A DNA stretch of 64,000 nucleotides, taken from positions 1 through 64,000 of the forward strand of contig CAMPDV010000894.1 in the NCBI GenBank assembly GCA_946699065.1, in the 5' to 3' direction. Below are positions 1-64,000 of the stretch, piece after piece. Source of the DNA: Loxodes magnus (Eukaryota; Ciliophora; Karyorelictea; Loxodida; Loxodidae). Positions within the stretch are counted from its first letter, which is position 1. Every line of letters begins with the position of its first letter. The position numbers and the translations under genes are program-made. The notes below the pieces were generated by a model that saw only the letters and a program-made list of their open reading frames with translations, was not told where the DNA came from and did no database searches.

Positions 1-515
1 TAGTTATATTTTAAAATATACACTAATTATTAAAAATACCATAGTTAATAAGATGGCTGTAGCATAGATTAATTTTCTGATAAAAACTTCTAATCTTATG
101 ATAAGGTCAAATTCCTATTCGCTGAGAAATTCTCTGGTTAGAGCCAATTTTAACATGTGAACAAAATCTTTCCGATTATAAGCACTTGCTAGCGGTTTGA
201 AATCTGTTGGCTCATAGTTATCGAATCCTAGGCCGAAGCTTATTGAATTATGTAGCAGGATATCTACGTTGTGTGCATTAAGAGAGTGTTATTGGTCGTC
301 TAGCAGAAGTTTCCAGCCCCTCGAAAGAGAAATTTGAAAATTTATAATTAATTAATTGTAAACTGCTTATTACTCTTTAGATCATCTTTCAAAGATTTAA
401 TATACTGAATTGAAAATATTTGTTACTATGTTTGGAGAAATCTGAATATGTCATTTACCCAGTGAGGAACTTAATTGAAGATGGTATCACTATAATTAGT
501 TATTGCTATTATTAT
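1..515. repeat. Dispersed repeat, copy 1 (pairs with 25496-26007)
   Basis: This stretch is repeated in the same orientation at 25496-26007 with only scattered substitutions, and both copies end abruptly after the run reading ttattgctattattata. It contains the structured element E at about 51-330 followed by an AT-rich tail. The two copies are 25 kb apart with unrelated downstream flanks, which fits a dispersed element better than a tandem duplication. No protein family is recognisable in it. Confidence 0.8.
51..330. ncRNA. Element E, copy 1: SINE-like or structural RNA-like sequence
   Basis: This is a roughly 280-bp island richer in G+C than its surroundings. Related full-length copies lie at 25544-25830 and 28470-28750, and reverse-complement half copies at about 37445-37598 and 52030-52192. 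Shared blocks include cgctgagaaattctctggt and a late segment beginning tagcaggatatc. I do not recognise it as 5S, SRP, U-snRNA, RNase P or tRNA. A weak B-box-like ggtcaaattcc at about 105 would suit a polymerase III transcript, but that is inference. Confidence 0.45.
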
Positions 516-654
516 AGTATTATATATAAAATAGCTTCTAAGAAATAACAGAACTTTGAACAAAACATTTAAACAGGAAAATTCTCTAAAAAATAAAAAA
601 GCGAAATAATTACAATGAGTGAAAGTGAGAAATATAATTGATATGACGAACATT

Positions 655-1330
655 AACCACTTGGAAATCCAGAATTAAAAAAACTTCCGATACAAACTCA
701 AATAGAAATATTATCTAAGTCATTAAAAGAGTTTATGTTTAAAAATAGATACCTCACTGATAAAGTAGAAAAATTAGAAAAACTAATAACGTCTTTACTT
801 GAGAAACAATATTAATAATCATAAGAAATAGAAAACAAACTGGAACAAAGAATTCTTTAAATTTAATAATAAATTCAGGTTACGCCATTTTCGATTTAAC
901 AGAATAAATCAGATCTTATGGAAATAGAAAATGAAGTCTCAAATTAAAATAAATAGTAAACGTTTATTTAAAATAAGTAGTAAATTTAAATTAAATAAGT
1001 GTTACAGGAATAATAGTTTAAAAGAAGAATAAAATGCTACGTGTGCAATAAATAACACCAATGAAAATACTGCTACTAACTAAGCGAAATTTAATGAAAG
1101 AATAAATAAGATATTTTTAGAAAACTATTTAGGATATATCCAATATAAAGCGGAAAAATTTATAGAAAAAAATTCTTTAATTCAAATCTTAATCCTTGGA
1201 TAAATAATTAGGAACGCTAAGTGTAAGACCAAAACTATTCCGAATATTAAAGGATGGTGCGCTAATGAAGTGCTACACCGCTTAACTAAGCCTAGTAGGA
1301 ATTCAAGACAAACTAATAGAGACAAGCTGA
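655..1330 (+). CDS. Gag/ORF1-like protein with coiled coil and CCHC knuckle
   Basis: Read with UAA/UAG as Gln and UGA as Trp, the frame gives a Leu/Lys/Glu-rich coiled coil (about 690-860), a Gln-rich linker and a zinc knuckle C-x2-C-x3-H-x4-C at about 1039-1077 (CYVCNKQHQWKYC), where the Trp is UGA. A basic tail follows. This domain order is that of ORF1 of many non-LTR retrotransposons, whose product binds element RNA. The tail resembles the one after the knuckle at about 45600 on the minus strand, so the two are probably related. The start is not fixed, and no endonuclease or reverse transcriptase follows directly, so this is likely a truncated element. Confidence 0.6.
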
Positions 1331-1445
1331 TAGAATAGGTCAGATGGTTGACTACTAAGGCTTTAACTAAGCTTTTTAACTTTTAACTTGTTTTTATATA
1401 AAAAAATGGTCCCAAAAAAGTAATCACCTATCTAGTAAACCTCAA

Positions 1446-2083
1446 AATGATTACTTAATTGATCTGGAATTTCTCTTAAGTGAGAACCAAAAGCTATAAT
1501 ATTCGTTTCAAGAGCTACAGAGAAATATAATAGTCCTATAGGAAAGCATTACTGGAATTCACATCAATAGCAAGGAGATCAAATAGCAACTTAACCTTAT
1601 TCCTTCGACTGAACAAATTAAGTAGAGAATTTAAGCGACCTAAGCAAAATTAGAGTTTTTCCGATAATATAATCAACAAATTTGTGAAAAATGGATTTCT
1701 TAGATCATGCAAAATCAAGCTAAATATTCTATGGACATAGAAGCAAAAGATCCATATTAATTTATTATCAGGAAAAGAAAAATGCTGATACTGTAAAAAA
1801 TGGAACAAAAAATAAGAGACTGTTAGTAATTATTAAAAAAACAAAATACAAAAGCCAAAAATAATGGTATAATTTAAACAAGTAGTGATACACACAGGAT
1901 GGTAGAATATTTAGAAAAGATGATTGCAAATCACTTAGAATGCTCCCTAAATTCAAGTGGTTGTAAGTAATTTCAACAGAAGTTTGTTAGCATTCGACAC
2001 AGAAGAGATACTGAGAAAGAAAAGATTCAGATTTGTCAAGAGAGATGATAACGAAGATCTGAACAAATTTAAAGTAGAAGGTG
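1446..2083 (+). CDS. Coiled-coil protein, unknown function
   Basis: One frame gives about 210 residues rich in Gln, Lys, Glu, Ile and Leu in heptad-like runs (for example ENQKLQYSFQELQRN), interrupted only by Gln codons, with one UGA near its end. It follows the gag-like ORF on the same strand after about 115 bp and may belong to the same mobile element. No domain was recognised. Both ends are uncertain because stop codons are sense here. Confidence 0.5.
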
Positions 2084-2149
2084 AATTTTATTAAATTTAA
2101 CAAAAAATTTGATTTGTGACAAAACCAATAATGTCGAAATCAAGATAAT

Positions 2150-3043
2150 CTATTATATTATATTATCTTATGATTGAGTTTTAAACGAGAGTATAGGTGC
2201 TATAATTGCTTGACTTTATTATTGGTTATAAAGGGACATTTTTAAGTATATAGATTTTGGTTTAAATAATATAAAGGAAATAATGTATTTTAGGGTTGAA
2301 GATGTTGAATTAATGATAGTAGTGATGATTTAATTATTGTTTAGATATAGGTATAGTTTAATGATTATTTTATTATAGTTTTGATTTTATTAGATAAATA
2401 GTAATCTAAGTAGTACTTGTATAATTTGAATATAAGGATATATTTAAAGATAGTTCTTTTGACTGTGTTGAATATAAGTATGTTATAAGTTATATGTTAG
2501 TATCTGAATAATGATAATATTTGAATAAGAGATTTTTAAATATGTTTAGATAAAATTTGATTCTTTATTTATTTCAGACGCTTTAAATATTTTAATAAGT
2601 ATTAACAAATTTACCTAATTATAGATCTTTAAACTACTTCTTTACATATTAAATTATATTTATTGAAATATTATTAATAATATAGATATTATTATTATGT
2701 TTATCAGTTATGACTTCTAATACTTCTATAACTCAATTTTTCTAAATCAATCCTCATTATTGAAACTCTTTTCTATTCTATAACAAAAACATATCCATAG
2801 TTATTTCTTATTTTCATCTCCGTTAAAGCTAAAACATCTTAAAAAATTTAGCTTTATTATCATTATTCTTTGCTTCTTTTATATATTCTTCTTGAAAATT
2901 CTTTCGTAAAATAATTTTTCATACCTCCAAATATGACAAAAGGCTCTAAAGAAACTATAGGCCTAAGAACAGCTTCAGGAAGATTCAAATTTTACTTACT
3001 TCATCTTTCATTCTATATATTATATTTTCATATATCTTTTAAG
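2150..3043 (-). pseudogene. Truncated RING-kelch copy: last kelch part plus 3' flank
   Basis: Bases 2704-3043 match the C-terminal part, about 113 codons, of the three full RING-kelch genes, including the FGG kelch turn and the shared UGA-UAA end at 2701-2706. The 3' flank (2150-2700) also matches those copies. At about 3043 homology stops within one codon and LINE-A sequence begins, so the RING, linker and first blades are missing. It is a deletion or recombination remnant. Confidence 0.75.
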
Positions 3044-3480
3044 ATTCAAAGAATGATTCGAGAAAATAGATTTTAGCGAGTTCTAAAATTTTGATAGCGA
3101 AGTATACTATGAAAAATGATTTAATTAAATCCAACAAGAAGCAACCAAAGCGATATGTGTCTTTGTAACAAATTAAATGAGAAAATGCCAATATACAGCA
3201 GAATTAATAAAACTAAGAAAATACTTCCAATAGCAGGCGAAATAAGTAAAATATCTAATTAGATAAGGATGCTAAGAAATTGATAATTATATTAAAATGA
3301 GATAAGAAGCAAGGAGAAAATTTAGATTGAATCTAAAAAAGATAGAAAAAATTAATAAAATATTTTCTTAGATGAAATTAATTAAGCAAACTTGAAGAGG
3401 AATATAAAAATAATTAAAGTAGAGAAAATATACACCATGGACATTAATAAAAGGTACTCCTATAAATAGTGTTTAATTTA
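3044..3480 (+). mobile_element. LINE-A fragment (region after the endonuclease)
   Basis: The sequence matches the LINE-A copies at about 35945-36350 and 50535-50950, the basic helical linker that follows the APE-type endonuclease. It begins exactly at the kelch breakpoint and fades at about 3480. Endonuclease and reverse transcriptase motifs are absent. Confidence 0.7.
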
Positions 3481-3539
3481 AATATATAGCATTAAAAGAA
3501 TATCTAGAGTAAAATCTTGCATCTATTAGCTTGATAGTA

Positions 3540-4705
3540 CATTTATACTGGTAGAGGATATTTAGGTAATGTTTAGCGCTGAATATGAAAAGGTATTAAT
3601 TAGACTATATTTATTAGTTAAAGGTATAGTCTTATGAAGACTAAGTTGTTGACTTAGATTTAAGTAGTCTATACTTGCATTTAAAATTAGAGGTAAATAA
3701 TTTAGTATGTTTTTAAGTTTGGAAGATATATTGAAATAAGTATTTGATAAAATCTAAGGAGTATTAAGGTATAGCTTAAGCATATAGGCAAATTAAAGTT
3801 AGAAAATATAGTAATAAAAGTTGATAAAGCTAAGTATAATATATACTATCTCAATTATATATTTTAAGGTATATAAATAAGCTAGTGATATCTATTAGGT
3901 AAATAATAAAGCTCAGATTTAGTATGAAGCAAATTAAACCTAATAAATTTCAGTAAGTAATAGAACGTTAAGTTTAGAAAAGAAAATATAGATTAACTTC
4001 AAGCTAAATAGGAGTAAGATATTATTAATGAAGTCAACTCTTAATTCACTTACTAACAAAATTTGAATCAGTTTAGTTGATTTTAGTCTAAAAGTGTGTT
4101 TTGACATGCTTAGTAAGAAAGTTTGACTAGAATCTGTAGGAAATAGAAGCTGGTAAATAACTTTGATGAGCAAAATAAAGTAATGTTATTATATAAAAAG
4201 CTTAGTTAACTTGAATAAATAGCAGAATATTTTAAGGTTATTCATGTTCTAAGAGATTTTATAGGGATTTGAAGATAAAGAGTATATCAATAGATAAATT
4301 ATATCCCTAAACTTGAGGGAATAAAATAAATTTATTAAAAGAACTCTAAAAATGAACGAGAGTATAACTATCTAGCTTCTTTTCATGTAAGAAGTCAGAT
4401 ATCTAATGGTTAGCTTGTATTATTAAGAAGTCAAGGAAAGAAGTTTGATAAAGAGGAAATTCTTAAGAAATATTAAAAAAGATTAATGATAATTAGAATC
4501 ATCCTGAGTTGAATAAAAAATGTAAGATCAAGAAATAATTTGTCTTCAGAATAAATTATCTAGACAATATAGAGATATAAGATTTGAAAGATAAATAAAG
4601 AACTTTATTTACTTAAGAAAGAAGAGTAGATGATTTTAGTTTGAATCAAGAACGTATATATATAGTATATTATAGAGATTATCTTAAGTTATACTTCTAA
4701 TGCTT
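3540..4705 (+). CDS. Protein of unknown function, possibly frameshifted
   Basis: The stretch reads as coherent protein with Gln from UAA/UAG and Trp from UGA. The clearest part, 3900-4480, includes KLVNNFDEQNKVMLLYKKLS. Near 4480 the reading moves by one base at a run of six A, then continues (RINYLDNIEIQDLKDK) to about 4705. Either the base run is mis-sequenced, or the gene is damaged, or a short intron was missed. I recognise no domain. The next probable gene is convergent on the minus strand. Confidence 0.45.
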
Positions 4706-4844
4706 TTAGTCATTATAGAAAATTAAATTAATGCATAAATACGAGTACTAAGAAACGCTATACATTCTAATTAATTTGATATATGTTTATAAGAGTTTTA
4801 TTATAATTTACTTAATAAGAAATTATTAAGATTTTATTTTTAAA

Positions 4845-7800
4845 TTTACCACAAAATATCCATTATTTTCATATTTCTGTCTTCCTAACTAGCAATATTA
4901 GTAAAACTTTGTTCTACAAGACATTTGACGAATCCTTCTATTTAATAACATGTCTTAACAATACTTTACTATTCCATTATTTTCCATATTTATACTCTTT
5001 CTAGGTTTTCATTTGGAAATCTTGCTTGATGTCTAAATAATTAGTCTAGGGGTTATTTACAATGTCAATTGGTATGACTTTTGATAGATATTTTAGATGA
5101 TTAGTAAGGCACTTTTTAGAAATTTTAGATTGACAATGTAACATCCTTGTTGATCTACTTCTAGGATACTTTTGTTTAACTGCAGGTTCTTAACTTTAAT
5201 CTTGCTATTAATTCTCCTAATTGAATAGCTAAACCTAAATTTCCTCTATTAATCATTTGAATTTCTTATATAAAAACTTTATCTATTTTCTCTTAAAAAT
5301 CCCTTATAGATATTTTGCTTAAGTTCATACTTGATAGAACTCCAAGATATTGGGTCTTTATTAATATTCATACTAAAAGCATCTTAATAGCAAATTATTA
5401 ATTTAGTGAGCTTACTAGATCATTTATCTTCAAAAGGTTATAATTAAATCTAGGTAACTGTACAAGGTATTAACTTGTACAGAATCAGAAAAACTCATAA
5501 TTGATTAAAAAGTAAGTTTAAGGGTATAAAGCTATACTTTTAACTTTAGAGTACAAAGATAAAAGATCTATCTCAGTTATTAATCATATAAATGATTATT
5601 CAATAAGCTTCTATATTAGTCATTTAAACTCATTTTTCAAATATTACAATGTATAGAGCTTCATATATATAGATTTAGGTAAAAACCATTCAAACAAAAA
5701 CAGACTATTATTAACTCTTTAAAACTTATATAATCCATTCTTTTACAAGGACAATCAACTTTAGCTTTATTTCCACAAGGACATTCTATTTTACAATTTG
5801 CTTTATGGATCACAAAGGCACATTTTAGACTATTTATTCAATCGGATTTGAATAAGAGATAGTGGCTTTTCCTATTTAGATACTTACAATGTTTCCTATT
5901 AACTTGATTCATTTTCATCTTTTTTAAAATTTTGAGCATGATATTAATCCAAAGCTTCTTACACCTTACCTAAGAAGCTATATGTTGATTCTTGATGCTT
6001 GACAGATGTCTAAATAATCTAATAATACTTGTCACTATTAATTTAAGAAGCCAACTTGCTTTCTTGTTCTAATTTTATAGCCAATATTCTAACTTCTGAC
6101 TAAGAAGAACAGCTTGATTTGGCTAAAATATCTCTCTACTATCTCTTATCCGTTTGATTTGGCTTTTAATTAGGATGGATATAAGTGTATATAATTTGAT
6201 TTATAGATGTCCTTTAGAGCTGAGGTTAATAAAGGCGTAGCTAATCTTGCATATAATTAGATAATAATGAAATAAAGGCCTATGGCTAATTGATGGCATT
6301 TTCATATGTTTCTCCTTTAATACTTTGATGGTTATTAATTGGTAGCTAGCTATATATATAAGTGCTTCTTTTGAAGGTTGCTTGTGTTTTTCATTTGAGA
6401 TAAATCTCTTAAAAATAGAGTTTCTTAGATAGCTATATTATTATACATAAGAGTATCTAATGGATATATAGTAATTAATACTCCAGATATTAATAAATCT
6501 CTATAGAAGGGATAATTCTTAATTATTAGTAAAGTAGAGATAAAATGCCATATATGATGTATTAAACTCAGTTAGATATATAAAAATGAGCTAAATCTAG
6601 TTAATAGCTAATTAATATATGCAATTAGACAGTTAACCCTTACTCCTATCATTAACTCAAAAGTGTTTGATGTAAACTGAAAATAGGGAAGTTTATAAAG
6701 GTTATGTAGCAAGATATTAAACTGCAAATTGCTAGGATCTAAATAAGAAGCTAAAATACTATAATGTTGATTATGATCTCTATTAGCATCTTAAATACTT
6801 TTAACTATTTACTTAGTAAAATTGTATACCTAGCTAATCACTTAAAGACTAGAATCAATAAATTTCATAATGTCACTCAATCTAGAGTATTGGCCTAATA
6901 TCATTAGTATGTCTTAATGATTGTTTAAACTCATCTTACTGAATTTTAGATGTTTTTTCAATAATTTTCAAAAGCTTAAGGCTTATAACTGGAAATTAAA
7001 TTAAGATTTGTACAGAAGATTAAAGCTTTTTTATAGAATTATGTAAATAGGTCAGCTTCTTATTTTTCAACTAGGTATTATGCTTCAGTCAATATCTTAA
7101 TTATTATCTTGGATTAAAACAAGCATAGAAACTAGTTCAAGAGTAAGATATCTTTATTTCTAAAACTGTTACAAATTACTTGTGCCAATCAAAAAAAGAC
7201 TCACAAAAACATTCAGCTTTTATTTTTCTTGCTATGATAGACAAACTGATTTCAGATTATAGTTCCTTAATATCTTTCTACTAGTTTAATCTAAAGTGGA
7301 AAAAAGTAAATATTCTCTATATAAAGCGAAAGAAACCATCCATAAAAAAGTAAGAGATATTATTATAGTGCAGGTACTTAATTAACTTCAATTGATCAAT
7401 TTCATTTAAAAAACTTGCTTAAATAAATAAATCTTTTAGAAAGGTTAAAGATGAATATTCCCCTTCTTTGAGCCTTAGCCAATAAGAATTAAAAGAGTAT
7501 AATTAGATATTCGTTATTGTAAAATAGGTCCAACATTTAAGTTCTTCTACTTTAATTTTCTTCTTCCAATTATTCTTATAAAGCTAAAACTTCTACTCCT
7601 TATTTTTACTTTTATTCTTGTAAATCCTTAATTTAACACAAGCTATGGAGCTAATAGCTGGTTTAAGACAATGATGCAAATCATATGATTAAAAGGGAAG
7701 CTAATTAAATAAATAGAAGCAATTCTTACCTCGTATCTTCGTATTGAGTAACTAAAATTCATTCGATATATCTCCTTTAAACTATGAGTAGAAAATTAAG

Positions 7801-9200
7801 ATTTAATTAAACATAAACTCTCTTAAATTGGAGTAACAAACTTTAACCCAATAAGTATAAGTACCTATAAAAAACATTAATACAAACTTAAAACCCTAAA
7901 TTTAAAAACACATAACAGACTTTAAGTCTCTAGACTTATACATCAAATTCTTAAACCAAAACCTAATCTTAGAGCCTTCAAAATTTAACATCATCAAAGA
8001 TACCTTTTAATTTCATATTTATATGCAAATTTCCATTTACCATCATAAAATCAATATATGCACTTTTCATCCTCATTATTATGTAAATCATAGATTCAAG
8101 TACTCCCACAATATTTCCTATCTTAAAACCTAATTCACTCTCCTTACTTCAAATTGTCAAAACATTAACCAAGTAAATACAGTTAAATAGAAGAGAGGCT
8201 TTAGATATGAGACAGCACTATGTTACATAATTAATCAATGCAGATTAGTTTTTATATCTCTAAGTTAATGGATCAGAAGTCTATAACTAATTCAGACTAA
8301 AGCAGTTTATAACGCTAATGGACTAATACTACTTAGTTTGTACTTTGATTAAGAAAATGCAAACTGCTTGCTTTTATATAATACTACAACTGGACTAATC
8401 TTCCATTTTTAAATGAATCTAATTAATACAATGAAGCAGTCGGTATTTGAACAGGATTTAACTATGAACAACTTTTCAGAATCAATCCCAAAAAGTTCTT
8501 GAATCTTGAATCTAAATAAAAAAATTCATCAACTATAGTAGAATATGGAGTCACTAAGCTTTTCTTATTTATTAACGAAGATTACTCTTAAAGGATTTAG
8601 ACCATTGTCAATTATCCTTAAATCTACAAAAAGGGATTTGCTTTATTTCTTAGCTACAGAAATTCTCGTAGTCTTTGGAAAAATTAGTTTTAATGGTCTT
8701 ATTGGATTCTAGTTCGGCGATAGAGTGACTTTGAGTGAGGTAAAATATAAATTTTATTGCTTAGAGCTATCTTTAAACTCAGTTTTAGAGTAGATCTCTT
8801 TAAATTAAATAGACTAAAAGTAAATGATTAGTATTAAGTTCAAGACATATAATATCTTAAAATTTAAGCTAATTTAAGTAGGAAGTATAGAGGATATAAA
8901 GTTGAGATATTTAAAGACATTATCTAACCTCCAAATGCATCAGAACAGACCCTCTCAAAGTTAAAACGAGTTACCAATTTCATGATTATAACAATACAGT
9001 TGGTAGCTATATAAGCTAAGTAGATGGATATTGCAAGGGAAGAGAATTTGATTTCCACATAATAAATGTAAGAAATTATATTTTAGCATTTTACAAAATC
9101 AAGCAAAATATTTATACAGGCGCAAGTGTATTTAACTATGATTTTGTTATGAGCGAATGATCACAAAAGAAAGATTAATATGGACTTTTCCATTTAATAT
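4845..9200 (-). CDS. Large protein with a Cys-rich segment, several short exons likely
   Basis: Nearly the whole 4.3 kb reads as protein on the minus strand once frame changes are allowed near 8195, 7970 and 5690, which I infer to be introns of about 20 nt. Convincing stretches include LKLIFPKTTRISVAKKQSKS (about 8660), NIVGVLESMIYIIMRMKSAY (about 8110), FIQEIQMINRGNLGLAIQLG (about 5265) and RFPNENLERVQIWKIMEQQS (about 5000). At about 5770-5850 a Cys cluster (CKIECPCGNKAKVDCPCK) suggests a zinc site. Many UGA codons lie where Trp is plausible. No family is assigned. The extent and number of genes are uncertain; it could be two adjacent genes. Confidence 0.45.
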
Positions 9201-9244
9201 CTGCAAGTATTTACTCACTATTCAACTAATGGAGTTTTATGTAG

Positions 9245-10110
9245 ACTAAAGATTTATTTTACTTTTCACTTCTGGAGGAAATGTATCTCCTGATTTATCT
9301 GACTCTTTGCGATTTCCTTATTCCATCCGAATTAAACCAATATCTGCTTTTTAAAGATAAGTTTTTACTTTCTTATATGTCCTTTTAAACGCAAAATAAA
9401 TCTAATTTAGATTTTTAAGAAATTATTTATTTTTACCTTTTTTTTACTTTTTGGTATCTCCATCATCTTTATTTTATGTTTCTTAGCCTTCTACACAGTC
9501 AGCATATAATTGATCTTCTTTTTATTACTTGATTAATTATCTAATTTTTTAGAATTTATTAGTATATAAGCTTGATTACTCAATCTCCATTGGATTGTGT
9601 ATAGCTTTAATTATAACTTATTCATGGTTTATTTAATTAAGATTTCTAATTTCTTATATTTTATTTTCTGTTTTTATCTTAATTAAATAGAAGTGTAGAA
9701 GCTTTTAAGCTAAATTCTGTATTAAAGATTTATTACTTAATTTTAAAGTAAATGCTGCTTATTTGCTTAATTAATTACTAAACATAAGAAAAATGAATTT
9801 TATTATTTTTACTTTTTAGATTAATGTACTTCTCTCATTATTTATAGAAAATATTAAAAAATGTGATCTAATTATTGAGATAAAGGGAAGTTATTAATGT
9901 TTTATAGTTAGGTTATCTATGATTCGAAGGGTTGCAGATTTTAAAGTTAGTATTATCTCAGTTTGATGAGCTAATAATTTGATAAGGAAAGAGTTGTAAA
10001 TAAGTAATAAATTTTAAGATGGAATGAAGTAAAAATTTGATTAGAAAGTTTTAACTAACTAAATGAAAAATGAAATATAAATAGGATAGTAAAGATAAAA
10101 ATAAGAATAA
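9245..10110 (-). CDS. Unknown protein family D, copy 1
   Basis: This segment is homologous to 17285-18330 on the same strand. The conserved core reads QKIRQLIKQQKEDQLYAD followed by an EIPK-type motif and a Lys-rich stretch. Both copies lie next to LINE sequence, so the gene may be part of a mobile element. The N-terminal part is AT-rich and of low confidence. No known domain was seen. Confidence 0.4.
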
Positions 10111-10289
10111 AATAATTTTTATAAATAATTTAATCATTCAAATCAAAAAGTAAAGCTATATCTCTTGCAAACAACTAAATTAATTGTATAATGCATTAAA
10201 AATATTATCTTTTCGAATTGGAGATTTAAACAATTATTTAAAAAGATTGGAGGGATAAAAATATAACAGTTACTTTTTTGAAGTTATTT

Positions 10290-11300
10290 TGTTCAGTGGT
10301 TTTTTGACAATAGCATTTTTTTCTTCTATAATGCTCAACTTTGGTTTTTTCCATAAATCTAAGGTAATTAAGTCATTTTATCTCAGCTTTTATTCGTTTA
10401 AATGATTTTTTATTATTCTATCAGTTACTATCTATCTCAGGTGCAATTTAAATAATTATTTAAGCAATTTATATTCTTTAGAATTAAATATTTTGCTACC
10501 AATCTTTATATCTTCTTATCCTTTATTTAGCATTTCTTTAGGTATCTTATTCAATTTATATATCTTTTATTTAAATGTGCTATTTCTTGTTATATATTTT
10601 ACTACTTTTTTTTATTTTTCAACCCAATTGATTATTAATTTTATTTGCTTTTTTATCTTCTTCATAATATCGTGTCTAATTTTTTGATAATTTACACATC
10701 ATCATATTGCCAAATGCCTTAACTTTACACATATGTAAAACTTTTTGTTTGATTTTTGTGAAGGGTTTTAGCTACTTTTCTGTTGGATCCTATCTTTTGT
10801 TTATATCAAAGATAATTAGATAGTTATTATTATTGTCGTATTAATTTATATTTCTCTTCTTGTTAAAATATAAAAAGTTTAATATTATTATTTTTATGCT
10901 AAGAATTTATTAATTTATTCTTAATCAAATAAAACAGTTAGAATAAGTCTAGTTGCTATTATTCGTACTTAATCTATATATTATCCAAATTCTCTCTAAC
11001 AGTACTCAAGAGTTCCATTAATGTAAAAGTTATTTTATTTTTACTATGCTTGAGTTATAACGTTTAAAATGTCTCTCTATAATCGATAGATAATTCCTAT
11101 TTCTTAGACGAAATTTTCTATTTTATTCTCTTTATTTTCTTCAATAAATTGCTCATTAAAAAATTTATATTTTCTCCTAATTTTATTAGTTCATCTTATT
11201 TTTCTTACTTTTTCTCACCATTAGACATCCTTTCTAAAAACTTTATTTGGATGTAACTGAGTATAATTTTATGGTCTATCATATTAATCTCGAAAAATTA
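10290..11300 (-). mobile_element. LINE-C, ORF1 C-terminal part, copy 1
   Basis: The segment is related to 30590-31560 and 44310-46210 on the same strand. In the best copy (44340-45000) the frame reads about 220 residues with UGA at Trp positions (for example SENIPIWLDEKK). In this copy the sequence is more worn. It lies about 550 bp downstream of the RING-kelch stop, the same arrangement as in the other two copies. The endonuclease and reverse transcriptase are absent here, and family D sequence follows instead. Confidence 0.6.
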
Positions 11301-11339
11301 TTATGTTTGAATTTTTATCGAGAGCATATGCGTTATAAC

Positions 11340-11850
11340 GGTTTGATTTTATTATTGGCTATAGAAGATACAATTTTAAGTATATATAGTAGTTAGTTTA
11401 AATAATATAAAGGAAATAATGTATTTTAGGGTTGAAGATGTTGAATTAATGATAGTAGTGATGACTTAATTATTATTTAGATATAGGTATAGCTTAATTA
11501 TAATTTGAATATAGTTTTGATTTGATTAGATAAATAATAGAGTAATCTAAGTAGTACTTGTATAATTTTAATATAAGGATGTATTTAAATATAGTTCTTT
11601 TGACTATGTTGAATATGCTTTGGTATGTTATAAGTTATATGTTAGTATCTGAATAATGATAATATTTGAATAAGAGATTTTTAAATATGTTTAGATAAAA
11701 TATTATTCTTTTATTTATTTTAGACCCTTTAAATATTTTAATAAGTAGTAATATATTTAACTAATTATAGATTTTTAAACTACTTCTTTACATATTAAAT
11801 TATATTTATTATAAATTCTATTAATAATATAGATATTATTATTATGTTTA
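11340..11850. repeat. Conserved 3' flank of the RING-kelch gene
   Basis: This AT-rich stretch between the RING-kelch stop and LINE-C ORF1 is shared with 2150-2700, 31600-32151 and 46210-46737. It may hold the 3' UTR. The kelch frame stays open through it in copy 2 with no UGA, so a read-through extension cannot be excluded. Confidence 0.6.
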
Positions 11851-13245
11851 TCAGTTATGATTTCTAATACTTCTATAACTCAATTTTTCTAAATCAATCC
11901 TCATTATTGAAAATCTTCCCTATTCTAAAGCAAAAACATATCCATAGTTATTTCTTATTTTCATCTCCGTTAAAGTTCCAACATCTTTAAAAATTTAACT
12001 TTATTGCCATTATTATTTGTTTCTTTTATATATTCTTCTTGAATATTCTTTCGTAAATCAATTTTTCATACCTCCACATATGACAAAAGGCTCTAAACAA
12101 ACTATAGGCCTAAGAACAGCTTCAGGAAGACTCAAATTTTACTTACTTCATCTATCATTCTATATGTTATATTTTCATATATCTTTTAAAGTTTATGCTT
12201 TCTAATTTATCCCTCCAAAAGAATAAATATTTTATTCATCTTTATCTACTACTAAAGTTTAACCTGTTATTTAGAATGGAAATTAAGAACAATTTTATCA
12301 TTTACTTTAGTTTTCCATCTTTAACTTTTCTACTGATTATAAAATTCGATTTTTACTATTTCATCCTCCAACCACATAAACATATTTTTAAGCAGCTGCT
12401 ATTCCAAAGGCACCTCTTCCCTCATTTAGATCACTAAGTTTTATTCTATTACCTTCAAAATCAAATTATCAAGTTTCTTTTATTCATTTATTTTAATTTA
12501 TGTTAAATCCTCCAATTAAATATAACTTATTTTAATATTCTATACTTTTACTATAGTATGGAATTATAATTTAAACTTAGACTTATTGTAATTACTCTGT
12601 TTAAATATTAAATAAACTTAATTTTTAAATTTTATAATCAAAATAGTGAATATAGTTAGATTATATAAAGTGTTAGGTTAGTTTATGTTAATTAGTCTAA
12701 ATAATATTTGGTTACTTAGTATTGTGTTATAGTTTGTATCTTATTAGATTGTAAGTTAATTTAGACTTTAGTATTGTAGGTGGTTATGAGTTATATTAGA
12801 GTATAGTTGGTTTTAGTGATTAGTAGAATTAGATAATATTTGAGTGTTATTTTTGGTAGATAAATGTTGGTTAATGATTGATGATGATATTAGTTAGTGG
12901 TATTATGAGAGTATTACTAATGTTTGATTATTTGGTTGTAATGGTTTTAGATTTTTCCATAATTTACCTCCTTATCTCTTTTAATTTCTATCTAGCATCT
13001 TAAATCTTTTATATGTATTATTAGTTTTAAAATATCATTCTTATTAAATCACTTTCTTAAGGTAAATCATCAAATCTAAAATGGAATCCTTTTTAACAAA
13101 TAGGACATTACATTATGCCTTATAATCAGTACTCAGTATTCAAACACAAACCACAGTAAATATGTCCACAAGGTAAGACAGTTGGAAGAGCATTAGTTAA
13201 GTTGTAATCTTCTAAGCAGATTAAGCATTTTGGTAACGCTTACAT
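11851..13245 (-). CDS. RING finger-kelch repeat protein, copy 1
   Basis: The ORF runs from ATG (13243-13245) to UGA (11851-11853): 464 residues plus stop, read with UAR as Gln and internal UGA as Trp. Residues 7 to about 52 form a C3HC4 RING, C-x2-C-x14-C-x-H-x2-C-x2-C-x12-C-x2-C, with all ligands present. A Lys/Gln/Thr-rich linker follows to about 230, then at least four kelch turns ending in GG. RING domains usually act as E3 ubiquitin ligases and kelch propellers bind the target, so a substrate-specific E3 is a fair inference. Its start faces LINE-A, about 190 bp away. Length equals that of the copies at 32152 and 46738. The UGA end is followed at once by UAA in all copies. Confidence 0.85.
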
Positions 13246-13429
13246 TTTTATTATTATTTAGACTACAAAAGCTATAAAGGTAATTTATAACAGTTACCAT
13301 CAAAAATTAGTATATAAATATCTATTATTACATTATTACTTTATTTACTTAAATACTACAATAATAGGCTATTATATCAAGTAGTAATCCTATATTCTAC
13401 ATGCTGCCAGACTTGGATCGGAACTGCTT

Positions 13430-15480
13430 ATTAATTTTAATAAAAGCATGAAAGAGCTTTACAACATATCTTTGATATTATTTTTAAGAAAAATATCTAT
13501 GTCGCAAAATATTTAAACTACTAGGAGGAATGCACTAAAGTAAGGGACAGAAATGTTAAAACTAAGTAGCCTATCAAAAAATGTAGGTAATTTAGAACAT
13601 CAAATCTGACCATAGCTCTGTACAATCTTTTAATGGAAATGGCAAAGGCCATAAAATGATGACGAGAATATGCAGCTAAAAACTGTTAAAAGGGTAGGAA
13701 GTACGTATTACAATAGATTTTTAGAAGAAAATTACTACAACCAAAGACTCAGTACAGCAGAAAGGCAATAAAATGGAATAGTTCAAGCATTTCTCAGATA
13801 TCTGAAATAAGAACATGATAAAAATATTGAGAGTATGAAAATCCTTCAGACAGGAACAATCATTATATGATTCAAAAATAAGGGAACACTCTCTCAATTC
13901 GATAATAATTAGCATGGAAATGTAGAAATTTTGTAATACTAACAGAGCAAAGAAATATAGAGGAATTCTACAACTTTAAGAACTACCCGATTCATTGAAC
14001 ATTTAACATGTATTCAAGTTTTAGCCAGATAGAAACCCATCTATAGCAGTAAGGAAAATAGTATGTACAGAAATCGGAATTGTAAAAGATACAAATGAGC
14101 CAATGGGAAAATGAAAAATTATTTAGGATTGAAGAAGATCAAAGACGAAGAAAATATACCAGATAAGTTAGACGAATGAGATATAAGCACTTACTTGAGC
14201 CAATCTGGAAATCCCATAAACGTATCGTTTTATCGTCAACCATCAATTTGAAAATGTATTAGTTTTAACCAAAAAGGGCTCAGCTCAAATTAATGCTTAA
14301 GAAAAAAAGCTATAAAGGAAGCAATTAAAAATGCTAAGGAAGTAAAAATCAGGTTGATGCATTCAGAAATCAGGAATAAAATGCCTTACTATAAAGAGAA
14401 ACAGATAGTGAAGGAAAAGAAAGTGAAGAAAACTGAAGAAGATTAACCTTCAAATAAAATGCTACTTTTAATTTTTACCAAAAACAACAAATTTAAGCAA
14501 TACTAAGGTTTCTTTAAAAGCGATCGATTTTAATAGATACTTAACTACAAAATTAAATAAATAAAACTGAGGCGAAACTATCAATGTCACAGAAAACAGA
14601 AAGTAAAATATGAAATATACCAAAAAAACTGAAACATATATAAAACAGTGACAGGAAGGAAGTACGCATAAATACAACACGATATCTCAAAAAAAATAGA
14701 AAAAATATATAATGGAAAGGAAGATATTATCGAGTAAAAAAAACGAAGACATAAGTACAGGAAAAATAATAAATATTAGAACAATTTGGTTTTCACTCTA
14801 TTAAAGAAGAGGAAGCTAAAAATTCAGGGTAGTAAAATAGGAAGTAAAAGGAAATTATAATAAATAAAATAGACAGAATTAAACATATGCTCAGCAAATG
14901 TCAGAATAATAAAACAAAACAAGAATTAAACAAGTTTATGTGTGAAAAGAAGATAGAAATTATGGCGATTTAAGAAATATTTGCGTATCAAACTGATTAA
15001 ATGCCTTATATATACGGATTCAGAGCAATAATAAAATTGAACACAAAGCACTGCAAAGGAGTAGCATTTTATATAAAAGACGGAATTATCATCAGACCAA
15101 AGTATTTAATATAACGGATCTCAATCAAGCAGAATTATTTTAGAGGAAGATTAATAGGTTTAACATTTGATAATCAACTACCATTGATAAATGTATATAG
15201 CACTACAGCATCCTACTCTGATTAACTAATACCCTTTTATGAAAGTCTTTAATAATAGTAAGTGAAATAAGTAAAATATCTAATTAGATAAGGATGCTAA
15301 TAAATTGATAATTATATTAAATGAGATAAGAAGCAAGGAGAAAATTTAGATTGCATCTAAAAAAGGATAGGAAAAATTAATTCAATGATTTTTAAGATGA
15401 AATTAATTAAGGAAGATTAAACAACACTTGAAAAGGAATATAAAAAAATTAAAGTAGATAAAATACACACAATGGACATT
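13430..15480 (+). mobile_element. LINE-A copy 1: ORF1-like region and APE endonuclease, internally deleted
   Basis: This is a non-LTR retrotransposon related to 33740-36370 and 48310-50995. At 13430-14890 lies an ORF1-like basic protein. At about 14925-15245 lies an AP-endonuclease-type domain: a region reading ELNKFMCEKKIEIMAIQEIF, then KGVAFYIKDG, then LINVYSTT and FYESL, the usual order in LINE ORF2. Compared with the other copies about 560 bp is missing after 15250, including the GNFNAH motif, and the post-endonuclease linker follows directly. LINE-B sequence begins at about 15483. It is not autonomous as it stands. Confidence 0.8.
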
Positions 15481-15482
15481 AA

Positions 15483-16430
15483 AAATCGAAAAGGATATGT
15501 AGAATTTTAAAGAAAGCTGAAGGAAGCTCAATAAAAGTGGTAGCAAAAAAAAAGATGTTAAGCAAGCAGTAGAAAATTGAAGCAAAGAAAGCCAGAAAGC
15601 TTGCATAAAAGCAAATAGAACATCAAATAAAAGAACTTACCGACCCTGACTCTCCTCCATCGGTAAAAGGAAAGCGCCTTGAAGGGAATACTAAGGAGCA
15701 GGAATCTGATACAATCGAATCATTAAGCAATCAAATTTGACTTATGAAGAAAAATTTCTAAAAGCAGGATGAGGTAATATTTAATCTCGCGGAAAAGATA
15801 AGGGAACTCCTAAATACAATCGAAGAACTTAATTAGGAAACAAACTGTTTAAGGAATCAACTGATACAAAGTCAAGTAGTGACTAAAGAACAACTCTGAC
15901 TATAATCCTAATCTAGATCTAACAAAGTTGACAGAATGGACATTGAATAAGAATAAAAAACATAGAACTAATAGAATTAATAAGAATTGAAATAAGAATA
16001 GAATCTAATAGCTAGAATAGAAAAGATAGAGAGCCACTTATATCCAGAATTCAAGCCTTAAATCACCAAATATAGAAGATGCTGGTTATGCCACTCAAAT
16101 AACCATTTACTGAAGACTTGCCAAAGCTTTAAGTAACTAAAGAGAAAGGAAGATCAAAAGACGTGAAGATAACTTACAAGACTATACGTAACTCCATAAG
16201 GAGTATTCAAGAAGAAGATTTCCAACGGAACAAGAAGATTATCATAGTGGTTACCTCCCACTTAAAAAACTTGGTCGTGGTTTCCACAGCGTTAAAAAAC
16301 TGGCAGCGAGAACCTGGTTTAGATTCCAGGGAACGCAAACTTTTTTTGACTTTTAGTTTACTATATATATATAAAAGTGGTAGCAACAAATTACCATACT
16401 CATAAAGGAACACATAAACAGAATAAGTTT
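15483..16430 (+). CDS. LINE-B ORF1: coiled coil and CCHC zinc knuckle
   Basis: The frame gives a Lys/Ala-rich helix, an acidic coiled coil (EKIRELLNTIEELNQET, about 15800), a Gln/Asn-rich stretch and a CCHC knuckle at 16080-16121 reading CWLCHSNNHLLKTC. A one-base frame change near 16160 leads into a further protein-like stretch (RRRFPTEQEDYHSGYLPLKK) of unusually high G+C. The layout is that of LINE ORF1, an RNA-binding chaperone for the element. It joins LINE-A remnants without a clear boundary, as if inserted into LINE-A. The reverse transcriptase follows on the same strand. Confidence 0.75.
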
Positions 16431-17230
16431 AAAAGAAGATTTAGTGTGCTATATAAAAACGCTCTCCTAATGAAAAGCTGTAGGACCTGATGGAATATAA
16501 ATAGGAACAATAAGAGCTGGAGGAGATAAGCTTTCTAACCTAACCGCAACATTAACATAAAAAATAATACAATCTGGAGCTATACCAAGCAAAATAACAA
16601 GATCTTTTATTATACTACTTCATAAAAAAGGTAAAGTGGAAGACCTATGAATTATAGGCCGATTTCACTTTTAATTCATATAGTAAAAATCATAGATCTC
16701 TGATTATTTGGATAAACAAACTCATACTTGAACAGGTATGACGATGAATTATAATATGGTTTCAATCAAGATAAATCATGCTCATAGCAAATCTTCAATC
16801 TAAGAACTGCACAAGAATGACTTAAGCAAAATAATCAAGAAAAAGCAGTAATATTTATTGATATTAAAAAAACTTTTCCTTAGTAATAAGAGAAGATATA
16901 TGAAAGATACTAAATGAAATTGAAATACCTAAGCAAATAATCAAGCTCCTTAATGAGAAGAAAAAAAGATAAAAATAAATGATTTAATATCAGAACAGTT
17001 TTAAAAGAGGAAAGGAGTTAAATAAGGTAGATCATGTTCACTAAGGTTATTCAATATTATAATAAATAAACTTCTCAACTAATTAAGATAAAATAAAATA
17101 GGAATAACCATAAGCATGGAATAAGAATAATATACAGAGGAATGATATATGGGATCATTAGCATATGCAGATGACATTAAATGATGGTAAGTCCAAATTT
17201 CAAGAGATGATTGAGATATTACAACAATAA
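16430..17230 (+). CDS. LINE-B reverse transcriptase, frameshifted
   Basis: Canonical LINE reverse transcriptase motifs occur in order: WKAVGPDGI (Trp is UGA at 16471-16473), ILLHKKGK, NYRPISLL, QYGFNQDKSC, AVIFIDIKKTF, IPKQIIKLL, GVKQGRS and the catalytic LAYADDI (YADD within 17161-17175). At least three frame changes separate them (near 16640, 16870 and 16985), more than short introns easily explain, so this copy is probably dead. The thumb and C-terminal knuckle are missing. Confidence 0.85.
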
Positions 17231-17284
17231 TCTTAATATAAATAATAGCATAATAACATAAAATAATTTAATAATGTGAAAATG

Positions 17285-18330
17285 CCTTTATTTGGCTTGC
17301 TATTTATTATCTTATAAAAAGTCTCAAGAATCATTGAAAGACTCATTGAAGTTGTTCATTTCTTCTCCAGATTCATATTCTTTATTACATATCTTAGGCT
17401 ACTAATCTACCCTTTCTTTACCATTAATATTTTATTCGAATCTCAGTCTTTTCCAAACATTTGCTTTGTTCTACTTTTTTGATTTCATTATTATTTGCTA
17501 GAGTAATTAGTCTCCACCAATCATTTTTTCTTCTATGGATCACCTTAAGACACACAATAAATATAAGAAAGGTTTTTAAGAAATTGCTTATTTTTGCTTT
17601 TTTGTATTTTGGTATCTCCAATAATTTTATTTTTGTTTTCTAACCTTCTCCAGAATCAGCACATAATTTATCTTCTTTTTATTACCTGATTGATTATCTA
17701 ATTTTTTATATTTGATTATTATTTAAGTTTAACTACTCAATCTCCTCTAGATTATCATAGCTTTAATCATAATTTATTAATAGTTTAATTAATTAAGATT
17801 TATAATTTTTTATATTTTATCTTATGTTTTTTTATTTCTTAATTAAGTATATAGAAGCTTTTAAGCTCAATTCTGTATTAAAAATTGTATTATAATTTTA
17901 AGTAACTTAATTTTTATGTAAATGCTGCTTATTTGTTTAATTAATTTCTAAGCATTTAGCAAACATTAGCTAGAAATGAGTATTATTATTATTACTTTTC
18001 AGATTTATGTATTCCTTTCATGATTTATGGAAATTATTAAAAAATTCCCTCTAACTATTGAGATAAAGGTAACAGCTTAAGGTATTATTGTTAGATTATT
18101 TTATTTAAAAGGTTGTAGATCTTAAAGTTAGTGCTATCTCAATTTGATAAGATAATAATTTGATAAAGAAATAGCAGTAAATAAGCAATAAATTGTAAGA
18201 TGAACTGAAGTATATTTTGATTAGTAAGTTTTTAATAAACTAAATGAAAAATGAAATATAAATAGGATCGTAAAGATATAAAATAAGAATAAAACAATTT
18301 TTATTAAGAATTTAATCATTCCCAATCAAA
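17285..18330 (-). CDS. Unknown protein family D, copy 2
   Basis: It is homologous to 9245-10110 on the same strand. The best part runs from about 17800 down to 17290: YDNLEEIEQLNLNNNQ, QKIRQSIRQQKEDKLCAD, an EIPKYKKAKISNFLK segment and a Trp-containing basic tail. It ends close to the 3' edge of the convergent LINE-B reverse transcriptase. Function is unknown; association with LINE sequence in both copies hints at a mobile-element ORF. Confidence 0.4.
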
Positions 18331-18439
18331 AAGTAAAGTTATATCTTTTACAAGCAACTAAAATAATTGTATAATTCATTAAAAAATTATCTTTTTCAAA
18401 TTGAAGATTTAAATAATTATTTAAAATGGTTGGAGTGAT

Positions 18440-19040
18440 AACAAATATAGCAAAATAACAAAGATAAATTTATAATTAAAAAGAATAAAAATTATACCTA
18501 GTTAAAAAATGTATGCAATATTTAATAAAAAGGAATGGTAAATAAATAAAAGTTATACAAAAAATAAAGGTTAAGTTATAAAAATAAATTAAAATTTTAT
18601 TTATTGTAATATTGTCTTATTTTTTATTGTTAATAACTTTTATTTTTAAAACATAAAATTTGATTAAAAAAGATTTACTTAATTTATTAGTTTATTAGTA
18701 ATATTCACAATTAATGGAAATTATCGAAAGACTTATAGATTTTTAGCATATTTGTAATATTTAGTTTGTACTATTTTATTTATATTAATTAGTTATTAAG
18801 TTATTCTGATAATAATTTTAATTAAACTTAAATAAACCCTATTATTATTAAATATATATTTAAGCTCAATATCATTTATAAATTAATAATCTTATATAAA
18901 GTTATAATTTTCCCATATAAGATCTAAATAATTAATCAAATGTGTATTAGACTAACTATAACATTATTATCAAGCTTAGTTTATATTGTTATTTATACTA
19001 TAAGTCTATAACCACTATAACTACTATTTTTATAAACACA
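18440..19040. other. AT-rich stretch without recognisable genes
   Basis: Very AT-rich sequence with runs of A and T. I see no conserved motif, repeat partner or convincing reading frame. Confidence 0.5.
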
Positions 19041-19044
19041 AATT

Positions 19045-19440
19045 ATTAATGTGATATTACCGTTAATAGCTTTGTCGCAAGTTAGCCACTTATTTTTATT
19101 TAAATCTTCTCATTATTCTTTTTGTCTTAGTACATTATCAAATGAAATGCATAAGCTTCTCTATATTGGGAATCTTCTTATTCAAATATTATTTTCATAT
19201 TTTGTTGCAAATACACATTTAAAAATTAAATCCTAATTTAAACATGTCAGTCAAACCTTAGAATTCTAGCGAGAGCTCTCGGGGAAGTTAGGCATAACTC
19301 TTTTGAGCTTGTCCATTCTTATTCGTGATGGCATCAAATGCAAGATTACTCTCAATACAGTTATTCACTGTTCCAGATTACCTACAAAATTCTCCAACTA
19401 TTTTATATTATCTGCTTAATTTTAGTATATGGATATGCTT
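19045..19440 (-). CDS. Coding-like fragment, unknown
   Basis: The minus strand reads as protein with higher G+C than the flanks: NLAFDAITNKNGQAQKSYA, then LPRELSLEFQGLTDMFK, then a basic tail. It lies just downstream of the LINE C-terminal fragment on the same strand and could be its tail or a separate gene. No domain was recognised. Confidence 0.35.
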
Positions 19441-19599
19441 ATTACCAAACTATGCTTATATTAAATGCAAGACAAGAAGAAGATAGGAGAAGAAATTAAT
19501 ATACTAACAAATCAATTTTATATATAAGCCAAAGTGTGAATTATATTAATATTAATATTAATATTTATCCTAAAAAGATTTTTGGACATCTTTAATTGT

Positions 19600-20340
19600 A
19601 AAAAAATTATTCTTCCATCTAAAGACATTTAAATTTAAAAGTTTCATCTCATCACTTCCTTTTCATCAGCATTTCTTATCTATATGTTTTCTGATGATTC
19701 CTTCTTTTCTATTTTAATATTTCCATTCTTCAATCAAATAACAATCGGTGAAATATTTTGATTTGTAAATCTAACTCTACTGCTTGATTGTTGGGAAATA
19801 TAATTATATAAACTTAATCATTAGGAATAAAACGTTTTATTTCGAAATTCCCAATCTTTTATTATAATAATTCCCTTATGTCGTAATAGTAGTTACATTC
19901 CATTATATGTTTAAAGGTATCGTAATCTCCACAGATGCAGTAAGGGTTATCGATTAGGTATCAACAGTTTTAAAAATAATTTCGGAAATTGGTTGATTGA
20001 GTTCTGAGCTTATATATACTTATAATTTCTTTTCTATATGATTTGTTCAGTTTAGTTTAGTTAATTTCTAGAAATTAATATAGATTTTGAAATTATTAAG
20101 TATATATTTTAGTAGTAGGCATTCTATTAATCTTTAGGCTTCAGTTGTATAAAATTTATGCTAAATTTACATTTTTATTTGCTTAGTAAATGATTTTAAA
20201 CTGCAATTATGTTCTGAGTTATCCAATTGAATATTATAATATGCATTCATGTTTTTTAAGTCCTCAAAATACTAATATCCTTCTTTCCAATTATTTTAGA
20301 AAAGCGTTGTGATAGTTGATTGTGGATAATAAATAGAGAA
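19600..20340 (-). mobile_element. LINE C-terminal end with CCHC motif
   Basis: The frame from about 20340 down to 19990 reads about 115 residues with UGA as Trp. After a frame change near 19970 comes a C-terminal knuckle, C-x-C-x9-H-x4-C, in YCICGDYDTFKHIMEC. This motif follows the reverse transcriptase in many LINEs. A similar one occurs at about 29194-29241 in LINE-C. The reverse transcriptase itself is absent, so this is a 3' remnant. Confidence 0.65.
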
Positions 20341-20514
20341 AGTGATTCAATAAAATGAATTAATTATGAATTATAACTAATCTAATATCTTTATAAATTT
20401 AAAATTAAGAGAAATTAAATTTAAATCAATAACTCTAAAAGTTAAAAAGCAAAAAAGGGTAAAAATTAATACTTTAATTCTAAATAAAAATAGATTAATT
20501 TAATTATATAAAGA

Positions 20515-21240
20515 TGTTTAACTTTCAAAACCTTAGTCTGGAGAAGCTGTTGTTTAAATGCATTATACTCCTATAAATCCAGCTTTTTCTTTAAATGTCA
20601 TTATAATATAGCTTATCTTCAAATAACTAAACCTAAAATATCTGTTTTCTAAGAATCAGGAGTTGTTATAATTAAAGGAAAAAGATGCAATATAATGTTG
20701 GAACTATAAAAAATGTTTATATCTTGTAAGATTTAGGAGTAGCTTCGTATACAGGAAGAAGCGTAATATATATTTAGTTTTTTCTAACTCTGATTTCGAA
20801 AATGATCTAGAATAATAATGTGAAAGTAAGGAATCAAGTATATATTTAATTAATGTGAAGTTTAGGATATTCACTAATTTTTTGATGCAGTTGGAGTTTC
20901 TAGGACTAAAATTTCATGCTAAATATATTAAATTTAATAGTTAAATTTAAGTTTATGGAAATATAGTTTAAAAATCTTGATAGTTTATTAATCTGACTTA
21001 AGTATTAGAAATATTATAATAAAAGGTTTATAAGTTTATTAGTGGTTGAAGTAAGCAGGTTTCTACGATTTTATAGGAAACTTTTCTAATTAAATTAAAA
21101 TTAGGTTGGTAGCGAATTGAATTCTTAATTTGTTTGGGAAAGAGGTAATGTTGTTGATTAATATTAAGTTGAAATATAATAAGGTAATGATTTTCTTACT
21201 TTTAAATAAATAAAAGCCTAGTTATGATATTATTTATCGA
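20515..21240 (+). CDS. Possible gene, unknown function
   Basis: The plus strand has protein-like stretches, including SGEAVVQMHYTPINPAF at about 20535, with frame changes that may be short introns. No family was recognised. The gene, if real, precedes the WD40 copy on the same strand. Confidence 0.3.
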
Positions 21241-21726
21241 GTATAAATTAATTATTTAGTTTGCTTAATTATTTACTTTTATAATTACACAATATTTATT
21301 TTCATCTCTATTTAGATAAAAATTAACCATTCCACTATATAAATCCTTATTTGAAATACTTTAATAGACATAATTAAACATATTAAAGCTTATTTTAAAA
21401 ATAAAAGCTTACAATTTAAAAATCTTAAACTAAAATTAGTGATAATGTAAACATTTCTAGTTAGTTTAAATATTTACTTTCTACAACTTTTTTATATTAC
21501 ATTTCTATAACCACTTTCGCTTAGAATAACCATTAAAGTAATTCATTATTCTAGTTCATTATTTTAAGAGGAACCTAAATAAAAAATGCTAATTAATTAT
21601 TAGTAACAAAATAGAGTAATTTTAAGTATACTTAATTAATTAATTATTTAGTTATTTAATTTTCTTTTAATTAAGCCAAATATTTAGATGGCTTAATTAA
21701 GCTTATTGTAACCTATAAATATTAAA

Positions 21727-22700
21727 ATGGAAAACAAATAAAATTTACTAAATGCAATTTTTTGCGAAAACTCTTAAGATAACGAAACGGTTTCTTTGGA
21801 AGAATACCATTTCTTATATTTAAATATGAAATCTTACCAAATTTATGCTTCTAAAGACTTATTAATAAGATTAACTTGGATAAAAGTTAAGGTATTTTTT
21901 AATATTTTTAGACTAAGTCATCACTGGTCACTCCTCATATGTTTACTCGGTAGCCATATCAAATGACCTGAATTGAATTGTATCTAGTTCAGGATACCCT
22001 GAAAATTCTATAAAGATCTGGAAATTACAGACTGTTACCCTCCTAAGAACTTTATCGGGACATACCTCTTGAAATAGCTCGGTAGTTATCTCACCTGATT
22101 AGAAATGAATTATATCAGCATATGAAGATACAAAGATCAAGATCTGAAATTTCCAGACTGGTACCCTCCTAAGAACTTAGAAGGGACGCACTTCTATCAT
22201 TTGATCGGTAGTTATCTCCCTTGACTAGAAATGAATCATATGCAACTAATGATAAAACGATCAAGATCTGGGATTTACAGACTGGCCTGCTTATTCAAAC
22301 TTTTTCTGGTCACTCAAGTTATGTTTTATCGGTAATTTTATCTTTGGACAATAAGTATATAATATCGAGTTCTTCTGATAAATCAAGTAAGATATGAGAC
22401 TTCTCTACTGGTTAGCTAGTTCGTACTCTTCAAGGTCACACGAAAGGTGTATCAAGTATTCAGTTAAATTCTGATTCAAGTGCTATATTTTCTGGTTCTT
22501 ATGACCATTTAATCAAGATATGGGATTTTAATAGGGGTGTGTGTATATAGACTCTTTATGGGCATACATAACCAATTGAATCTATAGCATTGAGTAGTGA
22601 TAATAAATGGCTAGTATCTGGAACAGATGACAATACTGTGAGGAAGTGGAGGATTGCTAGTTAAGAGTTGAGGAATAAATTTATTGAAGACTAATTAAAT
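21727..22700 (+). pseudogene. WD40 repeat protein, copy 1 (one internal frameshift)
   Basis: Exon 1 (to 21891) and exon 2 (from 21912) flank a 20-nt GT-AG intron at the same position as in the copies at 42781 and 56927. Exon 2 encodes six WD repeats, with KIWK, KIWN, KIWD, KIWD, KIWD and RKWR at the blade ends. Several of these Trp codons are UGA, as is the Trp of LNWIVS. WD40 propellers are protein-binding scaffolds. The ATG at 21727 is out of frame with the rest because 4 bp are missing relative to the copy at 57097, and a further frameshift lies near 22232 in the third repeat. It is probably inactive, though its last three repeats are clean. Confidence 0.75.
21892..21911 (+). other. 20-nt spliceosomal intron (predicted)
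   Basis: The 20 bases start with GTATTT and end with TTTAG. Removing them joins the frame that matches exon 1 of the minus-strand copy to the first WD repeat. Introns at the homologous position occur at 42781-42800 (20 nt) and 56927-56948 (22 nt). Confidence 0.75.
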
Positions 22701-22729
22701 TTGAGGGTTTAATTTTTGAATGATTAAAA

Positions 22730-25490
22730 GTAGATAAAAAGTATATATTTGATATTAGATTTGTTATAAAGTTTAAAAGGATTAGTTAATTTTGTATTGA
22801 AGGTATATATATTTTATGTTTATACTTCTTAGTAATTTTAAAGGCCTTAATATTGTTTGGTATTGATATTAAGATTTGAAGTTCGGATAACATTATAATA
22901 AATATTAATAAAATTTAAAACATTATTTAGACCATTTTATGCTCAGCGATTTATCTAGCAAAGATTTTTGGATAGAATAAATAAAATTTTTTTAATATCT
23001 ATAAAAGGAAAAATAGAATAGAAGTTTGAAAGTATTGGAATGTTTTAAAAAATGAATTAAAAAAAACTATAAATGCAAATAGATCTGAAATGGGGTAAGC
23101 ATAAATCTACACATAGGTATAATATAGAATTATAATAAGTTAGCCAAATATAATAATAATATGTAAATAATTAATATAGTTCTCCCTTATACTTAAAGTA
23201 AAATTGAATTTGTTAGTATATTTAGTTGTTCTCCTATAGTGAATAAGTATAAAATAATTTGATGATTAAATTTGACGTAAGCAATAAATAAAAAAATAAG
23301 AAATAGAGTTTGAAATAAATGAGAAGTAGAAGGAACTGTTGATAATATAATAGTTATTGATATAAATTTTGGAAATAGATTTAAAATGATAAATAGTTTG
23401 AAATAATTGATATTTGTTTAAATGAAATATAAATAATTTTACATGATATCTAAGAGATTATTAAATACTTTATATATTATATTAAAATAATTTTAATATT
23501 TTAGATAATTTATTTATTTATCAAATAGAATATTTTATTTAAATTCAAGTTATATTTGTCACTATGAAGAGCAAAATTTAATTTTAATAAACTTAAGTTT
23601 AATCATATTTCATTAATACAGTTAACATTATTCCTAAATACTTCTAACTCAAAAATTTAAAAATATCGTAAAATAAGTTACAAAATTTCTATAATAAATT
23701 TATATTAAATGTATAAAGGAAAATTACACAAAGTAATCCTAAAGGAAACTCCATTTGTATTTTAATTTAAAATGCTATAAATTATATTTTTAGTAAAATT
23801 AATAAAACAAGCTTGATTTTTGTTTCAATGAACTTTCAAAATATAACATATAAAATAATGTCAAAAACAAAAAAATTAAAACTTATTCTAAATTTAATTT
23901 TTAACAACCAACTTTTAGGATTCTAAAAAATGTACATAATTTAGTTTAATTTATAAAAAAATAAGGTTTTAAAGCAAAAGATATTGTCTAAATAAAAAGT
24001 TTCTGTAATATTTGAAATATAATAAGATAATAAATAATATTTGATAATGAATAGCTATAATGAAAGTTTGAATATTAAATAAATAAAATTTAATAAATAG
24101 ATTGATAAATATTAAAAAAATTAGTGATTAAGCTAATTTAAAAGAGTATATTTTTTGATAAAAGAATAAATAATCTATTTATAGGCATAAATAATAAGGG
24201 AATATAAGATTAAATTTTTAATTATTTTAAATTTTACTAAAATATTAAATAGTTTTAAATAAATAAAGAAAAATACATTTTTACTAAAGTTTCTAAATAC
24301 TAAATTAATTATATAGCATGGTTACACATGTAAAAGCTAAGTTGTTCTAAATTTAAAAAATAGTATTTTGAGATTAAATCAAACTATTTATTTATTTTAT
24401 TTAAAAACATTATTATGAAAGAATATTCATAATTATATTATAAAAAAGATAATCTAAGTTTGTACCATTTAATTTTCTTTATCTATAATAGTCTTAATAT
24501 AATAAAATATAACAACCTACAAATAATTAAACTTACAATCTTATATACACTACAATCAATATATATAACTCTATAAATCTATAATCATCATTTAATATAT
24601 ATCTACTGTAGAACATTTATACATCAAATTAGAATTTGCAATCAAACCTTTATTAAAGTTGCTTTAAGAATCAAAAGTTATAACATATAACAAACATTTG
24701 CTACCAAATTATTTAAATTATTTAAATATATCTAAGTATCTTTATACTTAGTAATAATAAAAATGATATTCTAATATAATGCATATTAGCAAAATAAAAG
24801 TAATTAACAAATTAATATCATATTCATTATATCTAAAACATTAAAACTAAAGCTTTTTTAATTTATTAAGATATACTAAGTGTAAGTTAAAGCTATTACT
24901 ATTATATCTATACAAAATGCATATACATAATAATATTTCAAATATTTTATTTAATATCAATTTTAAAAACATTAATCATTTATTTCAATTTAAAAGATCA
25001 ACTAATTCAATTCAAACATTTTCCTATTCATTTTCTAATTATAAATAGTCATTATTTATTACTCATCTATTTTATTTATATTTTACACATTATATGTATT
25101 CAACGTGTCTCAAACTCTAAAATTCCTACATTATTTTAACATCAAACTTAACTCTTAAAAAACTACTTTTTTATAAGATAAACTGTCATAAGGTGAAATT
25201 ATAGTTTAAAAGCAAAATATTTTCATACAAACTATAAAACAAACTATTTATAAGAAATTAATTCAACTTGTGCAAGAATTTAGGGCACTAATATAACAGT
25301 AAATCTCTAAAAATTCCAATTCCAAAAGATATAGATGCAATGCTACAAGAAGACTTATTATTTAGTAAGTTAATCTAGAAATAAGAATTATACCATTATA
25401 GTAGATTTATTTAACAAACTTCATTTATCTTCAAGTTCATATCTTTTAGAAAAATTAAAAATATGTAATTTTAAAATTTTTATATGATAT
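22730..25490. other. AT desert
   Basis: About 2.8 kb of more than 80% A+T sequence. I found no family motif, repeat partner in the window or convincing frame. It probably represents intergenic DNA. Confidence 0.5.
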
Positions 25491-25495
25491 GTATA

Positions 25496-26007
25496 GTTAT
25501 ATTTAAAATATACACTAATTATTAAAAATACCATAGTTAATAAGATGGCTGTAGCATTGATTAATTTTCTGATAAAACCTTCTAATCTTATGATAAGGTC
25601 AAGTTCCTATTCGCTGAGAAATTCTCTGGTAAGAGTCAATCTTAACATGTGAACAAAATCTTTCCGATTACCCACTCTTGCTAGCGGTTTGAAGTCTGTT
25701 GGATCATAGTTATCGAATCCCAAGTTGAAGCTTATTGAATTAAGTAGCAGGATATCTAAGTTGTGTACATTAAGAGAGTGTTATTGGTTGTCTAGTAGAA
25801 GTTTCCAGCCCCTCGAAAGAGAAATTTGAAAATTTATAATTAATTAATTGTAAACTGCTTATTACTCTTTAGATCATCTTTCAAAGATTTAATATGCTGA
25901 ATTGAAAATATTTGTTACTATGCTTGGAGAAATTTGAATAGGTCATTTACCCAATGAGGAACTTAATTGAAGATGGTATCACTATAATTAGTTATTGCTA
26001 TTATTAT
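25496..26007. repeat. Dispersed repeat, copy 2 (pairs with 1-515)
   Basis: Same orientation and same internal structure as 1-515, containing element E at 25544-25830. The downstream sequence diverges at once after 26007. Confidence 0.8.
25544..25830. ncRNA. Element E, copy 2
   Basis: It is the close relative of element E at 51-330, with perhaps 5-7% substitutions, and more distant from the copy at 28470. No function is known; it is possibly a SINE or a structured RNA. Confidence 0.45.
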
Positions 26008-26269
26008 ATGGAAATATTAATAAAATATAGGCATTAAAAATATTAAATTTTAATTAATTTTTAAGAATGAAAATAAAATATTTTCCTTTAAATAAAAATA
26101 AATTTATTAAACATAAATAAGAGTTTAATAATCTGCTTAATTATAAGCATTAAACTAATATCTATTTAAACTAATTTTATTATTTATTTTACTTTTATTT
26201 CATTAAACTAAACTTTTTAATTTTAGTTATTACTATATTATTAAATAGTTGTTCGAATGTGGACAACAA

Positions 26270-26500
26270 GGTCATCTTCATCAGAGGTTGGGGAAGTTAA
26301 GTACCCATAATCGACTTTATGTCTTCCTCTGCTTTGGTTTGGCCTCGAGACATAAGATTCTTAGACCTTCGACGTTGGCTTGGCTTGGCTTCGTTTATTT
26401 TTAATTCTGGAACTAAAAAGAAATAATATTGCGAGCTTCATCAGAGGTGGGGAATTTAAGTACCCATAATTGACACATGTCGTCCTCTGCTTTGGTGATG
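26270..26500. ncRNA. Pair of nested-hairpin units
   Basis: Two related units about 160 bp apart each have an outer stem CAGAGG...CCTCTG (26282-26331 and about 26443-26489), an inner GGGG...CCC hairpin, and the common loop text aagtacccataat or a near match. Stem bases are kept while the loop varies, suggesting an RNA or a DNA cruciform. Between and after the units G+C is raised. No known RNA family was recognised. Confidence 0.45.
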
Positions 26501-26564
26501 CAATGAGACACAATCCTGCCATGTCCTTGGACCTCCAGCAAGTATTAAAGATTACGAGTATTCT

Positions 26565-26690
26565 AAAATCATATCAGTATTGAACATTTTTATCAGTATT
26601 GAATAATTATACCAGTATTGAACAAGATTTATCAGCATCTGATAATTTTATCAGTAACAAACATTCTTGTCAGTATGAAACATTTTTTTT
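26565..26690. repeat. Short tandem repeat, about six units of 20-24 bp
   Basis: The unit is close to tatcagtattgaacattttt and later units drift (cagcatctgataa, cagtaacaaacatt, cagtatgaaacattt). It follows the hairpin pair directly. Confidence 0.7.
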
Positions 26691-26800
26691 AAAGAGCTGC
26701 GCACCAAGGAGAGTGCTACGCGCTCTATAATCAAATTTATTTATTTATTTATAATTAATAAAAATCTATAAGTCTAATTTTAGTTTAATAAATGGATTAG
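26690..26800. repeat. Dispersed repeat with GC-rich hairpin
   Basis: The sequence gagctgcgca...tgctacgcgctc forms an imperfect hairpin. A reverse-complement copy lies at about 56462-56507, joined to a truncated WD40 gene. The AT-rich part after 26735 is related in inverse to about 41690-41760 and 56330-56400. It may be an end of a mobile element. Confidence 0.55.
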
Positions 26801-27730
26801 GAAAGTTGTAAAATATCTAAAAAATAATTTTATTCTTTAAAAAAGAATTCCTAAGATACTTTAATATAGTTTCTTAATGTGCTCAAAATTTGTTAAAGTA
26901 GGTCTTAATGTCGCTCAATAAGTATTTTGTAAGCATATTAGTGAATATTTAAAGGCTTATAATCTGAGTTAAAAGTCTATATTTAAACCGAAAAATATGA
27001 GAAGCTGCTTAATGAATTTCAACAAAAAGCAAAGCTAAATAAAAATGTATAGAATTGTGCAAATATTTAAATAATGAAAGATATAGTAAATTAGTTGAAT
27101 TAAAGTTATTTGATGATTTAAAAACTCTTTTCTAAATATAATAAATTAAGTATATCTTCAAGCCACAAATAATATTAGAGGGTAATTATAAAATAATATA
27201 AGAAAATAGAAGAAATAATTTAAATCTTACATAATTAAATACAAAATATATAAAAATAATTACATTTACCATCATAAACTAAATAATAACAAAAAGAAAG
27301 AGTAACATTATTAAATATAATTAAACAGCAATACGAGCAGATAAAGTAAAAGAATTAGAAATTTAATTAAGCTGAAAATTAAGAAATAAATGTTAACTAA
27401 ATTTATGATCAGTTAATTTAAAATTGTTTTAGCGTGATGAGTTTTTTGGGGAGAAATACAGAATTAAAATCCCATAACATTATAATATTGCAGATATAGT
27501 AAATGAATATTTTAAGTAATAAATTTTTGATTTTGCACAATTAACAGTTGAGAATATTGCTAAGTTCGTAGAAAATTTTTTAAATAAAGTTTTAGCAAAT
27601 ACTAGATTGCAAGAAAACCCTTTAAATTTATCTAGCATATGTAATGATTAAGATATTTAAATCAATTCAAGCAGTTATCAAGTTAAAGCTTGATTTAAAA
27701 ATTGAATGATATCATAGAATTATCTAAGGC
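26792..27730 (+). CDS. Possible gene, unknown function
   Basis: From ATG at 26792 one frame runs about 200 codons with no UGA and reads as a Gln/Lys-rich, partly coiled-coil protein (KYEKLLNEFQQKAKLNK). Near 27430 the better frame changes and continues with DEFFGEKYRIKI and LTVENIAKFVENFLNKVLAN. A short intron or a frameshift would explain the change. No domain was recognised. Confidence 0.45.
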
Positions 27731-27959
27731 AGATAAAAAAGTAAAATAAGCTTTTGCAAATGCGATAATTATCTTAAAATATTTGGACTATAATTTTATA
27801 CAAAAAAACTATGGGGGAATAAGAACCTGAGCTGTTAATTTGAGGGGATTAAATTTTCAGGATTGAAATCTAAGAAACTAAAATTTATAAGAGATTAATT
27901 TAAGGATTACGAAGCTATCAAACTGCAATTTAAATGAAGTAAACTTAACTAATATGTAA

Positions 27960-28295
27960 TTGGAATTGCCTAGACATTCCGTTTCTCCAAATGGGAATTC
28001 TTATGCGATCTTGAATCTTGGATTTTTTCAAAACAAACAATTATTTTAATAGGTATTAATTTTAGAAAAGTGTAAGTTTCCTCAAGACTTAACATCATCA
28101 TCTGTATTAGTTCCTTATTATACGACATGTGAAGTAAGGAGATTTGAATCAAGAACCAGGAATCATAGAATAGGAGCAAACTGTCAGTCGAGGTTTAAAA
28201 CAAGCGATAACCTTGAGTAAGTTAAGTCTATCCTCTAGAGACTGTCGATTCTTATCTACAGTAGCTAGCTTATAGACCAAACTGACAGTAGCCAT
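27960..28295 (-). CDS. Small possible gene, unknown
   Basis: From ATG at 28293-28295 the minus strand reads VYKLATVDKNRQSLEDRLN and LKVIACFKPRL. A change of frame near 28180 then leads into a 69-residue stretch without any stop-type codon that ends at 27970 (LSLEETYTFLKLIPIK). G+C is higher than in the surroundings. It lies about 175 bp from element E copy 3. Confidence 0.4.
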
Positions 28296-28469
28296 AAACC
28301 AGATTTTAAATTGTTAATGTAAATATAATATAAATAAAAAAAATTGATTAAATCTACAAAATTATGAACAAAAAGGGATTAAAAAAAAATAGAATATTTT
28401 AATAAAAATCTATTCATTATAAAATATATGTAAAAGTAAAAAAAATTTAATTTTTATATAATTAAAAAG

Positions 28470-28750
28470 ATGATGGGAGCTGAGAATGACCTTCGTGACA
28501 ACACTTTCTGGTTTTATAGCTAGGAATAAGTTCCTTTCCTGTCGCTGAGAAGTCCCTGGTCAGAGTCATTTTCTGAAGGGAACGCTGTCTTTGAGATTAC
28601 CGCTCTTGGTAGGGGCTTGAAGCCTGGCTGCTCATAGCGATGGAGTTCCCTAGCAGCTGTGCCTGGAGCACAACAGGATATCCCCGTTATTCCATAAAAA
28701 GAGAGCGTTGGGTCGTGCAATCGGAAAGAGTTTCCGGTCCAAAAACTTTT
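28470..28750. ncRNA. Element E, copy 3 (GC-richest copy)
   Basis: This copy is about 50% G+C and probably closest to the source sequence. It aligns over its length with the copies at 51 and 25544. Its second half (about 28590-28745) matches, in reverse complement, 37445-37598 and 52030-52192, which abut 28S rRNA fragments. It is flanked by AT-rich ends with short poly-A and poly-T runs. Confidence 0.5.
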
Positions 28751-28879
28751 TTAGTTGAAATTATTTATAAATTTAATTTTTATATAATAATAATAAACTA
28801 TAAGAGTTTCAATATTTGAAATATTGAGACATAAGTGCATAATTATTGGTAAATAATTAGGCAAATTATGTTAAATTTA

Positions 28880-30450
28880 AAACTTTCTGCGTTTTCAATC
28901 ATGGCTCTCTTTCACTCTCATTTTGATAAGGATTCGACTAGCTCATTTAATCTATTTATTGGTTTCTTTTAATAGGATCTACTTCTTCACTCTAGTCTTT
29001 AAAATATTTAATCTTCTTCCATAATTATAGATTAAATATTTTTATTTTCATGTATTTATCTACTTTCATCATCTTATTTCTGTAAATTATTGAATAATAT
29101 AGTTTTAGTCATATAAAATTAGTCTTCTTTAATCTTTTCCAGTAATTATTTTGTGTTTTTTTTAATTCTTAAAAATGTTTGAATAAAGATTACATTGGAA
29201 AATGTGCTCAAATGTATCAAATTCCTATCTGCATAAACAAACTTAGTTTAATTATGTTTCGATATGTCGCTGATTCACTTCATATTAAAAATTATAAGTG
29301 TAAGTTCTTAGTTTATAGATTGAAATAGTTTCTTGGATTAGATGTCTATTGTATTTGGTGCATGTTATTAAAGGGAAAATATTACAATTACTTTCTATAT
29401 AATCAATAAATCTTTTTGCAGTTCACATTACTGCATTCCTTTAAAGGCATTCTTAGAAGAATTATTTTTAGATTTAAATATTAAGATGCTTATTAAATTC
29501 TTTGAATTAATAAGTTATTTGAATATCTAAATCATATTTTTCAATGTTTTTACCTACATATTTCTTGTAGGGAAGGTTAAATTTAAGTTAATTTCAGTTT
29601 CTTTCTTTTTTACTCAGAAATTAAACTGTTTCACATTTCTTAACATTTATATTAAGTCTTAATCAAGTAAAAATTTAATAGTTTCTGGGTATTTTTTTTA
29701 GAAATCTGCAAATTCAATTAAATCATCAGCAAAACCAAGCACAACGAAAGATCTGGAACAAATATTAAATCCTAATTTCTTTTAATTATTTTCTAAATAT
29801 CTTATTACAATGCCGAAGTATAGAATTGCAAGTATAGGACCACTCTTACTTCCTTATAGAACACCATTATTAATCTTTATTGTTCTAGTAAGATATCCAT
29901 CAATAATAAACTTAGCATCAATATTGCTATAAAATGATTCTATAGAAAGAATTAAATTTAATGGAAATCTCGGTCTTCTTAAATTATCAAAAAGTAACTT
30001 CCTATGTATACTATCAAACGTCTTTTCTACATCAATTAAAGTAGCAATTAATTATTTTTTCGTGATCATCTACAATTTAAATCAATGATTTATTAAACAG
30101 TTCAAAATTAATTAAGTAGTAGAAGTTCATAGAGAAATCCAAACTAAGCTAAGTGTAAAATATTTCGTTCATATATATAATTATAAAGCCTTTAAGTAAT
30201 TACCTTATCATAAATTTTTAACATACATTTTAGCAAAGCAATAAGTTTCAATTACTTCAAATATTTTTATTTCCTTATTTGAAAATAGGAATTATATTAA
30301 CTTTTTTCAAACCATTAGGTATATTAAACGTTCTAAACATATTATTTATAAAACAAGTAATTATTTTATATAATTATTACCCTCCATATTTAATAAGTTC
30401 AGCTTTAAAACCATCCTGAGGCTTTATTGTTATTTAATTAAGATATTATT
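28880..30450 (-). mobile_element. LINE-C reverse transcriptase and C-terminal region, fairly intact
   Basis: Reading on the minus strand gives DGFKAELIKYGGQQLYKII (about 30410), PNGLKKVNIIPIFKQG, a short disrupted part where NYRPISLL is expected, then IDVEKTFDSIHRKLL, NNGVLQGSKSGPILAILYF and the catalytic GFADDLIEFA (FADD at 29722-29733). A thumb-like region with NVKKCETVQFLSKK follows. The C-terminal knuckle is CRQEFDTFEHIFQC (about 29194-29241), and a basic tail runs to about 28880. UGA again serves as Trp. It is the best preserved reverse transcriptase of the window. The endonuclease expected upstream is missing; LINE-C ORF1 follows instead at 30590. Confidence 0.85.
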
Positions 30451-30589
30451 TTTTTAATTTAAAATTCTGAAAAAAATTTTTTTTCTAAAGATGACTCAAT
30501 TGCTATTGTTGATAAAATACTTATTTTTATATATTAAATTTATCTTATTATTCTATTTTTTCTTAACTAAGATTTGAATGGTTATTAAA

Positions 30590-31560
30590 AACTTGAGTTT
30601 CTCAACTGTTATTAAATAGTTAGTTTAATTATAATTAATTTAGTTACGAATTTTTATCAATTATTACCTATCTCAGGTTAATTTAAATAATTAGCTAAGC
30701 AATCTTTATGCTTTAGGATCCAAATTTTTGCTTGCTACTCTTCTTTATAATTTCTTTAGGTTTTATATTTTTATTTATGTATCTTTTATTTTAGTGTGTT
30801 ATTTCTTGTTACATATTTTACCACTTTTTTATATTCAAGCATAATTGTTTATTAACTTTATTTCTTTTTATGTTCTTCATTACTTAGTATTGTATCTAAT
30901 TTTTAGAAAGTCTTCACATCATTTATTGCCAATTTATTTAACTTTACTCGTAAAATTTTTTCTTTCGGTTAAGTAGGAATATTTTCTGGATAAGTGGCTT
31001 CTGATAATTCTAGGTACATAGTTGTTGTGCCATCAAGTTATATTGTTTCTTTTACTGTATGTAAAACTGTCTGCTTTATATTTCCGAAGACTTTTAACTT
31101 TTTTTATTTTGTAACTGAACTTTTGAAGTAGCGAATTAAGTAGTTATTATTTTTTAATATTAATTAATATTTATTTTCTTGCTAAAATATAAAAAGATTA
31201 ATATTATCATTTTCTATGCTAGAGAATTTATCAAATTATATTAATCAGATAAAAAAATAGAATAAATTAAATTCTTATTTTTCGTACTTAATCTATATGT
31301 TATCCAAATTCTATCTATCGGTACTGAAGAGTTCCATTAATACGGCACATTATTTTATTATGCCTGAGTTGTAAATTTTAAAATATCTCTTTATATAAAA
31401 TTGAGATAGATTATTCTTATTCTTAGATGAAGTTTTCTACTTTATATTTTTAAAGTTACTTATTTTATAAAATTTTATTTTTTGTTAATTTTATTAGTTC
31501 GACATATTTTCCTAGCTTTTTTTCACCCTTAGATATCGCTCATAAAAACTTGATATCGAT
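30590..31560 (-). mobile_element. LINE-C ORF1 C-terminal part, copy 2
   Basis: Homologous to 10290-11300 and 44310-46210 on the same strand. It lies between RING-kelch copy 2 and the LINE-C reverse transcriptase, all in one direction. Compared with copy 3 it lacks the 45262-45985 segment carrying the zinc knuckle. Confidence 0.6.
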
Positions 31561-32151
31561 GTTGTTTTATTCTTACTGGTCTTTCATATTAATCTCGAAA
31601 AGTTATTATGATTGAGTTTTTATCAAGAGTATAGGAGTTGTAATGGCATGATTTTATTATTAGCTATAGAAGGACAATTTTAATTATATATTGTAGTTAG
31701 TTTAAATGATTGAAGGAAATAATGTATTTTAAATTTGAAGATGTTGAATTGATGATAGTAGTGATGATTTAATTAGTATTTAGATATAGGTATAGCTTAA
31801 GTATTATTTGATTATAGTTTTGATTTGATTAGATATATAATAGAGTAATCTAAATAGTACTTGTATAATTTGATTATAAGGATGTATTTAATGACAGTTT
31901 TTTTGACTGTGTTGAATATGTTTTGGCATATTATAAGCTGTATATTTGTATCTGAATAATGATAATATTTGAATAATAGATTTTTAAATATGTTTAGGTA
32001 AAATCTTATCTTTATTTATTTCAGACGCTTTAAATATTTTAATAAGTAGTAATATATTTAACTAATTATAGATCTTTAAACTAATTCTTTACATATGAGA
32101 CTATATTTATTATAAATACTATTAATAATAAAGATATTATTATTATGTTTA

Positions 32152-33546
32152 TCAGTTATGACTTCTAATACTTCTATAACTCAATTTTTCTAAATCAATC
32201 CTCATTATTGAAACTCTTTCCTATTCGTAAGCAAAAGCATATCCATAGTTATTTCTTATTTTCATCTCCGTTAAAGCATAGACATCTTTAAAAATTTAGC
32301 TTTATTGCCATTATTCTTTGCTTATTTTATATATTCTTCATGAATACTCTTTCGTAAATGCATTTTTCATACCTCCAAATATGACAAAAGGCTCTAAACA
32401 AATTATAGGATAAACAACAGCTTCAGGAAGATTCAAATTTTACTTACTTCATCTATCATTCTATATGTTATATTTTCATATATCTTTAAAAGCTTATGCT
32501 TTCTAATTTATCCCTCCAAAAGAATAAATATTTTATTCATCTTTATCTACTACTAAAGTTTAACCTGTTATTTAGAATGGAAATTAAGAGCAGTTTTATC
32601 ACTTACTTTAGTTTTCCATCTTTAACTTTTCTACTGATTATAAAACCTTATTATTATCAGTACCTCCTCCAATAACATAAAGAAATTTTTAGGCAGCTGC
32701 TATTCCAAAGCCACCTCTTCCCTCATTTAGATCACTAAGTTTTATTCTATTACCTTCAAAATCAAATTATCAAGTTTCTTTTATTTCTTTCTTTTAATTT
32801 ATGCTAATTCCTCCAATTAAATATAACTTATTTTAATATTCTATACTATTACTATAGTCTGGAATTATAATTTAAACTTAGACTTATCGTAATTACTCTG
32901 TTTAAATATTAAATAAACTTAATTTTTAAATAAAGTAATTAAAAAAGTGAATATAGTTAGATTATATAAAGTGTTAGGTTAGTTTATGTTAATTAGTCTA
33001 AATAATATTTGGTTACTTAGTATTGTGTTATAGTTTGTATCTTATTAGATTGTAAGTTAATTTAGACTTTAGTATTGTAGGTGGTTATGAGTTATATTAG
33101 AGTATAGTTGGTTTTAGTGATTAGTAGAATTAGATAATATTTGAGTGTTATTTTTGGTAGATAAATGTTGGTTAATGATTGATGATGATATTAGTTAGTG
33201 GTATTATGAGAGTATTACTAATGTTTGATTATTTGGTTGTAATGGTTTTAGATTTTTCCATAATTTACCTCCTTATCTCTTTTAATTTCTATCTAGCATC
33301 TTAAATCTTTTATATGTATTATTAGTTTTAAAATATCATTCTTATTAAATCACTTTCTTAAGGTAAATCATCAAATCTAAAATGGAATCCTTTTTAACAA
33401 ATAGGACATTACATTATGCCTTATAATCAGTACTCAGTATTCAAACACAAACCACAGTAAATATGTCCACGAGGTAAGACAGTTGGAAGAGCATTAGTTA
33501 AGTTGTAATCTTCTAAGCAGATTAAGCATTTTGGTAACGCTTACAT
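32152..33546 (-). CDS. RING finger-kelch repeat protein, copy 2
   Basis: ATG at 33544-33546, UGA-UAA end at 32149-32154, 464 residues. It has the same architecture as copy 1: RING at residues 7 to about 52, a Lys/Gln/Thr-rich linker, and kelch turns LYLIGG, LYVIGGG, IYSFGG and FVIFGG. In-frame UGA codons lie at kelch Trp positions: KETW (32770-32772), SKW (32599-32601), DIWKYN (32476-32478), DRWSK (32449-32451) and YSW (32338-32340). The third RING Cys (PCGH in the other copies) is Arg here, from CGT, so one zinc site is probably damaged. The frame is otherwise intact. It is likely a ubiquitin ligase paralogue that may have lost activity. Confidence 0.85.
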
Positions 33547-33739
33547 TTTTATTATTATTTAGACTACAAAAGCTATAAAGCTAATTTATAACAGTTACCA
33601 TCAAAAATTAGTATATAAATATCTATTATTACATTATTACTTTATTTACTTAAATACTACAATATTAAACTATTATATCAAGTAGCTATCCTATATTCTG
33701 CATGCCGCCAATCTTAGATCGAGATTGGTTATTAAATTT

Positions 33740-36370
33740 AGCAAAGGCATGAAAGAGCTTTACAATTTAATCAGATCTTCTATATTATTTTTAAGAAAAA
33801 AGACTCCGTCGCAAAATATTATAACTACTAGGAGGAATGAACAAAAACAATGTGAAAGAAATCTTAAAACTAAGCAACAGATCAAAAAAGTAGGTAATTT
33901 ATAACATCATATCAGATCTCAGCTCTGTGCAAATCTTTTAATGAAAGAAGAAAAGAACGAGTAAAGGCCTTAAAATGAGGAGGAGAATATGCAGCTCAAA
34001 ACTGCTAAAAGAGTAGAGTTACTTATTTAAATCAATTTTTAGAAGAAAATTACTACAACCAAAGACTCAGTCCAGCAGATATGCAAGAAAATGAAATAAT
34101 TCAAGCATTTCTCAGATACCTGAGATAAGATATGGAAAAAATATTTAAAGTATGGAAATCTTTCAGACAGGAATAATTATTATATTATTCAAAAATAAGG
34201 GAAGACTCACTCAATTCGCAAACAATTAACATGGAAATTTAGAAATTTTGTAATACTAACAGAGCAAAGAAACATAGAGGAATTCTACAGCATTAAGAAC
34301 TACCTGATTCATTGAATATTTAGCATGTATTCAAGTTTTAATTAGGTAGAAACCAATTTGGAGCAGTACAGAAAATAGTATGTACAGAGATCGGAAACGT
34401 AAAAAGGAGACAATGGGAAAATGAAAAATTATTTAGAATTGAAGGAGATCAAAGATGCAGAAAGTATACTAGATAAGTTAGACGAAAGGTAAAGCACTTA
34501 CTTGAGGCAGTCTGGAAATCCCATACACGTATCGTTGTATCGCCAACCATCAATTTTAAAATGTATGAACTGTAACCAAAAAGGGCTCAGCTCAAATTTT
34601 CTCTTAAGAAAAAAAAAATATAAAGGAAGCAATTAAAATGCTAAGGAAGTAAAAATCAGGTTGATACATTCAGAAATCAGGAATAAACAGGAATAAAACG
34701 CCTTACTATAAAGAGAAACAGATAGCGAAAGAAAAGAAAGTGAAGAAAACTGAATAAGATTAACCTTCAAATAAAATACCACTTTTATTTCTAGAAAAAG
34801 CTAAAAGTTTAAGCCATACTAAAGTTTCTTTAAAAGCGATCGATTTTAATAGATACTTAACTACAAAATTAAATAAATAAAACTAAGGCGAAACTATCAA
34901 TGTCAAAAAAAACAGAAAGTAAAATAGGAAAAATACCAAAAAAACTGAAACATATATAAAGCAGCGACAGGAAGTAAGTATGCATAAATACAACACTTTC
35001 TCAAAAAAGATAGAAAAAAATACATAGGATGATAGTATCGAGTAAAAAATGAAGACACAAGTACAGAAAAATAATAAACATTAGAACAATTTGGTTTTCA
35101 TGCTATTAAAGAAGAGGAACTAGGAATCCAGGATAGGAGGATCAAGAAAAATTGGAAGTACAAGGAAATACTAATATAATAAAATAGAAAAAATTAAACA
35201 TAGGCACAACAAATGCCAGAGGAATAAAATAAAACAAGAATTGAACAAGTTTATGTGTGAAAAAGATAGAAATTATGGCAATTTAAGAAATATTTGCGGA
35301 TCAAATTGATGAAGATCGTTATATATACGGATTCAAAGCAATAATAAAATTGAGCACAAAACACTGCAAAGGAGTAGCATTTTATATAAAAGATGGAATT
35401 ACCATCAGACCAAAGTATTTAATATAACGGATCTCAATCAAGCAGAATTATTTTAGAGAGGAAGATTTATATGTTTAACACTTGATGATGGGTAGCATTG
35501 ATAAACGTATATAGCACTACAACATCGAACTCTGATTAAAAAATACCCTTTTATGAAAATCTATAATAATTCATAATAACAGCAGAGAATTATAAATTTT
35601 AGGGAATTTTAATGCGCATATTCCTCAATTTTTATCGTATGAGCAGAATAATGCAGGCTAATACTTATTTAACTTGATGAAAGATTATCTTTTAGAATTT
35701 AAAGATCCAAATCAAGATCCAACCTTCATCATAACATAAAGGAACGGATAATCCAAAATAGAATACTTCTTAACGGATCAATATATCACGCCTAGCATTA
35801 TTAGCACAATATTTTATCAATAGAGACCAATAGGAGATCATTACCAGACAAATAAAGATAAAAATTTCGGAAGAATTTCGAAAAAACCAATAAATTAAAG
35901 GGATAAACTTTCAAAAATTAAAGCAATAAAAGGTTCTAGAGAGATTCAAAGAATGATTGAAGAAAACAGATATTTGAAACTTTAGATAGCGAAGCATAAT
36001 ATGAAAAATGATTAGAATACATCCAAGAAGCGACCAAAGCGATATGTGGATTGTAACAAATTAAATGAGAAAATATTATATACAGCAGAAATAATAAAAC
36101 TAAGAAAAAATTTCAATAGAAGGTAAAATAAGTAAATATCTAATATGATAAAGATGCTAATAAATTGATAATTATATTAAAATGAGATAAGAAGCAAGGA
36201 GAAAATTTAGATTGCATCAAAAAAAAGATAGAAAAAATCAATTAAATATATTCCTAGATGAAATTAATTAAAGAAACTTAAACAACACTTGAAAAGGAAT
36301 ATAAAGACGATTAAAGTAGAGAAAATATGCACCATGGATATTAATAAAAGAAAAGAATATACAGAATTTT
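33740..36370 (+). mobile_element. LINE-A copy 2
   Basis: This is the longest LINE-A copy on the left side. The ORF1-like part spans 33740-35150 and contains a possible knuckle remnant CMNCNQKGLSS near 34560. The AP-endonuclease domain runs from about 35195 to 35720 with TTNARGIK, AIQEIFADQ, KGVAFYIKDG, LINVYSTT and GNFNAH (35602-35619), and the post-endonuclease basic linker ends at about 36350. Several frame changes and no reverse transcriptase are present, so it is dead. Its 5' end faces the RING-kelch start. Confidence 0.8.
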
Positions 36371-36379
36371 AAGGAAAGT

Positions 36380-37330
36380 AGAGAGGAAAGTTTATCTGCT
36401 ATGTAAAAGCTTTAAATCTCTTATTATCTCAAATAGAGTGTTACTAATAATGAAAGATAGAGATTAGGATTTAAAGGATGAGCTCTAAGACTATTTCCAT
36501 TCCTTGTCTTCTCTTATCTGTTTTTTTATTTTAAATTACTAAAAGCTCTCAAATATCTTTCTTACTACTCTATCTCAATTAAGAAAATACAATAGTTAAA
36601 TATCTCTTCTAACTTATCCTCTTGATATATGGAGTATGCATTATAAAATGAAGCATTAATTCTAGGTTAGAAAGTACTTGGTAATAAATTTGATAGGTTA
36701 GTCTAATTGGATATTTGTAATGTTGAGGTTATTAAATACTTAGCTTCTAAAATCTGTAAGATATAGTTAAAGCATTTAAGGATTTATTATAATTCTAAGC
36801 ATATGGTACTATTTTTAAATAATCTTGCTCTTCTCTTTATCAGTTTCTATGTACATGTTTGCAAACTAAGTTTGTATAAGTAAATAACAAATTAGAGGGA
36901 AATTTCTTGCATTAATGGTATAATTTTAAAAGTAACTATTAATTATATCTTAACTAATAAATAGCCTATTATAGTTAATTAAGCTACTTTTATTTCCTTC
37001 AGTTTAAATAGTAGTTATCTATGTGAATAATATTAAACTTATTTTTACTAGATTCAAATAAAATCTCAATCTGCTAAGTCTTAATTATGTCAACAACTGT
37101 TTCATCAAGAGCTCAAAGGCCTAACAAGTTAGAATGCCAATCAATTGTAAGAGATGTTTGAAAGATATTTATAAGCTTTAATAAAAGTTAAAATGTAGAA
37201 ACCATAGCATCATTACACTAAAGCCTAATAATTGCAAAGCGTTCCTTCATAAAATAACCAGAGAATATTAAAAACTATTTAGTATAAGTAAAGATAATTA
37301 TCAGTCTCTAACTTTATATTGCAATTAGGA
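36380..37330 (-). CDS. LRR-like protein, copy 1
   Basis: On the minus strand one frame reads about 310 residues with regular Leu spacing (LRLSRLRFYLNLVKISLILF, KHLLQLIGILTCQAFELL), then VFNNLNITNIQLD, then a charged Ser/Gln-rich tail (KIKKQIREDKEWKQSQSSS) near 36520. I infer a leucine-rich-repeat type solenoid, usually a protein-binding surface. The segment 36662-37321 shows no difference from 51267-51923 by eye, far better conserved than its flanks, which supports function or recent conversion. A plus-strand reading is also Leu-rich, so the strand is not certain. Confidence 0.45.
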
Positions 37331-37444
37331 TAAGGGATATGTGAAGTATCAAAATAAGATTATCATTAAAATCATTAAAGTGATAGATAAAAAGGGATAA
37401 TTCCTATTACTTAAGTGCAGAACTATTAAATTAATTTCAACTAA

Positions 37445-37598
37445 AAGAGTTTTTGGACCGGAAACTCTTTCCGATTGCACGACCCGACACTCTCTTTTTA
37501 TGGAATAACGAGGATATCCTGTTGTGCTCCAGACACAGCTGCTAAGGAGCTCCATTGTTATGAGCAGTTAGGCTTCAAGCCCCTACCAAGAGCGGATA
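37445..37598 (-). ncRNA. Element E half copy, joined to a 28S fragment
   Basis: The reverse complement matches about 28590-28745, roughly 92% by eye. It stops at the text aagagcg and 28S-like sequence follows immediately, giving a chimeric junction. The same junction is present at about 52192 in the duplicate. Confidence 0.65.
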
Positions 37599-38372
37599 CA
37601 GAAACTTTCTAGCAATGTAACTGGATGGGAGAAACCGCCAGGTAGGGAGTTTGACTGGGGCGGCACATCTGTTAAAAGATAACACAGGTGTCCTACGGCC
37701 AGCTCAATGGGACAGAAACCGCTCACAAACCAAAAGGAGAAAAGCTGGCTTCATTCAACCTCTCAGTTTCAGAATGAACTGGGAAGCCATGGGCTATCGA
37801 TCCTTTGCCTTTTACGAGTTTTAAGCAAGAGGTGTCAGAAAAATTACCACAGGGATAACTGGCCTGGGGCAACCAAGCGTTCATAGCGCCGTTGCCTTTT
37901 GATTCTTCGATGTCGGTTCTTACTATCATTGTGAAGCTGAATTCACCAAGTGTCGTATTGTTCATCCGTCAAAAGAGAACATGAGCTGAGTTTAGACCAT
38001 AGTGAGCCAGTTTAATTTTACTGTATTGATTACTGCATCGCCATAATAATCCAACTCAGTACGAGAGGAACCGTTGGTCCAGATCACTGGTATTGCCATT
38101 GGTTGAACAGCCCGTTTGATTACGCTATCATCTGCATAGATTATGACTGAACATCTCTAAGTCAGAATCTAATCTGGGAGCGATGCCTTCTATCTACTTA
38201 TGAAAATAATACTTTTTATATCCCCAAGCTCTCCTCATTTCTGTTAACAGAATAGATGAATAATAACATACAAGCAGAAAGGATAGATCCTTTGTAGACC
38301 AATAAATATTTGACCTGGGGTTGTACACATAAGAGTAAGCTTGCCTTATGATCTGCTAAGACTTTTCCATGG
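37598..38372 (+). rRNA. 28S rRNA 3' fragment (domains V-VI), copy 1
   Basis: Diagnostic large-subunit text is present in order: gtttgactggggcggcac, the peptidyl-transferase-loop segment accacagggataactggc, gcgttcatagc, ttcttcgatgtcggt, the sarcin-ricin loop agtacgagaggaacc (about 38059), and the 3' end near gatctgctaagact. Everything 5' of domain V is absent, as are 5.8S and 18S. Substitutions against copy 2 fall inside conserved helices, so at least one copy is a pseudogene. A truncated rRNA with an intact 3' end inserted in a repeat fits a reverse-transcribed rRNA pseudogene. Confidence 0.85.
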
Positions 38373-39045
38373 TTACCTGATCTATCTCTCTACAGGACTT
38401 TTACTCTCCTTATTTGCTTTACTTACTTTTAGTAAGATACTTTAGTTATTTTAGTTACTCTAGCACCTTTAGTTAATATACTTGTATCAGCTGGTTCTAC
38501 TGGGGAATAAATGAGTTATAAGAAAATGATAGGTAAAAATTAGGAATTTGATTGTTTGATCTAGAAATGTATATAATATGCATAAAAGTGATAGACTAAA
38601 ATTAAAAGCTATGATTGAATAAACTAGAGACAGGTAGGATTGTATATTGAAAATAAGATATTAAACTAAGGATAATATTTGAATATTTGATTAGTATTAA
38701 CAACTTAAATTATTGCTTTTTATATTTAAATAAAAAAATATTTATATACAATAATTTATTAAATAAAATATAGCTTTACAATTATAAATTTATTCTACAT
38801 TTTCTTATTATTAATACTTTTAATGTATATAGTAAACATCCATATACTTGCTAACATTATTAAGCTTAAATACAAATTTATATTCATTTTTATTATTTTA
38901 CAACTGGCAAATTTAATTATCATCATTTTGCAAATATTAACCTTGCTTTTATAAAAATGGCTGTATTTAATGAAAAGGAAATTTAAATCAATATTTTTAA
39001 AATAAATCCTTTATAATAATCATATTTTTCACTTCGTTCCTACCT
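38373..39045 (-). other. Stretch between 28S fragment and family F gene
   Basis: The minus strand has a protein-like segment at about 38380-38520 (VEPADTSILTKGARVTKITK), and 38490-39030 is almost identical to the duplicate. The rest is AT-rich. It may be the end of another gene or the far 3' part of family F; I cannot define it. Confidence 0.3.
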
Positions 39046-39049
39046 TAAT

Positions 39050-41400
39050 ATTTACTCCTTTGTTGCTCCATCTACTCTAGGCTTCGTATTTCGAGGATTG
39101 ATTGAACAAATTAGAATTTCTTTACTTCTTCTTATATATGTTCCGAACGATATTGAATAAATGGAGATCATCATATTTCAATACTTATCTTTCAGTTTTT
39201 TTTTCTTTCTTTCAGTCTTCTCAATAGAGTTCTATCGTATTGCAAATTCTACATTCTTAATCTTTTTATGGTTCAAATTTGTTTATATTTTGATTGTTGA
39301 CTGTTTAATTTCTATTAATATAGCATCGTTTAGAATAGTCTAACTTACTATGCTTTTCTATTAGATTCTTTAGATTTTTTTCTTAATTTTCTAAATGGAT
39401 AATTTAATTTTTGTATAGGCAAAATTATCGTCTTACTGTTCCTCAATTATCATTAAATCTGTTTATCTATAGAAATATTCCTGTCTTCGCTTATCTGTCC
39501 ACTATGTGGATTTCATTATCGTCCTCGTGCTGTATGAGATCCTTTTTTATTGTGTTTACTTTTCATGGTCCCAGCAAGAGCATACATTTATTTTTCCAGA
39601 TCCTAAATTTAGTCGATAAGGGCTAAAATGTTTTAGCGATTTCTCTAAGGATTTGGGTGTTGTTTAAGTTTGGTGTAAAAATGTTTAATTTAGGTAATGA
39701 ATTAAGGAATTGAGTGTAGATTTGTGTATGTTAATTTTGGATGGTTATGTGTTTGTAGGTTTGTGTGTACTATTGTTAGTTTTTGAATATGAGATGAGTA
39801 ATTTTGGTAATTGAATGTAGTTTTGAATTTGAGATAGTTATGTTAAAATAGTATTGTTTAAGGTATTTATAAAGTATTAAAGGTATAATCTTAAATGCAA
39901 TATATTGATTATTAATTAATAAATAAAGATTTAACTAAATTTAATAGAAAAACGTACTATAGGAAACTTATAGCTATTAAATTACTATTTTGCAAATTTA
40001 AAAAACTGTCAATCAGCAAAAATGATGAAAATATTAAAATTATAATTTCATCAATTTGAAAGACTATTTATTTAATAAATTACAAAATGATCAGATTAAT
40101 AGTCTGCTAATCTTAAAAAATATGATGGAAACATAAAAAATGCAGTAATAAAAGTTTAGTAAGATAAAAGTAAAATAATTTAAGGTATTATAAGGTAATT
40201 AAGAACTTAAAATTATTTAGACAAATTTAGAATATTTGTTTCTAAATACATTCAATATCACCATTATTTTTCACTAGAAAATTACATAGAAATAGGTAAA
40301 AATGGAATAAAAATTATAAAATTAAAATAAAAAATATAAAGAAAAAATTAATTAATATGATTATTTTAATAACTAATAATGCTTATAGATTCCCTATATT
40401 TTAGTTACCAATTCAATTTTACACTATAAAAACAATAAAATAACACTAATCAATTTCATTAACAACAAAAAGGAGTTATATATCTAATTAATTAAGCAAT
40501 TCATTTAATGCAGCTATATCATTCTCTTCATTTTTAAAATAAGCAACTTAATACAAATTATTTAAATCAAACTAAATCCAATTATTTATATCTAGTTCGG
40601 AACTAACTAACTAAATCAAATCTATTTCAAGCCAAAAGTCATCATAGTTTTCAAATCTATTTGTTTTGCATATTCTTATTAACTACCTTTATAAATTAAA
40701 TAGTAGAGCTAAATATTTATATGCAGACTCAGATTACAGATATGAACGATAAGGATGCAACAACGAACCAATAAATAATAACAAACAAGCTAATAGTTTA
40801 TCATTATTTAAGCTTTAAGGCTTATAATCTAACAATACTTATTGTATATCTATTTCATTAATTTTTCAAACGAACTTTAATAAATCTCAGATTATATCAC
40901 AGTACTGTTATTACCCTTATAACAATATAGAATTACATCTCTAATCAAATTTGTCTATTATATCTTGAATGCTAATCCTATACTTTCTCTTCAACTTTAG
41001 AACTGAGATTACATAATCTTCTCCTTTTTATTTTTACTCTAATACTATTACAAGCCAATATATTATAGGCTCTTAATAATTAATATCCTTAACTCATAAA
41101 TAAATACTTAAAGATTGATTTTAGTTATACTTAAGTATGGCTCTAAATAGACTTTTAATACCTTCTTTTGATTATAGAAGCTGCTTTTCTTATTTAAAAT
41201 TCCTTTTATACTGCTAATAGCTTTTCTCTTATTTCTTTATTACTAAATAGCTCTTAAAATATGAAATATTCAACCTTACGAATTTTTATTTCTTAGTAAC
41301 TTTTAAATGCTTTTACCGAAGACAAAGTTTTAAGAATAGGTTCAAAAATTTCTATATGTATTATTAATTTCATTTTAAATAGGAAGGAACAATCCGCCAT
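39050..41400 (-). CDS. Family F protein, copy 1: long, unknown function
   Basis: ATG at 41398-41400 opens MADCSFLFKMKL and a basic helical region (EKLLAVQKEFQIRKAASIIK). A frame change near 41110, perhaps a short intron, leads into one frame that runs unbroken for over 500 codons from about 40980 to 39050. This frame contains very few UGA codons, each at a plausible Trp (SELDINNWIQFDLNNL, QLDIQLLFVVNEIDQ). A hydrophobic Leu/Ile/Phe-rich middle is followed by Thr/His/Asn-rich and charged segments (ALIDQIQDLEKQMYALAG, HTARGRQWNPHSGQ). Total is about 780 residues. The middle (39620-40640) is nearly identical to the duplicate. No domain was recognised. Confidence 0.6.
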
Positions 41401-41700
41401 CTGATTTTATTTAAACTCTGTTATCAGGAAGTACCCCATGGGCGAAGAACAGAGCAAGAATCTTGATAGGAGCCAAGAGAAGACAAGAGGTATCAAGTAG
41501 CGTTAATGATGAAAGATTCCAGATACTAAGGTTTCTTATGGAGCATTCAGATAATGGCCTATAGAAGACAAGATTCACAAATGAATGCTAGCACTATGGA
41601 AGACTTCAGAAAATAATTTTTAATTTTAAAAATCTTTATTAAAGAGCTGAACATAATCGAGGAGCTGCTTCAAATCTTATCTATTTATTATTGATTTTAA
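41401..41700. other. GC-richer upstream region with hairpin
   Basis: Just upstream of the family F start is a perfect 7-bp stem, ctctgtt...aacagag (about 41415-41453), with an inner CCC-ATG-GGG type hairpin. It is kept in the duplicate at about 56040. The rest includes a gagctg motif shared with the hairpin repeat at 26690. It could be a promoter, a 5' leader or a small structured RNA. Confidence 0.35.
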
Positions 41701-42659
41701 AGATATTTATTTCTTCTAAATTTAAATAAAAACTAAAATTAGACTATAAATTTGTAAATAGTAATTTGAAGCTTCTTAATAGAAGTAGTTAACATAGTAA
41801 AGCTTATTTAATAAAGGTTTTAAATTTGTAAACTAGAATTAGAAATAATGTAAGCATTTCACTGTGTGATACTCTTATTTATTAGGTTTCTTTTATTTTT
41901 TAATTAAATTAGTATAAGGAAATTAGCTTAGGTTAAATATGAATTATAAGTAATAAAGTACTTTTGTAAATATAAAAGAAGAGATTAGTTAAATAAAAAG
42001 TTTAAATGAATTAGTAATAAGAAAGTGGATAATTAAATAATAATTTCTAAAATAAACAATTTAATACTTTAAACTATACATTTTACTTACTATAGTTACC
42101 ATTTTAACTAATTTTCTTAAAATAATCAAATATTATATCACTAATTTATTATTAAATGCAAAGGAATAACTATTCTTAATATCACCTATTTTCAATACAT
42201 TAGAATCTAATATTTTACTTATTATTCAATGTAATTATAAAAGAAATCTAGCCTTTTTTATTAAAGAATCTAGATTTAAAACTCAAATAAGCTATAATCA
42301 ATAAAAGCAAAGCAAAGTTACTATAATAAGAATATAAATTCTTGCATATTACTTTTGATAAAATAAACTAAAAGCAAAAGAAATAAAATAAAATAGTAAA
42401 ACTTACTTATGCTTAACTATTTTAAATTATATCAATCTAATCGAAAGGAAAAAATAAATTTTTTAAATTATTTTTTAATATTAAAGTAACTTTATCCAAG
42501 ATTCTAATAAATAATTTAAATATTCAATTGTGTTTTATTTAAAGTAATAAAAATTATTTTCATAAGATGAATTATTTTATTATTAAATTATTAAAATAAT
42601 TTATAAAATAAAAATTTAAAAATAAAGAAACATAATTTGTTAAAATTATTTTTTAAGAA

Positions 42660-43290
42660 AAATTTAAGACAAAGAAGCATATCCCTAGGCAGAATATATT
42701 TTCTTCTTTTTAAATATGAAAACTGCCAAACTTGAGCTTTTTAAAAGTTGAAAATAAAATTATCTACGACTAATCTAAAAGTAATTCTTTAATATTTTAG
42801 ACTAAATTTTGACCGGACATTCGTTTGCAGTTAACTCGGTAGTAATAGCAAAAGATCAGAAATTATCAATTTCAGTATCTGACGATGAAACGATAAAAAT
42901 CTGAGATTTCCAGACTGGAAACTGTATGAGAACTTTAATTGACCATTCAGATTATGTATAATCTATAGTTCTATCAAATGATAATAATTTTATAGTAACT
43001 GTATCTGGTGATAAATCATTTAAGATAGAGAATTTCTAGACAGGATAATGTATAAGAACAATATCAAAAAATTGTTATGTGAAGTGTTAATAATTAAGGA
43101 TAATAAGTTCATAACATCAGGAAATCAAGGTAAACTTATTAAGAAATGGAATTTCTCATAGGAGTGAGTGTATGTACTTTATAAGATCATACAGATAAAG
43201 TAAATATTTGGCTTTGAGTAGAAATAATAAGTGGTTAAAATCTAAAGCTAATGACAAGACAGTTAGAAAGTAGAAGATTGCTAACTGAGC
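42660..43290 (+). pseudogene. WD40 repeat protein, copy 2, decayed
   Basis: Exon-1-like sequence ends at 42780, a 20-nt intron follows (42781-42800), then WD repeats with KIWDFQTG (Trp is UGA) and FKIENFQTG, where the Trp codon became Glu. Later repeats are shortened and frameshifted, and the last piece (NNKWLKSK, VRK) matches the end of copy 1. Fewer blades remain than in copy 1. Confidence 0.75.
42781..42800 (+). other. 20-nt intron in decayed WD40 copy
   Basis: Starts GTAATT and ends TTTAG at the position homologous to the introns at 21892 and 56927. The splice signals survive although the gene is decayed. Confidence 0.65.
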
Positions 43291-43699
43291 AAGCAAATAT
43301 ATTTAAAACTTTAAAACTTTTACAATTTAAGAAGTAAATTGATAAAATTAAGTAAATTCATGTAAGTATTTATAAAAGAATTTATAAATATAAAAATCTT
43401 TTAAGCTTTTATAGTTTATAATATTTTATGATCTATATCTGCTTTTTTCTACCAATTTAAATACTAATTACCCAGATTAATAATCATCTAGTTTTCTTTC
43501 CTTAAAAATTCTTATGCTAATTATGCTGTAAGTAATTCATTAGTCCGTTAAAAAATATTCAATTTTAAACTTTTTTTTCCTGTTGTAGTAATCTAGGTTA
43601 GGTCTTTTGCTGGATCATTCCATTCTAGTTTGAATTAATTCATTATTTTTAATAGCTATTATTCTGCTGGGTTTAGTTAATTTGGTAGAATTTATGTAT

Positions 43700-44170
43700 A
43701 TGTGTATTAAATCTCATATTATAGTATTTTATAAACTTAAACTATTTGTTATGTATTTGAATTATTTTAGGCTTTCATAGAAAGGGATTAGTTATTCCTA
43801 CTCGAGTGTTGTAGGCACATATACATTGATAAATTTAAATCTATCATCAAGATTCATACAAATTATTCTGCCGCCTTCGAGTATTTAATTTAATTTTAGT
43901 CCATTAGCATCATGCTCTTTAACTTTGTATAAAAATAGTTCTTTAATATATAAAATCATTCCTTTACTAAGTCTAGCTCCTGGCTTTTTAACTACGCGAT
44001 ATCCGATTATTTAGGGCATATCTTTAATTGAATCTATAAACATTTCTTGAGTCATCATGATATCTATATTTTTTTCAAGTATAAATTTACTTAACTCTTC
44101 TTTGTTCAACTTGATTCCTCTTACACTATCAGTTCTTATACTTTATTAATTTCAAATTTTCTTGATCTTC
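43700..44170 (-). mobile_element. LINE-C AP-endonuclease domain
   Basis: The minus strand reads IMMTQEMFIDSIKDMPQIIG, then PGARLSKGMILYIKE, then GGRIICMNLDD, then FKFINVYVPTTLEQEQLIPF and YESLKQF. This is the order of the APE-type endonuclease that nicks target DNA in LINE retrotransposition. It follows LINE-C ORF1 (44310 onward) in the same direction, as in an intact element, but ends before the GDFN-H motif and the reverse transcriptase. Confidence 0.8.
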
Positions 44171-44309
44171 ATTATTTGATTCTTTCTATTTAGTATCAAA
44201 TATCAAGATAGTGTCACTTGCTTAGTCTTTTTCAAAACAAAATTACTCTAATGTTTATGTATGTTTAAGTTTAATGTATGCTATCTTTTCTGAGAAAATT
44301 TTTTGGATT

Positions 44310-46205
44310 ATAATTAAAAGTAGTTTCATCTATTAGTTATGGAAGTGAGCTAGTTACTTATAGAAACTTATTTTTTTCAACAAGTTCTAGTAATTCCATT
44401 TTTTCTCTCATGGTGTTAAACTTTGGCTTTTCCATTGATCTTAGGTAGCTTTAATAATTTTATCTCAGTATTCATTCAGTTGGATGATCTTTTATAATTC
44501 TTTCAATTATTGCCTATCTAGTGTATCATTTAAATAATTAGTTAAACAAATTTTTACTTTAGAATTCAAATTTTTGCTTGCTACTCGTCTTTATAATTTC
44601 TTTAGCATTTCTTTAGGTTTTCAACTTTTATTTATGTATCTTTTATTCTAGTGTGCTATTTCTTGTTACATATTTTAATGCTTTTTTTATAATTCAGCAC
44701 AATTGATTACTAATTTTATTGCTTTTTTATCTTCTACAACATTTAGTGCTGTCCAATTTTAGACAGTTTACTCATCATCATATATTGCCGAATGGCTTAA
44801 CTTTACATGTAATTTTTTTTCATCTAGTCAAATAGGAATATTTTCTGATAAGTGATTTCTGATAATTCTAGATACGTAATAGTTCTACATAAAATCATGT
44901 TGCTCCCTTTACTGAATGTAAAACTGTTTTTTTGTATTTTCGAAGGCTTTTAACTGTTTTTCTGTTGGCACTAAATTTTTTAAAATACTTAAAAGTAGTG
45001 AATTAAGTAGCTATTATTATTGTAGTATTCATTAATATTTATCTTCTTGATAAAAATATCAAAAGATTAATGTTTTTATCTTAGAGAATTTATTAAGATA
45101 TTCTTAATCAGAGAAAGCAGTTAGAATAAGTCCAGTTGGTATTATTTGTACTTAATCTATAGTTATCCAAAATCTCTCTATATGTGTATGAATAATTCCA
45201 TTAATGAGGCATATTATTTTATTTTTGCTTTGCTTGAGTTGTAATTTTGAAATGTCTCCCTATATGAATTAATTAATTAATTTACGTGATTTCACCTTTA
45301 TTTGGTTAATCACAAATCAAAAGTTTAATACTAAAAAGAGAAACTTCATTTTTGCTTGGATCTTGTTTATCATAAGCTCTAAGGATTTTTAATTTCTTTT
45401 TTCTGAAAGTTTCCGATAGGTTGATTCCCATTCATTCCTTATTAAATTCGTTAATTGCATGCTATATGTTTGGAGCTTCTTTGTTTAGCTGGAGTATTTT
45501 TTCCTGTAGAGTTTAACTTCTTGATTACAATAGATCCTGAAAATATTTCCCATTAGTTTTCTACTATTTTCTTTTTTTCATTAGAATTGGAAGCAGCTTC
45601 TAACTTTGTGTTCTGGTTACTTGCAGTATTAACATCTCATTATTTTCCAATAGGGAATATAATTTTTTGTAGGCTATTGCTCTGCATCCATTGTATAATT
45701 CATAGACATCTTTTACAGAAATAAGCTTTCAGTTAACTCCGAGAATTAGTTCAATTTTGTTTCTAATTATTCTATTCTGATATTTCCTAGCTTTTAATTT
45801 TTAATTTTTTTCTTATGAATTAATCATAAGACGTTCAATTTTTTTTACGAGTTCTTGTACAGTTCTTAAAATTTTAAAATTTTTTATTTGCATAACTTGG
45901 AGTTCTTAAGTATTTTTTTTAGTTGTAACTTGACTAAGATGAATCCTTTTGAGAAGAGACTTTTACAAATAATTTTCATTTTTTATATAAAATTGAGATA
46001 GATTATTCTTATCTTTTAGATGAAGTTTTCTACTTTATTTACTTTAAAAAATTATTCATTTAAGAAAATTTTATTTTCTGCTAATTTTATTAATTCATCC
46101 CATATTCCTTACTTTTTTCATCATAAAAATCCCTCCTAAAAGCTTTATCTGGATGTTGTTTAAATCATACTGGCTTATCATATTAATCTCAAAAAGTTAA
46201 TATGT
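44310..46205 (-). mobile_element. LINE-C ORF1, fullest copy
   Basis: From the N-terminal side: a Lys/Leu coiled coil (about 45900-45700), a CCHC knuckle CQYCKQPEHKVRSC (about 45600-45640), and a helical domain at 45000-44340 reading LVPTEKQLKAFENTKKQ, YYVSRIIRNHLSENIPIWLD and IIQLNEYWDKIIKATQDQWK, with four or more UGA-Trp codons. The helical domain recurs in the copies at 10290 and 30590. ORF1 proteins of LINEs bind element RNA. Frame changes between the modules are present. Confidence 0.7.
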
Positions 46206-46737
46206 TTGAGTTTTTATCAAGAATATATGAGTTATAATAGCTTGATTTTATTATTGGCTATGGGACATTTTTAAATATATATAGTAGTTAGTTTAAATGA
46301 TTAAAGGAAATAATGTATTTTAGACTTGAAGATGATGACTTGATGAAAATAGTTATGAAATAATTATTATTTAGATATAGGTATAGCTTAATTATTATTT
46401 GATTAAAGTTTTGATTTTATTAGATATATAATGGAGTAATCTAAGTAGTATTTTTATAATTTGAATATAAGTATGTATTTAATGGTAGTTTTTTTGACTG
46501 TGTTTAATATAAGTATGTTATAAGCTGCCTGCTTTATCTGAATAATGGTAATATTTGAATAATAGATTTTTAAAGATTTTTAGATAAAATTTGATTCTTT
46601 ATTTATTTCAGACACTTTAAATATTTAATAAGTAGTAACATATTTAACTAATTATAGATCTTTAAACTACTTCTTTACATATTAAATTATATTTATTATA
46701 AATACTATTAATAATATAGATATTAAAATTATGTTTA

Positions 46738-48132
46738 TCAGTTATGACTTCTAATACTTCTATAACTCAATTTTTCTAAATCAATTCTCATTATTGAAAC
46801 TCTTTCCTATTCTAAAGCAAAAACATATCCATAGTTGTTTCTTATTTTCATCTCAGTTAAAGCCACAACATTTTTAAAAATTTAGCTTTATTATCATTAT
46901 TCTTTGCTTCTTTTATATATTCTTCTTGAATATTCTTTCGTAAATGCATTTTTTATACCTCCACATATGACAAAAGGCTCTAAAGAAACTATAGGCTTAA
47001 GAACAGCTTCAGGAAGAATCAAATCTAACTTACTCCATCTATCATTCTATATGTTATATTTTCATATATCTTTTAAAGTTTATGCTTTCTAATTTATCCC
47101 TCCAAAAGAATAAATATTTTATTCATCTTTATCTACTACTAAAGTTGAACCAAATATTTAAAATGAAAATTAAGAGCAGTTTTATCATTTACTTTAGTTT
47201 CCCATCTTTAACTTTTCTACTGATTATAAAACCTTATTATTATCAGTTAATCCTCCAACCACATAAACATATTTTTAGGCAGCTGCTATTCCAAAGCCAC
47301 TTCTTCCCTCATTTAGATCATTAAGTTTTATTCTATTACCTTCATAATCAAACTACCAAGTTTCTTTTATTCCTTTATTTTAATTTTAGTTATATCCTCC
47401 AATTAAATATAACTTATTCTAATATTCTATACTTTTACTAGAGTCTGGAATTATAATTTAAACTTAGACTTATCGTAATTACTCTGTTTAAATATTAAAT
47501 AAACTTAATTTTTAAATAAAGTAATTAAAAAAGTGAATATAGTTAGATTATATAAAGTGCTAGGTTAGTTTATGTTAATTAGTCTAAATAATATTTGGTT
47601 ACTTAGTATTGTGTTATAGTTTGTATCTTATTAGATTGTAAGTTAATTTAGACTTTAGTATTGTAGGTGGTTATGAGTTATATTAGAGTATAGTTGGTTT
47701 TAGTGATTAGTAGAATTAGATAATATTTGAGTGTTATTTTTGGTAGATAAATGTTGGTTAATGATTGATGATGATATTAGTTAGTGGTATTATGAGAGTA
47801 TTACTAATGTTTGATTATTTGGTTGTAATGGTTTTAGATTTTTCCATAATTTACCTCCTTATCTCTTTTAATTTCTATCTAGCATCTTAAATCTTTTATA
47901 TGTATTATTAGTTTTAAAATATCATTCTTATTAAATCACTTTCTTAAGGTAAATCATCAAATCTAAAATGGAATCCTTTTTAACAAATAGGACATTACAT
48001 TATGCCTTATAATCAGTACTCAGTATTCAAACACAAACCACAGTAAATATGTCCACAAGGTAAGACAGTTGGAAGAGCATTAGTTAAGTTGTAATCTTCT
48101 AAGCAGATTAAGCATTTTGGTAACGCTTACAT
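46738..48132 (-). CDS. RING finger-kelch repeat protein, copy 3
   Basis: ATG at 48130-48132 and UGA at 46738-46740 give the same 464-residue length as copies 1 and 2 and an unbroken frame. All eight RING ligands are present (CLIC, PCGH, CGLC, CPIC). The RING and linker differ from copies 1 and 2 at only a few bases over about 600 bp, while the kelch half has many more substitutions. It is probably a working E3-type protein. LINE-A starts about 180 bp from its start, in the opposite direction. Confidence 0.85.
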
Positions 48133-48309
48133 TTTTATTATTATTTAGACTACAAAAGCTATAAAGGCAATTTATAACAGTTACCATCAAAAATACACTC
48201 AATAATATCAAATATTACATTATTACTTTATTTACTTAAATACTACAATATTAAGCTATTATATCAAGTAGCAATAATATATCCCATATGCCGCCAATCT
48301 TAGATCGAG

Positions 48310-50995
48310 ATTGGTTATTAAATTTAGCAAAGGCATGAAAGAGCTTTACAATTTAATCAGATCTTCTATATTATTTTTAAGAAAAAAGACTCTGTCGCAA
48401 AATATTATAACTACTAGGAGGAATGAACAAAAACAATGTGAAAGAAATCTTAAAACTAAGCAACAGATCAAAAAAGTAGGTAATTTAGAACATCAAATCA
48501 GACCATAGCTCTGTACAATCTTTTAATGGAAAAAAATGGAAATGGTAAAGGCCATAAAATGATGACAAGAATATGCACTAAAAACTGTTAAAAGGGTAGG
48601 AAGTACCTATTACAATAGATTTTTAGAAGAAAATTACTACAACCAAAGACTCAGTCCAGCAGAAAGGCAAGAAAATGGAATAGTTCAAGCATTTCTCAGA
48701 TATCTGAAATAAGAATATGATAAAAATATTGAGAGTATGAAAATCCTTCAGACAGGAACAATCATTATATGATTCAAAAATAAGGGAAGATTCACTCAAT
48801 TTACAAACAATTAACATGGAAATTTAGAAATTTTGTAATACTAACAGAGCAAAGAAACATAGAGGAATTCTACAACTTTAAGAACTACCTGATTCATTGA
48901 ACATTTAGCATTATTCAAGTTTTAGCCAGATAGAAACCAATTTGGAGCAGTACAGAAAATAGTATGTACAGAGATCGGAACCGTAAAAGGTACAAAGTGA
49001 GACAATGGGAAAATGAAAATCCATTTAGAATTGAAGGAGATCAAAGATGCAGAAAGTATACTAGATAAGTTGGACGAAAGGTAAAACACTTACTTGAGTC
49101 AGTGTGGAAATCCCATACTTGTATCGTTGTATCGCCAACCATCAATTTTAAAATGTATGAGTTGTAACCAAAAAGGGCTCAGCTCAATTTTTTTCTTAAG
49201 AAAAAAAATCTATAAAGGAAGCAATTAAAATGCTAAGGAAGTAAAAATCAGGTTGATGCATTCGGAAATCAGGAATAAAATGCTTTGCTATAAAGAGAAA
49301 TAGATAAAGAAGGAAAAGAAAGTGAAGAAAACTGAAGAAGATTAACCTTCAAATAAAATACCACTTTTTATTTCTGACAAGTTTAAGCCAAACTAAAGTG
49401 TTTTTAAAAGCGATCGATTTCAATAGATACTTAACTACAAAATTAAATAAATAAAAACTGAGACGAAACTATCAATGTTATAAAAATCAGAAAGTAAAAT
49501 AGGAAATATGTCAAAAAAACTGAAACATATAGAAAGCAGCGACAGGAAGGAAGCATGCATAAATAAAACACTGTCTCAAAAAAGATAGAAAAATATATAT
49601 AATGGCAAGGAAGATATTATCAAGTAAAAAAAATGAAGACATAAGTACAGAAAAATAATAAACATTAGAATGATTTGGTTTTCACGCTATTAAAGAAGAG
49701 GTACTAAAAATACAGAGTAGGAGGATTAATAAAAAAAGGAAGTACAAGGAAATACTAATAAATAAAATAGACATAATTAAACATAGGCACAACAAATGTC
49801 AAAGGAATAAATTAAAACAAAATAATTAAATAAGTTTATGTGTGAAAAGAAGATAGAAATTATTGCAATTTAAGAAATATTTGCGGATCAAACTGAAGAA
49901 ATGCCTTAAATATACGGATTAAGAGCAATTATAAAATTGAGCACAAAACACTGCAAAGGAGTATCATTTTATATAAAAGATGGAATTACCAGCAGAACCA
50001 AGGTATTAGATATAGCGAATCTCAATCAAGCAGAATTATTTTAGAGGAAGATTAAATGGTTTAACACTTGATGATCAGTTAGCATTGATAAACATATATA
50101 GCACTACAACATCCTACTCTGATTAACTAATACTCTTTTTGAAAGTCTATAATAATACATAATAGCAACAAACGCAAAGGATTATAAATTTTAATTTTAG
50201 GGAATTTTAATGCGCATATTCATCAATTTTTATCGTATGAGTAGAATAATGCAGGCTAATACTTATTTAACTTGATGAAATATTATCTTTAGAATGTAAA
50301 GATCCAAATCAAGATATAACCTTCATCAACATAAGGGAAAGAAAAATTCAAAATAGAATACTTCTTAACGGATTAATACATTACGCCTAGCATTATCAGC
50401 ACAATGGTTTATCAATAAAGAACAATAGAAGATTATTAGACAGGTAAAATAAAGATAAAAGTTGCATAAGAATATCGAAAAAGCCCATAAATTAAAAGGA
50501 TAAACTTTCATAAATTAAAGCAATAAAAGGATCAAGAGAAATTCAAAGAATGATTCGAGAAAAAGAGATATTAGTGAATTTAAAATTTAGATAGCGAAGC
50601 ATACTATGAAAAATAATCAGAATACGTTCAAGAAGTGACCAAAGCGATATGTGGATTTGTAACAAATTAAATGAGAAAATAAGAATATACAGCAGAAATA
50701 ATAAAACTAAGAAAAAATTTCCAATAGAAGGCGAAATAAGTAAAGATATCTATTAGGCATGCTAAGAAATTAATAATTATATTAAAATGAGATAAGAAGC
50801 AAGGAGAAAATTTAGATTGCATCAAAAAAAGATAGGAAAAATAAATTAAATATTTTATTAGATGAAATTAATTAAAGAAACTTAAACAACACTTGAAAAG
50901 AATATAAAGTCGATTAAAGTAGAGAAAATATGCACCATGGATATTAATAAACGAAAAGAATATGCAGAATTTTAAGGAAAGTAGAGAGCAAAGTT
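48310..50995 (+). mobile_element. LINE-A copy 3
   Basis: The ORF1-like N-terminus opens at ATG 48311, and its first 65 codons have no stop-type codon. A basic protein follows with YYNRFLEENYYNQRLSPAER, KIVCTEIGTVKGTKWDNGK and a knuckle remnant CMSCNQKG near 49155. The AP-endonuclease domain spans about 49800-50330 (KIEIIAIQEIF, KGVSFYIKDG, GNFNAHIHQF from about 50200). The post-endonuclease linker ends near 50950. No reverse transcriptase follows; the LRR-like gene does. It is the best LINE-A N-terminal half in the window. Confidence 0.8.
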
Positions 50996-51935
50996 TATCT
51001 GTTATGTAAAAGCATTAAATCTCTTATTATCTCAAATAAAATGCTACTAATAAACAAAGGTAGATATTAGGATTTAAAGGCTGAGCTCTAAGAATATTTC
51101 CATTCCTTGTCTCCTCTTATCTGTTTTTTTATTTTAAATTACTAAAAGCTCTCAAATATCTTTCTTACTCCTATATCTCAATTAAGAAAATAAAATAATT
51201 AAATATCTCTTCTAACTTATCCTCTTGATATATGGAGTATAAATTATAAAATGAAGCATGAATTCTAGGTTAGAAAGTACTTGGTAATAAATTTGATAGG
51301 TTAGTCTAATTGGATATTTGTAATGTTGAGGTTATTAAATACTTAGCTTCTAAAATCTGTAAGATATAGTTAAAGCATTTAAGGATTTATTATAATTCTA
51401 AGCATATGGTACTATTTTTAAATAATCTTGCTCTTCTCTTTATCAGTTTCTATGTACATGTTTGCAAACTAAGTTTGTATAAGTAAATAACAAATTAGAG
51501 GGAAATTTCTTGCATTAATGGTATAATTTTAAAAGTAACTATTAATTATATCTTAACTAATAAATAGCCTATTATAGTTAATTAAGCTACTTTTATTTCC
51601 TTCAGTTTAAATAGTAGTTATCTATGTGAATAATATTAAACTTATTTTTACTAGATTCAAATAAAATCTCAATCTGCTAAGTCTTAATTATGTCAACAAC
51701 TGTTTCATCAAGAGCTCAAAGGCCTAACAAGTTAGAATGCCAATCAATTGTAAGAGATGTTTGAAAGATATTTATAAGCTTTAATAAAAGTTAAAATGTA
51801 GAAACCATAGCATCATTACACTAAAGCCTAATAATTGCAAAGCGTTCCTTCATAAAATAACCAGAGAATATTAAAAACTATTTAGTATAAGTAAAGATAA
51901 TTATCAGTCTCTAACTTTATATTGTATTTAGGATA
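50990..51935 (-). CDS. LRR-like protein, copy 2
   Basis: It duplicates 36380-37330. The segment 51267-51923 is identical by eye to 36662-37321, while the C-terminal part shows substitutions. See copy 1 for the reading and the uncertainty about strand. Confidence 0.45.
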
Positions 51936-52029
51936 AGGGATATGTGAAGTATCTCAATAAGATTATCATTAAAATCATTAAAGTGATAGATAAAAAGGGA
52001 TAATTCCTATTATGTAAGTGCAGAACTAT

Positions 52030-52192
52030 TAAATTAATTTCAACTAAAAGAGTTTTTGGACCGCAAACTCTTTCCGATTGCACGACCCGACACTCTCTTT
52101 TTATGGAATAACGGGGATATCCTGTTGTGCTCCAGGCACAGCTACTAGGGAGCTCCATCGTTATGAGCAATTAGGCTTAAAGCCTCTACCAA
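52030..52192 (-). ncRNA. Element E half copy, joined to 28S fragment (right copy)
   Basis: Same chimeric junction as at 37598. Substitutions and a small deletion separate it from the left copy. Confidence 0.6.
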
Positions 52193-52965
52193 GAGATACA
52201 GAAACTTTCTAGCAATGTAACTGGATGGGAGAAACTGCCAGGTATGAAGTTTGACTGGGGCGGCACATCTGTTAAAAGATAACATAGGTGTCCTACGGCT
52301 AGCTCAGAGCGGACAGAAACCGCTCACAAATCAAAAGGGGAAAAGCTGGCTTCATTCAACCTCTCAGTGTCAGGATGAACTGGGAAACTATGGCCTATCG
52401 ATCCTTTGCCTTTTACGAGTTTTAAGCCAGAGGTGTCAGAAAAATTACCACAGGAATAACTGGCTTATGGCAGCAAAGCGTTCATAGCGACGTTGCCTTT
52501 TGATTCTTCGATATCAGTTCTTCCTATAATTGTGAAGCTGAATTCACCAAGAGGCGTATTGTTCATCCTTCAAAAGAGAACGTGAGCTGAGTTTAGACCG
52601 TAGTGAGCCAGTTTAAATTTACTGTATTGATCACTGCATCGCCATAATAATAAAACTCAGTACGAGAGGAACCGTTGGTCCAGATCTCTGGTATCGCCAT
52701 TGGTTGAGCAGCCTTTTGGTTACGCTACCATCTGCATAGATTATGACTGAACGTCTCTAAATCAGAATCTAATCTGGGGTGATGCCTTCTATCTACTTAT
52801 GAAAACAATATTTTTTATATCTCCAAGTTCTCCTAATTTCTGTTAACAGAATAGACGAGTAATAAAATGCAAGCAGAAAGCATAGATCCTTTGTAGACCA
52901 ATAAATATTGGCCTGGAGTTATAGATATAAGAGTAAGCTTGCCTTATGATCTGCTAAGACTTTTT
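52193..52965 (+). rRNA. 28S rRNA 3' fragment (domains V-VI), copy 2
   Basis: It carries the same diagnostic segments as copy 1, including the sarcin-ricin loop agtacgagaggaacc (about 52657), and the same 5' truncation. At several sites this copy is closer to the general eukaryotic consensus (for example gctaccatctg), at others further from it, so both copies have drifted. Confidence 0.85.
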
Positions 52966-53645
52966 CATGGTCACCCTATCTATCTCTTCTTTATCTCTCT
53001 ACAGGGCTTTTACTCTCCTTATTTGCTTTACTTACTTTTAGTAAGATACTTTAGTTATTTTAGTTACTCTAGCACCTTTAGTTCATATACTTGTATCAGC
53101 TGGTTCTGCTGGAGAATAAATGAGTTATAAGAAAATGATAGGTAAAAATTAGGAATTTGATTGTTTGATCTAGAAATGTATATAATATGCATAAAAGTGA
53201 TAGACTAAAATTAAAAGCTATGATTGAATAAACTAGAGACAGGTAGGATTGTATATTGAAAATAAGATATTAAACTAAGGATAATATTTGAATATTTGAT
53301 TAGTATTAACAACTTAAATTATTGCTTTTTATATTTAAATAAAAAAATATTTATATACAATAATTTATTAAATAAAATATAGCTTTACAATTATAAATTT
53401 ATTCTACATTTTCTTATTATTAATACTTTTAATGTATATAGTAAACATCCATATACTTGCTAACATTATTAAGCTTAAATACAAATTTATATTCATTTTT
53501 ATTATTTTACAACTGCCAAATTTAATTATCATCATTTTGCAAATATTAACCTTGTTTTTATAAAAATGGCTGTATTTAATGAAAAGGAAATTTAAATCAA
53601 TATTTTTAAAATAAATCCTTTATAATAATCATATTTTTCACTTCG
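52966..53645. other. Stretch between 28S fragment and family F copy 2
   Basis: Duplicate of 38373-39045, mostly AT-rich, with a nearly identical block after about 53100. No gene can be defined with confidence. Confidence 0.3.
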
Positions 53646-53649
53646 TTCC

Positions 53650-56025
53650 TAGCTTAATATTTGCTCCTTTGTTGGTCTATCTACTCTAGGCCTCATATTT
53701 CCAGGATTGATTGAACAAATTAGAATTTCTTTACTTCTTCTTATATATGTTCCGAACGATATTGAATAAATGGAGATCATCATATTTCAATACTTATCTT
53801 TCATTTTTTTTTTCTTTCTTTCTTTCAGTCTTTTCAATAGAGTCCTATCTTATTGCAAATTCTACATTCTTAATCTTTTTATGGTTCAAATTTGTTTAGA
53901 TTTTGATTGTTGACTGTTTAATTTATATTAATATAGCATCGCTTGGAATAGTCTAACTCATTATGCTTTTCTATTAGATTCTTTAGATTTGTTTTCTTAA
54001 TTTTCTAAATGGATAATTTAATTTTTGTATAGGCAAAGTTCTCGGCTTACTATTCTCTTATTATCATTAATACTGTAGAAAATTTGTCTATCTATAGTAA
54101 TATTCCTGTTTTTGCTTATCTATCCACTATATGGATTTCATTATCGTCCTCGTGCTGTATGATATCCTTTTTATTGTGTTTACTTTTCATGGTCCCAGCA
54201 AGAGCATATATTTATTTTTCCAGATCCTAAATTTAGTCGATAAGGGCTAAAATGTTTTAGCGATTTCTCTAAGGATTTGGGTGTTGTTTAAGTTTGGTGT
54301 AAAAATGTTTAATTTAGGTAATGAATTAAGGAATTGAGTGTAGATTTGTGTATGTTAATTTTGGATGGTTATGTGTTTGTAGGTTTGTGTGTACTATTGT
54401 TAGTTTTTGAATATGAGATGAGTAATTTTGGTAATTGAATGTAGTTTTGAATTTGAGATAGTTATGTTAAAATAGTATTGTTTAAGGTATTTATAAAGTA
54501 TTAAAGGTATAATCTTAAATGCAATATATTGATTATTAATTAATAAATAAAGATTTAACTAAATTTAATAGAAAAACGTACTATAGGAAACTTATAGCTA
54601 TTAAATTACTATTTTGCAAATTTAAAAAACTGTCAATCAGCAAAAATGATGAAAATATTAAAATTATAATTTCATCAATTTGAAAGACTATTTATTTAAT
54701 AAATTACAAAATGATCAGATTAATAGTCTGCTAATCTTAAAAAATATGATGGAAACATAAAAAATGCAGTAATAAAAGTTTAGTAAGATAAAAGTAAAAT
54801 AATTTAAGGTATTATAAGGTAATTAAGAACTTAAAATTATTTAGACAAATTTAGAATATTTGTTTCTAAATACATTCAATATCACCATTATTTTTCACTA
54901 GAAAATTACATAGAAATAGGTAAAAATGGAATAAAAATTATAAAATTAAAATAAAAAATATAAAGAAAAAATTAATTAATATGATTATTTTAATAACTAA
55001 TAATGCTTATAGATTCCCTATATTTTAGTTACCAATTCAATTTTACACTATAAAAACAATAAAATAACACTAATCAATTTCATTAACAACAAAAAGGAGT
55101 TATATATCTAATTAATTAAGCAATTCATTTAATGCAGCTATATCATTCTCTTCATTTTTAAAATAAGCAACTTAATACAAATTATTTAAATCAAACTAAA
55201 TCCAATTATTTATATCTAGTTCGGAACTAACTAACTAAATCAAATCTATTTCAAGGCAAAAGTCATCATAGTTTTCAAATCTATTTGCTTTGCATATTCT
55301 TATTAACTACCTTTATAAATTAAATAGTAGAGTTAAATATTTATATGCAGACTCAAATAACAGATATGAACGATAAGGATGAAGAGCGAACCAATAAATA
55401 ATAACAAACTAGCTAATAGTTTATCATTATTTAAGCTTTAAGGCTTATAATCTAACAATACTTATTGTATATCTATTTCATTAATTTTTCAAACAAACTT
55501 TAATAAATCTCAGATTATATCACAGTACTGTTATTACCCTTATAGCAATAAAAAATTACATCTCTAATCAAATTTGTCTATTATATCTTGAATGCTAATC
55601 TTATGCTTTCTCTTCAATTTTAGAACTGAGATTACATAATCTTCTCCTTTTCATTTTTACTCTAATACTATTATTACAAGCCAATATATTATAGACTCCT
55701 AATAATTAATATCCTTAACTCATAAATAAATACTTAAAGATTTATTTTAGTTATACTTAAGTATGGCTCTAAATAGTTTTTAATACCTTCTTTTGATTAT
55801 AGAAGCTGCTTTTCTTATTTAAAATTCCTTTTATATTGCTAATAGCTTTTCTCTTATTTCTTTATTACTAAATAGCTCTTAAAATATGAAATATTCAACC
55901 TTACGAATTTTTATTTCTTAGTAACTTTTAAATGCTTTTACCGAAGACAAAATTTAAAGAATAGGTTCAAAAATTTCTATATGTATTATTAATTTCATTT
56001 TAAATAGGAAGGAACAATCCACCAT
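53650..56025 (-). CDS. Family F protein, copy 2
   Basis: ATG at 56023-56025 opens MVDCSFLFKMKL. The reading is the same as in copy 1, and the middle (about 54230-55250) is nearly identical. The N-terminal quarter differs by substitutions and small indels (for example an extra tta near 55670), so one copy may be impaired there. Function unknown. Confidence 0.6.
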
Positions 56026-56330
56026 CTGATTTTATTTAAACTCTGTTATCAGGAAGTACCCCATGGGCGAAGAACAGAGCAAGAATCTTGATAGGAGCCA
56101 AGAGAAGACAAGATTGAAGAGGTATCAAGTAGCATTAATGACGAAAGATTCCAGATACTAAGGTTTCTTAAGGAGCATTCAGATAATGGCCCTATAGAAG
56201 ACAAGATTCACAAATGAATGCTAGCACTATGGAAGACTTCAGAAAATAATTTATTTTATTTTAAAAATCTTTATTAAAGAGCTGATCGTCATTGAGGTGC
56301 TGCTTCAAATCATATCTATTTATTATTTAT
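56026..56330. other. Upstream hairpin region of family F copy 2
   Basis: The 7-bp stem ctctgtt...aacagag seen at about 41415 is kept here (about 56040-56078). A 6-bp insertion relative to the left copy lies near 56112. Confidence 0.35.
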
Positions 56331-56504
56331 TTTAAAGATATTTATTTCTTCTAAATTTAAATAAAAACTAAAATTAGACTATAAATTTGTAAATAGTAAT
56401 TTGAAGCTTCTTAATAGAAGTAGTTAACATAATAAAGCTTATAAATAATAAATAAATAAATTGGATTATAGAATGCGTAGCACTCTCGTTGGTACGCAAC
56501 TCTT

Positions 56505-57097
56505 TAAATTAATTTTATTTAACAAGCTGACCAGTATAGAAATCCCAAATATTTATGGTTTCATCGTAAGATCCTGATATAATATATTTAGAGTCATAGG
56601 AGATTACTATCGATCTAACTATATCAGTATGCCCTGTTATAGTTCTTAGGAGAGAACCAGTCTATAAGTTTGAGATCTTGATTGTGTTATCGTAAGATCC
56701 TGATATAATATATTTAGAATCATAGGAGATTACTACCGAGTAAATGTAATCAGTATGTCCCGTTATAGTTCTTAGGAGAGCACCTGTCTGGAAATTCCAG
56801 ATCTTTATCGAATATTCAGGATATGATGAACCTGATACAATTCAATTCATGTCACTTGATATGGATACCGACCAAACAGGTGAAGTGTGACCAGTAAGGA
56901 TTTAGTCTAAAAAATATTAAAGAAATACCTTTACTTTGGTCATAACTGATCTTATTTATTAACTTTTAGTAGCATAAGTTAACCAGAATTTCATACTTAA
57001 AATGAAGTATAGTTATTTTCCCTAAAATGTGGTTTCTCGCTCTTAAGAGTTTTCTTAAAAAAATACATTTAGTAAATTGCTTTTCTTTTTTCTCCAT
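56505..57097 (-). pseudogene. WD40 repeat protein, copy 3, truncated after three repeats
   Basis: ATG at 57095-57097 starts exon 1 (MEKKEKQFTKCIFLRKLLRA), then a 22-nt intron (56927-56948), then clean WD repeats ending KIWNFQTG, KISNLQTG and NIWDFYTG. In the second blade end Trp is replaced by Ser. After TGQLVK the sequence runs into the inverted hairpin repeat at about 56505, so at least three blades are lost. Exon 1 is the best preserved of the three copies. Confidence 0.8.
56927..56948 (-). other. 22-nt intron (predicted)
   Basis: On the minus strand it starts GTATTTC and ends TTTTAG. Removal joins exon 1 (ending SYDQSK) to DQILTGH in frame. Confidence 0.75.
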
Positions 57098-57099
57098 TT

Positions 57100-58350
57100 T
57101 AATTTTTATAACTTACTTTAATAAATATTTAATTAAAATAACTCAATAAATTTTACTTACTTAATTTCAATACAATTAAACAATTAAATTATTTAATAAG
57201 TATACTTATAAATATCTTATTTCTTAAACATTGATTTTTCTATTTTTGTCTTAAAACAATACAAGATATTAAACTAGTAGTACATGCTTTTACAATTTTA
57301 ATTATTATATATCTTTTTACTTTTAAATAAAAAATTATTATATCAAAAGTTTTATAACGAAGAATTATATCCTTATTATAATAACTTTAATATCCATCCA
57401 TTAATTACAACTTATTCGTGCTTTAAATAAAAGACTTTTAATAAGAAAACCTTATTTCGTTGTAGACCCTTTTAAATGATAAATAAAATATTACCATTTT
57501 TTTAAATCTACTGTTATTAATTATTGTTTTTCTCTTACATTTAATCAAAAAAATATTTATTTAAGCTTTTTAATAATTAAAAAAATGAAATAAAATAAGT
57601 TTCTTATTAACTAGTTTGAATAGAGATTAAAAAACATAAAATTATTTAAATAAAGCATTTTTAGTATTTATAAGATAGAATCTTTTAATTGTCCACTTTC
57701 TTACTACTATTTCATTAAAACTTTTTACTTATAAAGGTCTCTCTTATAATAATAATCTAATATAATTTATTTTAATGCTGATTCTAAGCAAAATAGGTTA
57801 TATAAATGTAATAAATACATTTAGATAACTTTCTATTTTTATAGCAAACTAATATTATATTTATTATTTATGTTATTTTTGTAATTATCATTTCAAATTA
57901 ATAATACCTAAATTATTCTAGATTATTTAAAGATAAAAACTTAATTCTATTATTCTATACTTATCCAGAAAATATAGTTACCACTATTAATACTCTCTTT
58001 ATTAAAATTAGTTGTTTGATATTAATAAGATTATAAGCTTTTAAGAAAACATATTTATAATATCTTCTATAAATATTTTCTGAATTAATAGAAAGAGTAA
58101 ACTTAACATAATATGTTTCTTTGTAGTATGAGATAATATAAGTATTAGATTAGCTAATATAAGCTATTTAAATCTAATCTAATAGATTATTATTTACTCT
58201 TAATACATTTATTAGTCTACTATTATTCTATATCTTTCAGTTCCTAATCACCAATACTTCATGGTTTGCTTTATACCACATCATAATTTGTAAATTCTGC
58301 AATACTGGAGTATAAGACGAAACTCCCATCATAAGTACATGAGAATAATA
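57100..58350. other. AT-rich stretch without recognisable genes
   Basis: Very AT-rich with no repeat partner or convincing frame. The last 120 bp before 58352 are slightly GC-richer and may hold the promoter and leader of the next gene. Confidence 0.45.
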
Positions 58351-58351
58351 T

Positions 58352-58803
58352 ATGGAAGAAAGAGAAAGATGTAAATCTTAATTGTACAACATTTACCTCA
58401 ATAACAGGTTAGAATTAATAAATCTACCAAACTTTGAACTAATACACATATATGAGGCAGTTACAAATTTGATTACTGAATACGTAATAAATAAGAAAAA
58501 CTGAAGTAATAAATAGACTTTATAGTAAAAGATTACATTAAAGAAATATTAAAAAAAGGAAGAAAAGATACATTGAAAGAATTTTATCATATTAAAAAGT
58601 AATCGGCAAATATTTTTTTGGGATCTAATGAACATACATAATTATATAATGAATTAACTAAACAAAGAAAATAGAAACTAAGCAAGGGAGAACAAGAGGA
58701 ATTTTAGAGAAAAGTTGAATATAATCTAAGATAAGTGAAAAAAAGATTAACGGATAGTGAAAATTAATTAAGAACTAAAATTTAGCGTAAAATTTTTTGT
58801 TAA
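58352..58803 (+). CDS. Small two-exon gene, unknown function
   Basis: ATG at 58352 starts MEERERCKSQLYNIYLNN. A 20-nt GT-AG intron at 58506-58525, when removed, restores a single frame: NKKNWIKDYIKEILKKGRKD, then TLKEFYHIKKQSANIF, then a charged helical tail (KGEQEEFQRKVEYNLRQ). The Trp next to the intron is UGA. The product is about 140 residues if the UAA at 58801 ends it, but this end is a guess. I recognise no family. It appears single-copy, unlike most of the window. Confidence 0.6.
58506..58525 (+). other. 20-nt intron (predicted)
   Basis: Starts GTAATA and ends TATAG. Without its removal the two protein-like halves of the gene lie in different frames. Confidence 0.65.
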
Positions 58804-59340
58804 TTAATTCATTATATTATGCTTAATTAAAAGCCAAGCATAAGCTAAAATTATATCTTATTTTAACCACTTATCTTTATTTAAATTGTATTAGATTGCA
58901 TTATCTCATTTCTATTACTCAGATACTCATTATAAAATAAATCAATCAACTAAACTAAAGTTTCTAATTATTTTAATCAATCTATTTCAAACTAAAATTA
59001 AGTCTCTAACAACTAAAAACAGGCTATCTTATATAATAGCTATGGATTAAACCTTTAAAAATTACTTATTTATACTAAAATTACTATCTCTCTTAATATT
59101 AAGCCTTTAGCTTTAACTCACTTTACATTTCTTTAACTAAAGCTAAAAATTTATTCTATTAATAAGCTATTTTATATATAATTAAGGATCTCATTTTTAA
59201 TCACGCTAGGTGCTAAAAACTGAAATTCATTCTTCTTTTCTTACTTTACTTCTTCACTTTTCAAAATACTAACTTCTTTTATCTCAAAGCATACTCAACA
59301 TTAAATCAATAAAATAAATTACACCTATAAAATTTAAAAC
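58804..59340. other. AT-rich stretch, nothing recognised
   Basis: AT-rich, with weak Leu/Ile-rich readings on both strands that I do not trust. No repeat partner was seen. Confidence 0.4.
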
Positions 59341-59559
59341 TAAGTAAATTATATTTAAGTTAAAGCTGAAATTTGAGATTGCAATTTTGATGAAAATTAC
59401 CTTCAAAAGCTGAAAAATTGTATGAAATAGCTATTGCATAAAACAGTTTTAGGAAAGATAAATAGAATAAAGCAAAAGATAAAATGAGAGAAACAACAAT
59501 AATAAAAAGATAAATTTAAGAAAAAAACTGAGATGTTATAAACTTAAAAGAAAGCCTAA

Positions 59560-59873
59560 ATATATAGATAAAGTTATTTTGTGTAATTTTTCTGCTAGAT
59601 ATCAGCGCTAAAAGAAAAAGAAATATAATGCATGCTGAATATAAACATAACTATGAAAAGAAAAGTAGAAAAAAGTTGAATAACCATAAATTCAAGCAAT
59701 ACTTGTTTCTAATGAGTAGAATTAACATTCGATATATCACTGTAGAAATTCGAACAAAACTTAAGAGAACAAGAATTAAATCTCTAATTGCGATTTATAA
59801 AGATGTTATGATAATTTTGAGTGCGTGCTTTGGCTTATTTAAACCTTTAGAGTTTTTCGAACCTAAATGTTAG
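59560..59873 (+). CDS. Possible small gene, basic protein
   Basis: From about 59560 to the TAG at 59871-59873 one frame has no UAA, UAG or UGA in its last 81 codons, which is rare at this base composition. It reads as a basic protein (MHAEYKHNYEKKSRKKL, YITVEIRTKLKRTRIKSLIA) with a hydrophobic end. No family was recognised and the start is unclear. Confidence 0.4.
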
Positions 59874-59879
59874 TTTATT

Positions 59880-60640
59880 TTTTTGCCTTTGTTTATTCTA
59901 ACAAAATTAATTGCATATTTTTTAATTTCTTAGTGTTTCTCAATTAAATTTATACATTTTCATAGCTTTTCTATTTCTTAACTTTATAATTTTTGCATTA
60001 AAAAATTCCAATAGCTGAGAAATATAATATCTAAGAATAAATCTTAGGATATTAATTTGAAGATCAATGAAGACTAATTTATATAAGCAGGCTATTATCT
60101 ATTAGTTCCTATAGGTATTAGGTTATTTTCTTAAATTTCCTTAATAATTAATATTCCTCTGATTTATTATAAATTTTACTTTCTTTATTAAAAATTTCTT
60201 CAATTGATGAACTAATTAGTCTTATTATCTTACCAATTAAGATTCTAATTAGCTTTATGCTTCTAATTTTTCTAAATTTACAAATACTTACTCTTTTATT
60301 ATTTATGCATCTTGCAATATAGATTATCTTTCATATTATTACACTTTTTATACAGTTCCGCCTTTTATAAATTTTACTTCTCATCTAATCTGCAATGAGA
60401 TATTTCTATAGGAATGTTTAGCTGTATAGGTAAATATTGAGGGTAATTTTGTTTATAATTGTAGTTTTTGACTATATATGTTCTGTTGACTTAAAAAGTT
60501 TAAATTACTTTATTAATTTTTAATAATTTAAGACTTAACTGTAATGAAGAGTTATTAATGAACTCTTTTTTTGGCTCTATTTTAATAAATAGACACTTAC
60601 ATTTTATTAATTTTTAAATTAAATTAATTAAAAGAAGAAA
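59880..60640. other. AT-rich intergenic stretch
   Basis: No convincing frame, repeat or motif. Short Phe/Leu/Ile-rich readings are typical of AT-rich noise. Confidence 0.4.
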
Positions 60641-62400
60641 AGCTAATCCTTAATTTATTGAAGCAAGTAAATCATTATCAACTTAATAAATCTTACTAAG
60701 CGATTGTATTAGCTGTAGAGACTAAATGTTATTATAAATGTGTTATAGAATCAGTAAAACCTTCTATTTTTGTGATACTAATCATAAACAAGTTGTGAAC
60801 AGTTAACTTGCAAGATTGAGGAAAAGATTTAGTTCTTAATAGAATAATATAAATATTAGAAGTAACAAATGAAGACTAAGATAAGAACACTTTAATACAT
60901 TAATATGTATAATTATAACTTAATAATAATAAAACTTAAAGCTGTAAATTTCAAGCTCCACTGAAAATTCTTAAATGCTATCATGCTGAGATGTCGATCC
61001 TTAGAAATACTAGGACTTAAATTAAAGAGACAATTTTTAAGCAAAAAGAAGATTCCAAATAAGATGTTTAAAAGGATTGAAGTTAATTAAAGAGATTAGC
61101 TGAAATTAGTAATTTAAATTCAAGGATTTTATAGAAGTCAATTCTCCATTGGCTGGAACATTAAGAACTCCAAAAAACAAAAATAACTAAAAGGGAATAG
61201 AAGTGGAAAAAGGAAGAGCTTAGGAACAAGTTATAGATATGAAATAATGATTTAAGCCTTCAAGTGAACTTGATTCATCTAATAATTTTAACATTGATTA
61301 GATTATTTAGATTAAGAAGATTATTTTGCTTGGTTATCTTTTAATAGAATTTAAATTTTAATCTTTTAGCTATAAAGCATTAGAGCAAAATCATAATATC
61401 ATCTTATTTAAAAATAAGGAATGGATTAAAATAATAATAATAAGACTCAATTTTAGATAAAGGAAATTAATATAATTTTAAGAATAAGAAAAATAATAAA
61501 AGTAGAAGACTTCTTAGCTAAAAGTATTTCTATTAATATATTAATTGAATATCTTTAATTTAATATAAATCTTTATTAAATAAAAGAAAGCTTCCTATTT
61601 CATTTAAATTAAAGAAATAAAAGACTTAACTGGGAACAATAAATGTTTTAATACCTTCTAAACTTCACTAAAGTCTTAACTCCATCTAAACTGATGAAAA
61701 ACTATCCCAAAATAAGGATTTGAGACTTAGCAAGTAAATAAGAATAACAATTATAATTTGCTAATAAGAAATTTTAAGTCATAAATCAAAAAGAAATTAA
61801 TAGACATCAAAAATAAAATCTTTAGATTTTAAGGTTTACTGAAGCTATTGGAAATTATTTTTATTTGAAAGTGAAAAAGGATTAATTGATCAGAATAAGA
61901 GCAAAATACTATAAAAATACCTGCTAAAAGTAAAATCTAAGAAGTATAAAATAAGCAAATAGGAAATATTATAATCAGTTTGAATTCTGAATTTGAGAAT
62001 TCAGAAAAATCTTCGCAAAACAAAAGAAATGTTTCATTAAATAATTACAAAAGTGGCAAAAATAGCGAAGCAAGATAATTTTAGACCATAGAATGAGCTA
62101 CAACTTTCAGTTCAATAAATGGGAAGTGAAAAAATAGAATTTAGAGGAAGTTCTTTAATGTATAAAATAAGAAAAAATTTAGGAAATAAGACTCAAATAA
62201 AAGCATCTAAAAATCAAAATCAACCTAGAAAGCCAATTTTTATTTCTTCTAATAAAATTTTGATAGCATGTACTAATAGAAAGGTACTTAAGAATTTTTA
62301 AGAATGATTTCACAAAATGATTAAAGATATCTTAAGCTAAATTAGGAGATTATAAAACTAGCCTTTGAATTTTACAGAGAGATAGAGAATTAATAATAAA
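60640..62400 (+). CDS. Multi-exon gene, Ser/Lys/Gln-rich protein of unknown function
   Basis: Good protein-like stretches are MLRCRSLEILGLKLKRQFLS (about 60990), NSPLAGTLRTPKNKNNQKG (about 61140), WFKPSSELDSSNNFNIDQ, NSEFENSEKSSQNKRNVS (about 61985) and EKIEFRGSSLMYKIRKNLG (about 62130). A 16-nt GT-AG sequence at 61109-61124, if removed, joins the first two in frame. The composition suggests a mostly disordered, basic, Ser-rich protein. The ends and the exact exons are not resolved, and it may continue into the gene at 63328. Confidence 0.4.
61109..61124 (+). other. 16-nt intron (predicted, weak)
   Basis: Starts GTAATT and ends TCAAG. It restores the frame between RDQLKL and DFIEVNSPLAG. It is shorter than the other predicted introns and therefore less certain. 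Confidence 0.4.
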
Positions 62401-63320
62401 TGCATAATAGAAGTCTTTAAGTTAACTATATTTAAATTATTATTCTTAGCATTCTTTAAAATATAAACTATATTAATAATAGATAAAGAAGCACTAACTA
62501 ATATTTAGATATTAATGCTTTTAGTTATAAGGAAATGTCTATAGCTAAATTAATAAAGTATTATAAACTAAATAAAGGAAATTATAATACAAATTAAAGT
62601 TAAAAATAATAGCATTAGTAAGCTTATATAAGTAATTAAACTAAGACTATATAACTAATATTAAAAAGCTTAGTATTTTAAAAGTAACTAATAAATTAAT
62701 TATTCCTTTCTTAAGTTAATCTTAATCAATAGGTATCTTATACTATTACTATATATTTATTAGCTTTCTATTTATTTTTATTATTAAGCAATATTTCCAC
62801 TTAAAGAATTAAATGAACTACATTAGCTGAAAATTATCTTAAAATATTAGAAAAATACAAAATATTTGAAAAGAAAACAAGCTAAATACTGAGCTTGATA
62901 CATAGCTAGAATAAATGAATAAAAGAAATATAGATATAATCACTAATATAGCAAACTATGGTAAATTTATTTACCTCAAGTATTTAAATAGCGTCTTTAT
63001 TTTGGATATAAGATTGAATAATAGAATCTATAAGTTAAAACTTACTTATTTATAGTCCACATAACTAATAATTAAAATAAAATTAAGTTAGACTTATGAG
63101 CTTAGAATAGCAAAAAGAAACTTAGAACATTAAAACTAGAGAAGGTTATTATTTATAAAGAGCTAAAGTTTTCCTTTAATTTAAGATTATTTTTGATATT
63201 AAATATAGTAGCTTAACTAAATCACTTTTTTTATCTTTTAACTTTAACTCTTTAAATGCTTTAGATGTAATCTAGCTTAATAACTTTTTTAATTTTAGTT
63301 AATCTTAAAATTTTAAAGAA
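62401..63320. other. AT-rich stretch between coding-like segments
   Basis: Low-complexity AT-rich sequence with no clear frame. It could be intergenic or a poorly readable part of a larger gene joining 60640-62400 with 63328 onward. Confidence 0.35.
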
Positions 63321-63327
63321 AAATAAA

Positions 63328-64000
63328 ATGGAAAATATTCAGCCAAAACTAAAAAACACTTATCTATATCAAAAATAAAGACTAACAAATATTTAGAAAA
63401 TAAAGAAGAGATGAAAGATGAATCTTTCTATTTAAAATAATCAAATTGATAGAAGATTCTTATTCTATAGCACATTTGATTCTTTCGCTCGGAAAAAACA
63501 CTAGAAGGGATTTATCTGAGTAAAAAGATTTATGCTAAAATAGAAAGAAGAAATTAAGAGATGTCTTTAACGTATCTACTTCTGATTAATCAAGAATGAA
63601 ATTACCTTTTAATCCTAAAAAAGAATATTCTTAAAAGCACGACATTTACAGTATTCAGAGCGTGAAAAGAAATAGATTCTGAACTACCTTTCAATCAAAT
63701 TAAGTATGGAAAAAAGGTGATAAGGTCCGAATATTCTAATCCGAGCAGAACTAGTTCAGTAACTTTAAGTATCTTTAAATAGACATTAGAAAAGAAGATT
63801 TTCTTTTAAAAAGTTCGTTTTCAAGTGTTCTTAATTCCTCACTAGTGATTCAGCTTAAATAGATTATTTTAACATAAAAATTTTAATTTTTGTTGTATCT
63901 CCCTAATGATTATTGTTCTAAGTTGCTCTATTTTACCAGCTTTTACTTATTATTTATTATTTATTTTTTATGCTGTTGCTCAGCTTGTACTGGTAGAAAT
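63328..64000 (+). CDS. Partial gene running off the window, unknown
   Basis: The best reading is Lys/Ser-rich at first (YSAKTKKHLSISKIKTNKY) and then, from about 63455 in another frame, LILSLGKNTRRDLSEQKD, FNVSTSDQSRMKLPFNPKKE, YSIQSVKRNRFWTTFQSNQ (Trp is UGA) and VWKKGDKVRIFQSEQ. Near the end of the window the sequence becomes hydrophobic and may start a membrane segment. No family was assigned. The 3' end lies outside. Confidence 0.4.

Follow-up and report, generated by a model that had tools for sequence, protein, structure and literature searches.

The stretch of DNA analysed here (64,000 nucleotides in its entirety, hereafter the window) would, with good probability, belong to the nuclear genome of a karyorelict ciliate whose genes follow the ambiguous code of NCBI translation table 27, the likeliest candidates being Loxodes magnus and its near relatives. 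Reading UAR as Gln and UGA as Trp is very probably the best overall reading of its coding sequences, and it is supported by kelch profile scores, codon exchange between paralogues, the balance between TGA and TGG and the columns of WD40 repeats. An earlier, sequence-only reading of the window had made these assignments and held that all three stop codons are sense codons; this stands for internal UAR and UGA but is half the story, since UGA is very probably a terminator as well, judging from the ends of all four copies of a RING-kelch gene. The code itself is already described, most likely being the known karyorelict code. What the case adds is that the raw DNA alone indicates table 27 for this contig, whose genes would be missed or truncated under the standard code or the usual ciliate code.

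The RING-kelch gene is present in the window as four duplicated pieces:

2704 to 3042, minus strand: copy c1, 3' part only, ending in TGA.
11851 to 13245, minus strand: copy c2, with eight internal TGA codons, five on Trp columns and three off them (254, 295 and 396).
32152 to 33546, minus strand: copy c3, 464 codons and a terminal TGA at 32152-32154, with Cys26 changed to Arg in the RING.
46738 to 48132, minus strand: copy c4, with Cys26 kept and four internal TGA codons (40, 316, 357 and 413), all of them on Trp columns.

The minus-strand frame of 464 codons running from 33546 to 32152 exists as described earlier and contains 57 codons that are stops in table 11, namely 50 TAR, six internal TGA (33427, 32770, 32599, 32476, 32449 and 32338) and the terminal TGA. 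With TAR read as Gln and TGA as Trp, Pfam identifies the RING as zf-RING_UBOX (residues 7-48) and the kelch part as PF24681 (E 2e-19, best stretch at residues 282-421). All best Pfam stretches of c3 lie inside residues 6-59 and 208-425, and residues 60-207 are devoid of any at E values up to 1, so that the assertion that the frame matches its families end to end is too strong. By eye, the linker between RING and kelch (33040-33300, minus strand) has a C-rich and G-poor coding strand when compared with the flanking coding sequence, and its coding status is uncertain. An AlphaFold2 model of c4, for which three close sequences were at hand, was uninformative (mean pLDDT 31.5).

Alignment of the copies reveals ten internal columns with TGA in at least one copy, six of which are Trp columns. 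Columns 40, 316 and 357, which are Trp positions of the RING and kelch domains, carry TGA throughout the copies present, and at the Trp columns 259, 366 and 413 the paralogues exchange TGA with TGG and nothing else; the four remaining columns (254, 295 and 396 in c2, 403 in c3) show unrelated codons in the other copies. The five UGA codons that had been placed on kelch Trp positions in c3 are thus reduced to four (259, 316, 357 and 366, with TGA or TGG in all copies present), the fifth, at residue 403 (32338), facing AGA in the three other copies. Copies that swap UGA and UGG in this way provide a small natural data set on the drift of an ambiguous stop/sense codon.

The identity of UGA was further examined on the kelch part of c3 by setting every TAR to X and trying 17 residues for TGA (A, E and P left out). 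Trp gave the best PF24681 score of the 17 (49.9 bits, as compared with 36.9 for X), followed by Y (42.5), M (41.5), H (41.4), F and V (39.5 each), Q (38.6), L (38.3), I (38.2), C and N (37.7 each), T (37.3), K (35.7), S (35.3), R (33.5), D (33.3) and G (30.6), and it was also top-scoring on Kelch_4, ATRN-LZTR1 and Kelch_6. A sample of 763 codons from the kelch and WD40 domains, which are Trp-rich, partly decayed and partly paralogous, holds 15 TGA, 9 TGG, 35 TAR and 11 CAR. The TGA:TGG ratio of 15:9 resembles the A:G ratio of 91:38 in the pooled Lys, Glu, Leu and Arg pairs (Fisher p 0.47), whereas other codon sets contrast with it, four-fold Gly and Val codons having 88-91% A and CAA:CAG standing at 3:8.

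Three WD40 paralogues, given here with the bounds examined rather than with gene ends, supply a second set of Trp positions:

21732 to 22679, plus strand: paralogue A, with a 20-nt GT-AG intron at 21892-21911, seven TGA in the repeats counted and a frame break near 22244.
42621 to 43066, plus strand: paralogue B, with a 20-nt GT-AG intron at 42781-42800 and, among the repeats counted, a single TGA, which occupies the WD Trp.
56512 to 57088, minus strand: paralogue C, with a 22-nt GT-AG intron at 56907-56928 and one TGA in the repeats counted.

Across 12 stretches of the three paralogues picked by eye, and leaving out frame-shifted downstream remnants of B that contain further TGA, nine TGA codons were counted, eight of which fall in three columns that have TGG in a sister repeat. 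Three are at the WD Trp, four lie in a column where sister repeats have Trp, Tyr, Phe, Leu or Ala, one is opposite a sister TGG, and one is in a column with Tyr in several sisters. The WD40 support claimed for UGA as Trp from the motifs KIWN and LNWIVS is real. On paralogue A, PF00400 scores 62.4 bits with TGA as W, 59.0 with Y, 51.7 with L, 49.1 with R, 45.3 with C and 44.8 with X; over the 11 WD40 models reached with Trp, the best of the five residues tested was W on five, Y on five and R on one. Furthermore, taking out the GT-AG segments (20, 20 and 22 nt) joins the frames at one and the same site, between an upstream exon, which is well conserved between A and C and less so in B, and the first WD repeat.

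For UAR, TGA was fixed as Trp on the kelch part of c3 and ten residues were tried for TAR. PF24681 ranked Gln first of the ten (Q 74.5 bits, N 71.7, K 71.6, S 68.4, E 62.5, D 61.9, H 61.8, R 59.2, Y 44.6, L 39.7). Gln was best on two of the seven kelch models reached with it (PF24681 and NANM), the others giving K (Kelch_4 and ATRN-LZTR1), N (Kelch_1), D (Kelch_6) or E (Kelch_3), and the WD40 profiles barely separate Q from E. The evidence from aligned sites is clearer than these scores. Indeed, TAA and CAA exchange between copies at kelch column 414, CAR and TAR exchange at the site YD-Q-SK, and the WD40 column after W-D-F comprises, in 11 codons, five CAR, two TAR and one each of Ser, Asn, Ala and Tyr; in the RING-kelch frame, a Gln reading makes the changes synonymous at four of the nine variable TAR columns and nonsynonymous at the other five. 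A TAA also aligns with the Gln of GVKQG, a motif of R2 reverse transcriptases, in the first of two retroelement fragments:

29668 to 30093, minus strand: non-LTR reverse transcriptase core, matching an R2 protein in the PDB (E 1.5e-6 with all stops as X), with TAA at the Gln of GVKQG.
35581 to 35826, plus strand: weak endonuclease-reverse transcriptase match, Exo_endo_phos_2, E 0.00088, below the curated cut-off.

With regard to termination, all four copies of the RING-kelch frame, which represent one gene family, have TGA as their final triplet, and in each of them the last 22 codons are free of UGA and UAR while the next 11 triplets past the terminal TGA include five or six UAR. The GC content falls from 26% to 14% across the end of the c3 gene. 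In L. magnus, UGA and UAA are depleted over about 20 codons before the stop (PMC11441545). We envisage that UAA and UAG would be Gln, and that UGA would be Trp inside coding sequence and a stop at its end. Sense reading would be the default, with tRNA-Trp outcompeting eRF1 at internal UGA, and eRF1 would win where only a short 3' UTR separates a UGA from the poly(A) tail, as may be extrapolated from PMC4967479. A scan of the 64-kb window run with the bacterial code returned no tRNA. As a tRNA-Trp(CCA) with a 4-bp anticodon stem is reported to read UGA in some ciliates (PMC13092985), the presence of a tRNA-Trp(UCA) is not a necessary test.

The window resembles L. magnus, as portrayed in PMC11441545, in having UAR as Gln, UGA as Trp (table 27), an AT-rich 3' flank, tiny introns, and fragmentary non-LTR retrotransposons with Exo_endo_phos_2; in its one RING-kelch family it may also share UGA as stop and a stop-proximal stretch free of UGA and UAA. 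A difference resides in the domains sampled here, where UGA outnumbers UGG, and the text consulted gave no figure for UGA usage across the L. magnus genome. The karyorelict Parduczia sp. and the heterotrich Condylostoma magnum (table 28) are alike in translating all 64 codons with UAR as Gln and UGA as Trp, but UGA is rare there, at 0.120% and 0.042% of codons respectively (PMC4967479). Against UGG, UGA is more frequent here than those figures would lead one to expect, albeit in a sample of 763 codons from domains that are Trp-rich, partly decayed and partly paralogous. One could imagine a ciliate lineage, possibly an unsampled karyorelict, with UGA as its majority Trp codon (15 UGA to 9 UGG) and its sole stop; we regard this as unlikely, and if true its load of ambiguous codons would be far above the 0.04-0.12% of C. 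magnum and Parduczia.

A Condylostoma-type code (table 28), as in a heterotrich, in which each of the three codons serves as sense codon and as possible terminator, makes identical assignments of UAR to Gln and UGA to Trp, and UAR may act as a stop as well, the gene ends being known from one gene only; C. magnum genes end in UAA and UAG too. We nevertheless regard this code as improbable. UGA usage in C. magnum is 0.042% (PMC4967479), against 15 of 763 codons in the Trp-rich domains considered here. Introns in L. magnus have a mean length of 19.3 nt and a mode of 17 nt, 93% being up to 25 nt and those under 16 nt negligible, whereas heterotrich introns are 15-16 nt, a figure stated for the group and not for Condylostoma specifically (both from PMC11441545). 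The WD40 introns of 20, 20 and 22 nt, deduced from the restoration of the frame, lie within the 16-25 nt of most Loxodes introns and outside the 15-16 nt of heterotrichs, so that table 27 is preferred to table 28.

The ordinary ciliate code, with UAR as Gln and UGA only as a stop, would require the frames to be pseudogenes whose TGG codons have decayed to TGA, a scenario that appears quite improbable even though several observations speak in its favor. The dN/dS ratios among the RING-kelch copies range from 0.66 to 2.31, about 1, and variable sites are evenly spread over the codon positions (29/31/31), so that the copies show no sign of purifying selection since they were duplicated. Cys26, which we take from the RING consensus to be a zinc ligand, is Arg in c3 and kept in c4; off-column TGA occur three times in c2 and once in c3, and the frame of WD40 paralogue A is broken. 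Moreover, in a decay model with substitution rates taken from the flanking DNA, 46% of new TGA fall on Trp codons, and the probability of the observed placement is 0.29 for kelch (6 of 10), 0.011 for WD40 (8 of 9) and 0.015 for both together (14 of 19), so that TGA placement alone barely beats decay.

On the other hand, the TGA found at columns 40, 316 and 357 in every copy present predates the duplication, all TGA of c4 are on Trp columns, and the TGA:TGG ratio is like that of the Lys, Glu, Leu and Arg pairs. In columns with TGA or TGG in at least two copies, TGA makes up 14 of 18 codons, whereas kelch columns with the Gly pair GG in at least two copies kept GG in 46 of 48 codons, a retention that is partly by construction because the columns were chosen for GG. 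The frame is also devoid of indels between c2, c3 and c4, within a block extending from about 32037 to 33766-33931. Between c3 and c4, the bins at 32250-33250 hold 57 substitutions and no indel, while the 5' flank (bins 33750-36250) holds 243 substitutions and 33 indels and the 3' flank (bins 31500-32000) 88 substitutions and six indels, from which 7.7 and 3.9 indels, respectively, would be expected in the frame by hand calculation; the indel-free block overruns the frame by about 115 nt at its 3' end and by 220 nt or more at its 5' end. On the level of sequence, these data do not fit ciliate code 6, under which UGA would never be sense, although pseudogene decay leaves that code some room.

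Tables 27 and 28 had been named as the only known nuclear codes with this combination; table 27 is the best fit, but a third lineage is published, the syndinian Amoebophrya sp. ex Karlodinium veneficum, which is alike in UAR as Gln, UGA as Trp and UGA as terminator (PMC6394959 and PMC12005148). An Amoebophrya-like origin is most improbable because this organism, which is not a ciliate, strongly favors UGG over UGA in its dynein heavy chains and has CAA as its commonest Gln codon (PMC6394959), against 15 TGA to 9 TGG and 35 TAR to 11 CAR here, and its classified repeats are LTR elements, most repeats being unclassified (PMC12005148), as opposed to the non-LTR reverse transcriptase of the window. 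Scarcely more credible is the code of Blastocrithidia nonstop, alike in having all three stops as sense codons and UGA as Trp but with UAR as Glu and UAA also as a stop (PMC12153298), since Glu about equals Gln on WD40 A2 and exceeds it on Kelch_3 and Kelch_1 but falls behind on PF24681 (62.5 against 74.5 bits), TAR and CAR exchange at aligned sites, and TAA occupies the Gln of the reverse transcriptase motif GVxQG.

Two further motifs had been put forward in support of UGA as Trp, and both exist as sequences but lend weak support: WKAVGPDGI of a presumed LINE (UGA at 16471), and HQWKYC at 1056-1073, whose CCHC spacing is C-x2-C-x3-H-x4-C. We presume that the Trp of neither is a conserved column of its motif. 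Pfam gave no reverse-transcriptase or zinc-knuckle match at these regions in the frames searched (plus strand 1-9991, 15001-24991 and 34981-44972; minus strand 1-9990, 15000-24990, 24990-34980, 44970-46000 and 56400-64000), and 16000-17799 on the plus strand had no match in the PDB at E values up to 1. CCHC zinc-knuckle-like motifs are seen at 16080 (plus strand), upstream of two motifs (16471 and 17164) that resemble those of reverse transcriptases, and at 45593 (minus strand). Self-BLASTP of the six frames was dropped as coding evidence, as paralogues matched in several frames, the DNA copies being too close for it to be informative; self-trained codon-usage gene finding was likewise set aside, its segments lying on both strands and being mostly un-gene-like. 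A search for relatives among viral contigs gave six stretches that fit the pattern, none of which was confirmed.

The window has a GC content of 22-29% per 4 kb. At the 5' end of the RING-kelch gene, some 600 nt (32975-33580 in c3 and the corresponding parts of c2 and c4) are identical in the three copies except at 33471, while their kelch halves differ by 4-10%, which suggests recent gene conversion or mosaic duplication. A segmental duplication of about 10.5 kb (31390-41815 and 45982-56452) is 93% identical and includes, on the plus strand, two copies of the 3' portion of a eukaryotic LSU rRNA (37502-38383 and 52105-52981), which differ, so that one or both of them are probably pseudogenes. 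At 28443-28788, a 306-nt insert is bounded by 20-nt direct repeats; part of it resembles the start of the LSU fragment in inverse orientation, and it looks like a retroposed RNA copy. An R2 target site at this LSU-like piece near the reverse transcriptase (28.6-29.7 kb) is unsupported, the piece being inside the insert. Finally, a 0.6-kb direct repeat links positions 1-582 with 25494-26074 at 91% identity.

Follow-up and report, generated by a model that had tools for sequence, protein, structure and literature searches.

The minus-strand reading frame at positions 32152–33546 of a 64,000-nucleotide stretch of the Loxodes magnus genome (referred to here as the window) raises the question of how UAA, UAG, and UGA are read in this ciliate. 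The frame, designated RING-kelch copy 2, comprises 464 codons followed by UGA and contains six internal UGA and 50 UAR codons (45 UAA and 5 UAG). The sequence-only reading had named six in-frame UGAs and dozens of UAA/UAG codons, and our recount located the six UGAs at the places it gave. From this frame it had concluded that all three stop codons were sense codons, with UAR encoding Gln and UGA encoding Trp. A code with these meanings is already known for this lineage and is not new: in translation table 27, as described for L. magnus, UAR encodes Gln, and UGA serves both as a Trp codon and as the sole stop (PMC11441545). The length of the open frame was rejected as evidence: when no codon terminates in every context, all frames are open, and so open length says nothing about coding.

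Two further copies of equal length, without indels, were found on the minus strand at 11851–13245 (copy 1) and 46738–48132 (copy 3), with coordinates derived by hand. All three copies sit within larger repeats. One of these, a 10.5-kb repeat with 93% identity on the plus strand (31390–41814 and 45982–56448), had several substitution-free 300-base blocks beside blocks with dozens of substitutions, as gene conversion would leave. Two fragments of the 3′ part of the eukaryotic large-subunit rRNA were also detected on the plus strand, at 37502–38383 and 52105–52981 (approximately 480–510 bits); many pairs were broken in the one alignment viewed, and the fragments probably represent pseudo-rDNA that forms part of the 10.5-kb repeat.

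The product of copy 2, translated with table 27, contained a RING domain at residues 6–52 and kelch repeats at about residues 208–421 (Pfam). The comparison of the three copies revealed six columns at which all of them had Trp, encoded by UGA or UGG, namely codons 40, 259, 316, 357, 366, and 413. UGA occupied 5/6, 5/6, and 4/6 of these columns in copies 1, 2, and 3, or 14 of the 18 cells. In the kelch part, UGA was present in all three copies at codons 316 (32599–32601, minus strand, as for all codons of copy 2 below) and 357 (32476–32478), and in copies 1 and 2, with UGG in copy 3, at codons 259 (32770–32772) and 366 (32449–32451). Thus, four of the five kelch UGAs that had been assigned to Trp positions held their place; the fifth, codon 403 (32338–32340), was private to copy 2; copies 1 and 3 both carry AGA (Arg) there, so that this is not a conserved Trp. 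The UGA of the RING (codon 40, 33427–33429) was likewise present as claimed and common to all three copies.

Copy 1 had eight UGAs, three of which were private and lay at non-Trp columns (codons 254, 295, and 396, where the other copies hold Glu/Gly, Gly/Leu, and Ala). In copy 3, four UGAs and two UGGs were all at the six shared Trp columns; its UGA at codon 413, where the other two copies have UGG, was the fifth private UGA of the set. Thus, the UGAs shared between copies were all at Trp, while four of the five private ones, in copies 1 and 2, were at non-Trp columns. This pattern fits an ancestor that, while still a working gene, would have used UGA for Trp, with later private changes placing UGA elsewhere by drift.

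The meaning of UGA was then scored against Pfam models, with the UGAs of copy 2 read as each of the 20 amino acids. Trp was the best of the 20 readings in all eight kelch-type models, by a margin of 4.7–10.2 bits, although the models overlap and do not amount to eight independent tests. The three RING models favored Trp weakly or gave a tie with the next residue (26.5 vs. 25.8, 24.9 vs. 24.9, and 24.4 vs. 22.3 bits).

The synonymous shares of the codon differences between copies were 9/49, 16/54, and 15/51, with 0.22 expected in the absence of selection; the substitutions thus gave no sign of purifying selection. In copy 2, one RING ligand had been lost: Arg was found at 33469–33471 in place of the CGH-motif Cys that copies 1 and 3 retain. 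Between the RING and the kelch part, there was a G-poor tract (32815–33257, minus strand); codons 96–224 had nearly equal base composition at all three codon positions, and hence no codon-position signal, and approximately 3% G, with zero or one G per 30 bases in codons 101–210. The earlier statement that the frame matched its families end to end was therefore not confirmed. The near-neutral synonymous shares, the lost Cys, and the middle tract suggested that the RING-kelch copies derive from a once-working gene and are now probably fading duplicates. Copy 2 is a poor witness for the code, since it looks like a decaying duplicate.

The alternative, in which the genes still work and selection on their kelch part is relaxed or diversifying, is less likely. 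It draws on the complete absence of indels in the frame, compared with 58 (at 522 substitutions) and 39 (at 363 substitutions) elsewhere in the repeats (P 0.004 and 0.005, from two comparisons that both involve copy 2 and hence share data), and on the retention of the RING Cys in copies 1 and 3. However, the synonymous shares lie close to the neutral value, the RING Cys is lost in copy 2, the middle tract is without codon-position signal, and the adjacent coding remnants are broken. Searches for relatives added little: a search with the whole RING-kelch protein gave 3751 candidates, none at E 0.001, and a search with the kelch part returned one protein among 340 candidates. DNA-pattern and relative searches of viral and prokaryote collections confirmed none, with the qualification that UAR and UGA codons may escape such patterns; 6 and 31 stretches matching a peptide pattern failed tblastn.

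Among the other elements that had been cited as independent support, the UGA at 16471, a putative Trp codon of the LINE motif, was present; no reverse-transcriptase match was obtained in six frames around the LINE remnants (Pfam, E 0.1), with one chance-level match overall. Three frames of the putative CCHC region near 1066 gave no zinc-knuckle match. A weak pentapeptide-repeat remnant (22.4 bits, below the cut-off) was observed at 27834–27962 on the plus strand, read across two UGAs.

The WD40 repeats provided a separate test of UGA. A profile of 41 columns was built from 120 fetched proteins, and all six frames were aligned to it with stop codons masked. WD40 repeats were located in the window at 21926–22664 (plus strand, with a frame change near 22240 and five UGAs, all at Trp-favored columns), at 42815–43060 (plus strand, where a single UGA occupies the WD Trp column and a neighboring repeat has GAG in that column), and at 56518–56892 (minus strand, three repeats, with one UGA at a Trp-favored column). 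All seven aligned UGAs were in the five Trp-favored columns, which make up 52 of the 416 cells (hypergeometric probability 3.3e-7), although two of them (56844 and 21974) are likely one site in related copies. The log-odds score for these UGAs was 18.9 for Trp and 2.6 for Tyr. As a control, the profile method named 36 of the 53 sense codons in the window correctly, which makes it fair but not sharp.

The test was extended to other loci of the genome assembly (705,730,643 bases in 7843 contigs). The first WD40 loci (L001–L008) overlap and are near-copies; hence, distinct repeats were counted, and a set thinned to 33 repeats at an 80% codon identity cut was used in addition. In the thinned set, 17/18 UGAs were in Trp-favored columns, with 39 of the 58 sense codons named correctly in the control. 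Outside the window, 381 distinct WD40 repeats contained 226 UGAs, 223 of which were in Trp-favored columns; the arrays are near-copies, so these UGAs are not independent events, and about 222 of the 223 occupied just two columns that vary within arrays that are otherwise uniform. The sequence-only reading had proposed that Trp columns enriched for UGA would support its code, and such enrichment was found both in the window and beyond it. In the UGG-dominated columns of the arrays, UGU (17) was more common than UGA (8), which counts against the reading.

In loci L019–L025, L027, and L029 (contigs C9, C1832, C620, C272, C119, and C6957), nearly identical WD40 repeats form large tandem arrays with a GC content of approximately 45%; a single frame can hold as many as 80 repeats per 10 kb. 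Their variable columns are few, mainly 4, 5, 7, 23, and 25, and UGA was found in 145 of 367 distinct-repeat cells at column 5 and in 77 of 373 at column 7. Variable WD40 arrays are known in fungal recognition proteins, and the pattern observed here recalls them.

These data bear on a different explanation, in which UGA does nothing but terminate (table 6, with only UAR recoded as Gln) and the genes are dead, their UGG codons having drifted to UGA. Several signs of decay speak for it: the frame change in the WD40 gene, the lost RING Cys, the neutral synonymous ratios, the private UGAs at mostly non-Trp columns, and a codon exchange analysis of nine pairs of diverged repeats, which gave no codon signal in any frame. 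This explanation was explored with a decay model, in which the substitution pattern of the window's own repeats was applied to UGG. At none of the seven ages tried did UGA exceed 11.5% of the sites that had been UGG, and new UGAs arose from other codons in similar or larger numbers. In contrast, 7 of the 15 WD40 Trp cells in the window were UGA, and no other cell was (P 7e-4 and 0.06). Under table 6, no UGA is expected inside coding frames, but UGA occurred at Trp columns in intact-looking repeats, and the 223 of 226 UGAs in the distinct repeats elsewhere and a tRNA-Trp(CCA) with a shortened anticodon stem (see below) also oppose it. Decay of UGG does not reproduce UGA at Trp columns; therefore, UGA as a stop combined with decay was rejected, and we regard it as extremely unlikely. 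The reading of UGA as Trp inside genes is thus supported at the sequence level by the kelch models, the WD40 repeats both within the window and beyond it, and the tRNA.

A decoder for internal UGA was sought among the tRNA genes. ARAGORN identified eight tRNA-Trp(CCA) genes in locus L031 and none in L030. In all eight genes, which are identical, A27 is opposite C43, which leaves an anticodon stem of 4 bp instead of 5 bp; the Glu and Lys tRNA genes on this contig have 5-bp stems. A 4-bp-stem tRNA-Trp(CCA) has been reported in Loxodes, and in Blastocrithidia and Condylostoma tRNAs of this type raised UGA reading in reporters (PMC13092985). Internal UGA in L. magnus would therefore likely be read, on this published precedent, by the tRNA-Trp(CCA) with the 4-bp anticodon stem that the eight genes encode. 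The tRNA-Trp(CCA) pattern had at least 127 matches in the genome; arrays beyond L031 are known solely from the 30-base pattern match. Tandem matches were observed, among the matches listed, at C67:482324–491202 and C148:155465–169179; their spacing was approximately 190 or 241 bases, and the matched 30 bases were identical among the matches listed.

The search for other decoders was less productive. One loop-and-arm pattern for tRNA-Trp(UCA) gave seven matches, compared with two for the reversed-pattern control, and ARAGORN called no tRNA at any of the three UCA-pattern loci on which it was run. At four loci matching the CUA pattern, which cannot separate CUA from UCU, ARAGORN called one tRNA-Arg(UCU) and nothing at the other three. 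A tRNA family search scored 63 hits, and ARAGORN found two tRNAs in the window and loci L009–L029 combined, both in L012.

The meaning of UAA and UAG was addressed with the same profiles. UAA and UAG are sense codons, as indicated by ten UAR codons inside the strong kinase match of a kinase-WD40 gene in the same genome (locus L026). Which residue they specify is less sharply defined by the scores. With the main kelch model, UAR scored 70.2 as Gln, 68.1 as Lys, 67.0 as Asn, 42.5 as Tyr, and 37.4 as Leu (ten residues besides Gln were tried). Gln was the best reading in two of the eight kelch models, with Ser, Lys, Asp, or Asn leading in the rest, and in one of the three RING models; in the kinase models, for which nine residues were tried in addition to Gln, the lead of Lys over Gln was 0.5 and 1.5 bits. 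The thinned WD40 repeats gave UAG its highest score as Gln (7.3, followed by Lys with 5.8), and UAA as Asn (2.8, followed by Lys with 2.1 and Gln with 1.9). In CAG-dominated array columns, 11 of the 15 single-step changes were to UAG. Hence, the earlier claim of UAR as Gln was borne out as to sense, but the scores leave Gln level with Lys; UAR is likely Gln, and this assignment rests mainly on the published Loxodes code (PMC11441545).

The claim that all three stop codons are sense codons stood for UGA at Trp columns and for UAR, but it omitted termination at UGA. UGA retains a terminator role as well, as published and with one likely case here. In the L026 gene, a UGA directly follows the last WD40 repeat, at the point where the GC content falls from 37% to approximately 20%, and this final UGA is likely the stop. 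The same gene has an internal UGA at a Trp-favored column, and putative GT-AG introns, 17 or 20 nt long, would join its two frames; one UAG in a position where the sister repeats have UGG counts against the overall reading. In RING-kelch copy 2, UGA codon 465 (32152–32154) would probably act as the stop as well: the preceding 22 codons contain no UAR or UGA, with a chance of approximately 0.05 (calculated by hand for a single frame). In L. magnus, UGA and UAA were reported to be depleted for approximately 20 codons upstream of the stop UGA (PMC11441545). Thus, a UGA near the end of the message would likely be read as a stop.

Comparison with known codes showed that the UGAs at Trp columns, the sense UAR that is likely Gln, and the likely terminal UGA stop are shared with table 27 as described for L. 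magnus (PMC11441545) and Parduczia sp. (PMC4967479). With L. magnus, the 4-bp-stem tRNA-Trp(CCA) and the LINE-rich genome are shared in addition; its macronuclear long-read assembly was reported as 706 Mbp, rich in LINEs and tandem repeats, and with an intron length mode of 17 nt (PMC11441545), and the genome studied here is LINE-rich and tandem-repeat-rich in the same way. Equal codon meanings would also be expected if the DNA came from another lineage, such as a heterotrich of the Condylostoma type (table 28), another karyorelict, or an Amoebophrya-like parasite, and the tRNA-Trp is similar where known (PMC4967479, PMC6394959, PMC12005148, PMC13092985). In Condylostoma magnum, all three stops are likewise also sense codons with equal meanings (PMC4967479), but UAA and UAG also terminate there. 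Amoebophrya sp. ex Karlodinium veneficum likely reads UAR as Gln and UGA as Trp and has a 4-bp-stem tRNA-Trp(CCA) (PMC6394959, PMC12005148); however, it is a dinoflagellate, and its dynein genes strongly favor UGG over UGA (PMC6394959). The abundance of LINEs and tandem repeats, as in the published L. magnus genome, and the predicted introns of 17–20 nt, compared with 15–16 nt in heterotrichs (PMC11441545), make such an origin quite improbable. The combined reading, in which L. magnus uses table 27 (UAR as Gln and UGA as Trp), likely decodes internal UGA with a 4-bp-stem tRNA-Trp(CCA), likely stops at UGA near the message end, and carries RING-kelch copies that are probably fading duplicates, is one that we hold with high confidence.

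The level of UGA usage differs from that of related codes and to that extent counts against the reading. UGA made up 14 of the 18 Trp cells in the kelch copies and 7 of the 15 in the WD40 repeats of the window. These shares of Trp codons stand far above the 0.04–0.12% reported for related codes, including 0.12% in Parduczia sp. (PMC4967479), although the latter are shares of all codons. Relaxed selection together with AT drift, which would be silent at Trp under table 27, may suffice to explain the high share in the decayed copies. In the better-kept L026 gene, only 1 of the 18 Trp codons was UGA. A more far-reaching idea is that AT-rich, repeat-borne families of Loxodes use UGA as the main Trp codon, in a nearly completed switch, and that well-kept genes use mostly UGG, so that two regimes coexist in one genome; we offer it tentatively and consider it unlikely.

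A code without a dedicated stop codon matters, but it has already been published for this lineage. The practical lesson of this locus is that, without an unconditional stop codon, coding can be judged only by comparing columns with protein profiles. In addition, the contrast in UGA usage between the fading copies and the better-kept L026 gene bears on the course of codon capture.
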